From positions 659,501 to 723,500 of the forward strand of contig NC_092702.1 of assembly GCF_964275005.1 (NCBI RefSeq): 64,000 nt of DNA, given 5' to 3'. Within the stretch, counting starts at the first letter, position 1. Each line of letters opens with the position of its first letter. Positions 1-64,000 of the stretch are shown in pieces. The stretch comes from Diadema setosum. Lineage: Eukaryota > Echinodermata > Echinoidea > Diadematoida > Diadematidae. The notes below the pieces were generated by a model, which saw only the letters and a program-made list of their open reading frames with translations, ran no database searches and was not told the DNA's origin. Made by a program: the position numbers and the translations under genes.

Positions 1-60
1 TATGAAATATGGTAGCCTTCCAAAGTTGGATTACCATTTTTTTTCTTCATATATTCTGTA

Positions 61-232
61 TACAGTGCGCTCCCGTTATAACGGTTATAATCGAATTCCA
101 GTTACAATGAAGTAAAAATTCAGGCTGCGACATTATATGCTCACTATATATATTTTTATTGTTTATTTGTTCGGTTATAACGAAAGAAAACTGCCGGTCC
201 CGATGACTTAGTTTTAACGGAAGTTTACTGTA
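61..232. mobile_element. Short Tc1/mariner-type MITE
   Basis: The left end TACAGTGCGCTCCCGTTATAAC and the reverse complement of the right end, TACAGTAAACTTCCGTTAAAAC, match as diverged terminal inverted repeats flanked by T/A. There is no coding capacity. A TACAGT terminus with TA ends is typical of Tc1/mariner-derived MITEs; the family assignment is inference. A related end (ACAGTGGAGCCTCGTTATAAC) recurs near 24470. Confidence 0.6.
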
Positions 233-239
233 ATTGAGT

Positions 240-748
240 TAAGTTTCCCTTAGCGTGATGGCGATGGCCATTTTCAAAGTGCTACTCAGAGTAGCAAAGT
301 CACCACCTTCAAAATCCTCCTTATCGTTTACAAGATATGTAATAATCTTGCTCCATCTTACCTCAAAGACTTAATTTCTTTCCGCTCCTCCACTTCAGCC
401 CGTTCTCTTCGTTCTTCCTCCACTCTCCAACTATCACATGGTCCCCGCACCTGCACCCGCTATGGTGATAGGGCTTTTTCTGTTATTGCCCCGTCTCTCT
501 GGAATAAACTTCCTCTCCATATTCGTAATGCTGATAACGTTGATAAGTTCAAGTCATCGTTGAAAACTTATCTGTTTACTCAACTTTAATTATGTTGTTT
601 TGCTGCTGCATGTTATATCATAATACGTATATTTACATAATGCTGTATTTTATTTTAATGTCATACTTCTCTTTTTTTTTTTCCGGATCAATGCGCTTAG
701 AAACATTAGTATTAAGCGCTATATAAATGTTATTCATTATCATTATCT
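240..748 (+). mobile_element. LINE 3' end (CR1/L2-like), truncated
   Basis: A frame from about 302 to the stop at 587-589 reads as the C-terminal tail common to CR1/L2-type non-LTR retrotransposons: FKILLIVYKICNNLAPSYL, then YGDRAFSVIAPSLWNKLP and FKSSLKTYLF before the stop. The 3' UTR ends in AAGCGCTATATAAATGTTATT followed by short ATTCATT/ATTATC repeats, a typical tail of this group. Everything upstream of the C-terminus is missing, consistent with 5' truncation on insertion. It lies upstream of the first visible importin-alpha-like exon, probably in an intron. Confidence 0.8.
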
Positions 749-849
749 TGACAATCGATGAAGAAACAAATCTGATACACTCACTGCCACATGACCAAAA
801 GTAGACCCATTGACTTTTACATAGTTTATTGATCTCTTCATTTTACACC

Positions 850-1111
850 TAGGGGGTGTTTCACAAAGTCGAACTTAATTTAAGATTGACTGAAAATTAT
901 GGCATGCCAGGGGTTTCCCTGTTCAATATCATTAGCCTAATCACCACCCACTTCATATTATCATTTATGCTTACAGAATAATTCCATTGTTATTTATTTT
1001 ATCTTGTATTACAATGGCTACATGAAAAAAATCTCCAAAATCATACCATAATTTTTAATAGTCAATCTTCAATTTTAAGTTCGACTTAAATTCTTTGTGA
1101 AACACCCCCTA
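850..1111. mobile_element. MITE with AGGGGGTGTTTCACAAAG termini
   Basis: The two ends are inverted copies (AGGGGGTGTTTCACAAAG on the left, CTTTGTGAAACACCCCCT on the right), flanked by TA on both sides. Subterminal TCGAACTTAA motifs are also inverted. The interior is AT-rich and non-coding. It ends 27 bp before an exon, so it supplies part of the intron next to the acceptor site. Confidence 0.85.
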
Positions 1112-1137
1112 TTATGTCAAATGTGTTTTAATGATAG

Positions 1138-1299
1138 AGACCAAGAAAAGCTGGTAAGGTGGTGAAAGAAGCAGACAGTGGGTCTAAAGGAAAAAGCCAT
1201 GGAAAAAAACAAACACCGCCATCTACTGGCAGGCAACGTAAATCCAAGGAGACTAGCAGTCGGCCAGCACAGACGAAAAAAGCTGCCATCAGAAGCAAG
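1138..1299 (+). CDS. Importin-alpha-like exon (basic N-terminus, first visible)
   Basis: The exon runs from the acceptor TTAATGATAG to the donor AAG/GTAACC, with phase 0 on both sides. It encodes 54 residues starting RPRKAGKVVKEADSGSKGK, rich in Lys, Arg and Ser, like an NLS or IBB-type basic region. The acceptor has a weak pyrimidine tract, so this is the least certain exon boundary, but phase and composition match the next two exons. Confidence 0.65.
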
Positions 1300-4200
1300 G
1301 TAACCAGAAGGGAAAAGGCTTTCCCTATTTGGTCAAAATTCTCATGTACAGTTTGTGAGTTATATTTTCTATTTTAATTCTATATTTTTGGATTTTTTTT
1401 TCTTCAATTTCGTATTCCAATTCAGCATTGAATTACTATCACATATTTGCATTTGTCTTCATTTATAATTAAAATGAAATCTCATTTGTACGTACCTGCA
1501 AACAAGCTTGGGTTACTGTGAAATGGTACATTTGCAAGATGCGGTTTTTGTATTAGACCAATTTTGCATGCTTATTATTATTTTTTATTTTTTATTATTT
1601 TTGTAACGAGAGAGTATTTCTGAACATGCTGTATTTTGATAACTCCAACCTTTGCATGTTCAGCATGGCAGACATCAGTAAATTTCCACACTCTGCAAAT
1701 TCCACATTTATAACATTTTCTTTCAACTCTTCATAAAAGAGCAATATAGTTTCCTATAATCATGTTTCTGATGCAACGGCGTAAATCCATACTGAGGAGT
1801 GGGGGGGATGATCGGCGATAGTCACCATCACCACGATTACAAGCCCATAACCGAACCGGCGCAGCCTTGAGGGGGACGGGGGGTGAGAGAAGCTTGGTAA
1901 CCCCCCCCCCACACACACACACACACACACTTTACAGGGATCGGATGTCTCACTCTTTTGCATGAAATATAAAGTGGGAGGAGAGTGATATATTTCTGAC
2001 AAACTGTTACAAGCGAGCTTGAAAATTTTGACATTTTACAGTCCCAAAACTGCAGTTTGTGACTGTATTTTGTCCGCCTTGGAAATTTTAAGGGGGGGGG
2101 GGGCACCGGGTGAAACTGCCGGCAATTACTGACAGCAACATCAAGAGAATGGCATAACAATTAAATGCGAGCGAGCGAAGCGAGCGAGCTTGAAAATTTT
2201 GACATTTTACAGTAAAAAAAAAAACTGCCGTTTGGGCTGTATTTTTTCGCTTTGGAAATTACGGGGGGCGCACAGGGCGCAACTGCTGGCAGTTCGTACT
2301 GGCAGCAACATCAGGAGAATGGCATAATGATTAAATGCGAGCGAGCGAAGCGAGTGAGCTTGAAAATTTTGACATTTTACAGTCCCAAAACTGCCGTTTG
2401 TAGCTTTATTTTTAGCTTTGGAAATTAAGGGGGAGCACCGGGCGAAAACTGGTGGCAATTACTGGCAGCAACATTATGAGAATGGCATAATGATTAAATG
2501 CGAGTGTGCGAAGCGAGCGAGCTTGAAAATTTTGACATCTTACAGTCCCCAAAACTGCCATTTGTAGTTATATTTTTCGCTTTGGAAATTAAAGGGGACG
2601 CACCGGTCACAACTGCTGTCAATCACTGGCAGCAACATCAGGAGAATGCCATAGCGATTAAATGCGAGCGAGCGGAGCAAGCGAGCCTTCAAATTTTGAC
2701 ATTTTGCAATCCCAGAAAATGTCGTTTGTAGCTGCATTTTTTCGCTTTGGAAATTAATGGGAGGCACACCAGGCGAAAACTGCTGGTAATTACTGACAGC
2801 AACATCAGGAGAATGGCATAATGATTGAGCGAGTGAGCGGAGCAAGCGAGCTTCAAAATTTCGACTTATTACAGTCCCAAAACTGCCGTTTGTAGCTTTA
2901 TTTCTAGCTTTGGAAATTAAGGAGGGGGGCACCGGGTGAAACTGCTGGCAATTACTGAGAGCAACATCAAGAGAATGGCATAACAATAAAATGCGAGCGA
3001 GCGAAGCGAGCGAGCTTGAAAATTTTGGCATTTTACAGTAAAAAAAAACTGCCGTTTTGGGCTGTATTTTTTCGCTTTGGAAATTAAGTGGGCGCACAGG
3101 GCGCAACTGCTGGCAGTTCGTACTGGCAGCAACATCAGGAGAATGGCATAACGATTAAATGCGAGCGAGCGAAGCGAGTGAGCTTGAAAATTTTGACATT
3201 TTACAGTCCTCCAAACTGTCGTTTGTGGCTGTATTTTTTCGCTTTGGAAATTAAGGGGGAGCACCGGGCGAATTGAGTGCTGGCAATTACTGGCAGCAAC
3301 ATCAGGAGAATGGCATAATGATTAAATGCGAGCGAGCGAAGCGAGCGAGCTTCAAAATTTTGACTTATTACAGTCCCAAAGCTGCCGTTTGTAGCTTTAT
3401 TTTTCGCTTTGGAAATTAAGGGGGGAGCACCGGGCGAAAACTGCTGGCAATAACTGGCAGCAACATCAGGAGAATGGCATAAATAAATGATTAAATGCGA
3501 GCGAGCGAAGCGAGCGAGCTTCAAAATTTTGACTTATTACAGTCCCAAAACTGCCGTTTGTAGCTATATTTTTCGCTTTGGAAATTAAGGGGGGGGGGGA
3601 GCACCGGGCGAAAACTGCTGGCAATAACTGGCAGCAACATCAGGATAATGGCATAATGATTAAATGCGAGTGAGTGAAGCGAGCTTCAAAATTTTGACAT
3701 CTTACAGTCCCAAAACTGCCGTTTGTAGCTATGTTTTTCGCTGTGGAGATTAAGGGGGGAGCACCGGGCGAAAACTGCTGGCAATTACTGGTAGCAACAT
3801 CATGAGAATGGCATAATGATTAAATGCGAGTGTGCGAAGCGAGCGAGCTTGAAAATTTTGACATCTTACAGTCCCCAAAACTGCCATTTGTAGCTATATT
3901 TTTCGCTTTGGAAATTAAAGGGGACGCACCGGGCACAACTGCTGTCAATCACTGGCAGCAAAATCAGGAGAATGCCATAGCGATTAAATGCGAGCGAGCG
4001 GAGCAAGCGAACCTTAAAATTTTGACATTTTGCAATCCCAGAAAATGTCGTTTGTAGCTGTATTTTTTCGCTTTGGAAATTAAGGGGAGGCACACCGGGC
4101 GAAAACTGCTGGCAATTACTGGCAGCAACATCAGGAGAATGGCATAATGATTAAATCCGAGCGAGCGCAGCGAGCGAGCTTCAAAATTTCGACTTATTAC

Positions 4201-7200
4201 AGTCCCAAAACTGCCGTTTGTATAGCTTTATTTTTAGCTTTGGAAATTAAGGGGGAGCACCGGGCGAAAACTGCTGGCAATTTATGGCAGCAACATCATG
4301 AGAATGGCATAATGATTGAATGCGAGTGTGCGAAGCGAGCGAGCTTGAAAAATTTTGACATCTTATAGTCCCCCAAACTGCCATTTGTAGCTATACTTTT
4401 TGCTTTGGAGATTAGGGGGGGGGGGGCGCACCGGGCGCAACTGCTGTCAATCACTGGTAGCAACATCAGGGGAATGGCTTAGCGCTTAAATGCGAGCGAG
4501 CGGAGCGAGCGAGCTTTAAAATTTTGACATTTTACACCCCAAAGACTGCCGTTTTTAGCTATATTTTTGCGATTTGGTTTGTCCCACTTTTATGGGGGAA
4601 CCATCCCCCCCCCCCCCCCCATCGACGCCTCTGCATATGAGGGAGTAATTTGTTAAGTGAAAGATATGCTGCACACTCTTTGACAAATTAGGGAAATATA
4701 CGTCAATCTCAACAGTGTACTTATCGAAAGGGATCCAGTATAGCGGAGGTTTTGCATGTTTATGATTGCAATTCAATGATTTGGTGCATAGTTCTGGCGG
4801 TATTTGGACAATAATTCCATTAAGAAAGTTCGAAATTTGTCCTCATCTTGGAAATTGCTTGGGGGATAAATGATTTGCCTGCCTAAACACTTTCGTAGGG
4901 GCGGGGCGAATGCCCTTTGCCCCCCCCCCCCCCGAGATATTTTCGACGCCCCTGATCTTCCCTGGGTATACCCATAGATGTATCTTGACTGAATTATCAG
5001 TCACTGTCGTTCCTCATGAATGATTCAGGAAATGGAGGGGGTTCAATTATGGCAATATAGTTTTGTTATTGTTTGTTTGTTTGTTTTCGTACATATTTTG
5101 CAGATGGTCCCAAGTTACTCTCGTCTTAGCATGTTTACATGTAGGCCTACACTATTTGACGTTGTCAACGTCTGAGCCATACCTTACAGTGTATGTCCAT
5201 GTCCGCGAGCGAGCGAAGCGAGCGAGCGCTTGAGAAAATTATGCATTCGATTTCCTACAAGATAGAATACTGTTCAGCTCTGTTACAGCTGTCTGAAGGC
5301 CGGCATACAAACGTCATGCAATATGCCAAAATTGATACAATCACATTTCTGCTTCCTCCATTTTTTTTCTTCAAAATTCAGGGGGGGATGATTGTACAGG
5401 CCATCCCCCCCTCCTCCATTTCAGGGGGGGATATATCCCCCCCATCCCCCCCGGGATTTACGCCCATGTTCTGATGGTTTTCCCAACTGTTCTTGGACAA
5501 TGAAATAAGAAATTGATATTGATTCAAAGCAAACCATCATTCACATAGGATAAAGGAAGACAGAGAGCTGGTGTTAGGGCTGCAGCTTCAGTAGGGCACC
5601 GCAGAAGTAAATTCTTATCAGGACAGCAGGCCAAGACTGTTGTAGTGAAAGACCTGAAGCAAGTTTCACGGAGGAACAAACAGACTACCAAAGGCAGAAA
5701 GGAAACAGCCCCAACCAAGAAGGTGTGTATATGTGCAGTGGCGGATGAAATATGTAAAAAGAAAAAATGGGGGAGTGCACCCCTCCCCTTTGATTTTGTA
5801 AAGGCGCCTCTCCTTTACGAAATTCCTGGATTCGCCACGGTATCTGTGTGGGATAGACAAGGCCCCTGCAGGGAAAATGTCACTGGACTTGTAGCCAGTT
5901 CTCTGCATTTGAAAATGATTATGCTGTACAAGTGTATGTGACAAAATTTGTAGTTTCCAATGTACATTGTGCGCTATCGCCATGCATCAAGCATCTGCAC
6001 TAGGGCCGTATATCAAATTCAAGCTCTAAAGAGTATTTGTGTTAATATGAGACCATTTGATATTCAATTGAGATTTCCTAAATTTGTATCTGCTACATAG
6101 GACTTGACTGGGCCGTATATGTGCTACAAAAGTCAAAAGTGCAGGATGAAATGAGGATATTTTAATTTCAAGATCGCACCAGTGCCATGCAAGTAAAGGA
6201 TATTGCATACAGTCAATGTACGATCCCATTTGCAGATGGTTCATAAAGTTGTTAAATATCCCATAACATGGCCTCTTTTGTACCCACAGCCAAGAAGTGT
6301 AAAAGTGGAGCTGGCCAAGCAGAAGAAGGCAGGAGAAAGGAAGACACTGGTAAAGCAAAGGCAGAAAAAATCAGCGACAAAAGGCAGCACAAAGACAGAA
6401 ACGGAGAAGAAAGCACAAAAAGCCACGGTGAGTTGAGTAATTGATCAGCTATGAACTCAGGAGGAGGAAAGGAGGGGTAGTATGCCATCTTCACCAAGTG
6501 TGAGCTGGGCAGATTACTTCACATTCATTCATTTTAACCATAGCTTGAAACTTAGTAAGAATATAGTCTGAAGATTGCTTTGCTTTAGGTGGCATGTAGA
6601 AGTTGGTTCTGTTTTGTTGTTTTATGTTTCACATTTGTTCAGATTAAATGTTGATATGTAGCCTTATGTACATCTTTTCTGGGCTTGATGGCATGACAGG
6701 CTAAAGTTAAGATTGCTAATATGAGACCCTGCATCACAAATCCAACAAAAAGTCGCCAGACATGGATTTGTAGTTATAGGCAGATTCTGAAAGAGCAGAC
6801 TCTAAGCTTTAAAATGATGTATAACTCAGTTCAAATGGACTCTCCTAACCTATCTAAATATTGGAAAGAAAGTACATACTCTTGAAAAGTGTGAACTGAG
6901 AAAAGAGGCTATGAAGTAGGGTCTATTCAAGCGCTTAATCTTTACTAAGCCCTGCTACCTGTGCGATGAATGGGACAAAAAACAGGATGTAATCCACCGT
7001 AGCAACAACAATGAAGGGACTATTGGATTAAGCTGAAATTGAGCATGCTCTATGAGCACAATTTTGTCCACGATTAATGCCAACTTTCAAAGCAGTAGCA
7101 TTATCTTTTCAAAAGTTGAAAGTGAAGTGTGTGCAAAGGATTTCAAGAAATGAAAAGGGGCCTCAAAGACATACCTGATCACACTACTCTACCAAAAAAT

Positions 7201-10200
7201 TGCTCTAGAAAAACTGCTGAAAACACACTTTCCCATTCATTTTATGATCCCAAACTTAGAAATAATGAAGAAGAAGAATAGCTCTTTCAGAAAACATAAA
7301 AAACTCAATATTGACTTAGTTGACCCATTTCACCTTTTTTGAGTCCTTACATAAAATCAAGGGGTGCGACTTTTTGTTGGTTTTGTGATGCACGGTCACA
7401 TATTATTACAATAGCTAGTCCGTACATTATGTCCAAATTGGTGTCATTATGCCATGCACTTGGTCTTACTTTAAGGATGCAAATACATACGGGATGCTTA
7501 GAGAAAAATTGGTTTCTGATGGGCCCAGGTCAAAGTGGAAATGTTGATGCACTATAAAAGTTGGCCTCCCTCATGCCGCTAGCGTTCATGGAGCTTGTGA
7601 GAAGGTGGCAGCTTTCTTGATTACATCTGATGCAGAACATACAAGAGATTGTCCCCAGTATCTTGTGGAGAGACTACAGAATTGTAGGAAATAATTGCCC
7701 TTTTTTTGATGGTGAAACATATCTTGTGCCACCCTGTACATTTTTAACCAATCATCTTGCAAAAATCTTTGTGTGTTAGACATATCGACATTATTTTGAA
7801 ATTAAGTTTATAATACAATAGGGACAAGCAGTTGTACTCCTTGTGATTCACTGTTCTACCCTCATCGCTGCCCATTCCATGGACATTTTGATGCCTATTC
7901 TGATACCATTCATGGTTTCATGTTACAGCTTGTCTCCGGGAATGTCCCCAAAAAACTTACGGAGCCCTCTGGAACTGTGAAGATCGATGAAGGAGGTGAT
8001 GGAAAGGAAATGGGAAGTCCCAACAATGAACCTTCTGCAAAACCTTGGGAAACAGTACTAGGATATTATCAACAGGTAATGGCAAGTGGCTTTGTACAAT
8101 TATCCAAGAAATGTGGGAGTGCAGGTGTTAGATCAAAACCCTGAAAAATACCATGTAGGGTTGGACCTACTACTAATCGACCGCCTAATGTTTATTTGCT
8201 TGATAAGAATATTTAACACTGAAATTCACGTAAAAAACTTGACCTACGTGATTGAGAAAATCTAGCTCTATCAAATGCCGTTGTTCCCTTTTCGATTCGA
8301 AGTTTCAGTGCAAAAATATCGCCGACGAACTTGCGTGGCCTCGTTTCAGCTCCCCGCGGTAAATCGCGTTTTTAGGATCGACCGCTGATTTTGCATTGAC
8401 AATGCACGTAAACCGAGTTGTATTGAACACCGTGTTGTACGAAGCTTTTTAGAAGCCTTTTAGAAACTTCCATAGACATTACATTGTGCTGTCATTACGA
8501 TTCGGTGAAAATATTCATTCGAAATTTTGTCCTTGATTAAAACCATTAATGAACAGTGAATTATCGTGTTTTCCCACACCATCCTAATCTACATTCAAAG
8601 CCAATCCATTTTTATGTGCTTTGCGCGCAGAGAAGTGCGTACTGAGTGTTCAGTGCGCGAATCATACGCGGTCGGTTTCAATAAGGGTGGTCGATATGTA
8701 GTAGGGCTACCATACATGTACGATAGAACTAATCCTGTGGTGATTATTCAGTGCTTATTGTTACGACAAAATATTAATGGGTCAAGAGTGTTCAACTGGT
8801 AAAACACCCTGCAGCAAGTTCTTTCACCAAAGTGTAAAAAGATGTCATATTGCTTGTCACATTGTCCAGTGCAAGGTCATGTAGTCTTTATTATGTACAT
8901 GGTTGAATATGACGTATCCCTCACAAAAAAAAGGAACAATGGAAACGCTTATTACCCTAGTTTTCCATGGTAGAGTCAAATGAGTTCATGACTTCACATT
9001 GCTCATTCTCTTGCAATAATGGATCACATTTTGTGTGGCTTACCTGACAGGCAGGCAAGCAGTGAAAATTGATAACAGCTTGTTTTTTTCTATCCACAAA
9101 GTTTACTCTTGTTGACTCCCTTGGCATTGAGTTTTGTAAAATGTTCCAAAATTGTGGCTGAAATTCACATTCTTTTTTTTTTTGGTGACAGTGCGATTAC
9201 CTTGTCATAGTTGGTTGAGCATAAAGTTTGGAATGAATGTGTCTGTTCTCCCCCCACCCAACTTGACTCTTTTCACAAAAAGGTTCCTACAATGCAAACT
9301 TATGGCTCATTTGTATTTGTATGGGTCATCCTTTTCATTCACTTCAGACTGATGATCCATCGGAGCTTGTCAAATGTGGCATAATTGACCCCAACAGAGT
9401 GTGGCAACAAGGGGCTCTACGGAAGCTGAATAAGCATATTGAATCAGGTACATAGGTGGAATGAATTGTACAAATAAAAGAATACATAAACAGGGTGCTA
9501 CATAACTTTATTTTACCACTTGCCCGGTTGGGCAAGCAGATTTTTAAATTTGCTGCAAACACTTGCCTGAACAATAATTTTATGTGCCTGAAAAGAAAGT
9601 CCAAAGTATAAGGAAATACTGTAAAACATGATATATTCGTGGCATGAATTTTTCGCGAATTGGAGCTGACGGCCTTTTTTGCGGCATGAAATTTTCGCGA
9701 ACTGCCACTTGCATTCAATGCACATAGTGTAGACAAGAACTTTCGTGTGCATTTTAATTTCGTGAATCCTGGCGCGTGCGAAATTTGCGAAATTAAAATG
9801 CACACGAACATTCCTCGTTTTACAGTAATGTAGAAAGTTAGTCAAGGGCTTAATATTATACAGATAGTGCATGCTCTATGATGCACTATACTGGATTAGA
9901 GAACGACAAATACTAAATTATCCTGAGTGCTGTTTTGTTTCACCGAGGCCGCAGGCCGAGGTGAATAGAACTGCACGAGGGATAATTTAGTATTTGGAGT
10001 TCTATAGTCCAGTACTGGTGCATCAATAGAACATGCACTAATTGTTATAGTAAATAGGTTCCTCGATCTACATGCATTTCCGTAGGTCTAGGCCCTAATT
10101 TAGATCTAACAAGACTCACCGTACAGCCGGCACTGCACTTGTTGTACGCAGAGTTAACCGCAATCTAGTACCTACCGTAGTTTACGTACAAAGCGTGCGA

Positions 10201-13200
10201 TACGCTAGTACAGCCGTGTATACGTATTGCACATCCCAGAGCAGACTCGCTTATAAACTCCTACATTCAGAGCTCAACGCGCGCGCATACGTTGAAATGC
10301 TCGGCCTTGTCTTACTACGTCCCTCGGCGGCCCTCCCTAGGCCTTGCGCGAATCTCTTCGTACATAAAGCGTAGGCACGCACTGTCACAAGCGTTATAGT
10401 GGCACGGTCGTGCCACTATAACAAAATTTTTACACAATCACGTGATGCTATCCAACCAATCACAACGTAAATTTCACTCTACCTATTTACTATAACACAA
10501 TCATTTGAATAGGATCCTTGATAGCGCACACTGATTCACATGCCTAAACACAATGGAGTAGCGAACTTGGTCTGATCAAGTGTCGCCATCGCATTGCATT
10601 GGCGCTTCTTCACTTTGGTGGAAAGTTGCTGAAATGAAATATAAAGTGTGTTGCATCACTAAACAACTATTATCTTTGAGTTTCTGTATGGTTGGCTTTG
10701 TTGGTTTGTTGGGGGAATAAGTTTTAAAAAAAAGTTTGCTTCAAAAATTTTTGCTTGCCCAATTCAGGTAAGCATTTGCTATCATTGTTCACAAGCACTT
10801 GCCTGATTTTGATTTTCACTTGCCCTGGGCAATCGAGCAAGTGCTTACGTAGCACCCTGCTTAAATGCGATCTCTTCTTCCATGACAGTCTGCTGATGTA
10901 ACTACACACTGGCTACGATAAAACCAGAAACATTCACGAATTGCAGCGCGCGGCCTTTCTCGTGGCACAAAACTTTTGCAAATCGCCACTGGCATTCAAT
11001 GAATCATATAGACGGACACTTTCACCTGCATTTTACTTGCACAATCCTTGGCTCCTCGCAGAATTTGAGAAAGTTTCATGAATGCAAAAATATCTGGTTT
11101 TACAGTGCATGATGATTGTCTTTCCAAAGAGTCTGGACTTACAAGTGAAATTGGAAGGCTGTGCACATGTTCAGGTGTTTAAGTGTGTAATTAGCAACTT
11201 GACATGTTTCGTGGAAGGCTTTTCTGAATATCTTTGATAATTCACGGCAAAGGACAAAAAGGCATTTCTTTGATTAATTTGCCAGAAGCATTGATACTTT
11301 CAAATGAAATATATCTTTGTTGTCCCCGCCGAACGAGTTCGAGCAGGGGACTATGAAACGGGCTCCGTACGTGTGTGTGTCCGTGTGTCCGTGTGTGCGT
11401 CCGTCCGTGTGTCCGTCCGTCCGTCCGTGTGTGCGTCCGTGTGTGATCAAAATGTTCAAAATGCTACTCCTTCGCCATTTCTAACCCGATTTTGATTCTG
11501 TTTGCTTTATATGATAGCACTACATGGGAGCTTTGAAACTTCTATACAGAATTTCAGTTGTGACCTTTGACCTTGACCTTTGACCTATATTGTACATTTT
11601 GCTTCAAAATGCTACTCCTTCGCCATTTCTAACCCGATTTTGATTCCGTTTGCTTTATATGATGGCACTAGGTGAGGGCTTCGAAACTTCTACACAGAAT
11701 TTTGACCTTTGACTTCTTTGACCTTTGACCTTGATTTTTGACCTATATTGTACATTTCCTACAAAATGCTACTCCTTCGCTATTTCTAACCCGATTTTGA
11801 TTCCGTTTGCTTTATGTGATGGCACTAGGTGAGGGCTTCAAAACTTCTACACAGAATTTTGACCTTTGACTTCTTTGACCTTTGACCTTGATTTTTGACC
11901 TCTGGTGTACATTTTGCTACAAAATGCTACTCCTTCGCCATTTGTAACCCAATTTCAATTCCGTTTGCTTTATGTGATGGCACTAGGTGAGGGCTTCAAA
12001 ACTTCTACATAGAATTTTGACCTTTGACTTCTTTGACCTTTGACCTTCATCTTTTTACCTATATTTTACATTTTGCTACTAAATGCTACTTCCGGCGGGG
12101 ACATATATTACGCACCGCGTAATTTCTACTTTTCCTTGTTTTTGTTGATATTGTTGATTTGTTCTTATGTGTCATATTTGGTGCATTTGTGTTAATTGCA
12201 ATCAGGTCAACTGTCAGAGGGGGTAATTTCAGAACTTTGCCGGAGTGGGTTTGTAGAGTGGATGGGCAAGATCAGCACTTTCAACGAACACTTGGATGAT
12301 GTGAATGTGAGTATTTACCCTTCAAGTTGATTTCAAGCCATGATAGGTAATATTCCATGTAGTTCAGCTTTCTGCAATTCTCTGCAGAGATTACGGTTCA
12401 AAGCTTGCTATGTTTGCTGGCCACCAGATTCAGCATTTTGCTCTAGTGCTATCAGAATATTTGGTCAGCTCGCTTCTCCTCTGTTCCTGCTGATTTTTAT
12501 TTCATTTCCAGTCTTATTTTGCCAGCATTAATTATGATGAAGACCTGCTCGGCTCAGACAGGAATCCCTTGCAGAACAAAGTTCAATATCTTATTCATTA
12601 AAGCAAAGATCTTGAGACCTAGCCCAAGACCAGGATCACAAATTTAATTCTTTTGAATGAATTTCAAATAACTGGTTTAGGAGGTCATTTTGATATGTAA
12701 CTTAGTTCACATGTTACACTTAAAGGAAGTTTAGGTATCTTTAGTCTCATCATTATACAGATGCCGTCAGACATTGATTAATTGTTTCTCTGTTTAAAGA
12801 AATTTGTTTCAAACTTTATGTCTCTAGTCTTGCCAGTGGCATTATGTTTTTTGGGTTGTCCATCCATCTGTATTGATTTTGTGGGCAGCATACCTTAAGA
12901 ACCATACACACACACAAACACACACATACACTCAGGGTCATAGGTCAAGGTCAAGTTCTAAAATTTAACTATTTCTCCCGTATAAATCCTTGCAATGCCT
13001 GAAGTTTTTATTATGAAACTTATTACCTCTGCCAAGGGAGGAGGTTATGTTTTTGTTACCGTTGGTTTGTTGGTTTGTTGGTTTGTTTGATTGTTTCTTT
13101 GTCCGTGTGCAAAATTACTCAAAAAGTAGTGAATGGATTTGGATAAAACGTACAAGAAAGTTTGAGAATGACACAAGTAACAAATGATTACATTTTGGTA

Positions 13201-14085
13201 GTGATCTGAGAATTTTGGGGGAATTATGAAGGATTTTTGATATTTTGACAGGTAGGGTCAATGAACTTGGGAGTTCTTGGGAGAACTTGGGATATCTTCA
13301 TGAAACTTACTATATATTGCCTGACCATGATTCACTTGGGAAGTTTTTGGTCATAAGGTCAAAGGTCAGGTTAGAATGCTAAAATTACACAGTTTTTTTT
13401 TTCAAAGCTTGGAAATAACTCAGTGTGTACACTCACTAATAAAATGTAGTACACTGTATACGCTATAATTTTCGCGTACATAAATTTTCGCGAATTGCCG
13501 GTGTCACACATTTTCGCGAGTGGTTAAATTCGCGATTGGGGGACCAGAGAAAATATGAAGTGGCAAAGAAAGTGTGAATTTTCAACTTACTAGCAAATAA
13601 GAATGATACTAGTTATACACTGCATGAAAACTTACCAAACTCTCTGAACTAGTAAGTTAGAATTCAACCCATCGCGCTAGATTTGTGACGAGTGGTCCCC
13701 TTGCGATAATGGATTGGCTCTCTACAGTATTCGTAAGTAGACGAGGACGTGCTATATGTACGTAAACAAGCTTAGCCAGTATGGTCTGTTCGGAAAGCCG
13801 TGACATGGTTATACCAGTACTGAAATGTTCGTATCATCAAGGCAAGGGATTCATTTTGGAAGGTAATATTTTCGCGTGTTGTTAATTTCGCGAATAGCTC
13901 CCGACTCGCGAAATTCGCGAAAATAAAACCCCCGCGAAATATATAGCGTATACAGTACATGCATTGCTGCACAATTATTCTGTTGGGAAGATTGAGGCAT
14001 GTGGTCAAAGGTAAAGAGAAAATGCTAAAATTTCACTATTTTTTCTGGAATTTTGAAATGATTCAAAGTATTGTCATGAAAATTG

Positions 14086-14140
<55 letters not shown>

Positions 14141-17100
14141 AAGTTGTAAATTTCCAATCATGTGAAACTGACATTTCACATTGGCAAGATGTACATGTAC
14201 CTTAAACACATTGGGCAAAACAATGTGGTATTGCTGAGGCGTGACAGTTGCTATAACAGCATTTATATTTTTTTTAAAGGAGTACAGCAAGCACTCTGGT
14301 GCTTCATAAGTACATGTATAATACATACTTCATAAGTACATGTATAATACACTTCATAAGTACATGTATAATACATACTTCATAAGTACATGTATAATAC
14401 ACTTCATAAGTACATGTATAATACATACTTCATAAGTACATGTATAATACATACTTCATAAGTACATGTATAATACACTTCATAAGTACATGTATAATAC
14501 ATACTTCATAAGTACATGTATAATACATGTATACTTCATAAGTACATGTATAATACATACTTCATAAGTACATGTATAATACATGTATACTTCATATTAA
14601 ACTACATGTATAATACATGTATACTTCATAAGTACATGTATAATACATACTTCATAAGTACATGTATAATACATACTTCATAAGTACATGTATAATACAT
14701 GTATACTTCATAAGTGCATGTACAATACATACTTCATAAGTACATGTATAATACATGTATACTTCATAAGTACATGTACAATACATACTTCATAAGTACA
14801 TGTATAATACATACTTTATAAGTACCGGTATGTCTTCTTTGTCTTTTGCCTCCTCTTTCAGCGAAGATTAGTTCCTGAGGCCAATGCTAGTCTTGAAACA
14901 TTCTACCGCCATTATCATCAGAGTCTTGATCTAGAGTTGCCTTCAGACACCAACTTAACATTGGATTTACCCGCAGAAAACAGCTCTGCTCAAAATGCGG
15001 TGAGTTTTGTGTGTAAGTAATACATTATCGTGTGTAACATATTTGTTGCAGGATTCTTTTTCTTCAGAATTATAATATGCAATATGACTGAAAATCCATG
15101 AAGTGGGAAGGAAAATATCTTGTCTTAACCCATTCATAACTGGAACATGGCATACCAAGTTCCCAAAATGTGGACAAGAGTGTCAGCATTCATGGCCTTA
15201 ATTCATGTTTATTTGTCTTATGCTTACCAAAAAAAGAAAGAAAAAGAAAATGACTTTGATCAAAGGATTACAGTTTCTTCCAACAACACCGTCTGTTCTT
15301 TTTCTGTATCAAAACCGTGTGTACTTTTATCTAATTTACTATTTTGCAGTGTAGTAGTACGCTTGTTTTGCTTTCAATCTTGTTTGAAGACATACATGGC
15401 AATTAAGGCTGATATCACCAGATTTTGATTTCATTGACCCCATGCGGGTGCCCTTATACACTGAAGCATATGACAAAAGAATGTTGAGTTTTTCGTAATG
15501 CCTTTCTGTGGTGTATCCTTCGCTTGTTGCTTCAGTACTTACAGGATGGACCAGTCACAGACATATTCTATGCATAAGAACCAAAGTAGTTTATTTACTG
15601 ATGATGCCATAAACTGCTCTTAAGTGTCTGACAGACTTTGCCCTGTGCTTTTGCTACACACTGGCTTGTGTAGCTTGAGGATTCTGTGCATTCCTTCTCA
15701 ACTTTTAATGGAGAATGAAACCCACATATATAGGCCTACATACATTGAGTGAATGTAGCAATTTCAGGAAAAGACATCAGTGAGGTTTGAGTACAATTGG
15801 ATAATCTGTCCAAACGTTATGAGTTTTTAAAGTTTCTTTGCTGCTGTCGCTGGATGAGAAGACCACAACAGTTTGTGTCATCACTGCAGGACAACAGTAT
15901 AAAGAAAATATAAAGAAAATTCAACATATTTTCATTTTTCTAGCATAGTGAAAAAGCATATGACTTTATACCTTTTTCAGAAAACAAAGGAAATTGTATA
16001 ACCCTAATAACATTGTGTCAGTATCAAGAAGAGGAATGTGCACTTTTTATAGAATATGAAATTTTGTCAAATTTTCTGGTGTTTCTTTACATCATTGTCC
16101 ATGCATGATGTCACAAACTATTGTAGTCTTCCAGCAGCATTTTTGGCTTGATGTCATTCCATTAATTGATCTTGAGTAGTATAAAAAATCTACCCCTTCC
16201 CATCCATTTTGGTTTATGGCACCATCAGTTTCCTGACTTTTAGACCCCAGATAATTCATGATCCTCGATGGTCTCTCTCTGTAATAATAAGCATATGTGA
16301 CCGCCTGTCTCAGAACCCACAAAAAGTGGCCAAAATGAATTTTTGCTTTTTCTGCAAGGTTTGAAAAGAGGAAACCTGTTAAAATTGGACCATCCTAACC
16401 CATTCAAAAAGTGATTGAAATATTGAAGAGACGTAGGAGGTGCAGTGTCATAGAATAGGGAGAGAAGATGATTTTTAAAGATGCAGTAAGGATCACTCAG
16501 GCTTGCTGTTCAAAGGTATCAATTTCTCAGTGAGGTAGCACTTTTTCCCAAAAATATGGCCCAGAAAAACTGCTAATATCTTAATTTCAGTTTTGTTTTA
16601 AGCTGTCAAATTTTGACAGTATGTAGAGAAAAGATTACTCTCCCAGATAAGACAAACTTAAAGGACAAGTTCACCTTCATAAACATAAGGATTGAGAGAA
16701 TGCAGCAATATTAGTAGAACACATCAGTGAAAGTTTGAGGTAAATTGGACAATCGATGCAAAAGTTATGAATTTTTAAAATTTTTGTGTTGGAACCGCTG
16801 GATGAGGAGACTACTAAGGCTCGTGATGTCATATGAGTACAACAGGTAAAGAAAATGTAAAGAAAATTCAACATATTTTCACTTTTTTCGCATAATAAAA
16901 GAGCACTTGACTTGTCTCTTTCTAAAGGCAATGGGAATAATATTACCCATAACATATGTCAGTAACGAGTCAAGGGAATGTGTACTTTTTTCAAAAGATG
17001 AAATTTTGTGAAATTCTCTTTATATTTTCATTATATTGTTGTACGCATGTGACTGCATACACTGCAGTAGTCTTCTCACCCAGCGGTGACTGCACAAAAA

Positions 17101-20100
17101 CTTCAAAAATTCATAACTTTTGAACGGATTGTCTGATTTTCCTCAAACTTTCAATGATGTGTTCTACTAATATTGCTACATTCTCTCAACCCTTATGTTA
17201 ATGAAGGTGAACTTGTCCTTTAAAGAAATTGAGTCAGTCAACCCAAATGACATATTTTGGTTCAGTAGAGAGAACCCTAATCTGTGACTTTTTGTGGGTT
17301 CTGAGCTGGGCGGTCACATAGTGTACATATCATACTGAGGAAAATTCATGTTGGCCAACAAAGTACAATGGCATTCCATAGCAACAACTAGTTTCTAGTT
17401 ATCATTATCACAAGTATTGCAAATCATTATTATGATTATCATTCATTCCATTCACAGTCACATTCTGAGTGATGCTCAACCTGAGCTTTTCAGAGTAACA
17501 GACCCAGATCCAGATCCAGATCATATGAAAGTGATGTTATTTTGTTGTGACAGAGTCTTCCGTGTTTGCCGATTATCTCTCGACTTCTGTACAGCAGGAA
17601 GGAGGAAGTGTTGGCTGATGCCTGTCAAGCCCTCAAGAATATTTGTGACAAATCCAGTGATTTCATCCAAAAGGTGCTGGATGCTGGAATCTGCCAAAGA
17701 CTGGTTGATCTGCTGGCGTAAGTCTCAACACGTGTGAACGATTTGCTCCCTTCTTAAGTTTTTGTTAGCTCACCTGACCTAGAGGCTCAAGTAAGCTGTA
17801 GCGATCTTTCATCATCCAGCATCTGTTGTGTGCTGTGTATCATCTGTCGCGCGTCATGCGCAAACTTTTTACGTTTTCAGCTTCTTCCGGGAAACCTCAA
17901 AACAAATTTTCATCACACTTGATAGGTACCATCCGTAGGGTGATGGGATCTGAATTTATTAAGTTGGGCACCATGCCCCCCCCCCCCCCCCAAATTAGGG
18001 ATCTTTAAATATCTTCTTCTCTAGAACCAAAATTGCTAGAGCTAGGTTAGTGACGATAGTTTCAATTTTGTTCATGGCGGTAAGGCAAATGCCTCCCCCC
18101 CCCCCCCCAAATTGGGACCAAAATATCACATTATCATCTTTTTCTTAAAAACTCATGGTCAAATTTTCACTAATCTTGGCAGGTATTATTTCTTGGGTGC
18201 TGTAATATATATTTGTACAAATTGGAAACCATTCTCCAGTTTGGGCCCCCATTGGCACAGAATTAGGGAATTGTTGAAAATGATCTTTGCTTTCGTAACC
18301 TGTTGAGGACGAGGTTTTTATTTTCGCAAATTTCGCAAGTCGGGTGCTATCGCGAAATTAAAGACACGCGAAAATATTGACTCTGATCCCCGATGTGAAT
18401 GTTACGTAGGTGTGTACATTTCTCTGTTCAGTACAAGACTCCATGATCGCGAATTTAACCACTCGCGAAATCGTCGGGAATTCCCGATTTGCGAAAATTT
18501 AGACTCGCGAAATATATGGCGTATACAGTACTTGGGCAAGTGAAATGCATGTTGTGGCAAAATCAGCCAGTCCTCAACGGATTAAATTGGGACCAAGGTC
18601 TTAATTCCAGGTTAATACACACATATGTATTGACCACCTTCTTAGTGTGAAAATAATTAAGGCTACATAAGGGATGGTATAGTTTTGGTTGAGATGGGGG
18701 TTTAGGTTTTAACTTTTTGCAAGATAATTAGAAACCCCTCATATAAAATATCAAGGAGCACACAATTCTGTGTGGACTTAAATGTTTATTCGATGAAAAT
18801 TAGTTTTGAAAAGGCTTAGAAATAAAAACAAAAAACAAAGAGGTCATAATGAAAGGTGGAACCCACCTTTTATTGGGATCACTGTGTTGTACTTTGTTTT
18901 TGGTTATCTCAGCCATTTCAAAACCAATTTTCATCAAAGTAACTGTCAAGTCCTCTCAGAATTGTACGCTCTTAAATATTTCATGTGTGGTTTCTAATTA
19001 TCTTGCAAAAAGTCAAAACCTGAATCCCCATCTCAACCAAAACTATACCATCCCTTTAATAGCTCTGAATTTTTCCTCCTGTAACTTTAAATGATGTTTT
19101 TGTTCAGGCACACCAGTCAGGATGTAGTACGAAGCGCATCGATGGCAGTGGGAAATATAGCGTATGGTGGCAAGCATTTTGTCAAGGTATATTTTTATAT
19201 CCCATTTGATTGCACTTGAAATATGATATATGAATTTTATTCAGTGTTTTGGTTTTAATTTTTTCAAATTTTTAAGGATCATTTCAGATGGCACTGTGGG
19301 ATTTTCCCCTTTAATCAAGTGTTTGTAGATGGGGTTACAGCATTAGCCCTAAAGGTGATTTGTAATTCTTTGTGTCTAGCATTCTTTGCTATATGATGTG
19401 ACAGATGTCTTTACAAGCAAATTTTCAAATGAATGTGAAGTAAAGATGATTGCATTTCCTTTAATCATTAAATCGTATTATGAACAGTAAATGTTTACAG
19501 GGACGTTTCTCTCACATGTGTTTGGTTCAATCACAAAATTACAAACATGGAGTTTTACATAATAATTGTTTATGTTATGTGTGCCAAGCTGTGTGAATAA
19601 AATTTTCCCCCAACGGAGATTTTCAGTGTTTTGTGTTGTTGAAGGAAAATTTAAAACATTAAGAAAATGTGTATTCTTTAAATGTGATGCAAGACCAATA
19701 CACATTCCATTTGTTAGCTGTGAAATTGGCATAAAGAATACGAAACCAACACCCTTTATTCACAAAAATATTTAGAAGCTTGGAAGCATGAAATTGATTG
19801 CAATGTCATATTTCAAATGGTTGCAATGAAGCCATTATGTGTTCCATTTCAAGTTGTCTTTTTAATGTGCTTGAAAACCTACAGGAACTTAAAAAGCTGC
19901 TAGCAGTACACTGTAACTTGGATACTTGGACATGATTACAAGTAGAATGATGTGTACCATGGAGTTATATATAGATCTCCCCTCTCTTGTTCCATGCCCA
20001 GTAAAGGATGATGGGTGCTCTAGAATAGATCTCTAACTTCTACCCCCCCCCCCCCAATAAAAGAAGAACCATTCCTACATGCTTTATTATCCATCATTTA

Positions 20101-20222
20101 AATAGATAGTTTAGATCAGCCAGCTTTGATGACCTACATGTATGTGACACTTTAAAGATTGCTGTCTCATTTTACAGAATTCAAACCTAACTAGAGAGTC
20201 TTATCCTACAACTTTGTAACAT

Positions 20223-20254
<32 letters not shown>

Positions 20255-23200
20255 GGGAGTTGTGCTGCCACAGAAGTGCCTTATTTGCATTCTATTACTA
20301 CTTTCCACTCTCCTTTTCCTTGCCATAGGTTGTTGTAGATTGCTCAGTCATTCCTCGTCTTTACAATCTTTTGAGCAACTCGGATGAAATCATCCGCAAA
20401 AGAGCCTGTTGGATAGCATCTGTCATCGCTGCTGGCAACAGAGCAGAAGTCCTGGTAATATTTTCAGCAACTTTATCTTTTACGACAAATGAATGAAATG
20501 GGGATTTCACACTTACTTGATGCCCACTGGTCAAATACCTTAAAAGTGATCTTATTGATGTGATTTTAATCTTTATCTCTTTATATGTTCATTCACTTAT
20601 CTATTAATCTATGTGGTAATGAAAGTCAAATGTAACATTCGGACATGCAAAACCGAAGTTAGTTGTGAAGAAACGTGGGCCTTTGGATCCAATAAGCTAA
20701 ATTCAAAGCAGTTGCTGAGGACATGAGAAATGTTGCATATTCTATCAATAACAGATATTGCACATGATGTTACATATACATCATGCTGTACTTACAAACA
20801 TAATAGTTTTTAACTATTTGATGAATTGTGGATGCAGATTGATTGAAATCTCAGGCATGATATTTTACAATTGTCTGCACCGCATGCAGCTTCATGGCAT
20901 CCAAACTGCCCTTTTTAGTGGCCAAACGACCCTCATAGCATCCGAACTGAATGATATACACAACATGGATAGGCACTCATTTTTATTCAACGTTACAGAT
21001 AAAAGGTCATTAAGGTAAAGTTCACTTCAAAATGTCACATTTAGCTCTTATTTCAACTTGGAATGTCCAGTGATAAAAAAGATGAGTAGGAGTGATAGAA
21101 ATATGGACATTTATGAATATGAAATGACAGGGATGAAAGGTCAAAGGTAAAAGATTAAATGTCAATGAATTGGCTGATAATATTACTTTCCCACCATCAC
21201 TTTAGCTTTATATCCACTGGCAATATGGTGTCATGGCAGGGAGAGAAACATATGCACAGTTACTCACATGAAATGTGGGGGCCAAAGGTCAAGGTCAAAT
21301 GTCACTGCATTTTGGCTCTGAATAAAAGTGTATTGTGAATGTATAGTTTGTTTAGAAATATTTCCTTTGTGCATTTGGGGATTACAGGTTTATCCCAAGG
21401 GTCAAAGGTTAAGATTATGAGCTTCATAGATCTAAATTAAGATGAGGAGCCATATTGTAGAGAATACTGATTGTGTGAGAAGACAAAAACATCCCAGTGT
21501 TATCACGCTCTTGTTGACATGTTGAGGTTTATTAGCTCACCTGAGCCAAAGGCTCAAGTGAGCTATTGCGATCGCCCTTCGTCCGGCGTCCGTCGTGCGT
21601 CGTGCGTCGTGCATCGTGTGTCGTCCGTCGTGCGTAAACTTTTTACATTTTCATCTTCTTCTTGAAAACCCCAAGAACGATTTCCATCAAACTTGGCAGG
21701 AAGCGTCCCTAGGGGGATAGGAACTAAATTTGTTAAAATGGGCACCATGCCCCACCCAGGGGGGGGGCCCAAACCGCCCAAAATTAAGGAATCTGTAAAA
21801 ATCTTCTTCTCTAGAACCAGAAGTGATAGAGCTAAGTTAATACTATGAGTTAGTACATTGATGACTGTAGTTTCAAGTTTGTTCATGGCAGAATCAGGGG
21901 TGCCCCCCTTGGGACCCAGGGGAGGGGGGTGGGGAGTGGTCCTAATGGGGCCTAAATTGTACATTTTCATCTTCTTCTTGAGAACCCCATGACCCATTTT
22001 CACCAAACTTGGCAGGTAGCATCCCTAGGGGGTTAGGATCTCAATTTGTTAAAATGGGCACCATGCCCCACCCAGGGGGCCCCCAGGGGGCCCCAAACCC
22101 CCCAAAATGAAGAAATCTTAAAAAATCTTCTCTAGAATCAGAAGTTATAGAGCTAAGATAATACTATAAGTGAGTACATTAATGACTGTAGATTCAAGTT
22201 TGTACATAGCAGGTCCAGGGGTGCCACTCTTGGGGGTGGGGGGGGGGGGGGGGTTGGGAAGGTCCAAATGGGGGCCTGAATTGTACATTTTCATCTTCTT
22301 CCTGAAAACCTCATGATGGATTTTCGTCAAACTTGGCAGGTAGCATCCCTAGGGGGTCAGGATCTCAATTTATCAAAATGGGCACCATGCCCCACCCAGA
22401 GGGCCCCAGGGGGCCCCAATCCCCCCAAATTAAGGAATCTTAAAAAATTGGGGGCCTTTTTTTTATTATACATTTTCATCTTCTACTTGAGAATGCCTGG
22501 TCAAATTTTAGTAGAGCTGTGAATAATTTAGATTAGTGACTGCGTGAAAGGTGAACTTGCGATACTCAGGTGAGCGCTAGACCCGCAGGTCTCTTGTTTG
22601 TAAAAATGATTGAATTCAACTTTTCTCTGACCCACTGTCTTCTTTGTTTCTTCCCAGGCTTTGATTAATAAAAACATCGTCCCAAAGGTGATTGACCTCC
22701 TGGACGACACATCACTCCACATTCAGAGAGGAGCAGTCTGGACAATTGTGCAACTTACTGGAGCCGTGGATGCAACCAGAGAACAGACTCGGTAAGACTT
22801 GTAGAGAGACAAGAAGCTGAGCAGTTCAAAACATAAACACACACAGTAGGGTGTACTGTGATCAAGTTGAAAGCAGGAGTTAAGTTTAAAAATTAGGGTT
22901 AAGCTTTTGCTGTTGGTCTGAGACAAAAGACAAGACAATTCCCTCTATCACATATACCTATTAAAACTCAAATAGTGGACAGTGCTGAATAATTTTTGTA
23001 ACAATAATTATGTCAACACTGTGCACAGCATTGCAAGGTGCATGGTCTATTTTATTATACACAGAAAGCATGAAGCACTATCTCTATGTCCAAACTACCA
23101 TAGTTTTGTAGATTTTCTCAGGCAATTGTTACAAGTTTAGAAAAGAAATATGAATTTGTGAGCTCTGAAAATGCATTTCTATTGTGAAGTGGCAATGTTT

Positions 23201-26200
23201 TAGTCATGATAAAAAGGGAAAACTTAGATGCAGTTACCGTATATTGTGAAACCAGCAATTTTTGTGTGCATTTCAATTTCGCCAATTTTACGAGAGCCAA
23301 GATTAGTGAAATTAATACTTAGATGCAGTTACCGTATATTGTGAAACCAGCAATTTTTGTGTGCATTTCAATTTCGCCAATTTTACGAGAGCCAAGATTA
23401 GTGAAATTAAAATGCATGTGAATTTTTTTGTGTGCACTATATGCGTACGGAATGCCAGTGATAATTCATGAAAATTTCATGCTGTGAAAAAGTCATCAGC
23501 TCCAATTATGAAATAAGATGAATGAGATATAATAAAGAGGGGAGTATTCTTAAGTTCAGTGATGAAAAAAAAAATGGATTCAAACTTATGTCATGCAACA
23601 ACCTACATCAGTTTATTCAGTGATGAAGGTTATTTCAAGGCCTGACTTTAAACAAAGGGCAAATCAAGGGATGGTTGTATGTGTTCCAGCTTTGGCATCA
23701 AGTTTCTCATACCAACATTATCTGGCATGGAAAGAAAATACTGTATACTATTGACTCTGATCCTTGAATGTGAATGTTACGTACTCGTGTACATTTATCC
23801 GTTCAGTACAGAACTCCACGATCACGAATTTAACCACTCGCGAAATCGTTGTGAATTCCTGATTCGCAAAAATTTAGACTCGCGAAAATATATGGCGTAT
23901 ACAGTATATGAAACAAAAACTAAGCAAATACCCCATATAAGGAGACACAAGATCAATAACTTTCTCTGCAAGTCGAAATCACATTTGTAAAGGTTCAAAG
24001 TATCAGAAGGCTCTGAAGTAGCTAACCCGCTACTTTGGCACAGGTACCAGACAAAATGTATGTGATTATACCTGACAAAACAGAGGAGTGAAGCATCTAT
24101 TTCACAACCTGGCCTGTAACATTTTAGCTCACACTCATCATCACCTAGATGGTTCTGTGTGTGGGAGCTGGGGACTTTCATGAGCAGTAAGGGGTGACCT
24201 TTGCATCCTTGACTTGGTCATTCCCACTGATTTTTTTTTTGACTCAGGTTTGTAGCAGATCAAGGCTGGGTCGAGCCATTATGCTGCTCCGTCCTCGGCT
24301 CGGAAGATGTCGAGCTCTTGCAGATGGCCCTGCGAGCTCTCTGTGATCTCCTCGACAGGCTTGGCAAAAAGAAGGGGCAGGGCAAGCCTGACCGGTATTC
24401 AGCAGCAATCAAGGCCTGTGGAGGTAAGTACCATGGGTGTGCCGTGACAAACATGCAGGTAAAACATTACAGTGGAGCCTCGTTATAACGAGGTTGGATC
24501 TATAGCAAGATTCCTGATAGAATGAGGTAATGTTAAAGGTTACATTCCCTTTATATTCTTTTCTGCCTATCTCTGGTATGAAGAGATACACAATATAGTG
24601 AGAAAATTTAATTGATCTCAAGAACCTTATTTTAATGAGGTCAGGTCAACCCTTTACACCCCCCGGCGTGTAGGGCAGAGACGAAGGCTCTCCACCTGTC
24701 TCTGTTGCTGACCATCCTCTGGAGAGAAGCCCAGGACTGTCTGTGATCGGATATTTCACCCTCTACTGTTCTTCTCCGTGTCTGCTTGGGTCTGCCACGT
24801 CTTCTTTTCCCTTCAGGTGTCCAACGAAGGGGCACTCTAGGAATGGAGTTTGCATCCATTCGTAAGACATGTCCAATCCATCTCCATCTCTTTCTGGTGA
24901 TTAGAGTCTCGAGGTCCTCGGTGCAGCACTGCAAGAAGAGGTTGCAGTTGGATATCTTGTTTGGCCTATAGACCGATTCTGTGACGCGCAATGTGTATTT
25001 TTGGCATGGGCAGCGCCATTACTGCGGTGTATCATCCGACCCCCCCTTCTCTCTCCCCACCCCTCTCACGCGCGCGGAGTGAAAAACTGATGCATGGTTG
25101 TTTTAGCCAATGGGCGTCTCGTACTGAGTGTGCGAATGCTTGCTTAGTGCGCGAACCTTTGTTACAAGTGCGCAATAAACATGTTGCCCGTGGGGTGGGG
25201 GAAAGGAGGGGGGGTCTGCTAATACACCTCAAAATGAGCTCATGGCTGCGCCCAGTGCCACAAATTGTCTGCTGCCCTCAACGAACCCGAATCGGTCTAT
25301 AGATGTGCAGGATTTTACACAAACATGTGGTGTGGAATGCCATATAGTTTATTTAACAAGGTTCCCTGGAATTTGAAGCGCTGGTGTCTGAACATATTTT
25401 GTTTGAGTTTAGAAGAGCACCTCTTACCCTGACATCAATCAATGTGCTCAATGGGTAACAAAGAATATTCACACTTGATGCAGAAGTCTCATACCTTAGA
25501 ATGCAGAATCCCCCCCAGTCTTTTCAAATACCACACACGTACTTGCTATGTGACAAATGTTATCCACCAAGTATGTATGTGTCTTGCTTGTCTTATTTTG
25601 TTTTTGAAAGAATACCGACTTCATTCGCCTTCTTATGAGCCTTCATCATTTTACAAGTTCAACAAACTTTTCGTAGGCCTTAAAGGGTGTGTACAGTTCT
25701 GGTTGAGGTGAGGATTTAGCATTTAACGTTTTGCGAGATATTCAGAAACCACACTATGAGATGTCAAAGAGCATGCAATTCTAAGGGGTATCAAAAGTTT
25801 ATTTGATGAAAATTGGTTTTGGAATGGCTGAGATATCCAAAAACAAGGTGAAACAAAGAGATCCTAATAAAAGGCGTGGCCTGTCGCCTTTTATTATTAT
25901 CACTTTTTTGGATATCTCAGCCATTTGAAAACCAATTTTCATCAAATAAATGCTGAATTCTTCTTAAAATTACATGCTCTTTCATATTTCATAAGAGGTT
26001 TCTCATTGTCTCACTTAGGAATGTTCAAAACATGAATCCCCACCTCAACCAGTACTGTACAGTCCCTTTAACATCACAGTGCATTTATTATGTGTGAATA
26101 TGAGTTTTCATTATAAACTTCTCTTCTTATTATTAGCTATTCTTTCTCAATTATTTTCTATTTTACAGGACTTGACAAGATTAAATCTCTGCAGAGTCAC

Positions 26201-26272
26201 ACCGACAATTTAATCGGGAGGAGAGCACGCGACATCATGGCAAACTATTTTGAGACTGAAGAGGATGCGTGA
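1138..26272 (+). CDS. Divergent importin-alpha-like armadillo protein (13 visible exons, 5' partial)
   Basis: Exons: 1138-1299, 5549-5722, 6290-6427, 7929-8075, 9348-9447, 12206-12306, 14862-14999, 17554-17717, 19108-19186, 20329-20454, 22658-22791, 24248-24423, 26169-26272. All junctions are GT-AG and phases agree throughout, giving about 580 codons ending in TGA. Importin-alpha is the nuclear-import adaptor that binds cargo NLSs on ARM repeats and importin-beta through a basic N-terminal IBB. Here residues 1-158 are very Lys/Arg-rich, 220-262 resemble ARM1, and 321-545 are ARM repeats with VGNIAYGGK, RKRACWIASVIAAGNRAEV and QGWVEPLC, all close to the family. Several WxxxN pocket residues are altered (CWIASV and VWTIVQ lack Asn), and a canonical ARM2-3 segment is not seen. 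No start codon is visible, so the first exon is upstream. ARM family membership is solid; actual NLS binding is uncertain. Confidence 0.88.
1300..2008. repeat. Intron start with (AC)n microsatellite
   Basis: No gene is seen in this intron stretch. A (CA)n run occupies 1901-1930, directly after a C10 tract, and G-rich tracts lie around 1800 and 1870. The G/C-rich part resembles the spacer between units of the following tandem repeat. Confidence 0.6.
2009..4575. repeat. Minisatellite array, about 165-bp unit, roughly 15 copies
   Basis: Each unit contains GCGAGCGAGCGAAGCGAGC, then GCTTGAAAATTTTGACAT, TTACAGTCCCAAAACTGCCG, TTCGCTTTGGAAATTAAG, a G-run with GCACCGGGCG, and CTGGCAGCAACATCAGGAG. Units start about every 158-171 bp (for example near 2166, 2337, 2506, 2664, 2824, 2993, 3161, 3328). 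Copies differ by substitutions and G-run length. Frames of 60-190 codons cross several units, but they read repeat sequence on both strands and show no protein family. The array fills the first visible intron of the importin-alpha-like gene. Confidence 0.92.
4576..5548. repeat. Intron remainder with related GAGCGAAGCGAGC repeat and G/C tracts
   Basis: No coding sequence is seen. C-runs lie at about 4606-4620 and 4920-4933. At 5205-5475 a single copy of GCGAGCGAGCGAAGCGAGC is followed by a different body ending in alternating G7 and C7 tracts around GGGGATATATCCCCC. It shares only the CGAGCGA core with the main array. Confidence 0.55.
5549..5722 (+). CDS. Importin-alpha-like exon 2 (basic)
   Basis: Acceptor TTCACATAG and donor AAG/GTGTGT bound 58 codons in phase 0, starting DKGRQRAGVRAAASVGHRR and ending in KETAPTKK. 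The strongly basic composition continues that of the previous exon. No classical RRRR-type IBB helix is obvious. Confidence 0.7.
6290..6427 (+). CDS. Importin-alpha-like exon 3 (basic)
   Basis: Acceptor TTTGTACCCACAG and donor ACG/GTGAGT, 46 codons in phase 0: PRSVKVELAKQKKAGERK, then further Lys/Thr-rich sequence. About a third of residues are Lys or Arg. This may act as an IBB-like or nucleic-acid-binding tail; that role is inferred from composition only. Confidence 0.75.
6721..7401. mobile_element. Non-autonomous TIR element, GTGACCG...TCACAAA family
   Basis: The left end ATGAGACCCTGCATCACAAA and the reverse complement of the right end, ATGTGACCGTGCATCACAAA, are inverted. Both continue inward with CAACAAAAAGTCGC. 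The 680-bp interior has no recognisable coding sequence. A second member is at 16295-17319. It lies in the intron between exons 3 and 4 of the importin-alpha-like gene. Confidence 0.75.
7929..8075 (+). CDS. Importin-alpha-like exon 4 (linker)
   Basis: Acceptor CATGTTACAG and donor CAG/GTAATG, 49 codons in phase 0, beginning LVSGNVPKKLTEPSGTVK and ending PWETVLGYYQQ. It is Gly/Pro/Glu-rich and likely a flexible linker between the basic tail and the first ARM-like segment. Confidence 0.75.
8150..8720. mobile_element. Candidate old TIR element
   Basis: Imperfect inverted ends: GGCGGTCGATTAGTAGTAGG (reverse complement of the left end) against GGTGGTCGATATGTAGTAGG on the right, both followed by CC-rich sequence and ACATG. 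The interior is more GC-rich than the flanks and non-coding. The ends share perhaps three quarters identity by eye, so this is tentative. Confidence 0.4.
9348..9447 (+). CDS. Importin-alpha-like exon 5 (ARM1-like, first half)
   Basis: Acceptor CATTCACTTCAG and donor TCAG/GTACAT. It encodes TDDPSELVKCGIIDPNRVW and QQGALRKLNKHIES, ending after one base of a Gly codon. ALRKLNKHIES aligns with the ATQKFRKLLSKE helix of importin-alpha ARM1. Confidence 0.85.
9617..9827. mobile_element. TTCGCGAA-type MITE
   Basis: The ends TACTGTAAAAC and GTTTTACAGTA are inverted, and the interior repeats TTTCGCGAATTG and CGCGAAATTAAAATGCACAC. It lies inside the hAT-like element. Similar copies are at 10911-11107 and 36241-36399. 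Confidence 0.75.
9875..10030. repeat. Hairpin repeat inside the hAT-like element
   Basis: ACAAATACTAAATTATCC and GGATAATTTAGTATTTGG face each other, with further pairing of GTGCATGCTCTATGATGCAC against the GTGCATCAATAGAACATGC region. The loop holds GAGGCCGCAGGCCGAGG, itself self-complementary. Confidence 0.65.
10042..10502. mobile_element. MITE with TTGTTATAGTAAATAGG ends
   Basis: TTGTTATAGTAAATAGG on the left is inverted as CCTATTTACTATAACACAA on the right. The interior is comparatively GC-rich (GCGCGCGC, CCTCGGCGG) and contains a second short inversion around GTGGCACGGTCGTGCCAC. It is nested inside the hAT-like element. Confidence 0.7.
10911..11107. mobile_element. TTCGCGAA-type MITE, old copy
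   Basis: The start GATAAAACCAGAAACATTC is inverted against the end AATATCTGGTTTTACAGTG. The body follows the same order as the copy at 9617 but with many CpG-to-TpG/CpA changes (TTTGCAAATCGCC for TTTCGCGAACTGCC). Confidence 0.65.
11310..12122. mobile_element. TGTCCCCGCCG element with TGACCTTTGACC tandem units
   Basis: It starts TTGTCCCCGCCGAACGAG and ends CCGGCGGGGACATATATTACG, an inverted pair. After a GTGTGTCCGTCCGTCC-rich stretch there are about four units of about 150 bp. Each holds AAAATGCTACTCCTTCGCC, ACCCGATTTTGATTCCG and one to three TGACCTTTGACCT motifs. No protein is encoded. Confidence 0.75.
12206..12306 (+). CDS. Importin-alpha-like exon 6 (ARM1-like, second half)
   Basis: Acceptor TTGCAATCAG and donor AAT/GTGAGT. 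It completes the Gly codon and encodes QLSEGVISELCRSGFVEWM followed by GKISTFNEHLDDVN. VISELCRSGFVEWM matches the family's EVIxxGVVxRFVEFL signature at the end of ARM1. Confidence 0.85.
12895..13445. repeat. Degenerate repeat with AGGTCA motifs and CTGCCAAGGGAGGAGG
   Basis: A CA-rich run, GGTCATAGGTCAAGGTCAAG, then ATTACCTCTGCCAAGGGAGG and TTGGTTTGTTGGTTTGTTGG lead into further AGGTCAAAGGTCAGG. The CTGCCAAGGGAGGAGGTTATG word is widespread in marine invertebrate repeats. No clear ends are visible. Confidence 0.5.
13450..13957. mobile_element. TTCGCGAA-type MITE, ACTGTATACGC subfamily
   Basis: Inverted ends ACTGTATACGCTATAATTTT and the reverse complement of the right end, ACTGTATACGCTATATATTT, are followed inward by CGCG words. 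TTTCGCGAATTGCCGG and GCGAAATTCGCGAAAATAA occur inside. At about 508 bp it is the longest copy in the window. Confidence 0.75.
14083..14139. repeat. (TA)n microsatellite
   Basis: Nearly uninterrupted TA dinucleotides, with a few TG steps at the start. Confidence 0.95.
14300..14826. repeat. Minisatellite, CATAAGTACATGTATAATACA unit
   Basis: About twenty copies of a 22-31 bp unit built on CTTCATAAGTACATGTATAA, with ACAC, ACATAC or ACATGTATAC as variable joints. The core GTACATGTA is palindromic. Copies are very similar, suggesting recent spread. The array stops about 35 bp before the acceptor of exon 7 of the importin-alpha-like gene, so it occupies the usual branch-point neighbourhood upstream. 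Confidence 0.95.
14862..14999 (+). CDS. Importin-alpha-like exon 7 (atypical segment)
   Basis: A strong acceptor (GCCTCCTCTTTCAG) and the donor GCG/GTGAGT bound 46 codons: RRLVPEANASLETFYRHYH, then a polar, acidic stretch ending ENSSAQNA. It sits where ARM2-3 would be in importin-alpha but does not read as an ARM repeat. The acceptor lies only 35 bp after a long minisatellite. Confidence 0.8.
15705..16140. mobile_element. Old copy of the GGACAAGTTCACCTT foldback family
   Basis: The internal order (ACATCAGTGAGGTTTGAGTA, AATTGGATAATCTGTCC, GGATGAGAAGACCAC, AAAGAAAATTCAACATATTT) follows the intact member at 16658-17223, but the termini are eroded. Confidence 0.6.
16295..17319. mobile_element. 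Non-autonomous TIR element (GTGACCGCC) carrying a nested MITE
   Basis: ATGTGACCGCCTGTCTCAGA on the left is inverted as TCTGAGCTGGGCGGTCACAT on the right; both continue inward with ACCCACAAAAAGT. It is the same family as 6721-7401. A GGACAAGTTCACCTT MITE has inserted inside it. Confidence 0.75.
16658..17223. mobile_element. GGACAAGTTCACCTT foldback MITE
   Basis: TTAAAGGACAAGTTCACCTT and AAGGTGAACTTGTCCTTTAA are perfect inverted ends. The inversion continues imperfectly for about 200 bp on each side (GTAGAACACATCAGTGAAAG against CTTTCAATGATGTGTTCTAC). TTAA at the ends suggests a piggyBac- or Kolobok-like target; that is inference. A close copy is at 48517-49064. Confidence 0.85.
17554..17717 (+). 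CDS. Importin-alpha-like exon 8 (ARM)
   Basis: Acceptor TGTTGTGACAG and donor GC/GTAAGT. It encodes SLPCLPIISRLLYSRKEEV, DACQALKNICDKSSDFI and [15 protein letters not shown]. Compare the family segment [50 protein letters not shown] is nearly conserved, while the Trp of CWAL is Gln here. Confidence 0.92.
17764..18300 (+). mobile_element. TTAGCTCACCTGA element, truncated
   Basis: It opens with TTAGCTCACCTGACCTAGAG and shares body words with 21532-22590 (CAAACTTTTTACGTTTTCAG, GGGCACCATGCCCCCC). The right terminus is missing. Two C-runs mark the places where the other copy has GGGGGCCC runs. Confidence 0.7.
18302..18530. mobile_element. TTCGCGAA-type MITE, ACTGTATACGC subfamily
   Basis: The right end TATATGGCGTATACAGTA and words such as TTAACCACTCGCGAAATCG and ATTTGCGAAAATTTAGAC match the copy at 23738-23905. 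The left end, TTTTATTTTCGCAAATTTCG, is diverged. Confidence 0.65.
18667..19059. mobile_element. Foldback MITE, AAGGGATGGTATAG family
   Basis: AAGGGATGGTATAGTTTTGG and its inverted copy CCAAAACTATACCATCCCTT bound a near-palindrome. ACTTTTTGCAAGATAATTAG pairs with CTAATTATCTTGCAAAAAGT. The centre holds AAACAAAGAGGTCATAATGA and AGGTGGAACCCACCTTTT. A diverged relative is at 25680-26071. Confidence 0.85.
19108..19186 (+). CDS. Importin-alpha-like exon 9 (ARM)
   Basis: Acceptor TTTTTGTTCAG and donor AAG/GTATAT, phase 2 in and phase 0 out. It encodes HTSQDVVRSASMAVGNIAY plus GGKHFVK, aligning with the ALRAVGNIVTG helix of importin-alpha, with the Asn and Gly retained. Confidence 0.92.
20329..20454 (+). 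CDS. Importin-alpha-like exon 10 (ARM)
   Basis: Acceptor CCTTGCCATAG and donor CTG/GTAATA, 42 codons in phase 0: VVVDCSVIPRLYNLLSNSD, then EIIRKRACWIASVIAAGNR. The family has IRKEACWTISNITAGNR; the pocket Asn four residues after the Trp is Val here. Confidence 0.93.
21120..21430. repeat. Degenerate AGGTCAAAGGT-containing repeat
   Basis: GATGAAAGGTCAAAGGTAAA, GGGCCAAAGGTCAAGGTC and AAGGGTCAAAGGTTAAG recur at about 110-bp spacing, like old copies of the unit at 11310-12122 in the opposite orientation. No coding sequence is seen. Confidence 0.45.
21532..22590. mobile_element. TTAGCTCACCTGAGC element
   Basis: It starts TTAGCTCACCTGAGCCAAAG and ends ACTCAGGTGAGCGCTAGACC, an inverted pair. Inside, an approximately 300-bp unit with GGGCACCATGCCCCACCCAG and TTTTCATCTTCTTCTTGAGA is repeated about three times. 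GTCCGTCGTGCGTCGTGCG marks the 5' part. Elements of this kind are common in echinoderm and hemichordate genomes (recollection). The right end abuts exon 11 by less than 70 bp. Confidence 0.75.
22658..22791 (+). CDS. Importin-alpha-like exon 11 (ARM)
   Basis: Acceptor TTTCTTCCCAG and donor CTCG/GTAAGA. It encodes ALINKNIVPKVIDLLDDTS and RGAVWTIVQLTGAVDATRE. It aligns with KEAAWAITNATSGGTPEQI; Trp is kept but the pocket Asn is Gln. Confidence 0.93.
22792..24247. repeat. Intron with a 95-bp tandem duplication and a TTCGCGAA MITE
   Basis: An exact or near-exact 95-bp unit beginning ACTTAGATGCAGTTACCGTA is present twice, at 23222-23316 and from 23317. Each copy is a fragment of the TTCGCGAA family (GCATTTCAATTTCGCC). 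At 23738-23905 there is an ACTGTATACGC-subfamily copy ending TATGGCGTATACAGTA. The rest is non-coding and unique. Confidence 0.75.
24248..24423 (+). CDS. Importin-alpha-like exon 12 (ARM)
   Basis: Acceptor TTTTGACTCAG and donor GGAG/GTAAGT. It encodes FVADQGWVEPLCCSVLGSE, then LLQMALRALCDLLDRLG and a KKKGQGKPDRYSAAIKACGG tail. It corresponds to the YLVxxGCIKPLCDLL ... ALNGLENIL segment of the last importin-alpha repeats. Confidence 0.93.
24470..24645. mobile_element. Tc1/mariner-like MITE remnant
   Basis: The sequence starts TTACAGTGGAGCCTCGTTATAACG, a common mariner-type MITE end, and ends near CTTATTTTAATGAGGTC, a diverged inverted counterpart. It is immediately followed by a LINE fragment. 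Confidence 0.5.
24641..24965 (-). mobile_element. LINE fragment, C-terminus of ORF2
   Basis: The - strand reads TEDLETLITRKRWRWIGHV, RMDANSIPRVPLRW, GKRRRGRPKQTRRRTVEGE and RDRWRAFVSALHAGG. This RWIGHVLRM...GRPKETWRRT tail is characteristic of the C-terminus of a widespread class of non-LTR retrotransposon polyproteins. Only about 110 residues remain; the coding frame is open through them. It lies antisense in the last intron of the importin-alpha-like gene. Confidence 0.85.
24966..25302. mobile_element. MITE with CTATAGACCGATTC ends
   Basis: CTATAGACCGATTC on the left is inverted as GAATCGGTCTATAG on the right, perfect over 14 bp. The interior is GC-richer than its surroundings (CACGCGCGCGGAG) and non-coding. 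It sits directly at the 5' edge of the LINE fragment. Confidence 0.75.
25680..26071. mobile_element. Foldback MITE related to 18667-19059
   Basis: TTAAAGGGTGTGTACAG and CTGTACAGTCCCTTTAA are inverted. Inside, TGGTTGAGGTGAGGATT pairs with AATCCCCACCTCAACCA, and AAAAGGCGTGGCCTGTCGCC with GGCGACAGG form a central hairpin. The family plan (AAACAAAGAGATCCTAATAA, GATATCTCAGCCATTTGAAA) equals that of the earlier copy. Confidence 0.8.
26169..26272 (+). CDS. Importin-alpha-like final coding exon
   Basis: Acceptor CTATTTTACAG. It encodes LDKIKSLQSHTDNLIGRRA, then RDIMANYFETEEDA and TGA at 26270-26272. The family ends with GLDKIExLQxHxNxxIYxKAxxIIExYF, which this matches well; the acidic FETEEDA corresponds to the FSxEEED tail that binds CAS/CSE1L in classical members. 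Confidence 0.93.
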
Positions 26273-26714
26273 ACAACAGTTGATGCAGAAGATTTGGCTT
26301 AGATGTGTATGTCATATATTTCATAGATTTAATGAAAACTTACCTGTTTGTAGTTTGATCTCAATGATATGAGTAATATTCCAGACAGGATTAGATTGAC
26401 AGAAAGACCCACTGATGCATGCGCAGATTCCCCAATATTCATAGAAAAGCCGGCCATGGATAGCGAAGTATGGATCAATGAGAATTTGCTACAACTAGTT
26501 TGAATACACAGGGAAGGAAGGGACACATCAAACTACAAATAGATAATTTTTGGTTTAATCTAGCAATTATACTTATTAATTCCTTCAGGTATTATGCTGA
26601 CAGAGATTTTAAAGTTGCTTGTAATGAGCGATCTTATAATACATGAGCCCTATCTTTGCAGTTTTTTTCAAGGCAGGTTAGTTTACCTGACTTTAATGAC
26701 TAGATAGTACCTGC
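26273..26714 (+). other. Probable start of the importin-alpha-like 3' UTR
   Basis: Unique, AT-rich, non-coding DNA follows the stop codon. I did not find a convincing AATAAA within the first 400 bp, so the transcript end is not placed. Confidence 0.4.
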
Positions 26715-26960
26715 TTGTTTGTTTGTTTTATTTCTGTCATAAACATACATACAGACATAAAGGACATCATAAGGTACAATAACAAGGAAAATGATACATG
26801 CATAAAATGAAATGTACATACATAGCAAATGAATAGTATGACACATCATCGATAGGCCTATATGAAAAAGAATAGAATGTAGGGGTAGACAAAGATAATG
26901 GTTGGATAGCCCATAATCAGCTGCACTTTTCTGGTGCCGCTGGTCTTCCATGGGGACCAG
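26715..26960 (-). mobile_element. LINE 3' end (UTR only)
   Basis: On the - strand the sequence reads CCATGGAAGACCAGCGGCAC, GCAGCTGATTATGGGCTATC and ends in ATTTCTGTCATAAACATAC through AATAAAACAAACAAACAAAC. A GGGCTATCC word before a short-repeat tail is typical of Rex1/CR1-group LINE 3' UTRs. No coding part remains. Confidence 0.6.
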
Positions 26961-26999
26961 TTATAAAGAGGTAAGAAAGAAAAAAGAGGAGAAGGTTAC

Positions 27000-27640
27000 A
27001 TATGAAAATACAAAATTATGATAGTCTCTTTGGAATTTTAGGGTCAAATTCAAGGGTCAAAGGCCAGGTTAAAATGCTAAAATTTTACTATTTAAAACTG
27101 AAATTACACTTTTTCTCCACACCTTTAAAGATTACTCAGTGCATAAGATTATAAAAGGGTTAAATGTCAAGTAAAAATCCTCAAATTCCCAAATACCTGC
27201 ACTCTTAGACAATCTAGTCATTCATCCAAGTAAACCTAGTTCAAGGAAAGTGAACATTCAACACATATGTGACAAACTGTCATTTTTATATTTTGCCAGT
27301 TGTATGAAACTGTCATCACACATTGTCAAGACATTGTACATATACTATAGACCTATTAGGAGAACCATGCATCATGGCGGAGATATATTTCTAGTTGTTT
27401 CTAGTGCACTACGCACTTCTGGGGTAAAGAAAGTGGGGGGGGGGGACCCAAAGTGGTGACATCCTATGTATTTCTTTGTATGGTGCAAAAAAAAAAAAGT
27501 GGGGGAGGGGGCCCATTTAAAATCATTCAGTGACGTGCAGTAACGAGTTTGGCTCCCCTGTAGAAAAATGTATGTTTGTAAAAGTTTGTTCAAGGTTTTA
27601 GAGGGCTGAGGTTCCGGTACCAAAATTGGTAGGGATTGGG
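27000..27640. other. Intergenic DNA, mostly unassigned
   Basis: A degenerate GGGTCAAAGGCCAGGTTAAA stretch near 27050 recalls the AGGTCA-rich repeats. G-tracts lie at 27433-27446 and 27496-27510. No gene is seen. Confidence 0.4.
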
Positions 27641-28235
27641 GAAATAAAATATATTTCTGTGTAGGTAATTAGGTGTTAAATTATTCAAAATCTTGAAAAT
27701 CATCACTCCGATATGAAATATTTGATGGGATTTTGATGTTTCCCACTGTAATATGCCATACATTGACATAACAGAAAAGTGTTATTTAGGATTAATCTTC
27801 AGAATGATTCTTCCTGCTCTGTTTCGCAGTTTTTGCAGTTGATTTATATGCTTTTCACATGAGGACTCCCAAATTACATCTGCATAATCTAAATGAGGAA
27901 GAATAGCATTGCGGTATATAAATTTCGAAGAATTCCTGTATATGAAATGTGTCAAACGACGAAGGAAGGAAATCATACAGCCTACTTTTTCACACAGATG
28001 ATTTACATGCACGTCCCATCTGAGTTCGTCATCGATGTACAGTCCGAGGTATTTCAAATGTTCCACCTGATTGATTTCAGGACCTTTTATGCTTTAATCC
28101 AATCTGTTGTATCTTTTCAACATACGATGTGTATTACCAATAAAGTTACTCACAGTTTTGTCATAATTAACTCTCAGTCTGTTCTGACACATCTAACCAT
28201 CTAAGATAAATAATTCCGTATTCAAAGTTGTTTGT
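27640..28235 (-). mobile_element. LINE fragment, distal reverse-transcriptase region
   Basis: The - strand encodes HLKYLGLYIDDELRWDVHV, then CEKVGCMISFLRRL, and ILPHLDYADVIWESSCEKH with LQKLRNRAGRIIL. This is the region after the RT palm in Jockey/CR1/RTE-type LINEs (YLGVxIDxxLxWxxHI ... PHLxYCxxVWG ... LQKRAxRxI). The 3' UTR extends toward 27640. At 28735-28760 the same strand carries GGVPQGT, an RT motif B remnant that may be the same element split by the next feature. Confidence 0.8.
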
Positions 28236-28239
28236 AGAT

Positions 28240-28690
28240 AGTAACTGTTCAATTCAATTCAATTCAATTCAATTTAATTCAATCTGGTATATTCACAATA
28301 CTGCCATGGCAGCCAAGTGGCTGAATTGTGGAGGGACATACAGCTGTGTATACAATAAGATATACATGTAAAATATCATTATTGCATTAAAACCATACAT
28401 AATAATCATATTCATACATACATATATTCATAATTATTTGATAAAACTGAAAGAATAGTAAGTTTACTTCAAGGTACAAAGAATACATGCTGAGACGGCA
28501 ACAATCAACATGAATGAAAATATCAATTACTAATTTATCATTAACCATATCAAAGGTGTAAGAATAATAGCATCTCTTGTGAGTATCGGGCGCATGGTTT
28601 GGTATGACATTGCGTACAAGTATAACCTGGACCAAGTGGCATATAGGGCCCCTCGTTAATATACTGTATACAGTGTGCTTTTGATTATGA
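28240..28690 (-). mobile_element. LINE 3' UTR with (GAATT)n tail
   Basis: On the - strand a non-coding stretch with CCACTTGGCTGCCATGGCAG and TATTGTGAATATACCAGATT ends in about six GAATT repeats, like the short-repeat tail of a LINE insertion. It separates two pieces that look like reverse-transcriptase sequence, so it probably inserted into an older LINE. Confidence 0.55.
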
Positions 28691-28859
28691 CATAAACCAA
28701 TTAAAAAAAAAGTTGAGACAAGCATCGTCCCCTGAGGCACGCCTCCATGTGGTGAAGCTACTGTAGATGCCATTACTGTTTGGGTTCAGCTCTGGATGTT
28801 CCTGCTCCAAATCACAGCCTCAGTGAAACTCATCCTTGTTTCCAGTGGTTTGTTGTAAA

Positions 28860-30175
28860 AAATGAAAGTCTTTTACCAAGACTAGCCTGCTTGATCCAGG
28901 ATTTGACTGATGAGTGAGTCTGCACTCTGCTCTTTGCAGACCTTGTCAATCGATGCCTCCAGTGTGCGTGGTCGTTTGGGAGAAAACTTGAAAAACAAGC
29001 CCACTGACTTCATCAGACAAACCATAATATTGTATACCTTGGCTACCTTTGAAGCTTTGGGCAAGGCCAAGTTCAGCTTGTGTGATGCATAATGAAAGTA
29101 TGTTGCCTTTTACTGTAGTTAACTGTTTTTACTCTCACCTAATCAGCAGCAGCCTTCTCTTTGCCAGCCATGTTTCCTGACCCATCGTATGTTTGACACC
29201 GACATTCATCAAGATCCAGGTCTAAGTGTGTAAGAGACTATAATGTGGTCTTCTATCTCTTCCCCTGTGAGGCTTTCACACTTTACATACTCAATCAGGC
29301 GCTCAACAGGCTTTCATCTTTCAGATGCCGCACAATGACACCAAGCTGTTCCCAGTTACTAGAATCTATAACCTCATCTGCAATGACAGCGAAAAATGGA
29401 CCCAAAGGCTGTGCCTTTACTTCTTCCACTATTTTTTCTTGAATATACTCCTGTATGCAGTCGATCAAGGGATCATTTTGTGTAGTCTTTGGTGTATACG
29501 AAGCTGTTTTCATGCAGCTTTCAAGATATTCCATCAGTTCCTCGTTTGTCCTGCTCACCAGCTTGACCAATGCCCCGAAGTTTCCCATGTTCTTGGTTTC
29601 ATCTGCCTCGGGTGGGTTCTCGTCGTCTCGATGCCCTTTTAAAGCAATGCCTTGCCTCCCGCAATGTTCAATACATTGAATAATGGATTTGAGGAAGCAA
29701 GGGTTCTTGGCAGCAATCTCTGAGGCACCTGCAGGAAGAATGTGGTCCATGCGGGATTGAGGTCCCTCTCGGCTAGCTGTTCATGAATGCTTTCAACTTG
29801 GCATATGAGTCCTGGAGTGTTTCCGAAGGTTGGCTCTTGCATTTTTCCAGTTTTGGTAATGCACCGTGATCAGTGACTCCACACAGTGACCTTGATGCGC
29901 TGGCATTGGGAAGAGGACACAAGGCAAACAATACAAACCATCCATGGCTTCAAAAATTAATATAAAATAAACTTGTATGCATCAAACCACTCGTGTTGAC
30001 AATGGCAAGTCCTTGTTATGCTTGGCTTTAAAAAAAAAAAAATCTTTGTATTGTTTCCTAGGAAATTTAAAGTTGGTAGCAGGTACCCGGTTCTCAACGA
30101 AGTGTGCCATTTTGTCTTCACTGATACCCCCTTTCTCCTTTATTATTTCCACAGCTTGGCTGATGTTGTGCATTG
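28860..30175 (-). pseudogene. Decayed hAT-type transposase gene (DUF4371/ZMYM-like)
   Basis: The - strand reads, in order: a basic FKFPRKQYKD stretch near 30080; a segment with LFPNASASRSLCG-type sequence; then a longer open stretch (29295-29750) with IIQCIEHCGRQGIALKGHR, NFGALVKLVSRTNEELMEY, YTPKTTQNDPLIDCIQEYI and PFFAVIADEVIDSSN; then CRCQTYDGSGNMAGK; then LPKASKVAKVYNIMV. CxxxGIALRGHRD, VIADExTDxSN and CRGQGYDGAGNMAG are hallmarks of the DUF4371-containing hAT-like transposases (52-kDa-repressor/ZMYM1 relatives), DNA transposase-derived proteins. The frame changes between segments and the C-terminal dimerisation domain is not seen, so it is not functional as it stands. Confidence 0.8.
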
Positions 30176-30774
30176 TCTTGTTGGAGTTGTTGGGCTGATC
30201 TGAGTCAAGAAAGAAAACCCAGATTACGTCCCAAGTCTCTCGAAAATTGAAAAGAAATATAAACTTATGTCGGGTAAAAAATCAGTTAACTAACTTTTAT
30301 GTGGTTCATTGGTCTTTGATATGCAGTCATGGACAAGTCGATTGTTCACTATTCAATTTTGCAAAACATATCAAACTTGTTTTTGTCCAAGTTTGAGCTG
30401 AATAATGAGCTTTCAAACAATCCCATATCTCATATCCGATAATGATGTGACTGGACGTCCTCAATGAGGCAAACACTGGCTTCAGTATTTTAGCAGACAA
30501 ATGGGGGGGGGGGGGGCTGCAAGCTGAGCCCATCTGGCATTGCTTTGAATTGCCAAAATGACCATTGCGTCATCATCTACTTAAAATTCTTCAGCTGTTG
30601 GGAGTGCGCACCTCACTGGGGCTCTTGTTGAGTTGCCTGGCTGGACAAGCTCAATGTCTGTGTGTGAGGTGGCTGCCTGCCCCTCGTGGTGTAAAGCTGG
30701 CCTAAAAAAGAAGAAGAAGACTTTAAAAAAAAGAACCCGCAATAGATCCAGCAACTGGTATGCCACTGTATGCA

Positions 30775-31080
30775 TTATGCTGAAAACCCTGATGTGGTCA
30801 GTTTGAGTGAATGCAGATACGCTGCGAGTGGTCTTGCCCTCCCTTGTGATTTCTTAACTCCTGCTGCTGCTAGCTGCTGATCTTTAAAGTCCTTGAATTG
30901 CTTCCCAAGATCGTCTCCGAACAGTAGGCACAATGCCAGAAGGGAAGGCTTACACAAATGTGCAAATCTAGAGTTTATGTCTGGTTTGATCAACTCCTCA
31001 CAGAGACAGTTGAGCTCGAAATTCGCATTGCAAATCAGAGCGAGGGCATCTTGCTGTGTATCAGACATGTGACCAGCTGA
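30775..31080 (-). mobile_element. Fossil retroelement-like coding remnant (gag-like, possibly DIRS/Ngaro type)
   Basis: The - strand encodes DALALICNANFELNCLCEE, LIKPDINSRFAHLC and LFGDDLGKQFKDFKD. The LIxPDxNxxFxxLC...LFGDDLxKQxKD pattern is one I associate with a gag-like protein of tyrosine-recombinase retroelements in invertebrates; that link is from memory and tentative. The element is broken and old. Related sequence seems to continue at higher coordinates on the far side of the Harbinger insertion. Confidence 0.45.
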
Positions 31081-31295
31081 TAGTGATCTTGTTTAGGCAT
31101 TTAGTCCCTTTGTGAGTGATTTCTGAACTTGCTGTAGTTTTATATCCCGACTCTTGGTCGCTTTAGGCACATCTATAAACTGGCAATTGTTTGGAGAGGG
31201 GTGTTTTCGTACCACATCATCAAGGATTCTAAGTTCAAGATGGTGTGTCATGAGGTAAGCAGCCGACTTCACAACTTTATCATTGATTGGGTCCT

Positions 31296-31550
31296 ATATC
31301 GTCGCTGGGGCGACAAGACCTCATATCTACAAAATGTCAAATGTTCAGGAGAGCAAAAAAACATGGCGGCCAAAGCACTGTGGTGAATGGGATAACATTT
31401 CCTTTGACATGCTGTGGTGGCTTCATTTTTGGTGTAAGACATCTAGGATTTGGACAGAACATCACTTAACTGATTATCTGACCATTAACCCAAAAAAGTT
31501 ATTTTCACCAAAACTGCAGATACAAGGTCTTGTCACCCCAGCGACGATAT
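31296..31550. mobile_element. MITE with ATATCGTCGCTGGGG ends
   Basis: ATATCGTCGCTGGGGCGACA and the reverse complement of the right end, ATATCGTCGCTGGGGTGACA, are inverted with one mismatch and continue with AGACCT. The interior (ATGGCGGCCAAAGCACTG, GTGTAAGACATCTAGG) is non-coding. Confidence 0.85.
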
Positions 31551-31880
31551 GTCAGTAGACATAGCGAATTTTGCAGCTATGGTTGGGATCTCAAATTTTT
31601 CAGCTTTGGACTGAGAGAGCTGCTCTGTTTGGTCAAAACAGACGCAGTTTCTTCTTTTGCATGATTCATGTACATACTGAGTTGCCCTGTAGGGGAGTGG
31701 TCAGGCAAACTCATGTCTGCCTGTAGTGTAGGTGGTGTATGCACACCGTGTACTCGTATCCTGTTTACAACCTCCTGTAGGGGTCATTATGTTGGGCAGC
31801 ATTTGTGATGATTAGGAAGTCACTTGTAGGAGATCGTCAATTACTTTAGAAAGCAAGCTTTCAATTTTATCAAGCCTTTA

Positions 31881-32872
31881 AGCCCCTGTCACACTAGAGC
31901 GGATTGAGCCAACGAATGCCCAACGAATTCAATAATTTAGAGATATGCTCACATCCGTTGCTCATCGTTCGTGACCCATTTGACATTGGCTAGCTGTATC
32001 CACTAGCTGTTCGTAGAGATTCGCAGAGATCTGCCGGAGCCAAATTTTGATTTTGGACATGTCCAAAATCTTGAGCGGATGACAAAGTGAATGACAATCC
32101 GCTTTGTGTTCGTTTAGCATCCGCTGTTTGAACGTTTTGCTCGCTCTGCTTCCCTTTCTTATTCGTCCAGCAAATCTGGACAGCGCAGGTAGTGTTTGAC
32201 TGATGGAGACTATATGAGTGACGTTTCCTACAAAAATAGATGGATAAATGAATAAATAAAATATATATAATGCAACATGCAATTGATCATGCTGAAAGAA
32301 GGTAGAAATATTTCGTGCACCCACCACTGTATCCTAGTTCATCAGATTTTTCTTGCCACAGGCGATCCTTCTTTGTCTTCATCCGGTAATCAGACTGCTT
32401 GGAGTCCCAAAGGCAAGTGTGCAAGATTGCAGTATTAGGGGAATCTTGAGTACTGAGGATAGTGACATCAGGAGTACTTGGTAATTTCTGTGCCTGCTTG
32501 GCAGGTTGCTTTCTTCTCTTTGGGGCCATTTTCACAGCCAGAACATCGCTTGAGACTGTCGCTGCTCAAAAGGATTTGGTGAAGTGTGCGTCAGCCGAGA
32601 TCTGTCACGTGATTGCTGCAGTATCGGTGGTCATTAGTTTTGTCCACTCGGCATCCGTTGGATGGCCTGTACGCATTCTTCTTCATTCATTACTTTATCC
32701 GCTCATAACACGGTTAGCATATGCTCATCATTCGTTAGGCGAACGTTCAAAAACCACATTTTGCTCAAGAATTCGAGCGGATTTGAGCATATCTGGACGT
32801 TGCCAAGTTTTGCCCGTAAAAATGGTATGTGCTAGGCATTTGCTGATTTATACGCTATAGTGTGACAGGGCC
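31881..32872 (-). mobile_element. PIF/Harbinger element with MADF-like ORF remnant
   Basis: Ends AGCCCCTGTCACACTAGAGC and the reverse complement GGCCCTGTCACACTATAGCG are inverted, with TTA on both sides as a 3-bp target duplication. On the - strand at 32287-32535, MKMAPKRRKQPAKQ is followed by CLWDSKQSDYRMKTKKDRL and WQEKSDELG. This matches the MADF/Myb-SANT-like DNA-binding domain (LYDxxxxdYrdkxkkxxxWxeIaeelg) that PIF/Harbinger elements encode beside their transposase. No DDE transposase is visible, so this is an internally deleted copy. It interrupts an older fossil coding region. Confidence 0.8.
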
Positions 32873-32875
32873 TTA

Positions 32876-33135
32876 AGGCAAATTCAGTCATATGTGCTGA
32901 AATTTTTGGTTGTGAAGATCCTGATGAGGGTTTAGCATTTCCATTCTTCACCTTTGTAGTGACCAACTATGCAATTTTCTTCTTCTTAGTGTTAGCCACT
33001 GCAGCCTTGCCACTTATGTGTATATCTATTGGGATCCCAACTGTGCCTGTGCCGAAGGCTGGCAGGCCAGCTGTAGCTGGCATTGCTGGAGCTATGGGAG
33101 AGGCAGCCGTGCTTGCCTTCATACCAAACGCTAAA
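32876..33135 (-). mobile_element. Fossil retroelement-like remnant, distal piece
   Basis: The - strand shows an Ala/Pro/Gly-rich stretch (SPIAPAMPATAGLPAFGTG) followed by Lys-rich sequence. It abuts the Harbinger insertion and is probably the other part of the fossil at 30775-31080. It is broken; the family is uncertain. Confidence 0.3.
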
Positions 33136-36100
33136 ATTTAATGCAAATAAGTGAGAGAAAAAGACTGAAAGACTTAATGTTTGAAAAATCAGTAGAGTGC
33201 TGCACCAATATTTTCAGGGGAAACATGGAGCATCCAAAGCTGTGCTTCGGAGTAAATGCACCATCAGCAAATTTGGGAATCTGTGAATGCGTCAGGGGGT
33301 CTCTCTGTCAATGTAATCTCTGAAGAAATTACAGAGTATAATTTGTGAGTATGATATTTGCTAAATTGGCACTTGTAAGACAATTTTAGAGAGTGGTTAA
33401 ATTCAAAATCAAGAATTTCAGTGGCAGACTGAGAAAGAAGTATCATCTATTTTTGGGAGAAAAATTTTGTGATTTCATACCTTGGAGATGATATACAGTG
33501 TATTTGTGTTTTTGGATGTAATATTGTTTTCGAGTTGTTAATCTAGTGAACATCTGCCAAAAAAGCACTGCAACATGGCCTGACATGTGCTGCTGTGACA
33601 ATTGCTCCAATCCAAGGACTTCTGGTTAGGATTTTGGTTTGGTTTTAGGTTTAGTTTGATGTGAGGATTAGGATTATGGTTAGTGTTATGTTTGTGGGTA
33701 GAATTTATGTTTGGCTTAGCTTGCCAATATTTCATGGGAGCATTTGTCACAGGAGCAAATGTCATGGAACCTTGTGATAAATACTGCATGTACAGTACTT
33801 GCACAACATCTCAAGTGTGCAGCCAGGAATGTTTGAATCTCTATGAAATAATTGCCAATGATTGTGATTACCATTAGAGCAACTCTCTTTTTATAGACTA
33901 ACGTCATTCTGTGCAGCTGATTATAATATTATCATCTGGGCCCTGCTTCATAAAACTTGTTATCAGTGACAATTTGTCATAGTTGTTACAAGCTACTGAA
34001 ATCCTTGCATCTGATTGGTTGAGAGCAAATTTGTTATAGAAATGTGGCAGTTGACACTGATAACAAGTTTTATGAAACGGGGCCATGATTTTCTGATATT
34101 ACATGGTGTTTGTAGGCTTTCTTCAAACTTTTCCAAATATTTCATTTATATATTACAATATTGTATGTTCATTAATGTTAGCATCGCATGCATTGATACA
34201 TGTACTTTGATGTACATCAGTATTTGCCATTAATGCAAGTTTTCATCTTAATTCCTTGGGTTTTATGCCTTTTTAATGGTCTCCGTATGATGTTTTTAAT
34301 TTTGGGGATGAAAATAGATTTTGCCTTTTTTATGTCGGCATAGCACTTATGTTGAGTCTTTGAATTGATCATGATGTTCGTGAGATAAGTCAATTTGTCG
34401 TACTGTGTTGATGTGATTTAATTGTGTGAGGATCTCACTGCATTCTGAGAGTGTGAACTTACTTTTAAGAATATGATAAAACACCTATAGGAGGATCATA
34501 AGAAATTGCAACATCTTTCGCTCAGCTACACTTAGAGTCATTTCATTGCACATTACTCAAATAAACACACAGGAGATACTGTGTGGTATTTGTCACAACA
34601 TGGTAGATTTTTCTTTTTCTTTCAAAACATTGCATATTTCAGTTTGTGTTGTTCTGTGTTTGTCAAAAGGTTCAGAGAGACTAGTGGTTGTCTTTTGTGT
34701 TATTTCAATGCCAATCATATTTCATGTACAATTATAATTTGTTGAGCTATCTTTGAAATGTGGATATATTTATGTGTATCCAATGTATCTAATGGCTATA
34801 GATAGGTTTGTGAAAAAGGGAATGCTGCTGAGAATAACTGTCTGTAATTTCGTAAGATCATGGATGAATCTTGGTGCATATGTTATGTGACAAGAATTGT
34901 GTGTAATCAAGAAAAGGGGTTTCACCCCCTTGCCATTCATCTTTTCCCCATCTATTTCAGGGGAACCCTGAAATACATGTATCTCTTTTAAAGAGGTGAA
35001 ATCAGCAGTACGAATTGTCCATTACTGTAAAAGTGGAAATTGCTGGTAGAGTATTTTTTGCAATCAACCGAGTAAAATGAATTTTGCGTGCTTTTTAATT
35101 CTGCAGAATGACAGAGATAAAATATCATCATATGTGAGACACAAAAATATTTGCATGCTTATATTTTTGCACTAGATCCACATGATGTGTGAAAATTTCT
35201 GTAAATTACTTTAAAAGTACTGTATTTGCCTGGTCTCTGGTGTTTATGAGGTACCAGTTTATTTTCAGGAGGGAAACTGACAGTCTGAACAACCTTGTTA
35301 TAATATGATATTTCCCTGTAGTAAGTTAATGCATATCTAATGAGACACAATATACACACAGCTTTGATGTTTTCATGGTATCTTTTTCCTAAATGGGAAT
35401 ACACTGTAGGTTGGCATTGTCATAGGGTTTAAATGACATTCCCGAACATAACATATTTTCTCTTGAATTCATGAGTACTTCTCTCAGTAATAATGTTCTA
35501 ATTTTTCTAATTGTTGTTGTAAGAATGAGAAGTGTCTAAAGATGGAGACTTGACTATTCAAGTGACTTTGTCATAAAAAAAAATTGGTTTAATTACTCTG
35601 AATCTAATTCATGCAATAAGTTATTTTATAATATACATGTAGAGGTGATGTGGTGAGGCACTTAATATTCTTGTAAATGAGATTATGTAATTTTGCATCC
35701 AAAGTCTAGTTATACAAACATTTATATTTTGTACAATTTTAGTATTCATATAGAACAATTTTGTAAAATGTTTCTATTCATGTAAGTGTGTGTAGATGGC
35801 TAATTTGAATGCTATAAAGGATTTCACACACCATTTTCACAGAACAGTGAGTAGTTATACAGTCTGTGCACCCTGCCACTCAAATCGTACTATAATAATT
35901 ATTCCATGTCCTTTGCCTTCCGGCAATTCTGTTTGTTTAGATATCTAACCGTACACGACGCATCTTGTGCTCTCGCACCATATTTAAAGTATTAGCACAG
36001 CCTTTCTACAGATTTGTGCAATTTGGCAGAGAATGTAAGTCTCATACACAGGTTAATGAAATACAGTAGATGTCTTTTTCTGAAATCATGTTTTCACAAA

Positions 36101-36240
36101 AAATTCCTGAAATATTAAAGTGAGTCATAGAAAGAAACAAGATATTTTTGTGTTTGTTGATGTGTTCATATTTGTGTTGAAAAATGTTGAAAAATGTGTC
36201 TTAAGTGATTTGTGACTTAAGTTAACACCAAAAACAGTGA
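33136..36240. other. Unique AT-rich intergenic DNA
   Basis: No exon, long open frame or tandem array is recognised apart from one MITE. Sequence is low in repeats compared with the flanks. Part could be untranslated exon sequence of a neighbouring transcript; nothing in the sequence proves it. Confidence 0.4.
33938..34084. mobile_element. 147-bp palindromic MITE, CATAAAACTTGTTATCAGTG
   Basis: GGGCCCTGCTTCATAAAACT on the left and AGTTTTATGAAACGGGGCC on the right are inverted; TTGTTATCAGTG pairs with CACTGATAACAA. The whole unit can fold as one hairpin with a loop near TTGCATCTGATTGGTTG. This family is frequent in echinoderm DNA (recollection). Confidence 0.85.
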
Positions 36241-36399
36241 TACTATAAAGCAAGAAATATTCGCGAATTGAAGCTGACGGCCTTTTTCCAATGCATTAGT
36301 GTAGACGAGAACTTTTGTGTGCATTTTAACTTCATGAATCTTGGCTCTCCTGAAATTCGCGAAATTGAAATGCATGCAAAAATATCTGGTTTTACAATA
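36241..36399. mobile_element. TTCGCGAA-type MITE
   Basis: TACTATAAAGCAAGAAATAT leads into TCGCGAATTGAAGCTGACGG, and the end AATATCTGGTTTTACAATAC is the inverted partner. The internal order equals the copy at 9617-9827. Confidence 0.7.
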
Positions 36400-36629
36400 C
36401 ATTGGTATCAACACACAGCACATTACACATAATGATTTTTGCCATCTCACAGCAACACAAAATACATACAATAAAATAAAATAAAGAGAATCACAGGTAG
36501 GGAAGTAAAATGTTGATACAAATATACTTTAATGACATGACATAAAACCATTTAGACAATGAAAGAACCAGAAAAGAACCCTACCTACAAAGTGTTCTCT
36601 TACTATACATAAAAAATATTATACAGTAT

Positions 36630-36825
36630 ATGCATAAAGTCAATCTCACCTATATAAGTTGACCTCACACATGTCAGAAAATTGGATAAGTCGAATAAAA
36701 ATTCTACCGGGAAGGACATGAATATATCTTAATTGTATTGAGCAAGTCAAACTTCAAATAAGTTTTAGAATTTTCTCCAGACCATTTTGGATTCAACTAG
36801 GCAAGGTTGACTGTGTATACATGTA
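36630..36825. mobile_element. Old Tc1-like MITE remnant
   Basis: AAGTCAATCTCACCTATATA on the left is a diverged inverted match of CAAGGTTGACTGTG on the right. GGATAAGTCGAATAAAAATT lies near the left end. Ends are eroded. Confidence 0.4.
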
Positions 36826-37375
36826 CATTCATTTCAACATACTTTAATGCACTTTTATACACATTCATGTAGCAGATTATACATGTACAGATATTATTCA
36901 TATACACAGTATCCCTCAGTTTTCATTTTTCTTACAGAGGAAAGCATGTAAAAGATGAAATAGATATAAATCTTGCTTGATGAAGAGACACATTATATTG
37001 CACAATCAGAAACACAAATCTGACATTGTGATGAATGTCTCCAAAGCAAAGGGAGCTAAAAATTCTTCAATGAACGAAACACTTCACCTTCTTTTTGGTG
37101 GGAACTACGCTGACAAGATCCCTGGTCTTTTGTAGTTTCCATGTTTCATTTAAATATAGTTATCATAATACGCTATGTATTGCATTTTTGTACACTCGTT
37201 CCCTGTCTTCAGTTTGTTATTTACAAAAATATGTTATTGGTTTTAAAAACAAAGTTCAGGTGAAGTTCATGTTCAAGACACAGCTAATGCAAAATTGAGT
37301 TTTTGGTCATGATCAATGCTACATTTTTATGCTCTTCTGGCAAAAAAAAAAAAAAAAACAAAAGAAAAGAATAAC

Positions 37376-37573
37376 TACTGTATATGCTGTTATTTTCATG
37401 TACAGATATTTTCTCGAATTAGAAGGTCACAGACATTTTCGCGAGATGTTGTTTTCGTGAATTGACGCTAATGCTGTCTTGCATGCATTGTTACTCTAGT
37501 GTACAGTGACATTTTTGCGTGTTGTTAAATTTGCGATCCAACTGTGATTCGCGAAAATGTCACTTATACAGTA
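37376..37573. mobile_element. TTCGCGAA-type MITE, old copy
   Basis: TACTGTATATGCTGTTATTT and the end ACTTATACAGTA are inverted. TTTTCGCGAGATGTTGTTTT and GATTCGCGAAAATGTC occur inside. Confidence 0.65.
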
Positions 37574-40491
37574 AATAGTAACTGAATATTCAGCAGGAAT
37601 AAAGAGGAAACGTGTGGTACTCACACTGCTCATGATTGAAAGATGCAGTGAAATCACGATACCATCAGTAGGTGAAATTTATTCAGAAATGGACAGGGAA
37701 AAAAAGATATGAAGATTACCTTCAAATCATCCTCACCAAAGCACAAAACTTCTTATGAATTATTGTTACATATTTGTGCAAGAAATATCATCACTATCAT
37801 CCAAAGTTTACAGATTTACAAATGCCTGAAGACATTCCTTCCCTTACTCCCATCAAAACCATCTAGGCTGGCAACATAGTATGAAAGAACAAGCACTTGA
37901 AAGATCGCCATATAAAGCTAGGTACAAAAAATACATTGTGTATGTAAGTTTCTTCTCCGATTGCAATATTTGCTGAGTGGTTAAGGCACAGTAAAAGCAC
38001 ATTGCAACATAAAACAATAATTCATACTCTTTCTGAAAGGATGAACAAGAGTGTTTCGTTTTCTAATTAAACACTAACAATGACACAAGTCTTGTTACAT
38101 GTCATGCATAATCATGAATTCATAATATAGTTGCACTCAAAGCAATCAGATTGTTTTCTTACTGTACTAGCACTCCCCTCCATGACTGGTGGCACAGTTA
38201 CAAAACTCACCATACATTATTATATTTTTACTATTCCTCTCTACAGAAATGAATATCCAGCCTCATGAGTTCACTACTACAGACATTAATGGTAAAAAGG
38301 TGATATTCGTACATAATACAATGTGCATATCATGTTACGTACAGGTGCACTGGAAATATATGACCTTTATAAACTACATTAGATTTAATATAACTGCAGA
38401 AGGACATACATTGTACCAAGAACTTTGATTTAATGTTAATGATGACAAACACAAAGGAAGATCATGCAAACTGACATTAACCACAATATAGCTTTATATT
38501 TTTACATATCCATGGTGAATCCACAAATAATGTCATACTGGCACTTCAAGGAGATGAGTCTGCATGATCCTAAATATTCCTATAAATGACTTCATAAAGT
38601 CACATAGGAAAGGAACCTTTCTGCTGTTTTAAATTAAAAAGTTTCAACATTCAACAAATTTAATGATTGCATCTCACACTTTCAATGCCAAGACAGAAAA
38701 GAGAGGTAAATAAAATGCTATTGCTGAGTTTGCATGCAAAAATCGGCATAGAACACACTCACATAACAGTTTGATCTGCCCTTGAAAACAAAAACACACT
38801 AACACCTAGAACAGTCATGCCACCATAAAGCAACCTACTGAGTATTAAAGATTGTACTGTGGTCAAAAGATGAATAAATGATAACATCATCACTTTCCCT
38901 TTTAACTTGTTACCTTGACCACGCTCGGGAGGCCATCTACCAAGATTAAACGTACTGTTTACCATTGCGAGCAGTGATTTAAAAAATAGAGTTTGAGTTA
39001 TCACATGTGATGCATATGTGTTGGTCAGTTGTATCACAAAACATCCTACCATATAGAATTATTACAATAAAGCCCAAAATATATGGAGATATCTCTATTT
39101 TTCTCACTAAACCATAACTGTAGATGGTTTTTATAGTCTAGAGACAATTTTATTATAACTATTGTTCACATTTTGTATACCTAATACTTAACATTGATTA
39201 TACTGATTAACTTTTTTACACTGTTTTTTTCTTTCCCTAACTCAGAATTTATAACAATTTTGAAGCACTAAAGCTGGGTTTTTGTTTCATCTGCAAATGG
39301 TAATGCCATTAAGCCAAATCTACCAAACTGTGCATATGGAATGGTAGCAGCAGACGGGGGAGTACTTGAAGGTAGATTGTAAGTCAAACTCATCTCTAGA
39401 AACACAAATCTAGACAAGAAATCATCAATATAATCAAAAGGCACCTCATGGAAGAGGACTTTTCAGACATTCTCTCCCTTCCTCCCCCCCCCCCAAAAAA
39501 AATGTTCATCTTCAATTAAAAAAAACCAAGAACAGTACTCTCAATGATTTTTAAAAGATCAGTTGAAATCGGTACCAGTAGGTTATCTTCAACAAGTTGC
39601 TGTGTGAAATGTGAAACTGCTGTTTCTATATCACTGTAAAAGTGCCAACACTGACAAAACGTCAAAACATGACAAAATCTAATCAATTGCATTTATGAAA
39701 CGATACTTCTTAAAGTTACAGTCGGTAGAAATACATGTATCTTTTACAGTACAATAAACAAACAGAAGAATTAACAAAGCAAGTTACAACAAAGAGTTGT
39801 TCATTTTCAAGAGTCCGACTTTGAAATAAATCTGTACTTGATACCCTGAAAGAAAACGTAGCACAACCATGAGATGTTAGTAGTAGCAGCATCTGAATCT
39901 TTTTGACTCCAATGATGTGTGCTGACACAGCACCACACTTCCCTGAAAACCTAGTGTATTTGAATCAAGGCTCTGTAAAAATTGATATTCAGGCAGTAAT
40001 TCAGTTACTGCTATGAGCACAACTGGTTGAATTCATGTAACATGTTCACACAAACATATCGTTTATCAAATATAACAAGTAAACTGTAACCATGGAAACC
40101 ATGAGAAAACCAGAAACCTTACACATGATATCAGTTTTTCATCAATACTTGAATACAGAACTTCCGATACAAATTGACGAAAATTATCAACTGAGCTGAT
40201 ACTTTGTGATTTAAACCTGTTTTTAAAGTCCCATCTATAAGACCTTCATAATTGCAAACTGATGATAGACTGATGTAAATTCTTCTCATTCATCCAGTTG
40301 ATGTACAAGATGAATGATTATTTGAATTAAAAAAAGGAAATAGACTCACATGATGCAACTTTTCGCCAATTATCATAATAATTGGTGAAGCGTCACATCG
40401 AGTGAGTTTATTTCCAGTTTTTTTTATTTGAATAGTTATCAGTTGCAAACTGATGATATGTCTAAAGAACCCCACTAGTCAAGATGCCTTT

Positions 40492-41105
40492 CTTAAAGGG
40501 GAAATCCAGTCCAAATATAAGTTGGTCTGATTAAAAAAATAGTAAAATCCTACGAGTTCAAACGGTAAAAATTTGACTGAAATCGGATGAAAAATAAGGA
40601 AGTTATGATATTTTGAAGTTTTGCTAATTTCTGCAAAACAGTTCTTGTACAGTGAAATGAATATGCAGATGAGTAAGCTAACCATGTCATAACCTCAAAA
40701 TTTTCCATTTATCATGTTGAAAAAAAATTATGATAATTCAATGTTTCTGTCATTGAATTCTAAAACATGATGTTATTCCTGGTTGAATAACTTCGGAATA
40801 GTGATCAGTTAGATATACCAGAATTTGAGCCTCAGGCATAATTGTGTTTGAATGAAAAAAATTGGAAATTTTACAATTTCATGTCCAAACTATATGGCAA
40901 GTTGTGAGGGAATGACATGCTCACTTTGCCATTTGCATAGTCATATTGACTGTTCAAGAACTGTTTCCTGAAAAATTAGTGAAACTTCAAAATGTCATAA
41001 CTTCCTTATTTTTTACCCAATTTCAATCAAAACTTTACTGTTGAATTTGTAAAATTTTAATCTTTTTATCACACTAACTTATAACTTATGGATTTCCCCT
41101 CTAAG
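40492..41105. mobile_element. Foldback MITE, CTTAAAGGGGAAATCC family
   Basis: CTTAAAGGGGAAATCCAGTC pairs with the end ATGGATTTCCCCTCTAAG. Further inward AAAATTTGACTGAAATCGGA and AAATAAGGAAGTTATGA find inverted partners in CATAACTTCCTTATTTTTTA. The arms are about 200 bp long with mismatches. No coding sequence is seen. Confidence 0.8.
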
Positions 41106-42835
41106 AAGTGAGCCCATACAAAAGTAATTAACACTTTAAAAAGGCCGATGGAATCAACATCTTCAGCCTTTAACTTCAAATTAAAGCTGACAGTATTATT
41201 CCTTTCTGTTGCTTCTGCTGAAAAACTAATCTGATAATCAGACTACTACTTAATCTTTATCTCTGGTTAAAAAACAAACAAAAAATTACAAGCATACACA
41301 TAATCTCATGTTCAGGACACTGAAGTGTACCATTTTACCACATCCAGTGAGCATAAGAACAATTTTCAAGAGTCTATGGATTTAATCCTCATATAATCAT
41401 GTCCTAAAATCAAGAAATATAGAGGGTGTTTAAAAAGAAAGTATTTTTTATGTTATCTAGTAATTAAAAAAAAAAAAATCATTGATTACAGACTCGGTTT
41501 TTACAAGTAACTGAAGTGGGTATAAAGAGCATTGCATTATATACAGTATGAAGTTATGAAATATTTACATGGTAATACTTGTACCATGCAAAGTACCAAT
41601 ATATAATTTGCAGACAGAGGAAACAGTAACAGAAAAAAGAAAAAAAAAAACTGAAGATTCAGACATAAAGATGATGACTTGGCAAGAAGTGCTTATACAT
41701 TAAAAAGAAATGAGGATAGTGCAAATCAATGTAATAAAGTCTTTCTCATGCACCTCTCATATATCCATAGAAAGAGATGATTCGATGTTATTCTCACAAA
41801 GACATGGCTTGAAATGCTTGAAAGTTCCAGATATCACAGTATTGCACCACATTGTTTAAAAATAGCCATCCCATCCCACTTCTCAAAAAAAGGAAGAAAA
41901 CAACAACAACAACAAAGAAAGAACTCCTTGAACATGAAGCAGCAAGCATTAAGAGTTCTTGGTAACACAACATAAATCCAATGCAGCTAAATAAAGTCAC
42001 CCTAGTACCCACAACTTAGCATATTTCATCATAGGAACAGTACTGATTTTGGAATGTAAAGCACACATCACAGAAACATCAAATATCATCTGGTGAGGAT
42101 GATAAGGGCATTAAGGTTCCTCGAACACTGGCTTTAATGGCAACTTAATGCCCTATCAGTCTCAACTGATGATATATGCTGTCTTTACACCTAAAATGGA
42201 GGTATTGTACCATGGATATACCACCCATTAACTATACAGAACACACACTTGAACAGGTATGCTTTTATCTTCATGCATTTAGAGTGTTCACAAAATATCT
42301 TATCTATGTGACAAATATGCATACACAATTACAGTCTGCATCACTGCATGGCTTTCTCAGACTAACACTTTCTGTTCTAGACTTTAACTAATTTTTCAGC
42401 CTCAATCATGGCAGAAAGGTACATTGTACTTTTACAATGTAATATTTAAACTTATACTAAAAGTTTGCTGCTGTTGCGCCAAAATTCATACAAACTAAGA
42501 TTAGAGGAATATTTACATGGAAAGACAAATTTTACTTTATTTACCATAAACTTGACAATGACGTTTAATCGGGAGTCACTGTTTTCACAAAACAATTTTC
42601 AAAAACATGTTGCCCCAGGAGTCTGTGACTTGGAACTGGGGCCATTACTGGATGTTGTACACATGTGTGTTTACATGGCAACTGCATGAAAGAGCAAATA
42701 TCTGATTGATGTATAAAGGGACAGGAAATGGAAGAACATAAATGAAAGAAAAATGGGTTTCCCTTCACATTAAACATCATACCAACTGACAGTATGTTAT
42801 TGACAATGCATCAAAGTATGTTGTGGCTGCTATCA

Positions 42836-43170
42836 TCATTGCACCACACTCGGCCCCCTCAGACTCTGGGTGCGAAGAGGAGGACGACTTGGGAGCATGG
42901 GTGGTTTCCTTGGAGTAGAAGGCTTTTTTGGGACCGATAGTTTATTGGCAATAAAGGGCTTCTCCTCCACCTCCTCATCCATACCATCATCTTTAGTGAT
43001 GCGATCTCCACCTTTCCTCCAGTCATTGTCTTTAGAGTTGTTGGCATTAAAGTTTGGTCTAGAGCGTGAAACTGGCTTCAGGGCAGCTCTGGCACCAGCT
43101 ATGCCATTTTCAGGAGTCTTGGTCTCGTGGACTGAAGGTGGACGTTTCAAAGGCGGGGCAGGTCTCAGCG
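42836..43170 (-). CDS. Cytoplasmic tail exon, distal part
   Basis: From the duplicated CGCTGAGAC the frame runs LRPAPPLKRPPSVHETKTP, then ALKPVSRSRPNFNANN, a Glu-rich DEEVEEKPF, KPSTPRKPPMLPSRPPLR and GPSVVQ, then TGA. About 108 codons are open with no stop. There is no splice acceptor of its own at the start; it begins at the edge of the inserted element. Confidence 0.8.
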
Positions 43171-46100
43171 TAGTCTAGCGGGCGACGTATTTTTAGCCTA
43201 AATCAGTGTTTGGCAGTCAATAGAGGGCGCGACGATGTGGAAGTCAAGTTGACTAAAAATACGTCTAGTAAGAAACCTCCGAATAGAGGCGTGGAACCGG
43301 GTGTGGCATGACAGTTGTCAGTCGTCAACTCTCGAAGTTTTATTGGCTGAGCATCGGATGTCAATCAAAACACGTCGCAGAGCCCGAAGAAATGCTAGTC
43401 TACTCTCCTAGGTATACTACAGATAATCTTTCAATAAAAATACAGTTTGCCTGTCTCTTTCAGCTTACTACAGTATTTTTTCACTCTTCTCCATTCTTTT
43501 TAAGGTTTATTACATTTTACCTTACTTCAAATACAAAAGAATGATGGTAATCAGTGCAACTGACTTCAGTTGTAAATCTGTGAGGGTTTTGCACGTGGAA
43601 ACTACGCCCAAATTACTGCCGAATGCAAACCTTCAATTATTGGAGTAAAGTCTACTTGATATATACTTTAATTGTACGTTTCGGAAATATATCTGATATC
43701 ATTACTCCCCTCTATCATTTTTACCCTTGAGTTACCATATATTTTTGCATCAAACTTTGTAAGATATTTGCTTAACATCAATAAAGCTGCCGTCAAGACA
43801 TCAATCTCTATATCGGAGCACCGTAGACTTTAAACAGGCATTTTCTGTCGTGTTCACGCGTGATCATACTGTCACGGAAGAACACGTCCGCGGTACATGG
43901 GCGTCCAAGGGGAAAACAAAGAGGAGGTGTGACACAAAAAGATTCCTGCAAAGCCAAAGGCACAGGTGAACTATGGTGCATCCTTTGCAATCATAAAATT
44001 ACGAGATGCCATCTACGTGGTGCTGGCAACAAGTAATGATAAACCGATTCAATCTGAATCACATTTTATTACAATGCATATGAGGACATCTTTGTGGCCA
44101 TTCTGTATGCATATTATGTATTGCTAAATTGAGTATCATCAACAAGCTAACAACTGTGGTAAAATTCACATACAAACACGCACGCACACACACACACACA
44201 CACACGCACGCACAAGACGTATTACGCAACTGAGGCACAACACGCAAGATTTGTGTCCATGTCCAAATCGCTAAAAGTGACACGTATGGCTCTGCTAAAG
44301 AGTCTTGTACGATTTTCGCCTGGAAGATCTCGTTTAGAGGTAAGGCGTGGTTGTTAAAATAACATTCACATGATTCGACCTGTCAGAAATAAATTATACT
44401 CGTATTTTCTGACAAGATTTCAGAAATGATTATGTTTCTTCGTGTCATTCCTGGGATGCATCAATTCAAGGATCGTTAATCTGATAATAAGATCAGGTTC
44501 GTTATTCAGAAAATGAAATATTCTTTTAGTTACAAAATACGTTGATGTGACACCAATAATAAAAGGTTGAATATTATGCATTAAAAATTGAACGAAAACA
44601 CGCACACGTATTCATGCCTACACACGTGCACACACACGCATTGACACACACAAAGACAAGTATAATGACAAACATACACAAACTAAAAAGGTCAAAAATA
44701 AAGCACACGTGTATGTGCTGATAATCCCCTTTGAAATACGGCCCAAATCTTAGATCAGCCCCTTCCCACTCTCATAACTCAAATGCATCAGACATGCAGA
44801 TGTAAACCAAGGATGACAGAAAAAGGCAGCAACGGTGACGAAATTAAATCAGCCCACAATGTGCTTATCTAATGCCTCAACTTATTTTCCACTTTGCTTA
44901 GAGTAGCAAGATTCTGAATGTGCTTTATCAAGACGTTTTGTCCAAGACACACTTGCTTTGGATTGCAGGGGTCAAATACCTCAAATAAGGGGTGACGAAA
45001 GAAGGCGGCAACGGTATCGAAATCGATTCAGCCAAAATATTCTTAAATAATCCATCAACTCGTAATTCAACATTGCTGAGAGTTGCATGCTTCTCAACGA
45101 GCCAAATCAAGACATCTTATCCAAGAGACGTGCCCTTTGGATTAGAGGCTCAAATACTTGATGACGTTGTAAATACAGGATGACGAAATAAGACAGCAGG
45201 GTGACAAAATCGATTCAGCCAAAAATATGCTTAGCGAAGGCATGAAATCATTCTGCCGCTTTGATTGGAATTGCATGCTTCTTAATGTGCTATATCAATA
45301 ATTTCTCTCCAAGTGGCATGAGCTTTGAATTAGAGGGCTGAAATGCATCAGACCAATGTACAGAAAGGGTGACGAAAAAAGGCAGCAACGGTGACAAAAT
45401 CGAATCAACTTACAATGTGCTATGGTAAAACAATATCATACCACTTTGCTAAGGGTTACATGCCTCTCAATGTACTATATCAACAAGTTTCTTTTTTTTT
45501 TTCCAGGACACATGTGATTTGGATTAGAGGGCTAATATACATGATGAGATGTAAATAAAGGGCGAATAAAAGAAGAAAGGAGAACGCTGACGAAATCGAT
45601 TCAGGCAACAAAACGCTTGAATAATACATCAAATCGTTTGACTACTATGATCGGAGTTGCATGCTTCTCAGTGTGCTTTATAGTGCATCAAGAAGTTCCC
45701 CCCTGTGACGTGTGCTTTGCATTCTAGGGCTCAAATACATGAAACTAATTGTACATGAAGGGTGGTGAAATAAGGCAGCAACGGTGTCTAAATCGATTCA
45801 GTCCACGATATGATTAGCTAATACGTCGAATTGTTCATTTTGTTCAGAGTTGCATGTATCCCAATGGGCTTTTGCTATGGGGACTCAAATACATAAGAAA
45901 GTTGTACATAAAGGATGAAGATAAATGCAGCAACTGTGAGGAAATTTTACTAATCCTAAATGTGGTTAGGCAATATATCAACTCGTCATACCACTTTGCT
46001 GAGAGTTGCATGGTTCTCATTGTGCTACAGCAAGACGTTTTCTCCATGGGGCATATTGTGCTTTAGATTAAAGGGCTCACTTGTATCAGGGAGATGTAAA

Positions 46101-49100
46101 TAAAGAGTGACGAAAACAGACAGCAACGGTGACGAAATCGATTTGGACTGAAATTTATTCAAGTACTACTCCACTCTTTATACCTTTCTACAGAGAGCCG
46201 AATGGTTCGCATTGCGCTTTATCAAGGCGTTTTTATCAAAGAAGCGTGTACTTTGGATTTGAGGGCTGCATGCTTCTCAATGTGCTTTATCAAGAAATTT
46301 ATAAAAGAGACATGTGTTTATATTAGAGGGGTCGAAAATACATGATGAGGTTGTAAATAAAGGGTGACGAAAAAGGCAATCAGGGTGACGGAAGCAAACA
46401 GTGTGTCTAAATGATGCTTCAAATTATTATATCAAATTAGTTAGTGTTCCATGCTTCTCAATGTGTTACATCAAGACATTTTCTCCCAGAGACATGCTCT
46501 TTGCATTCGAGGTCTTAAATACATGATGCCGTCTTACACGAAGGGTGACGAAAAAGGCGACAACGGTGACGAAATCGATTTAGTCCAGGATATGATTAGC
46601 TAATACATCAAATTGTTATACAAGTTTTACAGTCGTATATCACAATGTACCTTATCAGTATTTTTTTCAAGTGGCATGAGCTTTGGATTAGACAACTACA
46701 ATGCATCAGAAAGTTGTACGTAAAGGTTGACGAAAAATTCACCAGCTATGACGAAATCAAATCAGATCAAAATGTGGTTACGTGATATATCAACTCGTCA
46801 CGCCACTCTTTTGGGAGTTGCATGGTTCTGAGTTTGCTAAATCAATACGTTTTATCCAAGAGACGTATGCTTTAGATTAGAGGGCTTAAATGCATCAGAC
46901 AGTTGTAAATAAATAGTGACAAACACAGGCAGCAACAGTGACGAAATCGAATCAGCCAACATGTTGCTTAAGCAATAAATCAATTCGTCATATCACTTTA
47001 CTGAGATATGCATGCTTTTCAATGTGCTTTGTCAAGGTGTTATATCCAAGAGATGTGTCCTTTAGATTAGAGGGCTCAAATGCATCAGTCATTTGAAGAT
47101 AAAGGGTGACGAAAACAGGCAACAGTGGTGACGGAATCGAATCAGCCCACAATTTGCTCAAGTAATAAATCAACTCGTCATATCACTTTATTAAGAGCTG
47201 TGTGCTTCTTATTGTGCTTTATGAAGACATTTTATGCAAGACATGTGGGCTTGGATTAGAGGGCTCAAACGCATCAGATAGTTGTAAATGACGGGTGACG
47301 AAAACAGGCAGCAGCGGTGACGGAATCGAATCAGCCAACAATATTCTTTATTACTAGTACATCAACTCGTTATATCGCTTAACTGAGACTTGTTTACTTC
47401 TCAACGTGCTACGTATATCATGACGTTATATCAAAGAGAAAAGTGTTTTGGAATAGTATATGGCTCAAATACATCAAGAGTTGACAAACAGGGGAAAACC
47501 CCACAACGAAGAGCTGTACGGTTCATATGCAGTTACTACATTATCCGCGATCCAGACTGTACCACGTGCATGAGGGAGAAACTAAACTTGCCAACTCTTA
47601 CCTTGGGATGCCAGGTCCGGAGATTAAAATCATTCTTCAAAGCGGTAGAGGGGTTGGTCCCAGCCCTACATTCTAGAATTGTTTTCACTAAAGTAAGACC
47701 CAAGCGAAATATAACAGCAAAGAAATATAAAGAATGTAACGTAACAAAAAAAATGTCGAAAATTACGTTACAAATCAAACTAATTACACACTAAGGCACT
47801 GTAACACATCAGTATACCGACCGAGTTTCCCTCTTTTTTGTGAAACCGATCCTGCTTTGAAATTAACTTCCAGCTGAAGTCGTTAACAGTATATTAAGGA
47901 GGTTTTCAAAGCAAAGATTGAGCAAAGTCTTCTTCACTTTGACTACCAACGCTCCCAATGTGCCCTCTCTCACCCGGCGCCTTATACCGCAAGGTCCTGC
48001 ACCGTACTACATCCAGAACCAGGAAGGATGACCAAAAAAACGGCAGTAACGGTGACGAAATTTAATCAAGCCCCGATGTGTTTAGGTAATGCGTCAACTC
48101 GTAATACCACTTTGCTGAGAGTTGCAGGCTTCCAAATGCTCTACATCAATATGTTTTCTCCCAGAGACAAGTGTTCTAGATTAAAGGCTCAAATAAATGA
48201 TGGCAAAGTGAATAAAGGGTGACGAAAAAGGGCAACAGCGGTGACGAAATGGATTAAACCAACAATATGCTAAAATATTACATCAAATCGTTACACCAAT
48301 TTGTTTAGACGTACAGGCTTCTCAATGAACTATTTCAAAATGTTTTTGTCGCAGAGATATATGCTTTGCATTCGAGTTCTTCAAGGACAAGTTCACCTGA
48401 CTAGACACGTGGATTGAGTGAATGCATTTTGTTGGCTGAATCGTTTTTGTCATGTTGACTCTCTCATTTTCGTCACCCTATATGTACAACATGTACAACT
48501 GTCTCATGTACTTAAAGGACAAGTTCACCTTCATAGACATGAGGGTTAAGTGAATGCAACAATATTTAGTAGAACACATCAGTGAAAGTTTGAGGAAAAC
48601 TTGACAATCCGTTTAAAAGTTATGAATTTGTAAATTATCTGCACAATCACTGCTTCATGAGAAGACTATGATGTCATATGCATAGAACCATATGAGGAAA
48701 ATGATAAGAGGAAAACTTCGCTTTTTGAATAAAGTGCTTATTTCCTGGACTTGTTATTGTTATATTTAAAGAAACATTACCCCCCTCGCCTTCTGAAGTA
48801 GAGAAGTCGATTGTTCTTTTTTATGCGAGAAAAGTGGAAACATGTTTGATTTTCTTTATAAAATGTACTTTTTTATATTGTTGTACACATGTGACATCAC
48901 AAGCCAAAGTAGTCTTGTCATCTAGCCATGACTAAGCAGAAACTTCAAAAATGTATAACCTTTGAACGGATTGTCCGATTTCCATTAAATTATCACTAAT
49001 GTGTTCTGCTGATATTGCTGCATTCACTTAACCCACATGTCTATGAAGGTGAACTTGTCCTTTAAATACATGAGACAGTTGTATATATAGGGTGACGAAA

Positions 49101-52100
49101 ATGAGAGGCAACAGTGACAAGATCGATTCAACCAACAATATGCTTAAATAATGCATTAAATCGCTATGTATATTAAAAAGTTTTCTCAAAATTACAAATG
49201 CTTTGGATTTGGAGGACACGCATGATACGCATCAACCAAGCAATTATAGACCTGTCTCCCTGACATCCGTGATGTGTTAAAAACATGAGCAGATGATATG
49301 TAAGCCTTCTTGCAACATTTGGAGAATCACAACATCCCGTCGCCCTTTAATCACCGTTTTAGACTACTGATTGAACAATTGCCCAGCTCCTCAGAACAAT
49401 GTATGATCTTTTTCTTGCCCATGACAAGAAGGTCCAGACTGACACCATCCTTTTGTATGTCTCCAAAGCTTTCGATACGTTACCGAACGGTTCTCAAGCG
49501 GTTACTATTTTTGTTCTGAATAAACGACCTACCAAATACTCTCAAGTCCCGACTCATTACGCCTTTTGGTAGATGACTGCCAATTAAAAAAATAATAATA
49601 AGTCAAGTCTTAGCGTGATTATATCAAGTTGCAAGATTTATTTCAACTGAAAAAAAAAATGGGCATCCGACAGGGGAATGAGGCTCAATGGTGACAAATG
49701 CCAAGTATGAGTACTGACGACAAATCCTCATACTTGCCCCAGGCCACCATAAACAAAATTATCACTGAATGCAACGTACATAATTATGACCAAGAATGGA
49801 TTTCTCAGGAGGTATCACTTTTCATGTGCTGATATATTGAAGTATACAAGAACACTTTATTACACTTGTCTGGGAAGAAGTGAAACTGAGCTTTCATAAA
49901 GAGAGAACATTGAACTTGATGATCTCACGTCTGAAGATGGCTCAGATGTTTGGCCTATGAACGAGTATGCTGATGCACAAGAAGGGAATAGTGACAGTGA
50001 TAATGATTAGATACGGGAGTAGATCAAGTTCAAAATACTCTACTGAATTAAAGGCATTATCTACCATGTCCAGATGAAACAAAAGTCCATCTTAAGTGCT
50101 TCAAAATATTTCTAAAATTTGGATTAGGGATAGAAACGACAAATGTAAAAATTAAGTACTATGTATTGTTGATTTACAAATTGGGTACAATAGTTATAAT
50201 AAAACATGTAGCTAGACTAAACCATATTAAGTTTTAGTTTATTGAGTAAGGCTTTATTGGTCGGGGCTTTTTTATACAACTGACCTATACAAATGCATCA
50301 AAATTGACATGATAATTCAAACATTTTTAAATCACTACTCCCAATGGTAAACAATGCCTTTAATGATCTGCATTGCCTCGTTACATGTTTTTTACTGCTA
50401 CTAATAAATAGTACCCATCTCTTTGTGTTGGATAGGCCTACACAGCATTTCGATAACATTTTTTTTATAGTTTCTAGGATTCCTTTTAAATGATCTGCTC
50501 TTATCGTCAGGGTTCGCTCGCATCTTAATAAAAACCGTGTTTAATTGGTCTTCTTGTTTTTGAAGGGAATATAAGCAACATTATTATGAATTATGATCAG
50601 TGCACTTCAATACACAAGCCCTGCACTGGAGCAAACTGCAACCCACTGGTAGAATTGAAGAGTTTATTCGCAAAAACCGATAAGTTCATTTTTGAAGATT
50701 TTGAAGTACGGTCTCTGTCATATAATAACATTGCATAAAGTACAAAATAATGCCTTTTAAATGATTATATTGGTCACTACATTATAAAGGTACATTTTTG
50801 AAGTTATGGCCAAAAGAAGCAAATATTTTCCTATCATTCTCTTTATTTTTCTTGACCTTTAATTGCAACTATCTCCATTTGGCAAATATGGACTTATCGG
50901 TTTTTGCAAACAAACTCTTCAATTGTAACTAACTAATCACATTGTTATGTGTACTATGACTGAACTACAAACCGAATTTGGTTCAGGTGAGTGAACATCA
51001 TATGACACATAGTGTATAACACAATATAGGCCTATTTGCAAATGTAGGCCTATTGGAATAAATTTCCAGTTTATAAAATAATGGGCAAAAATAGCAAGAT
51101 TGAACAACATTATTGCTTTTCTCAAAGCCAACATAACTTTAATCCCCTTTGCTTTCTAATATAAATGCTATCTCGACTATATCATGGCCATTTGAGATAA
51201 AATATGTGTTATATGGATGATTAAACTGTATTCATATTATTATTATACTGACCCATTCGTCTTGCACATTATGGTGGAAAAGCACAGGCAACCTTATTTT
51301 CTCAAAAGAAGGGCAATACAGAAAGCGTTTCAGCGCCTCTGTCACAAATTTCCATCATTTATCCATAAACTACAAATATATGAAGAGTTTGTTTGCAAAA
51401 ACCGATAAGTCCATTTTTGAAGATTTTGAAGTACGGCCTCTGTCATTAAGTACAAAATAATACCTTTTAAATGATATATTGGTCACTACATATAAAGGTA
51501 TATTAATTTTTTGAAGTTATGATCAAAAGAAGCAAAAATTTTCTTATTGTTCTCTTTATTTTTCTTGACCTTTAATCGCAAATATCTCCATTTGGCAAAT
51601 ATGGACTTATCGGTTTTTGCGAACAAACTCTTCATATTTAGCTCCCAAATTGATATGTTATAATAATCATCATAGATTTAAGTCATTTTCACCATGATCA
51701 TAATTATAAATCGTCCATGCTATATCTCCATAGTTATTAAACGACACTTGGCGTTTTATGATAGCATGTTTTACAGTAGTCGTTGAGATAAGTAATTTGT
51801 CGGCCTATTTGCACACATATAGAATGCAAGGTTTCACTTCATATCTATTACTCGATAAATTATTACTCTATTTAGGCACTTCCATCATGACTGGTGATGT
51901 ATGTGCCGCTGGACAGAATCTACAGCTTTATAGAAGATCGCATTTCCATGTTTCGCTATTCGAACAGAGTCACTTTATTTGTCAGCTGAATTGGACATTG
52001 TGAAAATAAGTGTCTTTTTTTCAGGCAAACGTATATCAAAGCAATGAAAATTCTGGCTTTGGTGCGCTGACCACTAACGCAAGTTATTTATACAGATATT

Positions 52101-55100
52101 TGGTTAAATAGATGCAGAAAATCATGGTGGATAAAGCTTGATAAGAAAACTATAATAGTGTGCTGATAAAAGAGAAAACAGGGTCTTTCACGAAGCGTAA
52201 AAGCGGTATCGTGTTTAACATCTTCTACGGAGTGAGAAAGGTGAATCTCCACATGCAAGCGAAGCTTCTATCTGAAATCGTTCGTCACTGCATTCAGAGC
52301 AACAATTTTGTAAATTCCAGATGTCCTTATGGCTCACTCGAGGTGCATCCATATTCAAAGAGTATGCTTTACCCATTCACGCCTATACTTCCTAGTCATA
52401 TTTCACACTTTCGAGAAAAACATAAAAAATACTGCTGGTGCTCGCGCATTTCCAAACATTTGCCTAATGTCTATATTTTGTGATGCCACGTTGACCTACT
52501 GTACACCTGGAAATATAACTTTAACTTTTCAACCAATGTATAACGTCCCTCGAAGCACTTTCTAAGATATGAAAACCAGGAAAATGAGGTATAGGAATTA
52601 CCATGAGCTACCAACTATATAAGCATGTATACATTCGTGGATGTTTGATTTGACAACCGGGAAATTGGATAAAAAAGGTCGTGGTTTTTTTTCTCCTTTG
52701 CGTGTGTGTGTATGCATCAGCCACATTGGTTAGCTTAATTTTCTGCATTGGCATGCATTCGGAATGGTCAGAAAGATGTCCTAATTTGCATTTGTAAAGA
52801 AATGTGAATAAGATTGAATCGGTTCCTCCTTACTTGTTGCCAGCACCACGTAGAAGGCATCTCGTAATTTTATGATTGCAAAGGATGCACCATGGTTCAC
52901 CTGTGCCTTTGGCTTTGCAGGAATCTTTTTGTGTCACACCTCCTCTTTGTTTTCCCCTTGGACGCCCATGTACCGCGGACGAGTTCTTCCGTGACAGTGT
53001 GATCACGCGTGAACACGACAGAAAATGCCTGTTTAAAGTCTACGGTGCTCCGATATAGAGATTGATGTCTTGACGGCAGCTTTATTGATGTTAAGCAAAT
53101 ATCTTACAAAGTTTGATACAAAAATATATGGTAACTCAAGGTTAAAAATGATAGAGGGGAGTAATGATATCAGATATTATTTCCGAAACGTACAATTAAA
53201 GTATATATCAAGTAGACTTTACTCCAATAATTGAAGGTTTGCATTCGGCAGTAATTTGGGCGTAGTTTCCACGTGCAAAACCCTCATAGATTTACAACTG
53301 AAGTCAGTTGCACTGATTACCATCATTCCGTTCTATTTGAAGTAAGGTAAAATGTAATACACCTTAAAAAGAATGGAGAAGAGGTGAAAAAATACTGTAG
53401 TAAGCTGAAAGAGACAGGCAAACTGTATTTTTATTGAAAGATTATCTGTAGTATACCTAGGAGAGTAGACTAGCATTTCTTCGGGCTCTGCGACGTGTTT
53501 TGATTGACATCCGATGCTCAGCCAATAAAACTTCGAGAGTTGACGACTGACAACTGTCATGCCACACCCGGTTCCACGCCTCTATTCGGAGGTTTCTTAC
53601 TAGACGTATTTTTAGTCAACTTGACTTCCACATCGTCGCGCCCTCTATTGACTGCCAATCACTGATTTAGGCTAAAAATACGTCGCCCGCTAGACTAGTC
53701 TCAGCGGCGCTTTGCCAGATTGGTTCTCTATAGTACCGGGCAGATTGAAGCTGTGTGAGCGTGTTGTGGGTTTAGACTTGGGTAGCAGTGCCTTGACTGC
53801 GGGATCAGTCGGTGGTGCAGAGGGGCGTGAGACCGCACCCTTGGGGCGGCTGGGTGGTCCTGTGGGGCGGCTTGGGGGTGGAGCACTTGGCTTTAATGGC
53901 TGCTGGGTAGGGACTGGTTTGTACTTCACATCTGGATTGGTAGGTACCAGGGGATGAATGTCATGCACTACAGATCCAGTACCGGTGTTTGGTATATGCT
54001 CAATAGTAGGCGGTGAGGCACGGATGGAGGGAGTACGAACAATATTCTTACTGGAAGTTCCGTTGCTGCTGACATATCTCTTGTTCACATATGAGCCATG
54101 CCTGCTCCTGGAAAATAAAAGTTGTATATAAAAAGACAAACTTAGCAGCTAAAAGAGACATCACAGTTCTTACAGTGTCTGACAGAACTGTTTCTACTTA
54201 CATAGTGATCCACTTCACAAAGATTGGGCGGAAATCAACTGCATAATAACTTGCTCCCAGATATGCTCTTCATACTGTCTGAAATAAACAAGTAACCTGT
54301 ATCATCCAAAATTTTTGTGAACAAAGAATGAAGAGTTGTAAAAACATTTTTTTTTTTAAATCTCACAGATGAGTGATATGACACTTCCATGACAAAAACA
54401 TAGGCGAAAAGCAAGAAAACCTCTAAAGGGAAAGAGATGCCAAAAAATGCCAATGACATATGGATGCACAGGAAAAATTCATAAATCTACCAAATTGCTC
54501 AAAATCTAATAAAGACAAATTTCATTTTTGTATTCCCTATTCAAATTTTGTTTGATAACAACATCATATTCACAATGACACAAATACTAATAAAAAATTA
54601 CAGCTAGTTTTCCACTCACGCTGCCTGATCTCATAAATTCATACATGCAAAGAAAAAGTTTATATAAATCCACATACACATAAGAAGAGACTTGTACAAA
54701 GACCTGTAACCATACAAAATAAGTCATACGATAAAGGATTGACCTCGATCAACTTAATTAGACACATCAATGCTGCTTAATCACACAAAATACATACAAT
54801 ATAGGAAAATACAAAAATCTCGTACATCATAATTCCATTGATTGAACAAGACTCTTATTCGCAGTTTTTCTTAACACCGCCCTCTCCCCCATATCTCATA
54901 TTTTATATTGCCAAAAAAAGGGGGAGATATTACTGGTAATCAAGAAAGATATAACATGAAGAAAACAATCCTTACCCAGAATTTGGCTCCTTGCTTTTCT
55001 GAAACATCTGCAGGAGCTTCTTGCGTTTGCAGTATAGAATGACACCAATAGCAATGAGGGGGAGGACCAAGAGGAAGAAGATGAGGATACCTGCCAAGAC

Positions 55101-55114
55101 ACCATTGGACACGC
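42836..55114 (-). CDS. Type I membrane protein, TM and proline-rich tail (ADAM-like?), split by a 10.5-kb insertion
   Basis: Exons read on the - strand: 55114-54976 (transmembrane) and a tail exon 54107-53698 continuing, after the insertion, at 43161 down to the stop at 42836-42838. The first gives VSNGVLAGILIFFLLVLPL plus IAIGVILYCKRKK, one hydrophobic helix with a basic stop-transfer. The tail starts SGSRHGSYVNKRYVSSNG and is full of SH3-type ligands (LKPSAPPPSRPTGPPSRP, KPPMLPSRPPLR), ending GPSVVQ. A GVxxG-type TM with a long Pro-rich cytoplasmic tail recalls ADAM12/ADAM19-class metalloproteases, but no catalytic domain is in view, so that name is tentative. Ectodomain exons should lie beyond 64000. 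The 9-bp duplication sits in the same frame on both sides, so the pre-insertion exon was about 736 nt of continuous coding sequence. Confidence 0.75.
43162..43170. repeat. 9-bp target-site duplication, left copy
   Basis: GTCTCAGCG directly abuts the element's terminal TAGTCTAGCGGG. The same 9 bp directly follows the other end. Confidence 0.9.
43171..44070 (+). repeat. Left terminal inverted repeat of the 10.5-kb element
   Basis: It runs from TAGTCTAGCGGG to about GATTCAATCTGAATCACATT, pairing with 52797-53697. A smaller inversion (TTTTTAGCCTAAATC against GACTAAAAATACGTC) lies in the outer 100 bp. Short open frames here occur in both TIRs and look like no known protein. Confidence 0.9.
44186..44216. 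repeat. (CA)n microsatellite
   Basis: CGCACGCACACACACACACA-type dinucleotide run just inside the left TIR; another looser CA-rich run lies at 44600-44660. Confidence 0.85.
44750..48340. repeat. Tandem array, about 185-bp unit, inside the 10.5-kb element
   Basis: Unit plan: AAGGGTGACGAAAAAAGGCA, CAACGGTGACGAAATCGATT, CAGCCAACAATATGCTTA, ATCAACTCGTCATACCAC, TTTGCTGAGAGTTGCATGCT, TCTCAATGTGCTTTATCAAG, then GAGACGTGTGCTTTGGATTA and GAGGGCTCAAATACATGA. GTGACGAAA recurs near 44990, 45178, 45367, 46105, 46370, 46545, 47105, 47292 and 48215, with degenerate copies between, giving roughly 16 units. Copies are diverged, so the array is older than the minisatellite at 14300. A LINE fragment interrupts it at 47485-48000. 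Confidence 0.88.
47485..48000 (+). mobile_element. LINE fragment inside the tandem array, C-terminus of ORF2
   Basis: An open frame reads GKTPQRRAVRFICSYYIIR, MREKLNLPTLTLGCQVRRL, FFKAVEGLVPALHSRIVFT and KARPKRN-like sequence, the C-terminal RT-distal region of a non-LTR retrotransposon (QRRAARFV...L.W..L..RR...L...YK...GLV). Past the stop, VFKAKIEQSLL-like sequence follows. It is flanked by array units. Confidence 0.8.
48420..49145. repeat. Palindrome of array sequence with a MITE at its centre
   Basis: To the left of the central MITE lies TTTTCGTCACCCTATATGTA with ACTGTCTCATGTA, the inverse of the right flank TACATGAGACAGTTGTATAT with ATAGGGTGACGAAAATGAG. The pairing covers roughly 90 bp per arm outside the MITE. 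Just left of it (48388-48420) is a second partial MITE end, AAGGACAAGTTCACCTGAC. Confidence 0.75.
48517..49064. mobile_element. GGACAAGTTCACCTT foldback MITE
   Basis: TTAAAGGACAAGTTCACCTT and AAGGTGAACTTGTCCTTTAA are perfect ends, and the interior is collinear with the copy at 16658-17223. The similarity between the two copies suggests fairly recent activity of the family. Confidence 0.88.
49235..49725 (+). mobile_element. LINE fragment, reverse-transcriptase palm region
   Basis: Frames read YRPVSLTSV, ICKHLLQHLENHNIPSPFN, then DKKVQTDTILLYVSKAFDT (RT motif A, FSKAFD in intact relatives), INDLPNTLKS-like sequence and KWASDRGMRLNGDKCQV. The order is that of a non-LTR RT, but the frame shifts several times. 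It probably derives from the same LINE family as 47485-48000, although the two pieces are in reversed order. Confidence 0.75.
49725..50656. other. Unassigned interior of the 10.5-kb element
   Basis: Mostly AT-rich non-coding DNA. A short acidic open stretch at 49902-50010 (+) reads RENIELDDLTSEDGSDVWP, then MNEYADAQEGNSDSDND and TAG, like the acidic C-terminal end of a larger protein. It has no upstream continuation and no family match I recognise. Confidence 0.4.
50657..50925. mobile_element. Hairpin MITE, TGAAGAGTTT family, copy 1
   Basis: TTGAAGAGTTTATTCGCAAA and the inverted TTTGCAAACAAACTCTTCAA bound it; AACCGATAAGTTCATTTTTG pairs with ATATGGACTTATCGGTTTT. It is about 269 bp and non-coding. 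Confidence 0.88.
51379..51636. mobile_element. Hairpin MITE, TGAAGAGTTT family, copy 2
   Basis: ATGAAGAGTTTGTTTGCAAA and TTTGCGAACAAACTCTTCAT are the ends. The body is collinear with the copy 450 bp upstream, in the same orientation, apart from small indels. Confidence 0.88.
51637..52796. other. Unassigned AT-rich interior of the 10.5-kb element
   Basis: Short open frames up to 107 codons occur (for example 52160-52483 +), with normal-looking composition but no recognisable domain. They could be remnants of an element gene; nothing supports expression. Confidence 0.35.
52797..53697 (-). repeat. Right terminal inverted repeat of the 10.5-kb element
   Basis: It is the inverse of the left TIR with scattered substitutions and one-base indels, for example TCCGTTCTATTTGAAGT against the left arm's ACTTCAAATACAAAAGA. 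Confidence 0.9.
53698..53706. repeat. 9-bp target-site duplication, right copy
   Basis: GTCTCAGCG directly follows CCCGCTAGACTA. It matches the left copy perfectly, and exon sequence resumes beyond it. Confidence 0.9.
53698..54107 (-). CDS. Cytoplasmic tail exon, proximal part
   Basis: The acceptor TTTTATTTTCCAG joins in phase to the TM exon. About 137 codons are open: RHGSYVNKRYVSSNGTSSK, HPLVPTNPDVKYKPV, PLKPSAPPPSRPTGPPSRPK and TTRSHSFNLPGTIENQ, up to GKAPLR. Reading on into the inserted element gives only Leu-Val and then TAG. SH3-binding motifs (PxxPxR/K) are plentiful. Confidence 0.85.
54976..55114 (-). CDS. Transmembrane exon
   Basis: Acceptor CTCCCACTCTGTAG and donor TCTGG/GTAAGG (both on the - strand). 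After two bases completing a codon it encodes VSNGVLAGILIFFLLVLPL, then IAIGVILYCKRKKLLQMF and QKSKEPNSG. A helix of about 23 hydrophobic residues followed by CKRKK predicts a type I orientation. Confidence 0.85.
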
Positions 55115-56930
55115 CTACAGAGTGGGAGACAGAAACAGTATCAATGTCATTAAAAAACTGTCCTCAAAATATGAACAGGAAAAACACTCATAAGTATGTC
55201 AAAATATTCTTTATAATAGCTTACAGAATTTTCCAAGTGGACAGAGTTGATTTGTAGGAACATAAATTTTCATATTGAAAATTTTCATATTGAAAACTTA
55301 AATGAAAGCAATTCGATGTATTTTATGGTACCAAATTCTGTACTGCATGTTGTTTTGCAAATAGGAATTACAGCTCTAATTTAAGAAATATTTATAATAA
55401 TAGCTTTACAACAAGTTCAATTTGTTTAATCTGACATCAATTATTGTCATTTTTTAGATGGTCAGTTAACCCTCTGCCTGCCGTATTAATTCCCTGTCCA
55501 AAGGTATGCATGTGGAATTTGTTCACATTTGACTCACTGGCACAGAAAGGGTTAATAAAACAAATTAAATAGGTGTTATAGAAAAATCCAGTGACACAAG
55601 AAATTAAATTTCAGTTATCAAATCAGACAATGATAAAATGCATTTAGATTTTATATGTGACAGTTAAAAACTGAATCTGGAACAAAAGGAATATGTCATG
55701 AAGTTATTCCATACCCTTAATGAGTCAAAACAAAACAAAAAAGGTAAAGAAATAAGTCTACATATTCTAATTTTGATATGAACATTTTACTAGTGTGGGG
55801 ACATTTCTTATATTAACACGACATTATTTGAGATGTTGGAAAACAATCCAATGACAGATATGGGATATTGAAAAACATCCAATTTGATTTAACAAATGAA
55901 GTATTAAAGTTATTACCATAAAACAGAAAAAAATAATAATCAGGTTTGATGAAACTGCCACTTAAAAAATTCAAAGACAATGAGTATTCAACAATTTTTA
56001 CACTTTGCTGACAAATAAGGTAAAAACCACACACATACATATTTGTGCAGTCTTTAAACTAGCATAATTCTTAGAGTTAGTGGTCTTTGGATTTTGGATT
56101 TACAAGGATTCACTAGAATATATTAACATTAAATATTTATTTGTTGTTTGCTTTACTGGCTGAGGAATCACCAAAACATATCAGGCCATGTAAGACACTA
56201 TGCAAATATTGCTCTTAATAACATTAGTCAAAGAATAGCTTCTGAAAGCTGAAGTCAGGCTTGCTTCAGTACTAAATGCTTGTCCTTTCTTGAAAACCAG
56301 TAACTCACCATCATGAACTGAACATACATGTATCAATAAAAACTTTAGAAGTGCATACTTGTGCATAAGCTAGCCTATTCAGATGGTAACTTGTCTTTTT
56401 CCATACAAATTAAGGCTTCTGAGAAAAAAGACGAGATTGCCCGTAATATAAAAATTATGGCAATTTATTCAAACATCATTGTTTAGCATAATTATTATAA
56501 GGTACGCATATCAAAATATTTTGCATCTTGGCAAGAAGCAGAGCAGAAATTTGCAGAGCTCAAAGACAAACCAAATACAGTTATATATAGTACACAGCAG
56601 TATGCTCCTAAGCTGGAATACACAGCAATGAAGGTCTCACACCTATAAACCACACGGATTTACCCTTGCCTCTTCACAACACCATATCAAACATACTAAA
56701 ACAAATTAGAAAGAAGATTCATTACAGATAAGCCCTATGAGTTTTACGCAAACTTTTTAGCTGCGCTTGATGAGGGAAAATTTCTTCACCAAGAGCTTAC
56801 ATTATGAGTGTCTCGTCCAAACATTCTGAGGGATTATTTTTTTGATTAGCATAGAAACACCAAAATGCTGACAATTTCTGAGTGAGACGGCATGTAGTCT
56901 AACTAGACTCGGAATTTGTCAACACTGACA
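55115..56930. other. Intron of the membrane-protein gene
   Basis: AT-rich, mostly unique DNA upstream (on the - strand) of the TM exon. I see no further exon with matching phase here. Confidence 0.5.
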
Positions 56931-59213
56931 AATTAGGTGATCCGATCTATTGGGAAATCAATGATTTGAGTCCTGATCCCAATAGGCATGACCATACAGG
57001 TTTCATCTGTGTTGAGGGGACATTGGCCATGTGATGTTTGGAGTCTCATTAAGAAAAGGGAGTCAGACCTGCCATCTTTGGTACCGAATTCCGTATGCAC
57101 TAACGAAGATACAGAATGAAGTATATTTGACCTTTGACCCCATTTTGCACACCAAAGATGGCATCTGAGCAAAAAGTAGTTATTGTGTGAAATGATTCTT
57201 GTAACATGGTCTTTGTGTGTGCAAAATATGGGAAAGATAGGACAAGTATTCACCAAGATACAGGATGAAACATTTATGACCTTTGACCCTAATTTACATA
57301 CCCAAGATGGTGTCCGATCAAGTAGTTGTTTTTTATGAAATAATGTACGTGACATGAACTAAACATGTGCAAAATATGGGGGTGATAGAGGCTGTTTTTC
57401 TTGAGTTATTACAAAGAAAGTTGCAGAAAGAAAAATATCTCAATACATCGAAGATAAGCTTTAATTTCAACCAAGTTTTTTAGCATGATCCAGACATCGT
57501 ATGAAAAAACAAAAGACACATTTTTGATAGCGCAAAGTCTCAGCTACAACATATTAAAATGTGGGAGAAATTCACCGAAGGGTAAGTGAGCTAGTGCTCG
57601 ATAAAAACAATCATGTCAACTTTCCTATCTAGAAAAATTCCCTCCCATAGAGATAACACGTCATAACGAAGATACAGAAAAAAAGTACATATGACCTTTG
57701 ACCCCACTTTGCACAGACAAGATGGCATCTGAGCAAAAAGTGGTTATTTTGTGAAATGATCCTTGTAACATGGTCTTTACGTGTGCAAAATATGGGAAAG
57801 ATAGGACATGTATTTACTAAGATACAGGATGAAATATTTATGACCTTTGACCCTAATTTACATACCCAAGATGGTGTCTGATCAAGTAGTTGTTATTTTG
57901 TGAAATATGTACGCGACATGAACTAAACATGTGCGAAATATGGTGGTGATAGGGTGTTTTTCTTGAGTTATTGCAAAGAAAGTTGCAGAAAGGAAGAAAT
58001 ATTTCAATACATCGAAGATAAGCTTTAATTTCAACCAAGTTTTTGGACGTGATGCCGACTCCGTATGAAAAAACGAAGGGCACATTACGATAGCCCAAAG
58101 TCTCAGCTACAACATACTAAAATATGGGAGAAATTCACCGAAGCATAAGTGAGCTAGTGCTCGATAAAGATAGTCATGTCAGTTTTCATTTCCAGAAAAA
58201 CTGCACTCCCATAGAGATAACACGTAAACTGGTCAAATTTGACAATGTTACTTTTAATCCCTTTTTACGAGGTGATGCCGTCATCCAATAAAAATGTTGT
58301 TTTTATATGACTGAAAGACCATTTAATAAGCTACAACATATTGAAATTTGGACGAAAATCAACAAAAGAATAAGTGTGATACGCTTGAGTGAACTTGAAA
58401 TTTGATGACGTCATTTTGAAAATTTACTTTCTTTACTTTATTAAGAAATTTGATATCTTTTAATCATTTTTCCAGCATAGCTGACCCATGAAATGACATG
58501 TACAACTCATCAGCTTTCAGAATATGTAAAGAAAATGGGGGGTCACCGTCCATCCTGACGAGTAAAATCGGATTCAAAATTGGCGGTTTTTTTTTCATTG
58601 TTGGACTGTATATCGCCATTGACGCGCGCGCGGAATTTCAACTTTGACGGGTCCGTATGACGTCATATTGAGTCAGATTGACTTGAAACTTGGTAGAAAT
58701 ATTCCTTGACATTTCAGGCATCCGATAAGTGTAAAAATTTTTTTTCAATTTTTCAAAAAATGCTCCAAATGGTCTGAAACGTGTGCAAAAAAAAAATCTG
58801 AGCTCGATTTCAGCATACAAATATTTCGACGCGCGCGTACGCGCACGTTTTAAGAGAAAATACGAATTTTGAGAATATGAGTAGAATTCGCATAACTTGA
58901 AATATATGTGACGTAAATCTCATTGAAAGATTCCATTCCATTAATGAGATATGAATGAGAATGTGTTTTCATATAATGACGTCATAGTGACGTCACGGTC
59001 AACTGATCACTATGATTTTATTAGACCCGTCGTCTTTGGGACATGATACATGTATGGTATAATTTTGACATTGATAGGAAGAATACTTTCTGAGCTAATC
59101 GATACACAAAATTTGTCCAGAAATAAAGAAAGAAGAAGAAGAAGAAGAACACCCAACAAAGAATCCGTACAGATACAGAAGGTGATCCGAGAGGATACTC
59201 GGATCACCTAATT
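56931..59213. mobile_element. 2.3-kb TIR element, AATTAGGTGATCCGA ends
   Basis: AATTAGGTGATCCGA on the left is the exact inverse of TCGGATCACCTAATT on the right. The right end also forms a hairpin by itself (GGTGATCCGAG, 6-base loop, CTCGGATCACC). Inside, an approximately 540-bp block starting near TACAGAATGAAGTATATTTG and containing TGACCTTTGACCCCA and ATGGTGTCCGATCAAGTAG is present twice (about 57105-57600 and 57670-58150). No protein domain is seen, so it is non-autonomous. Confidence 0.8.
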
Positions 59214-59334
59214 CAAAGGACCTAGTGCAGGAGTTTGAGCAGGAAAAAAAAATCTTTGCAAATCCATTGCCTAAATTGATAAAAGTTGCTTTATTTGGCG
59301 ACCAAATAGGAAATTTTGGGTATGTTTGTGTATT

Positions 59335-60165
59335 TACTTGAACTTGAACTTTATTGAGAATAACACCTTTTGGCCCCGTGGGGGCATATAAAGGCTTAAA
59401 CGCACATAACATAAACATAATATAATACTATAACGATATAGAACATATTTACAAATATACATGTATATACAGTTGTCAGCCGTCACTCAATCTGTGAATC
59501 AAGGTCTACTTGGCAGTAAGCAAAATTAATTACTTAATTACTTAAAGGGAAGGTTCAGCAATGGGGTAGAGGGAGGTCTAAAATATATATTTAAAAAAAA
59601 GATTTTCGATTATAAATTCATCGATTAACAAATTTTTCATCACTTTTGAATGGTAAGTTCTCTAAAAACTAGGACAAAAATGCAAATAGGTTCTAAAGTA
59701 ACAAAGTTACATTTTAATCGGAGTATACAATAACAAAGAGTTTTTTAAGACAGTTGAAAGCTTCAATTTTGTTCCACTATTGAACCATCCCTTTAGGTTG
59801 GAACCGGATAAATAGTAATGGTGCATAAGACATTATAGTTTCTGAGTAAAACAATAATATTAAGAGTCATGGAATTAGGAGGGGGGAAAATGTATTCTAT
59901 GGGGAGGGGAAGGGGAGGAATGGGGGTGGGGAGGAGCTAAAATGGTGGCTTAGAGGACTTGAGTTCCACCATAATAGCATGGGCAAACTTGGCAAGTATG
60001 ATCAAAATCTTTCTATCTGCAACATTAAACAGCTTTTCCATTTTATATGTATTTGGCTTAGTATAATAATAACTTGGTAATAATTCTGACCTGGTATTTT
60101 CTAATGAACTGCATTCAAAAAGGACATGAAATTCATCACCAATCTTTTCTCTTTTACACAGAGTA
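59335..60165 (-). mobile_element. LINE fragment, 3' end of ORF2 and UTR
   Basis: On the - strand LCKREKIGDEFHVLFECSS begins at the right edge, followed by SYYYTKPNTYKMEKLFN and ILIILAKFAHAIM, then a stop near 59937 and a UTR ending GTGTTATTCTCAATAAAGTT with CAAGTTCAAG repeats. C..xxxIGDExHxLFxC...YYxxxPN...LFN is a familiar C-terminal zinc-knuckle-like segment of LINE ORF2 proteins in sea urchins and cnidarians (recollection). It is 5'-truncated or cut at the junction with the next LINE. A 254-bp MITE is nested in its UTR. Confidence 0.8.
59542..59795. mobile_element. MITE, TTAAAGGGAAGGTTCA ends
   Basis: CTTAAAGGGAAGGTTCAGCA on the left and TATTGAACCATCCCTTTAG on the right are inverted with mismatches. 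It is nested in the 3' UTR of the LINE fragment. Confidence 0.75.
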
Positions 60166-60170
60166 ACGTA

Positions 60171-60180
60171 AAGATGGCGC
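60171..60180 (+). promoter_or_regulatory. YY1-like motif at the LINE 5' end
   Basis: AAGATGGCGC lies within about 10 bp of the inferred 5' boundary. Mammalian L1 also carries an AAGATGGC YY1 site near its first base, where it sets the transcription start. The match is seen; the function here is inference. Confidence 0.4.
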
Positions 60181-60360
60181 GCTTGACAACGGACGCGTAA
60201 TCTTGACCGTCGTGGCCACCGCATGGCTTTCTCTTCAACTTTAGGGACATTTCCCTTTATTTGTGTAACATTTCTGTCCAAGAACTACGCAATGCCTCGA
60301 TTTTCGACATTTCAACAATCCTAAGCCGTTAATCCAACCCGGAATGTAACCGCGACAAAC

Positions 60361-61311
60361 ATGCCCCGACACAAATCTAACGCTGGCACCACCCAAGCTG
60401 CCTCTCCCGCTGCCTCCCCCGCGGACGCTGTGGCTCCACCACTGACGCGAGTGAACGACACGGAGTATGCACGAAGCGACTTCGACGAAAGTCGAGCTCA
60501 AAATCAGTCGCAGGTCAACAGCCAGCCTTCACCAACTTTAGCCGACTTACAGCGCTTAATGAACTCTAACACCAACATGGTATGTGGTAAGCTTGATTAT
60601 CTGACAGCAGAGGTCTCATCCATCAAAAGCAAATTATCGCAGCTAGAATCATCAGTGAGTATGAATTCAGACAAAATCATTGCTATCGAACATAAGCATA
60701 TCCCTGAACTGCAAAACCAATTCGAAAAGGAAATCGCTTCCCTCAAAGATAAGCTACTTGCCGCTGAGATCTACAATCGACGTCCTAATCTCTTGTTCTA
60801 TGGCATCAATGAGTCCCCCGAGGAGGACATTTTCTCTGTTCTGAGAAATGCTTTCTGTCAACTTGGCATTCCTGTGAGGGAAGCCAACGGTATCACCATC
60901 ATCAATGCACATCGCTTGCCTCATCCAAGACACAGCACCCAGGATGAAGGGGCTGCATCGCCAGCACACCAGCCCAGACCACCTAGACCCAGGCCAGTAA
61001 TCGCAAAGTTTCTGTACATTAAGCAGAGGGATCAGATTCTTCAAGCCTTTGAAAACAAGTCTCGCGCCAAGCAGACCAAGTCCTCAATACCGGCCCATGA
61101 CCATGCTCAGCAGGACAGCAGCAAGAACGTCACATTCACAGTGCGCACTGACCTTCCTCCAGTCCTGAAGGCAAGAAGAGGTCTGCTTGCAAAAACTGCG
61201 TACAACCTAAGAAAGTCTGGCAAATCAACCAGAATCATCATTGTAGGCAGCAAGGTTGTTCTGCAATGGAAGGAGAAAGGTACCACCAAATGGAATGCTT
61301 ATGAAGATTGA
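60361..61311 (+). CDS. LINE ORF1 protein (coiled coil plus RRM-like domain)
   Basis: 316 codons from ATG to TGA. ORF1p is the RNA-binding chaperone that packages LINE RNA. The N-terminus is Ala/Pro/Ser-rich (to about residue 55). Residues 60-140 form a heptad-like coiled coil (LDYLTAEVSSIKSKLSQLE, then KEIASLKDKLLAAEI). Residues 141-235 read IYNRRPNLLFYGINESPEE with VIAKFLYIKQRDQIL, the RRM-like fold of transposase-22/L1-type ORF1. The C-terminal part (VTFTVRTDLPPVLKARRGL, STRIIIVGSKVVLQW) matches the small CTD that follows. The nucleotide spacing to ORF2 is unusually long. The frame is fully open. Confidence 0.85.
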   Translation: MPRHKSNAGTTQAASPAASPADAVAPPLTRVNDTEYARSDFDESRAQNQSQVNSQPSPTLADLQRLMNSNTNMVCGKLDYLTAEVSSIKSKLSQLESSVSMNSDKIIAIEHKHIPELQNQFEKEIASLKDKLLAAEIYNRRPNLLFYGINESPEEDIFSVLRNAFCQLGIPVREANGITIINAHRLPHPRHSTQDEGAASPAHQPRPPRPRPVIAKFLYIKQRDQILQAFENKSRAKQTKSSIPAHDHAQQDSSKNVTFTVRTDLPPVLKARRGLLAKTAYNLRKSGKSTRIIIVGSKVVLQWKEKGTTKWNAYED

Positions 61312-62506
61312 GGCAATATAACATTTCTAAGCCAGGCTGCTCTGCCATGGTCATGAACTCTAGTCCCTAGTCTGAATGTAAATCTTTCTATACATTATCT
61401 GGTACCGGTACCATTTTCATTATAGCTCCAGCAGATCACACTTTTTGCTATTTAGTGTTTACAATTACACTGTAGCGTCTACCTTAGTACGTGTACTAGT
61501 TTACTGATGAATGTACACTGAGCTATATTGTTCTAAATTGACTGGATGTTTGTAATCTGAGGTATGATACTTTTTTCCTCCCCCCCCCCCACACTTTTGA
61601 GAGCTGCTTTTGTATAGCAGAGACTTTGTATAAATCAAAATCAAGATATCTTTTGGATCTTTTCTTTTAAGCAGGTAATTTCTTTTTTTTACAGCTTCCA
61701 GTACATTCCTTATGAATGTTAACATGACACTGAGCCTGAGATGTACTGACTACTGTACTTGTACAATTGTACATGTACACTGCTAGTGTATATAACCAAT
61801 TGCAACTCAGAATTTCTTTTATTTATTATAGTGAAACACTACAGAATTCTTCATGTGGGACTTGTAGTCCAGTACAATTGCTATTATTCATAGCATTACA
61901 TTTTAGATTTGAATGAAAGAATGACAGTTGATAAAATGTTCTCATATGGCATTGCTTTTTAAAATGGCATTCATTTACTGTTGCTTTTCACTATTTAGAT
62001 GTACATTGTAAGTTCAATCGACTTACAATGCTGACCTATTTGTAGACCATGCGGTGGTCCGAGTGTACATTTTTTGCCACTTTTTTCCCCCTCTTATTTC
62101 TCATTGGTCAATACTGCGTTGATGATGTTGACCCTTTTTTCTTGTTACACATGCACTTTTTTGCTAGTTATTGTTATTATTCATGTTGATTATTGATGTA
62201 CAATGTTGTTGTACACTGTCAATTATGACAAGTGTTCTGTTGATTCTATTAGAGCAGATGAGATGGCTACTTCTCCTTTCCATTGAATTGGAAGAAAATA
62301 CCTGCGTAACTGTCAGTAGGAACGGGCTGAATGATATAACAGATTTATCAGTAAATGTATCTCGCACTACATGTTGTAATGTTCTCACTTTTGACTTTAC
62401 GTCAACTGGTATCTTATCCAGTTGCTACATTGTACCTGACCTCACATGCAAATTTCTTATATCCATGCAGCATGTTCATCCCCTACAATTTTGAAGTATC
62501 CAAGTC
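61312..62506 (+). other. Long ORF1-ORF2 spacer of the LINE
   Basis: 1,195 bp without a coding frame of note. It has C- and T-rich tracts (61575-61591, 61681-61690), repeated TGTACA and GTACATGTAC palindromic words, and ends a few bases before the ORF2 ATG. Many LINEs have overlapping or closely spaced ORFs, so this is long. It may be an insertion or a translation-related leader; neither is shown. Confidence 0.55.
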
Positions 62507-64000
62507 ATGGCCTCTGTAAACCTGTTTCCTTTCCATACATTAGATAATGATGAGCTCTTTTTAAATGTGCAAAGTGTTGGTGAAAGTAGAAGAAAAGACA
62601 ACTCTATGAGTTCATCTTCAAATCCATTATACAGTATCTCTGATGAAACCATTCTGAGTGACCTAAATGCAGGTATGCCAAGTTTTGAAATCAGTTGCGA
62701 TGACAACGATAGAAGTGTCTCTTGTACTGAGTCTATGTACTGTACAGCTCAACAGTTTGGTGATGCACTTTCAGATCTGAAGCAAAATGATTTTTCTGTA
62801 TTACATCTCAATATTAGGAGCCTAAATAAACATTTTGATCCCTTAGAGCAATTGCTCAATACACTTTCAGGTTCCCCTTCAGTAATTGCTCTGACTGAGA
62901 CTTGGACTCGCAATTCTACACCATCCTCATTATACTCTATGGAGGAATATGATTTTATAGCCAATAGTCGACCCAACAGAACTGGTGGTGGAGTGGGCTT
63001 TTATGTTCTATCTAAGCTAAAATATGTCAGGAAGGATGATTTAACACATACTGATTTTATTGAAACACTCTTCATCGAAATCAAATCTTCTGACTGCAAA
63101 AATATTTTAGTTGGAGTGGTTTACAGGCCTCCCCAAGCTAAACAAGATGAATTTATGACGGCTCTGAATGATATATTGTCTTCCAGTGAGGTAAACAACA
63201 AACATTGTATTCTGGTTGGAGATTTTAATATTGACTTACTCTGCTCTCAGGTAAATCCTTACTGTCAATTATTCATCGACACCATCTTATCCTATTCCTT
63301 CTTCCCGTTAATTACCAAGCCAACTCGTATTGCTGATCAGTCACATACTCTTATCGATAATATAATTACAAACATAAATCCAACCCCCAAAACAGGGATA
63401 ATTGTGTCTGATATGACAGACCATTTTCCGGTGTTTGCTATACTGCCTCAAATGGCAAGTGTAAAAAATCCCTCTTCTGTAGAAATGCATCAGTGGAAGT
63501 TAAGTAGTACCAATTTGCATCTGGTGAAGGAGGCACTGAGTACACATGACTGGTCACACATATTAGATATAAATGATGTAAATATTGCATACGATTACTT
63601 CCTTGAAATAATAGATTGTGTTGTTACGGGTATTTGTTCTACCCCTACTAGCAGTAAGAGTAATTCGAGTTATAAAAAGAAACCCAGATCTCCTTGGTTA
63701 TCGCAGTCACTCTTGAAGTCAGTAAACCGGAAGAATAGACTTTATTACAGATACAAATCCAATCCTACTCCTAAGTTAAAGAAAAAATATACTGTTTATA
63801 AAAACATTTTGGTCACTCTCTTACGCTGTGCAAAGAAAGAGTATTACTCGCAATTGATTGAATCATGTAAGAACGACATTAAAAAGACATGGAAAGTTAT
63901 TAATGATGTTTTGCGTAAAAAGAAAAATACAACCCAAATAGACACATTGAATGTAAATGGGAAAAAGATTGAAGATTCTTCTCAAATTGCCAACGGTTTG
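62507..64000 (+). CDS. LINE ORF2 protein, APE endonuclease and linker (3' partial)
   Basis: 498 codons from ATG, in frame to the last base of the window. An N-terminal extension of about 95 residues is followed by an AP-endonuclease-like domain: FSVLHLNIRSLNKHF (metal-site Asn), VIALTETWTRNS (Glu), GVVYRPPQ (Tyr), ILVGDFNIDLL (Asp and Asn), PTRIADQSHTLIDNI and SDMTDHFPVFAI (Asp-His). All key residues of the nicking endonuclease are present. The linker KKKPRSPWLSQSLLKSVNR and YYSQLIESCKNDIKKTWKV leads to the reverse transcriptase, which should begin just past the window. The motif style fits the Jockey/CR1/Rex1 group. An intact frame means this copy could still be mobile. Confidence 0.92.
   Translation, partial: MASVNLFPFHTLDNDELFLNVQSVGESRRKDNSMSSSSNPLYSISDETILSDLNAGMPSFEISCDDNDRSVSCTESMYCTAQQFGDALSDLKQNDFSVLHLNIRSLNKHFDPLEQLLNTLSGSPSVIALTETWTRNSTPSSLYSMEEYDFIANSRPNRTGGGVGFYVLSKLKYVRKDDLTHTDFIETLFIEIKSSDCKNILVGVVYRPPQAKQDEFMTALNDILSSSEVNNKHCILVGDFNIDLLCSQVNPYCQLFIDTILSYSFFPLITKPTRIADQSHTLIDNIITNINPTPKTGIIVSDMTDHFPVFAILPQMASVKNPSSVEMHQWKLSSTNLHLVKEALSTHDWSHILDINDVNIAYDYFLEIIDCVVTGICSTPTSSKSNSSYKKKPRSPWLSQSLLKSVNRKNRLYYRYKSNPTPKLKKKYTVYKNILVTLLRCAKKEYYSQLIESCKNDIKKTWKVINDVLRKKKNTTQIDTLNVNGKKIEDSSQIANGL

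What the first reader, a model, noticed from the sequence alone, without database searches (positions are those of the whole stretch)
43171..53697. A 10.5-kb long-TIR transposon splits a membrane-protein coding exon
Exon halves on each side share one reading frame and a perfect 9-bp duplication, so the insertion point is certain to the base. The two TIRs differ at a scatter of sites, which suggests the insertion is not brand new, yet neither exon half has gained a stop. That combination is odd for a disrupted gene. The options are a tolerated truncation that removes about 108 residues with SH3 ligands, removal by splicing, or a heterozygous allele.
Basis: partly seen in the sequence, partly recalled or inferred. 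Interest (0 to 1): 0.85.

Follow-up and report, generated by a model that had tools for sequence, protein, structure and literature searches.

The report
Long-armed jumping gene interrupts last exon
A 10.5-kb piece of mobile DNA with long mirror-image ends has landed in the last exon of what looks like an animal membrane-protein gene and probably cuts about 108 residues off its tail; this is a clean but ordinary transposon insertion, and nothing about its age is paradoxical.

Summary
An element of 10,527 bp (43171-53697) with inverted arms of about 945 bp sits between perfect 9-bp copies of GTCTCAGCG. Joining the flanks gives one open frame of 243 codons (0 of 2000 shuffles open) that follows in phase from a transmembrane exon.

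The oddness claimed for it does not hold. The arms of a DNA transposon are not copied from one template at insertion, so mismatches are at best a rough age guide. Mismatch density rises inward from 0.3% to 2.3% to 19%. Even used as a clock, the arms predict a distal half free of stops and frameshifts with probability 0.51-0.63.

Most likely outcome: translation adds two residues, stops at a TAG in the arm and drops about 108 residues. Splicing the element out is unlikely: the one GT in the element before that stop scores -4.2, against 7.7 for the gene's own donor, on a recalled matrix.

No transposase was recognised, so the superfamily is open; Mutator-like is a lead only. Whether the allele is fixed or heterozygous cannot be tested, because no host genome is held.

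The parts
43171..53697 (.). Long-TIR DNA transposon, 10,527 bp, no recognised protein domain
   Evidence: Boundaries; no Pfam match reaching a curated cut-off and no PDB match in the frames scanned
43162..43170 (.). Target-site duplication GTCTCAGCG, left copy
53698..53706 (.). Target-site duplication GTCTCAGCG, right copy
43171..44115 (+). Left terminal inverted repeat, about 945 bp, homology fading at the inner end
52750..53697 (-). Right terminal inverted repeat
43184..43265 (.). Pair of facing 15-mers GACGTATTTTTAGYC near the left tip (mirror pair 53603-53684 at the right tip); possible protein-binding or hairpin site (inference; motif chosen by eye)
   Evidence: 4 exact matches, 0.24 expected at up to 2 mismatches; weak DNA hairpin, z -1.81, 8 of 200 shuffles as good
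44800..48398 (+). Degenerate tandem array of about 190-bp units, with no unit found at about 47,482-48,016; a further partial unit at 49079-49189
   Evidence: 18 nhmmer matches at E up to 1e-3, all inside the element
48376..49086 (.). Nested inverted-repeat element inside the array; relative at 16656-17238
50650..50927 (.). Nested small element with inverted ends, first copy
51378..51637 (.). Nested small element with inverted ends, second copy
53698..54107 (-). Proximal half of the terminal coding exon, ends GKAPLR
   Evidence: Acceptor score 6.9; in phase with the transmembrane exon
42836..43170 (-). Distal half of the terminal coding exon, down to its stop codon; native AATAAA near 42541
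54976..55114 (-). Upstream exon encoding the transmembrane segment
   Evidence: Donor score 7.7; sequence and phase
53690..53692 (-). First in-frame stop (TAG) met by the gene inside the arm
53430..53435 (-). AATAAA in the arm, 262 bases into the element on the gene strand; a possible early poly(A) signal
   Evidence: not above chance (1 seen, 0.23 expected in the first 300 bases)

Best explanation
A large, apparently non-autonomous cut-and-paste DNA transposon, moved by a transposase encoded elsewhere, inserted into the terminal coding exon of a single-pass membrane-protein gene and duplicated 9 bp of target. Shown: the arms, the duplication, the rejoined open frame, the in-phase upstream exon, and no recognised protein domain inside. 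Inferred: transcripts enter the arm, are translated for two extra codons (LV) and stop at TAG; because this is the last exon the message should escape nonsense-mediated decay (general knowledge), and it may end at an AATAAA 262 bases into the arm. The product keeps the transmembrane segment and the proline-rich proximal tail but lacks about 108 C-terminal residues. The insertion is either a segregating allele captured in the assembled haplotype or a tolerated truncation; the first seems likelier to me on general grounds only.
For: Exact boundaries and a 9/9 duplication. Joined frame open for 243 codons, 0 of 2000 shuffles. Phase continuity with the transmembrane exon. The stop at 42836 is followed by AATAAA about 300 bases on, as expected of a terminal exon. 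First in-arm stop after two codons. No Pfam match in six frames of 44100-52750 (E up to 1), in six frames of 43171-44170 (E up to 10) or in one minus frame of the whole element (E up to 1). The same long-frame method recovers an endonuclease domain elsewhere in the window when given the right frame. No PDB match in three plus frames of 44100-52750. The splice sites found near the junctions cannot restore the tail.
Against: No RNA, second individual, ortholog or other copy of the element could be examined: no host genome is held, and exact arm-tip patterns gave 0 matches in viral contigs and genome contigs. The AATAAA count is what chance gives. The splice scores rest on a recalled generic matrix. 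One ORF in the element (47387-47791) has a weak Pfam match below its cut-off (TMCCDC2, E 0.041, 14.4 bits against 27). The right-arm region was scanned in one frame only. An assembly join cannot be excluded from sequence alone, though a perfect 9-bp duplication at both arm tips makes it unlikely.
Confidence: 0.8

Rival explanations
1. The element is removed as an intron, so the full tail is still made.
For: A GT at bases 3-4 of the element, joined to an AG in the far tip (CTAG/ACTA), would restore the frame with five extra residues (direct reading of the sequence, no call made for it).
Against: That GT scores -4.2 against 7.7 for the gene's own donor, and later GTs in the arm lie after the in-frame stop. 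Of the combinations scanned (donors from 400 bases before to 900 bases into the element, acceptors from 900 bases before its far end to 330 after), 4 with both sites scoring above 2 are in frame, and they leave only 15-68 residues of tail. The matrix is generic and recalled.
Confidence: 0.05
2. The insertion is fixed, and the gene in this species has a shorter tail that works.
For: The retained part is open up to the arm and keeps the transmembrane segment and 9 PxxP cores. Arm mismatches of 1.5% over the first 867 positions would, if read as age, allow an old insertion; a plant MULE paper does treat high arm identity as a sign of youth (PMC3310237, passage).
Against: The distal half is still open, which favours a young or segregating insertion, but with little power.
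Confidence: 0.2
3. Assembly artefact: a repeat contig was joined into the exon.
For: Long inverted arms and an internal tandem array are hard to assemble; reads were not available.
Against: Both tips are exact and flanked by a perfect 9-bp duplication, which a misjoin would not be expected to make.
Confidence: 0.03

Closest known systems
Tm1, a Mutator/Foldback family of root-knot nematodes (PMC3169594; passages seen)
   Same: Duplications of 8-10 bp, most often 9 (45 of 53 complete elements); arms whose two copies average 93.15% identity, so mismatched arms are ordinary; groups without a transposase
   Different: Tm1 arms are composite, with repeated motifs; here the tandem array found lies between the arms
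Tetris foldback element of Drosophila virilis (PMC4079207; passages seen)
   Same: Apparently non-autonomous, long arms, 8-10 bp duplications, associated array of about 220-bp units
   Different: The Tetris array is part of the arms and its units are about 94% alike; here the 190-bp array is internal, found on one strand only, and its BLAST matches to one unit are 66-90% identical
Rehavkus / Mutator-like elements (PMC6446971 and PMC13359780; passages seen)
   Same: 9-bp duplication; long arms occur (up to 1193 bp among arthropod Mutator-like elements); Rehavkus has a minisatellite before the 3' arm
   Different: No transposase or PHD finger recognised here; Rehavkus arms are given as 26-400 bp, shorter than the 945 bp here

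Membership tests
Mutator-like (MULE) superfamily | 8-11 bp target-site duplication | tested here: met
   9 bp, identical; range from PMC6446971
Mutator-like (MULE) superfamily | Long terminal inverted repeats | tested here: met
   About 945 bp
Mutator-like (MULE) superfamily | MULE-type DDE transposase (of the element or of its autonomous partner) | tested here: inconclusive
   None recognised in the element; a partner elsewhere could not be sought
Mutator-like (MULE) superfamily | Conserved G/C among the first three arm bases (said of most arthropod MULEs) | tested here: inconclusive
   Tip is TAG, one G in three; the wording in PMC13359780 is loose
Rehavkus | 9-bp duplication | tested here: met
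Rehavkus | Minisatellite before the 3' arm | tested here: inconclusive
   An array of 190-bp units lies at 44800-49189, nearer the left arm, but with no gene inside, which arm is 3' is unknown
Rehavkus | Transposase with PHD finger | tested here: inconclusive
   No match, but the element may be non-autonomous
Foldback elements | Tandem repeats forming part of the inverted arms | tested here: not met
   Array units found only between the arms; Tandem Repeats Finder lists no array inside either arm
Introner (intron-making transposon; listing and abstract start of PMC9860276 seen) | Splice sites at or beside the element ends, spliced in frame | tested here: inconclusive
   Donor at the tip scores -4.2 on a recalled matrix, which speaks against it; no RNA

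The most novel reading that the evidence does not exclude
The arms act as a portable gene terminator: their tips carry stops in the three frames within 31 bases and an AATAAA 262 bases in, so an insertion in either orientation would turn an exon into a clean last exon. This insertion would then be a maintained natural allele of a membrane protein that lacks its SH3-binding tail.
Probability: 0.07. Interest if true: 0.5.

Novelty: new member of a known kind. Interest (0 to 1): 0.25.

Why it matters
It is a very clear insertion allele with a testable protein consequence, and it shows why arm mismatches of DNA transposons should not be read like LTR differences. If the allele segregates, it offers a natural comparison of long and short cytoplasmic tails. 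If the element family has many copies, it may carry 190-bp satellite units, as Tetris does with its 220-bp units.

Tried and rejected
Arm mismatches as a clock: not accepted, because the arms of a DNA transposon are not copied from one template at insertion (general knowledge) and mismatch density is uneven (13 of 867 against 15 of 78, Fisher p 2e-10; 1 of 336 against 12 of 531, p 0.02; boundaries chosen after seeing the data). [quoted passage not shown]

Splicing out: tested with a recalled matrix and judged unlikely.

Arm poly(A) signal as an evolved feature: not above chance.

Coding content of the element: none recognised. By eye, 47485-47760 and about 49236-49800 look like decayed non-LTR reverse-transcriptase pieces, but that is recall; Pfam and PDB searches did not confirm it. 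ORF 47387-47791 has one weak match below cut-off (TMCCDC2, E 0.041).

Host gene identity: the layout recalls a meltrin-type ADAM, but no Pfam domain was found in three minus-strand frames of 54108-64000, so the name is not claimed. The weak Pfam matches of the exons (E 0.019 and above, all below the curated cut-offs) are not used. The host species is not identified; that it is an animal is an inference from the gene layout.

Other copies of the element: outside it, the window shows only relatives of stretches at 48379-49079 and 50048-50364. Exact arm-tip patterns gave 0 matches in viral contigs (26 bases) and genome contigs (22 bases), collections that would not be expected to hold animal DNA.

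Two mis-set controls: the seventh protein, meant as a positive control, was in the wrong frame and found nothing; the right frame found the domain. In one search the separate open-frame line for the proximal half used a shifted frame and is not used; the joined and distal results are in the right frame.

Literature: passages were seen in five papers; the other papers were seen as listings and abstract starts only.

Full report
Observation. The element spans 43171-53697, 10,527 bp, and is bounded by GTCTCAGCG at 43162-43170 and 53698-53706. The direct repeat is exactly 9 bp: the next bases differ on both sides (read). The inverted arms are detected in three ungapped blocks of 321, 214 and 386 bases at 99, 96 and 97% complementarity, about 945 bp in all, after which homology is lost. 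The first 26 bases occur only at the two tips within the window.

Host gene. On the minus strand a transmembrane exon (55114-54976) with a good donor is followed by an 868-bp intron and a terminal exon starting at 54107. The phase fits: PNSG|SRHGSY reads through. The exon, with the element and one duplication copy left out, is open for 243 codons to a stop at 42836; 0 of 2000 dinucleotide shuffles are open. AATAAA lies near 42541, about 300 bases after the stop. No Pfam domain was found in three minus-strand frames of 54108-64000, so the gene is not named.

What the insertion does. Read in frame, the gene enters the arm as GKAPLR-L-V-stop. About 108 residues are lost. The distal half holds 3 PxxPx[RK] motifs (28 of 2000 residue shuffles reach this), 1 [RK]xxPxxP (884 of 2000) and 6 PxxP cores (61 of 2000); the retained 136 tail residues hold neither basic-flanked kind but have 9 PxxP cores (49 of 2000). 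Since the stop is in the last exon, decay of the message is not expected (general knowledge). An AATAAA 262 bases into the arm may end the transcript, but one such hexamer in 300 bases is unremarkable (0.23 expected; 1048 of 5000 simulated sequences have at least one). The arm tip offers stops in the three frames at bases 1, 6 and 29.

Splicing. Within the element only a GT at bases 3-4 precedes the in-frame stop; it scores -4.2 on a generic recalled matrix, against 7.7 for the gene's upstream donor. The 4 in-frame combinations found with both sites scoring above 2 use donors inside the proximal half and leave 15-68 residues of tail. Splicing that restores the tail is therefore unlikely but is not excluded without RNA.

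Age. Unlike LTRs, the arms of a DNA transposon are not made from one template at insertion (general knowledge). In the nematode family Tm1 the two arms of an element average 93.15% identity (PMC3169594, passage). [quoted passage not shown] Here substitutions are 1 in 336, 12 in 531 and 15 in 78 positions from outside to inside (Fisher tests, boundaries chosen after the fact), which one uniform clock since insertion would not readily give, although within the first 867 bases a KS test is not significant (p 0.13). If the arms are nevertheless used as a clock, 0.08-0.15 stops and 0.38-0.52 indels are expected in the 110-codon distal half, and the chance of seeing none is 0.63 or 0.51.

What the element is. 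It has no Pfam match in six frames of the interior, six frames of the left arm region or one minus frame of the whole, and no PDB match in three plus frames. Scanned as single ORFs, two pieces of it gave one weak match below cut-off and none. The long-frame method recovers an endonuclease domain in a control stretch when the frame is right (a first control was in the wrong frame and found nothing). A degenerate array of about 190-bp units (18 matches by nhmmer at E up to 1e-3, all on one strand and inside the element) fills much of 44800-49189 and is broken by other sequence and by a nested inverted-repeat element. Two small related elements with inverted ends lie at 50650-50927 and 51378-51637. 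The 9-bp duplication and long arms fit Mutator-like elements; the array outside the arms speaks against a Foldback element; without a transposase, membership stays open.

Verdict. A clean, ordinary insertion of an apparently non-autonomous long-TIR transposon into a terminal coding exon. Zygosity, fixation and family copy number need data that are not held here.

Noticed in passing
44800-49189: Degenerate tandem array of about 190-bp units, found in this window only inside the transposon; a possible satellite seed
   Followed up: partly
2012-4577: Tandem array of about 165-bp units, 15.4 copies, 83% matches
   Followed up: no
60325-64000: Probable non-LTR retrotransposon on the plus strand: a 328-aa ORF (60325-61308), then an open frame of at least 502 aa from 62495 with an endonuclease domain (Exo_endo_phos, E 3.1e-9), cut by the window end
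   Followed up: partly
29298-29780: Minus-strand ORF with a DUF4371 match (E 1.4e-8); perhaps a hAT-type transposon remnant (recalled)
   Followed up: no
16656-17238 and 48376-49086: Two relatives of one inverted-repeat element, about 71-75% alike, one of them nested in the transposon
   Followed up: partly
38945-39312 and 50048-50364: A repeat shared between the transposon interior and the window outside it, 67% identical
   Followed up: no
23222-23410: Tandem duplication of a 95-bp unit, 2.0 copies at 100% matches
   Followed up: no
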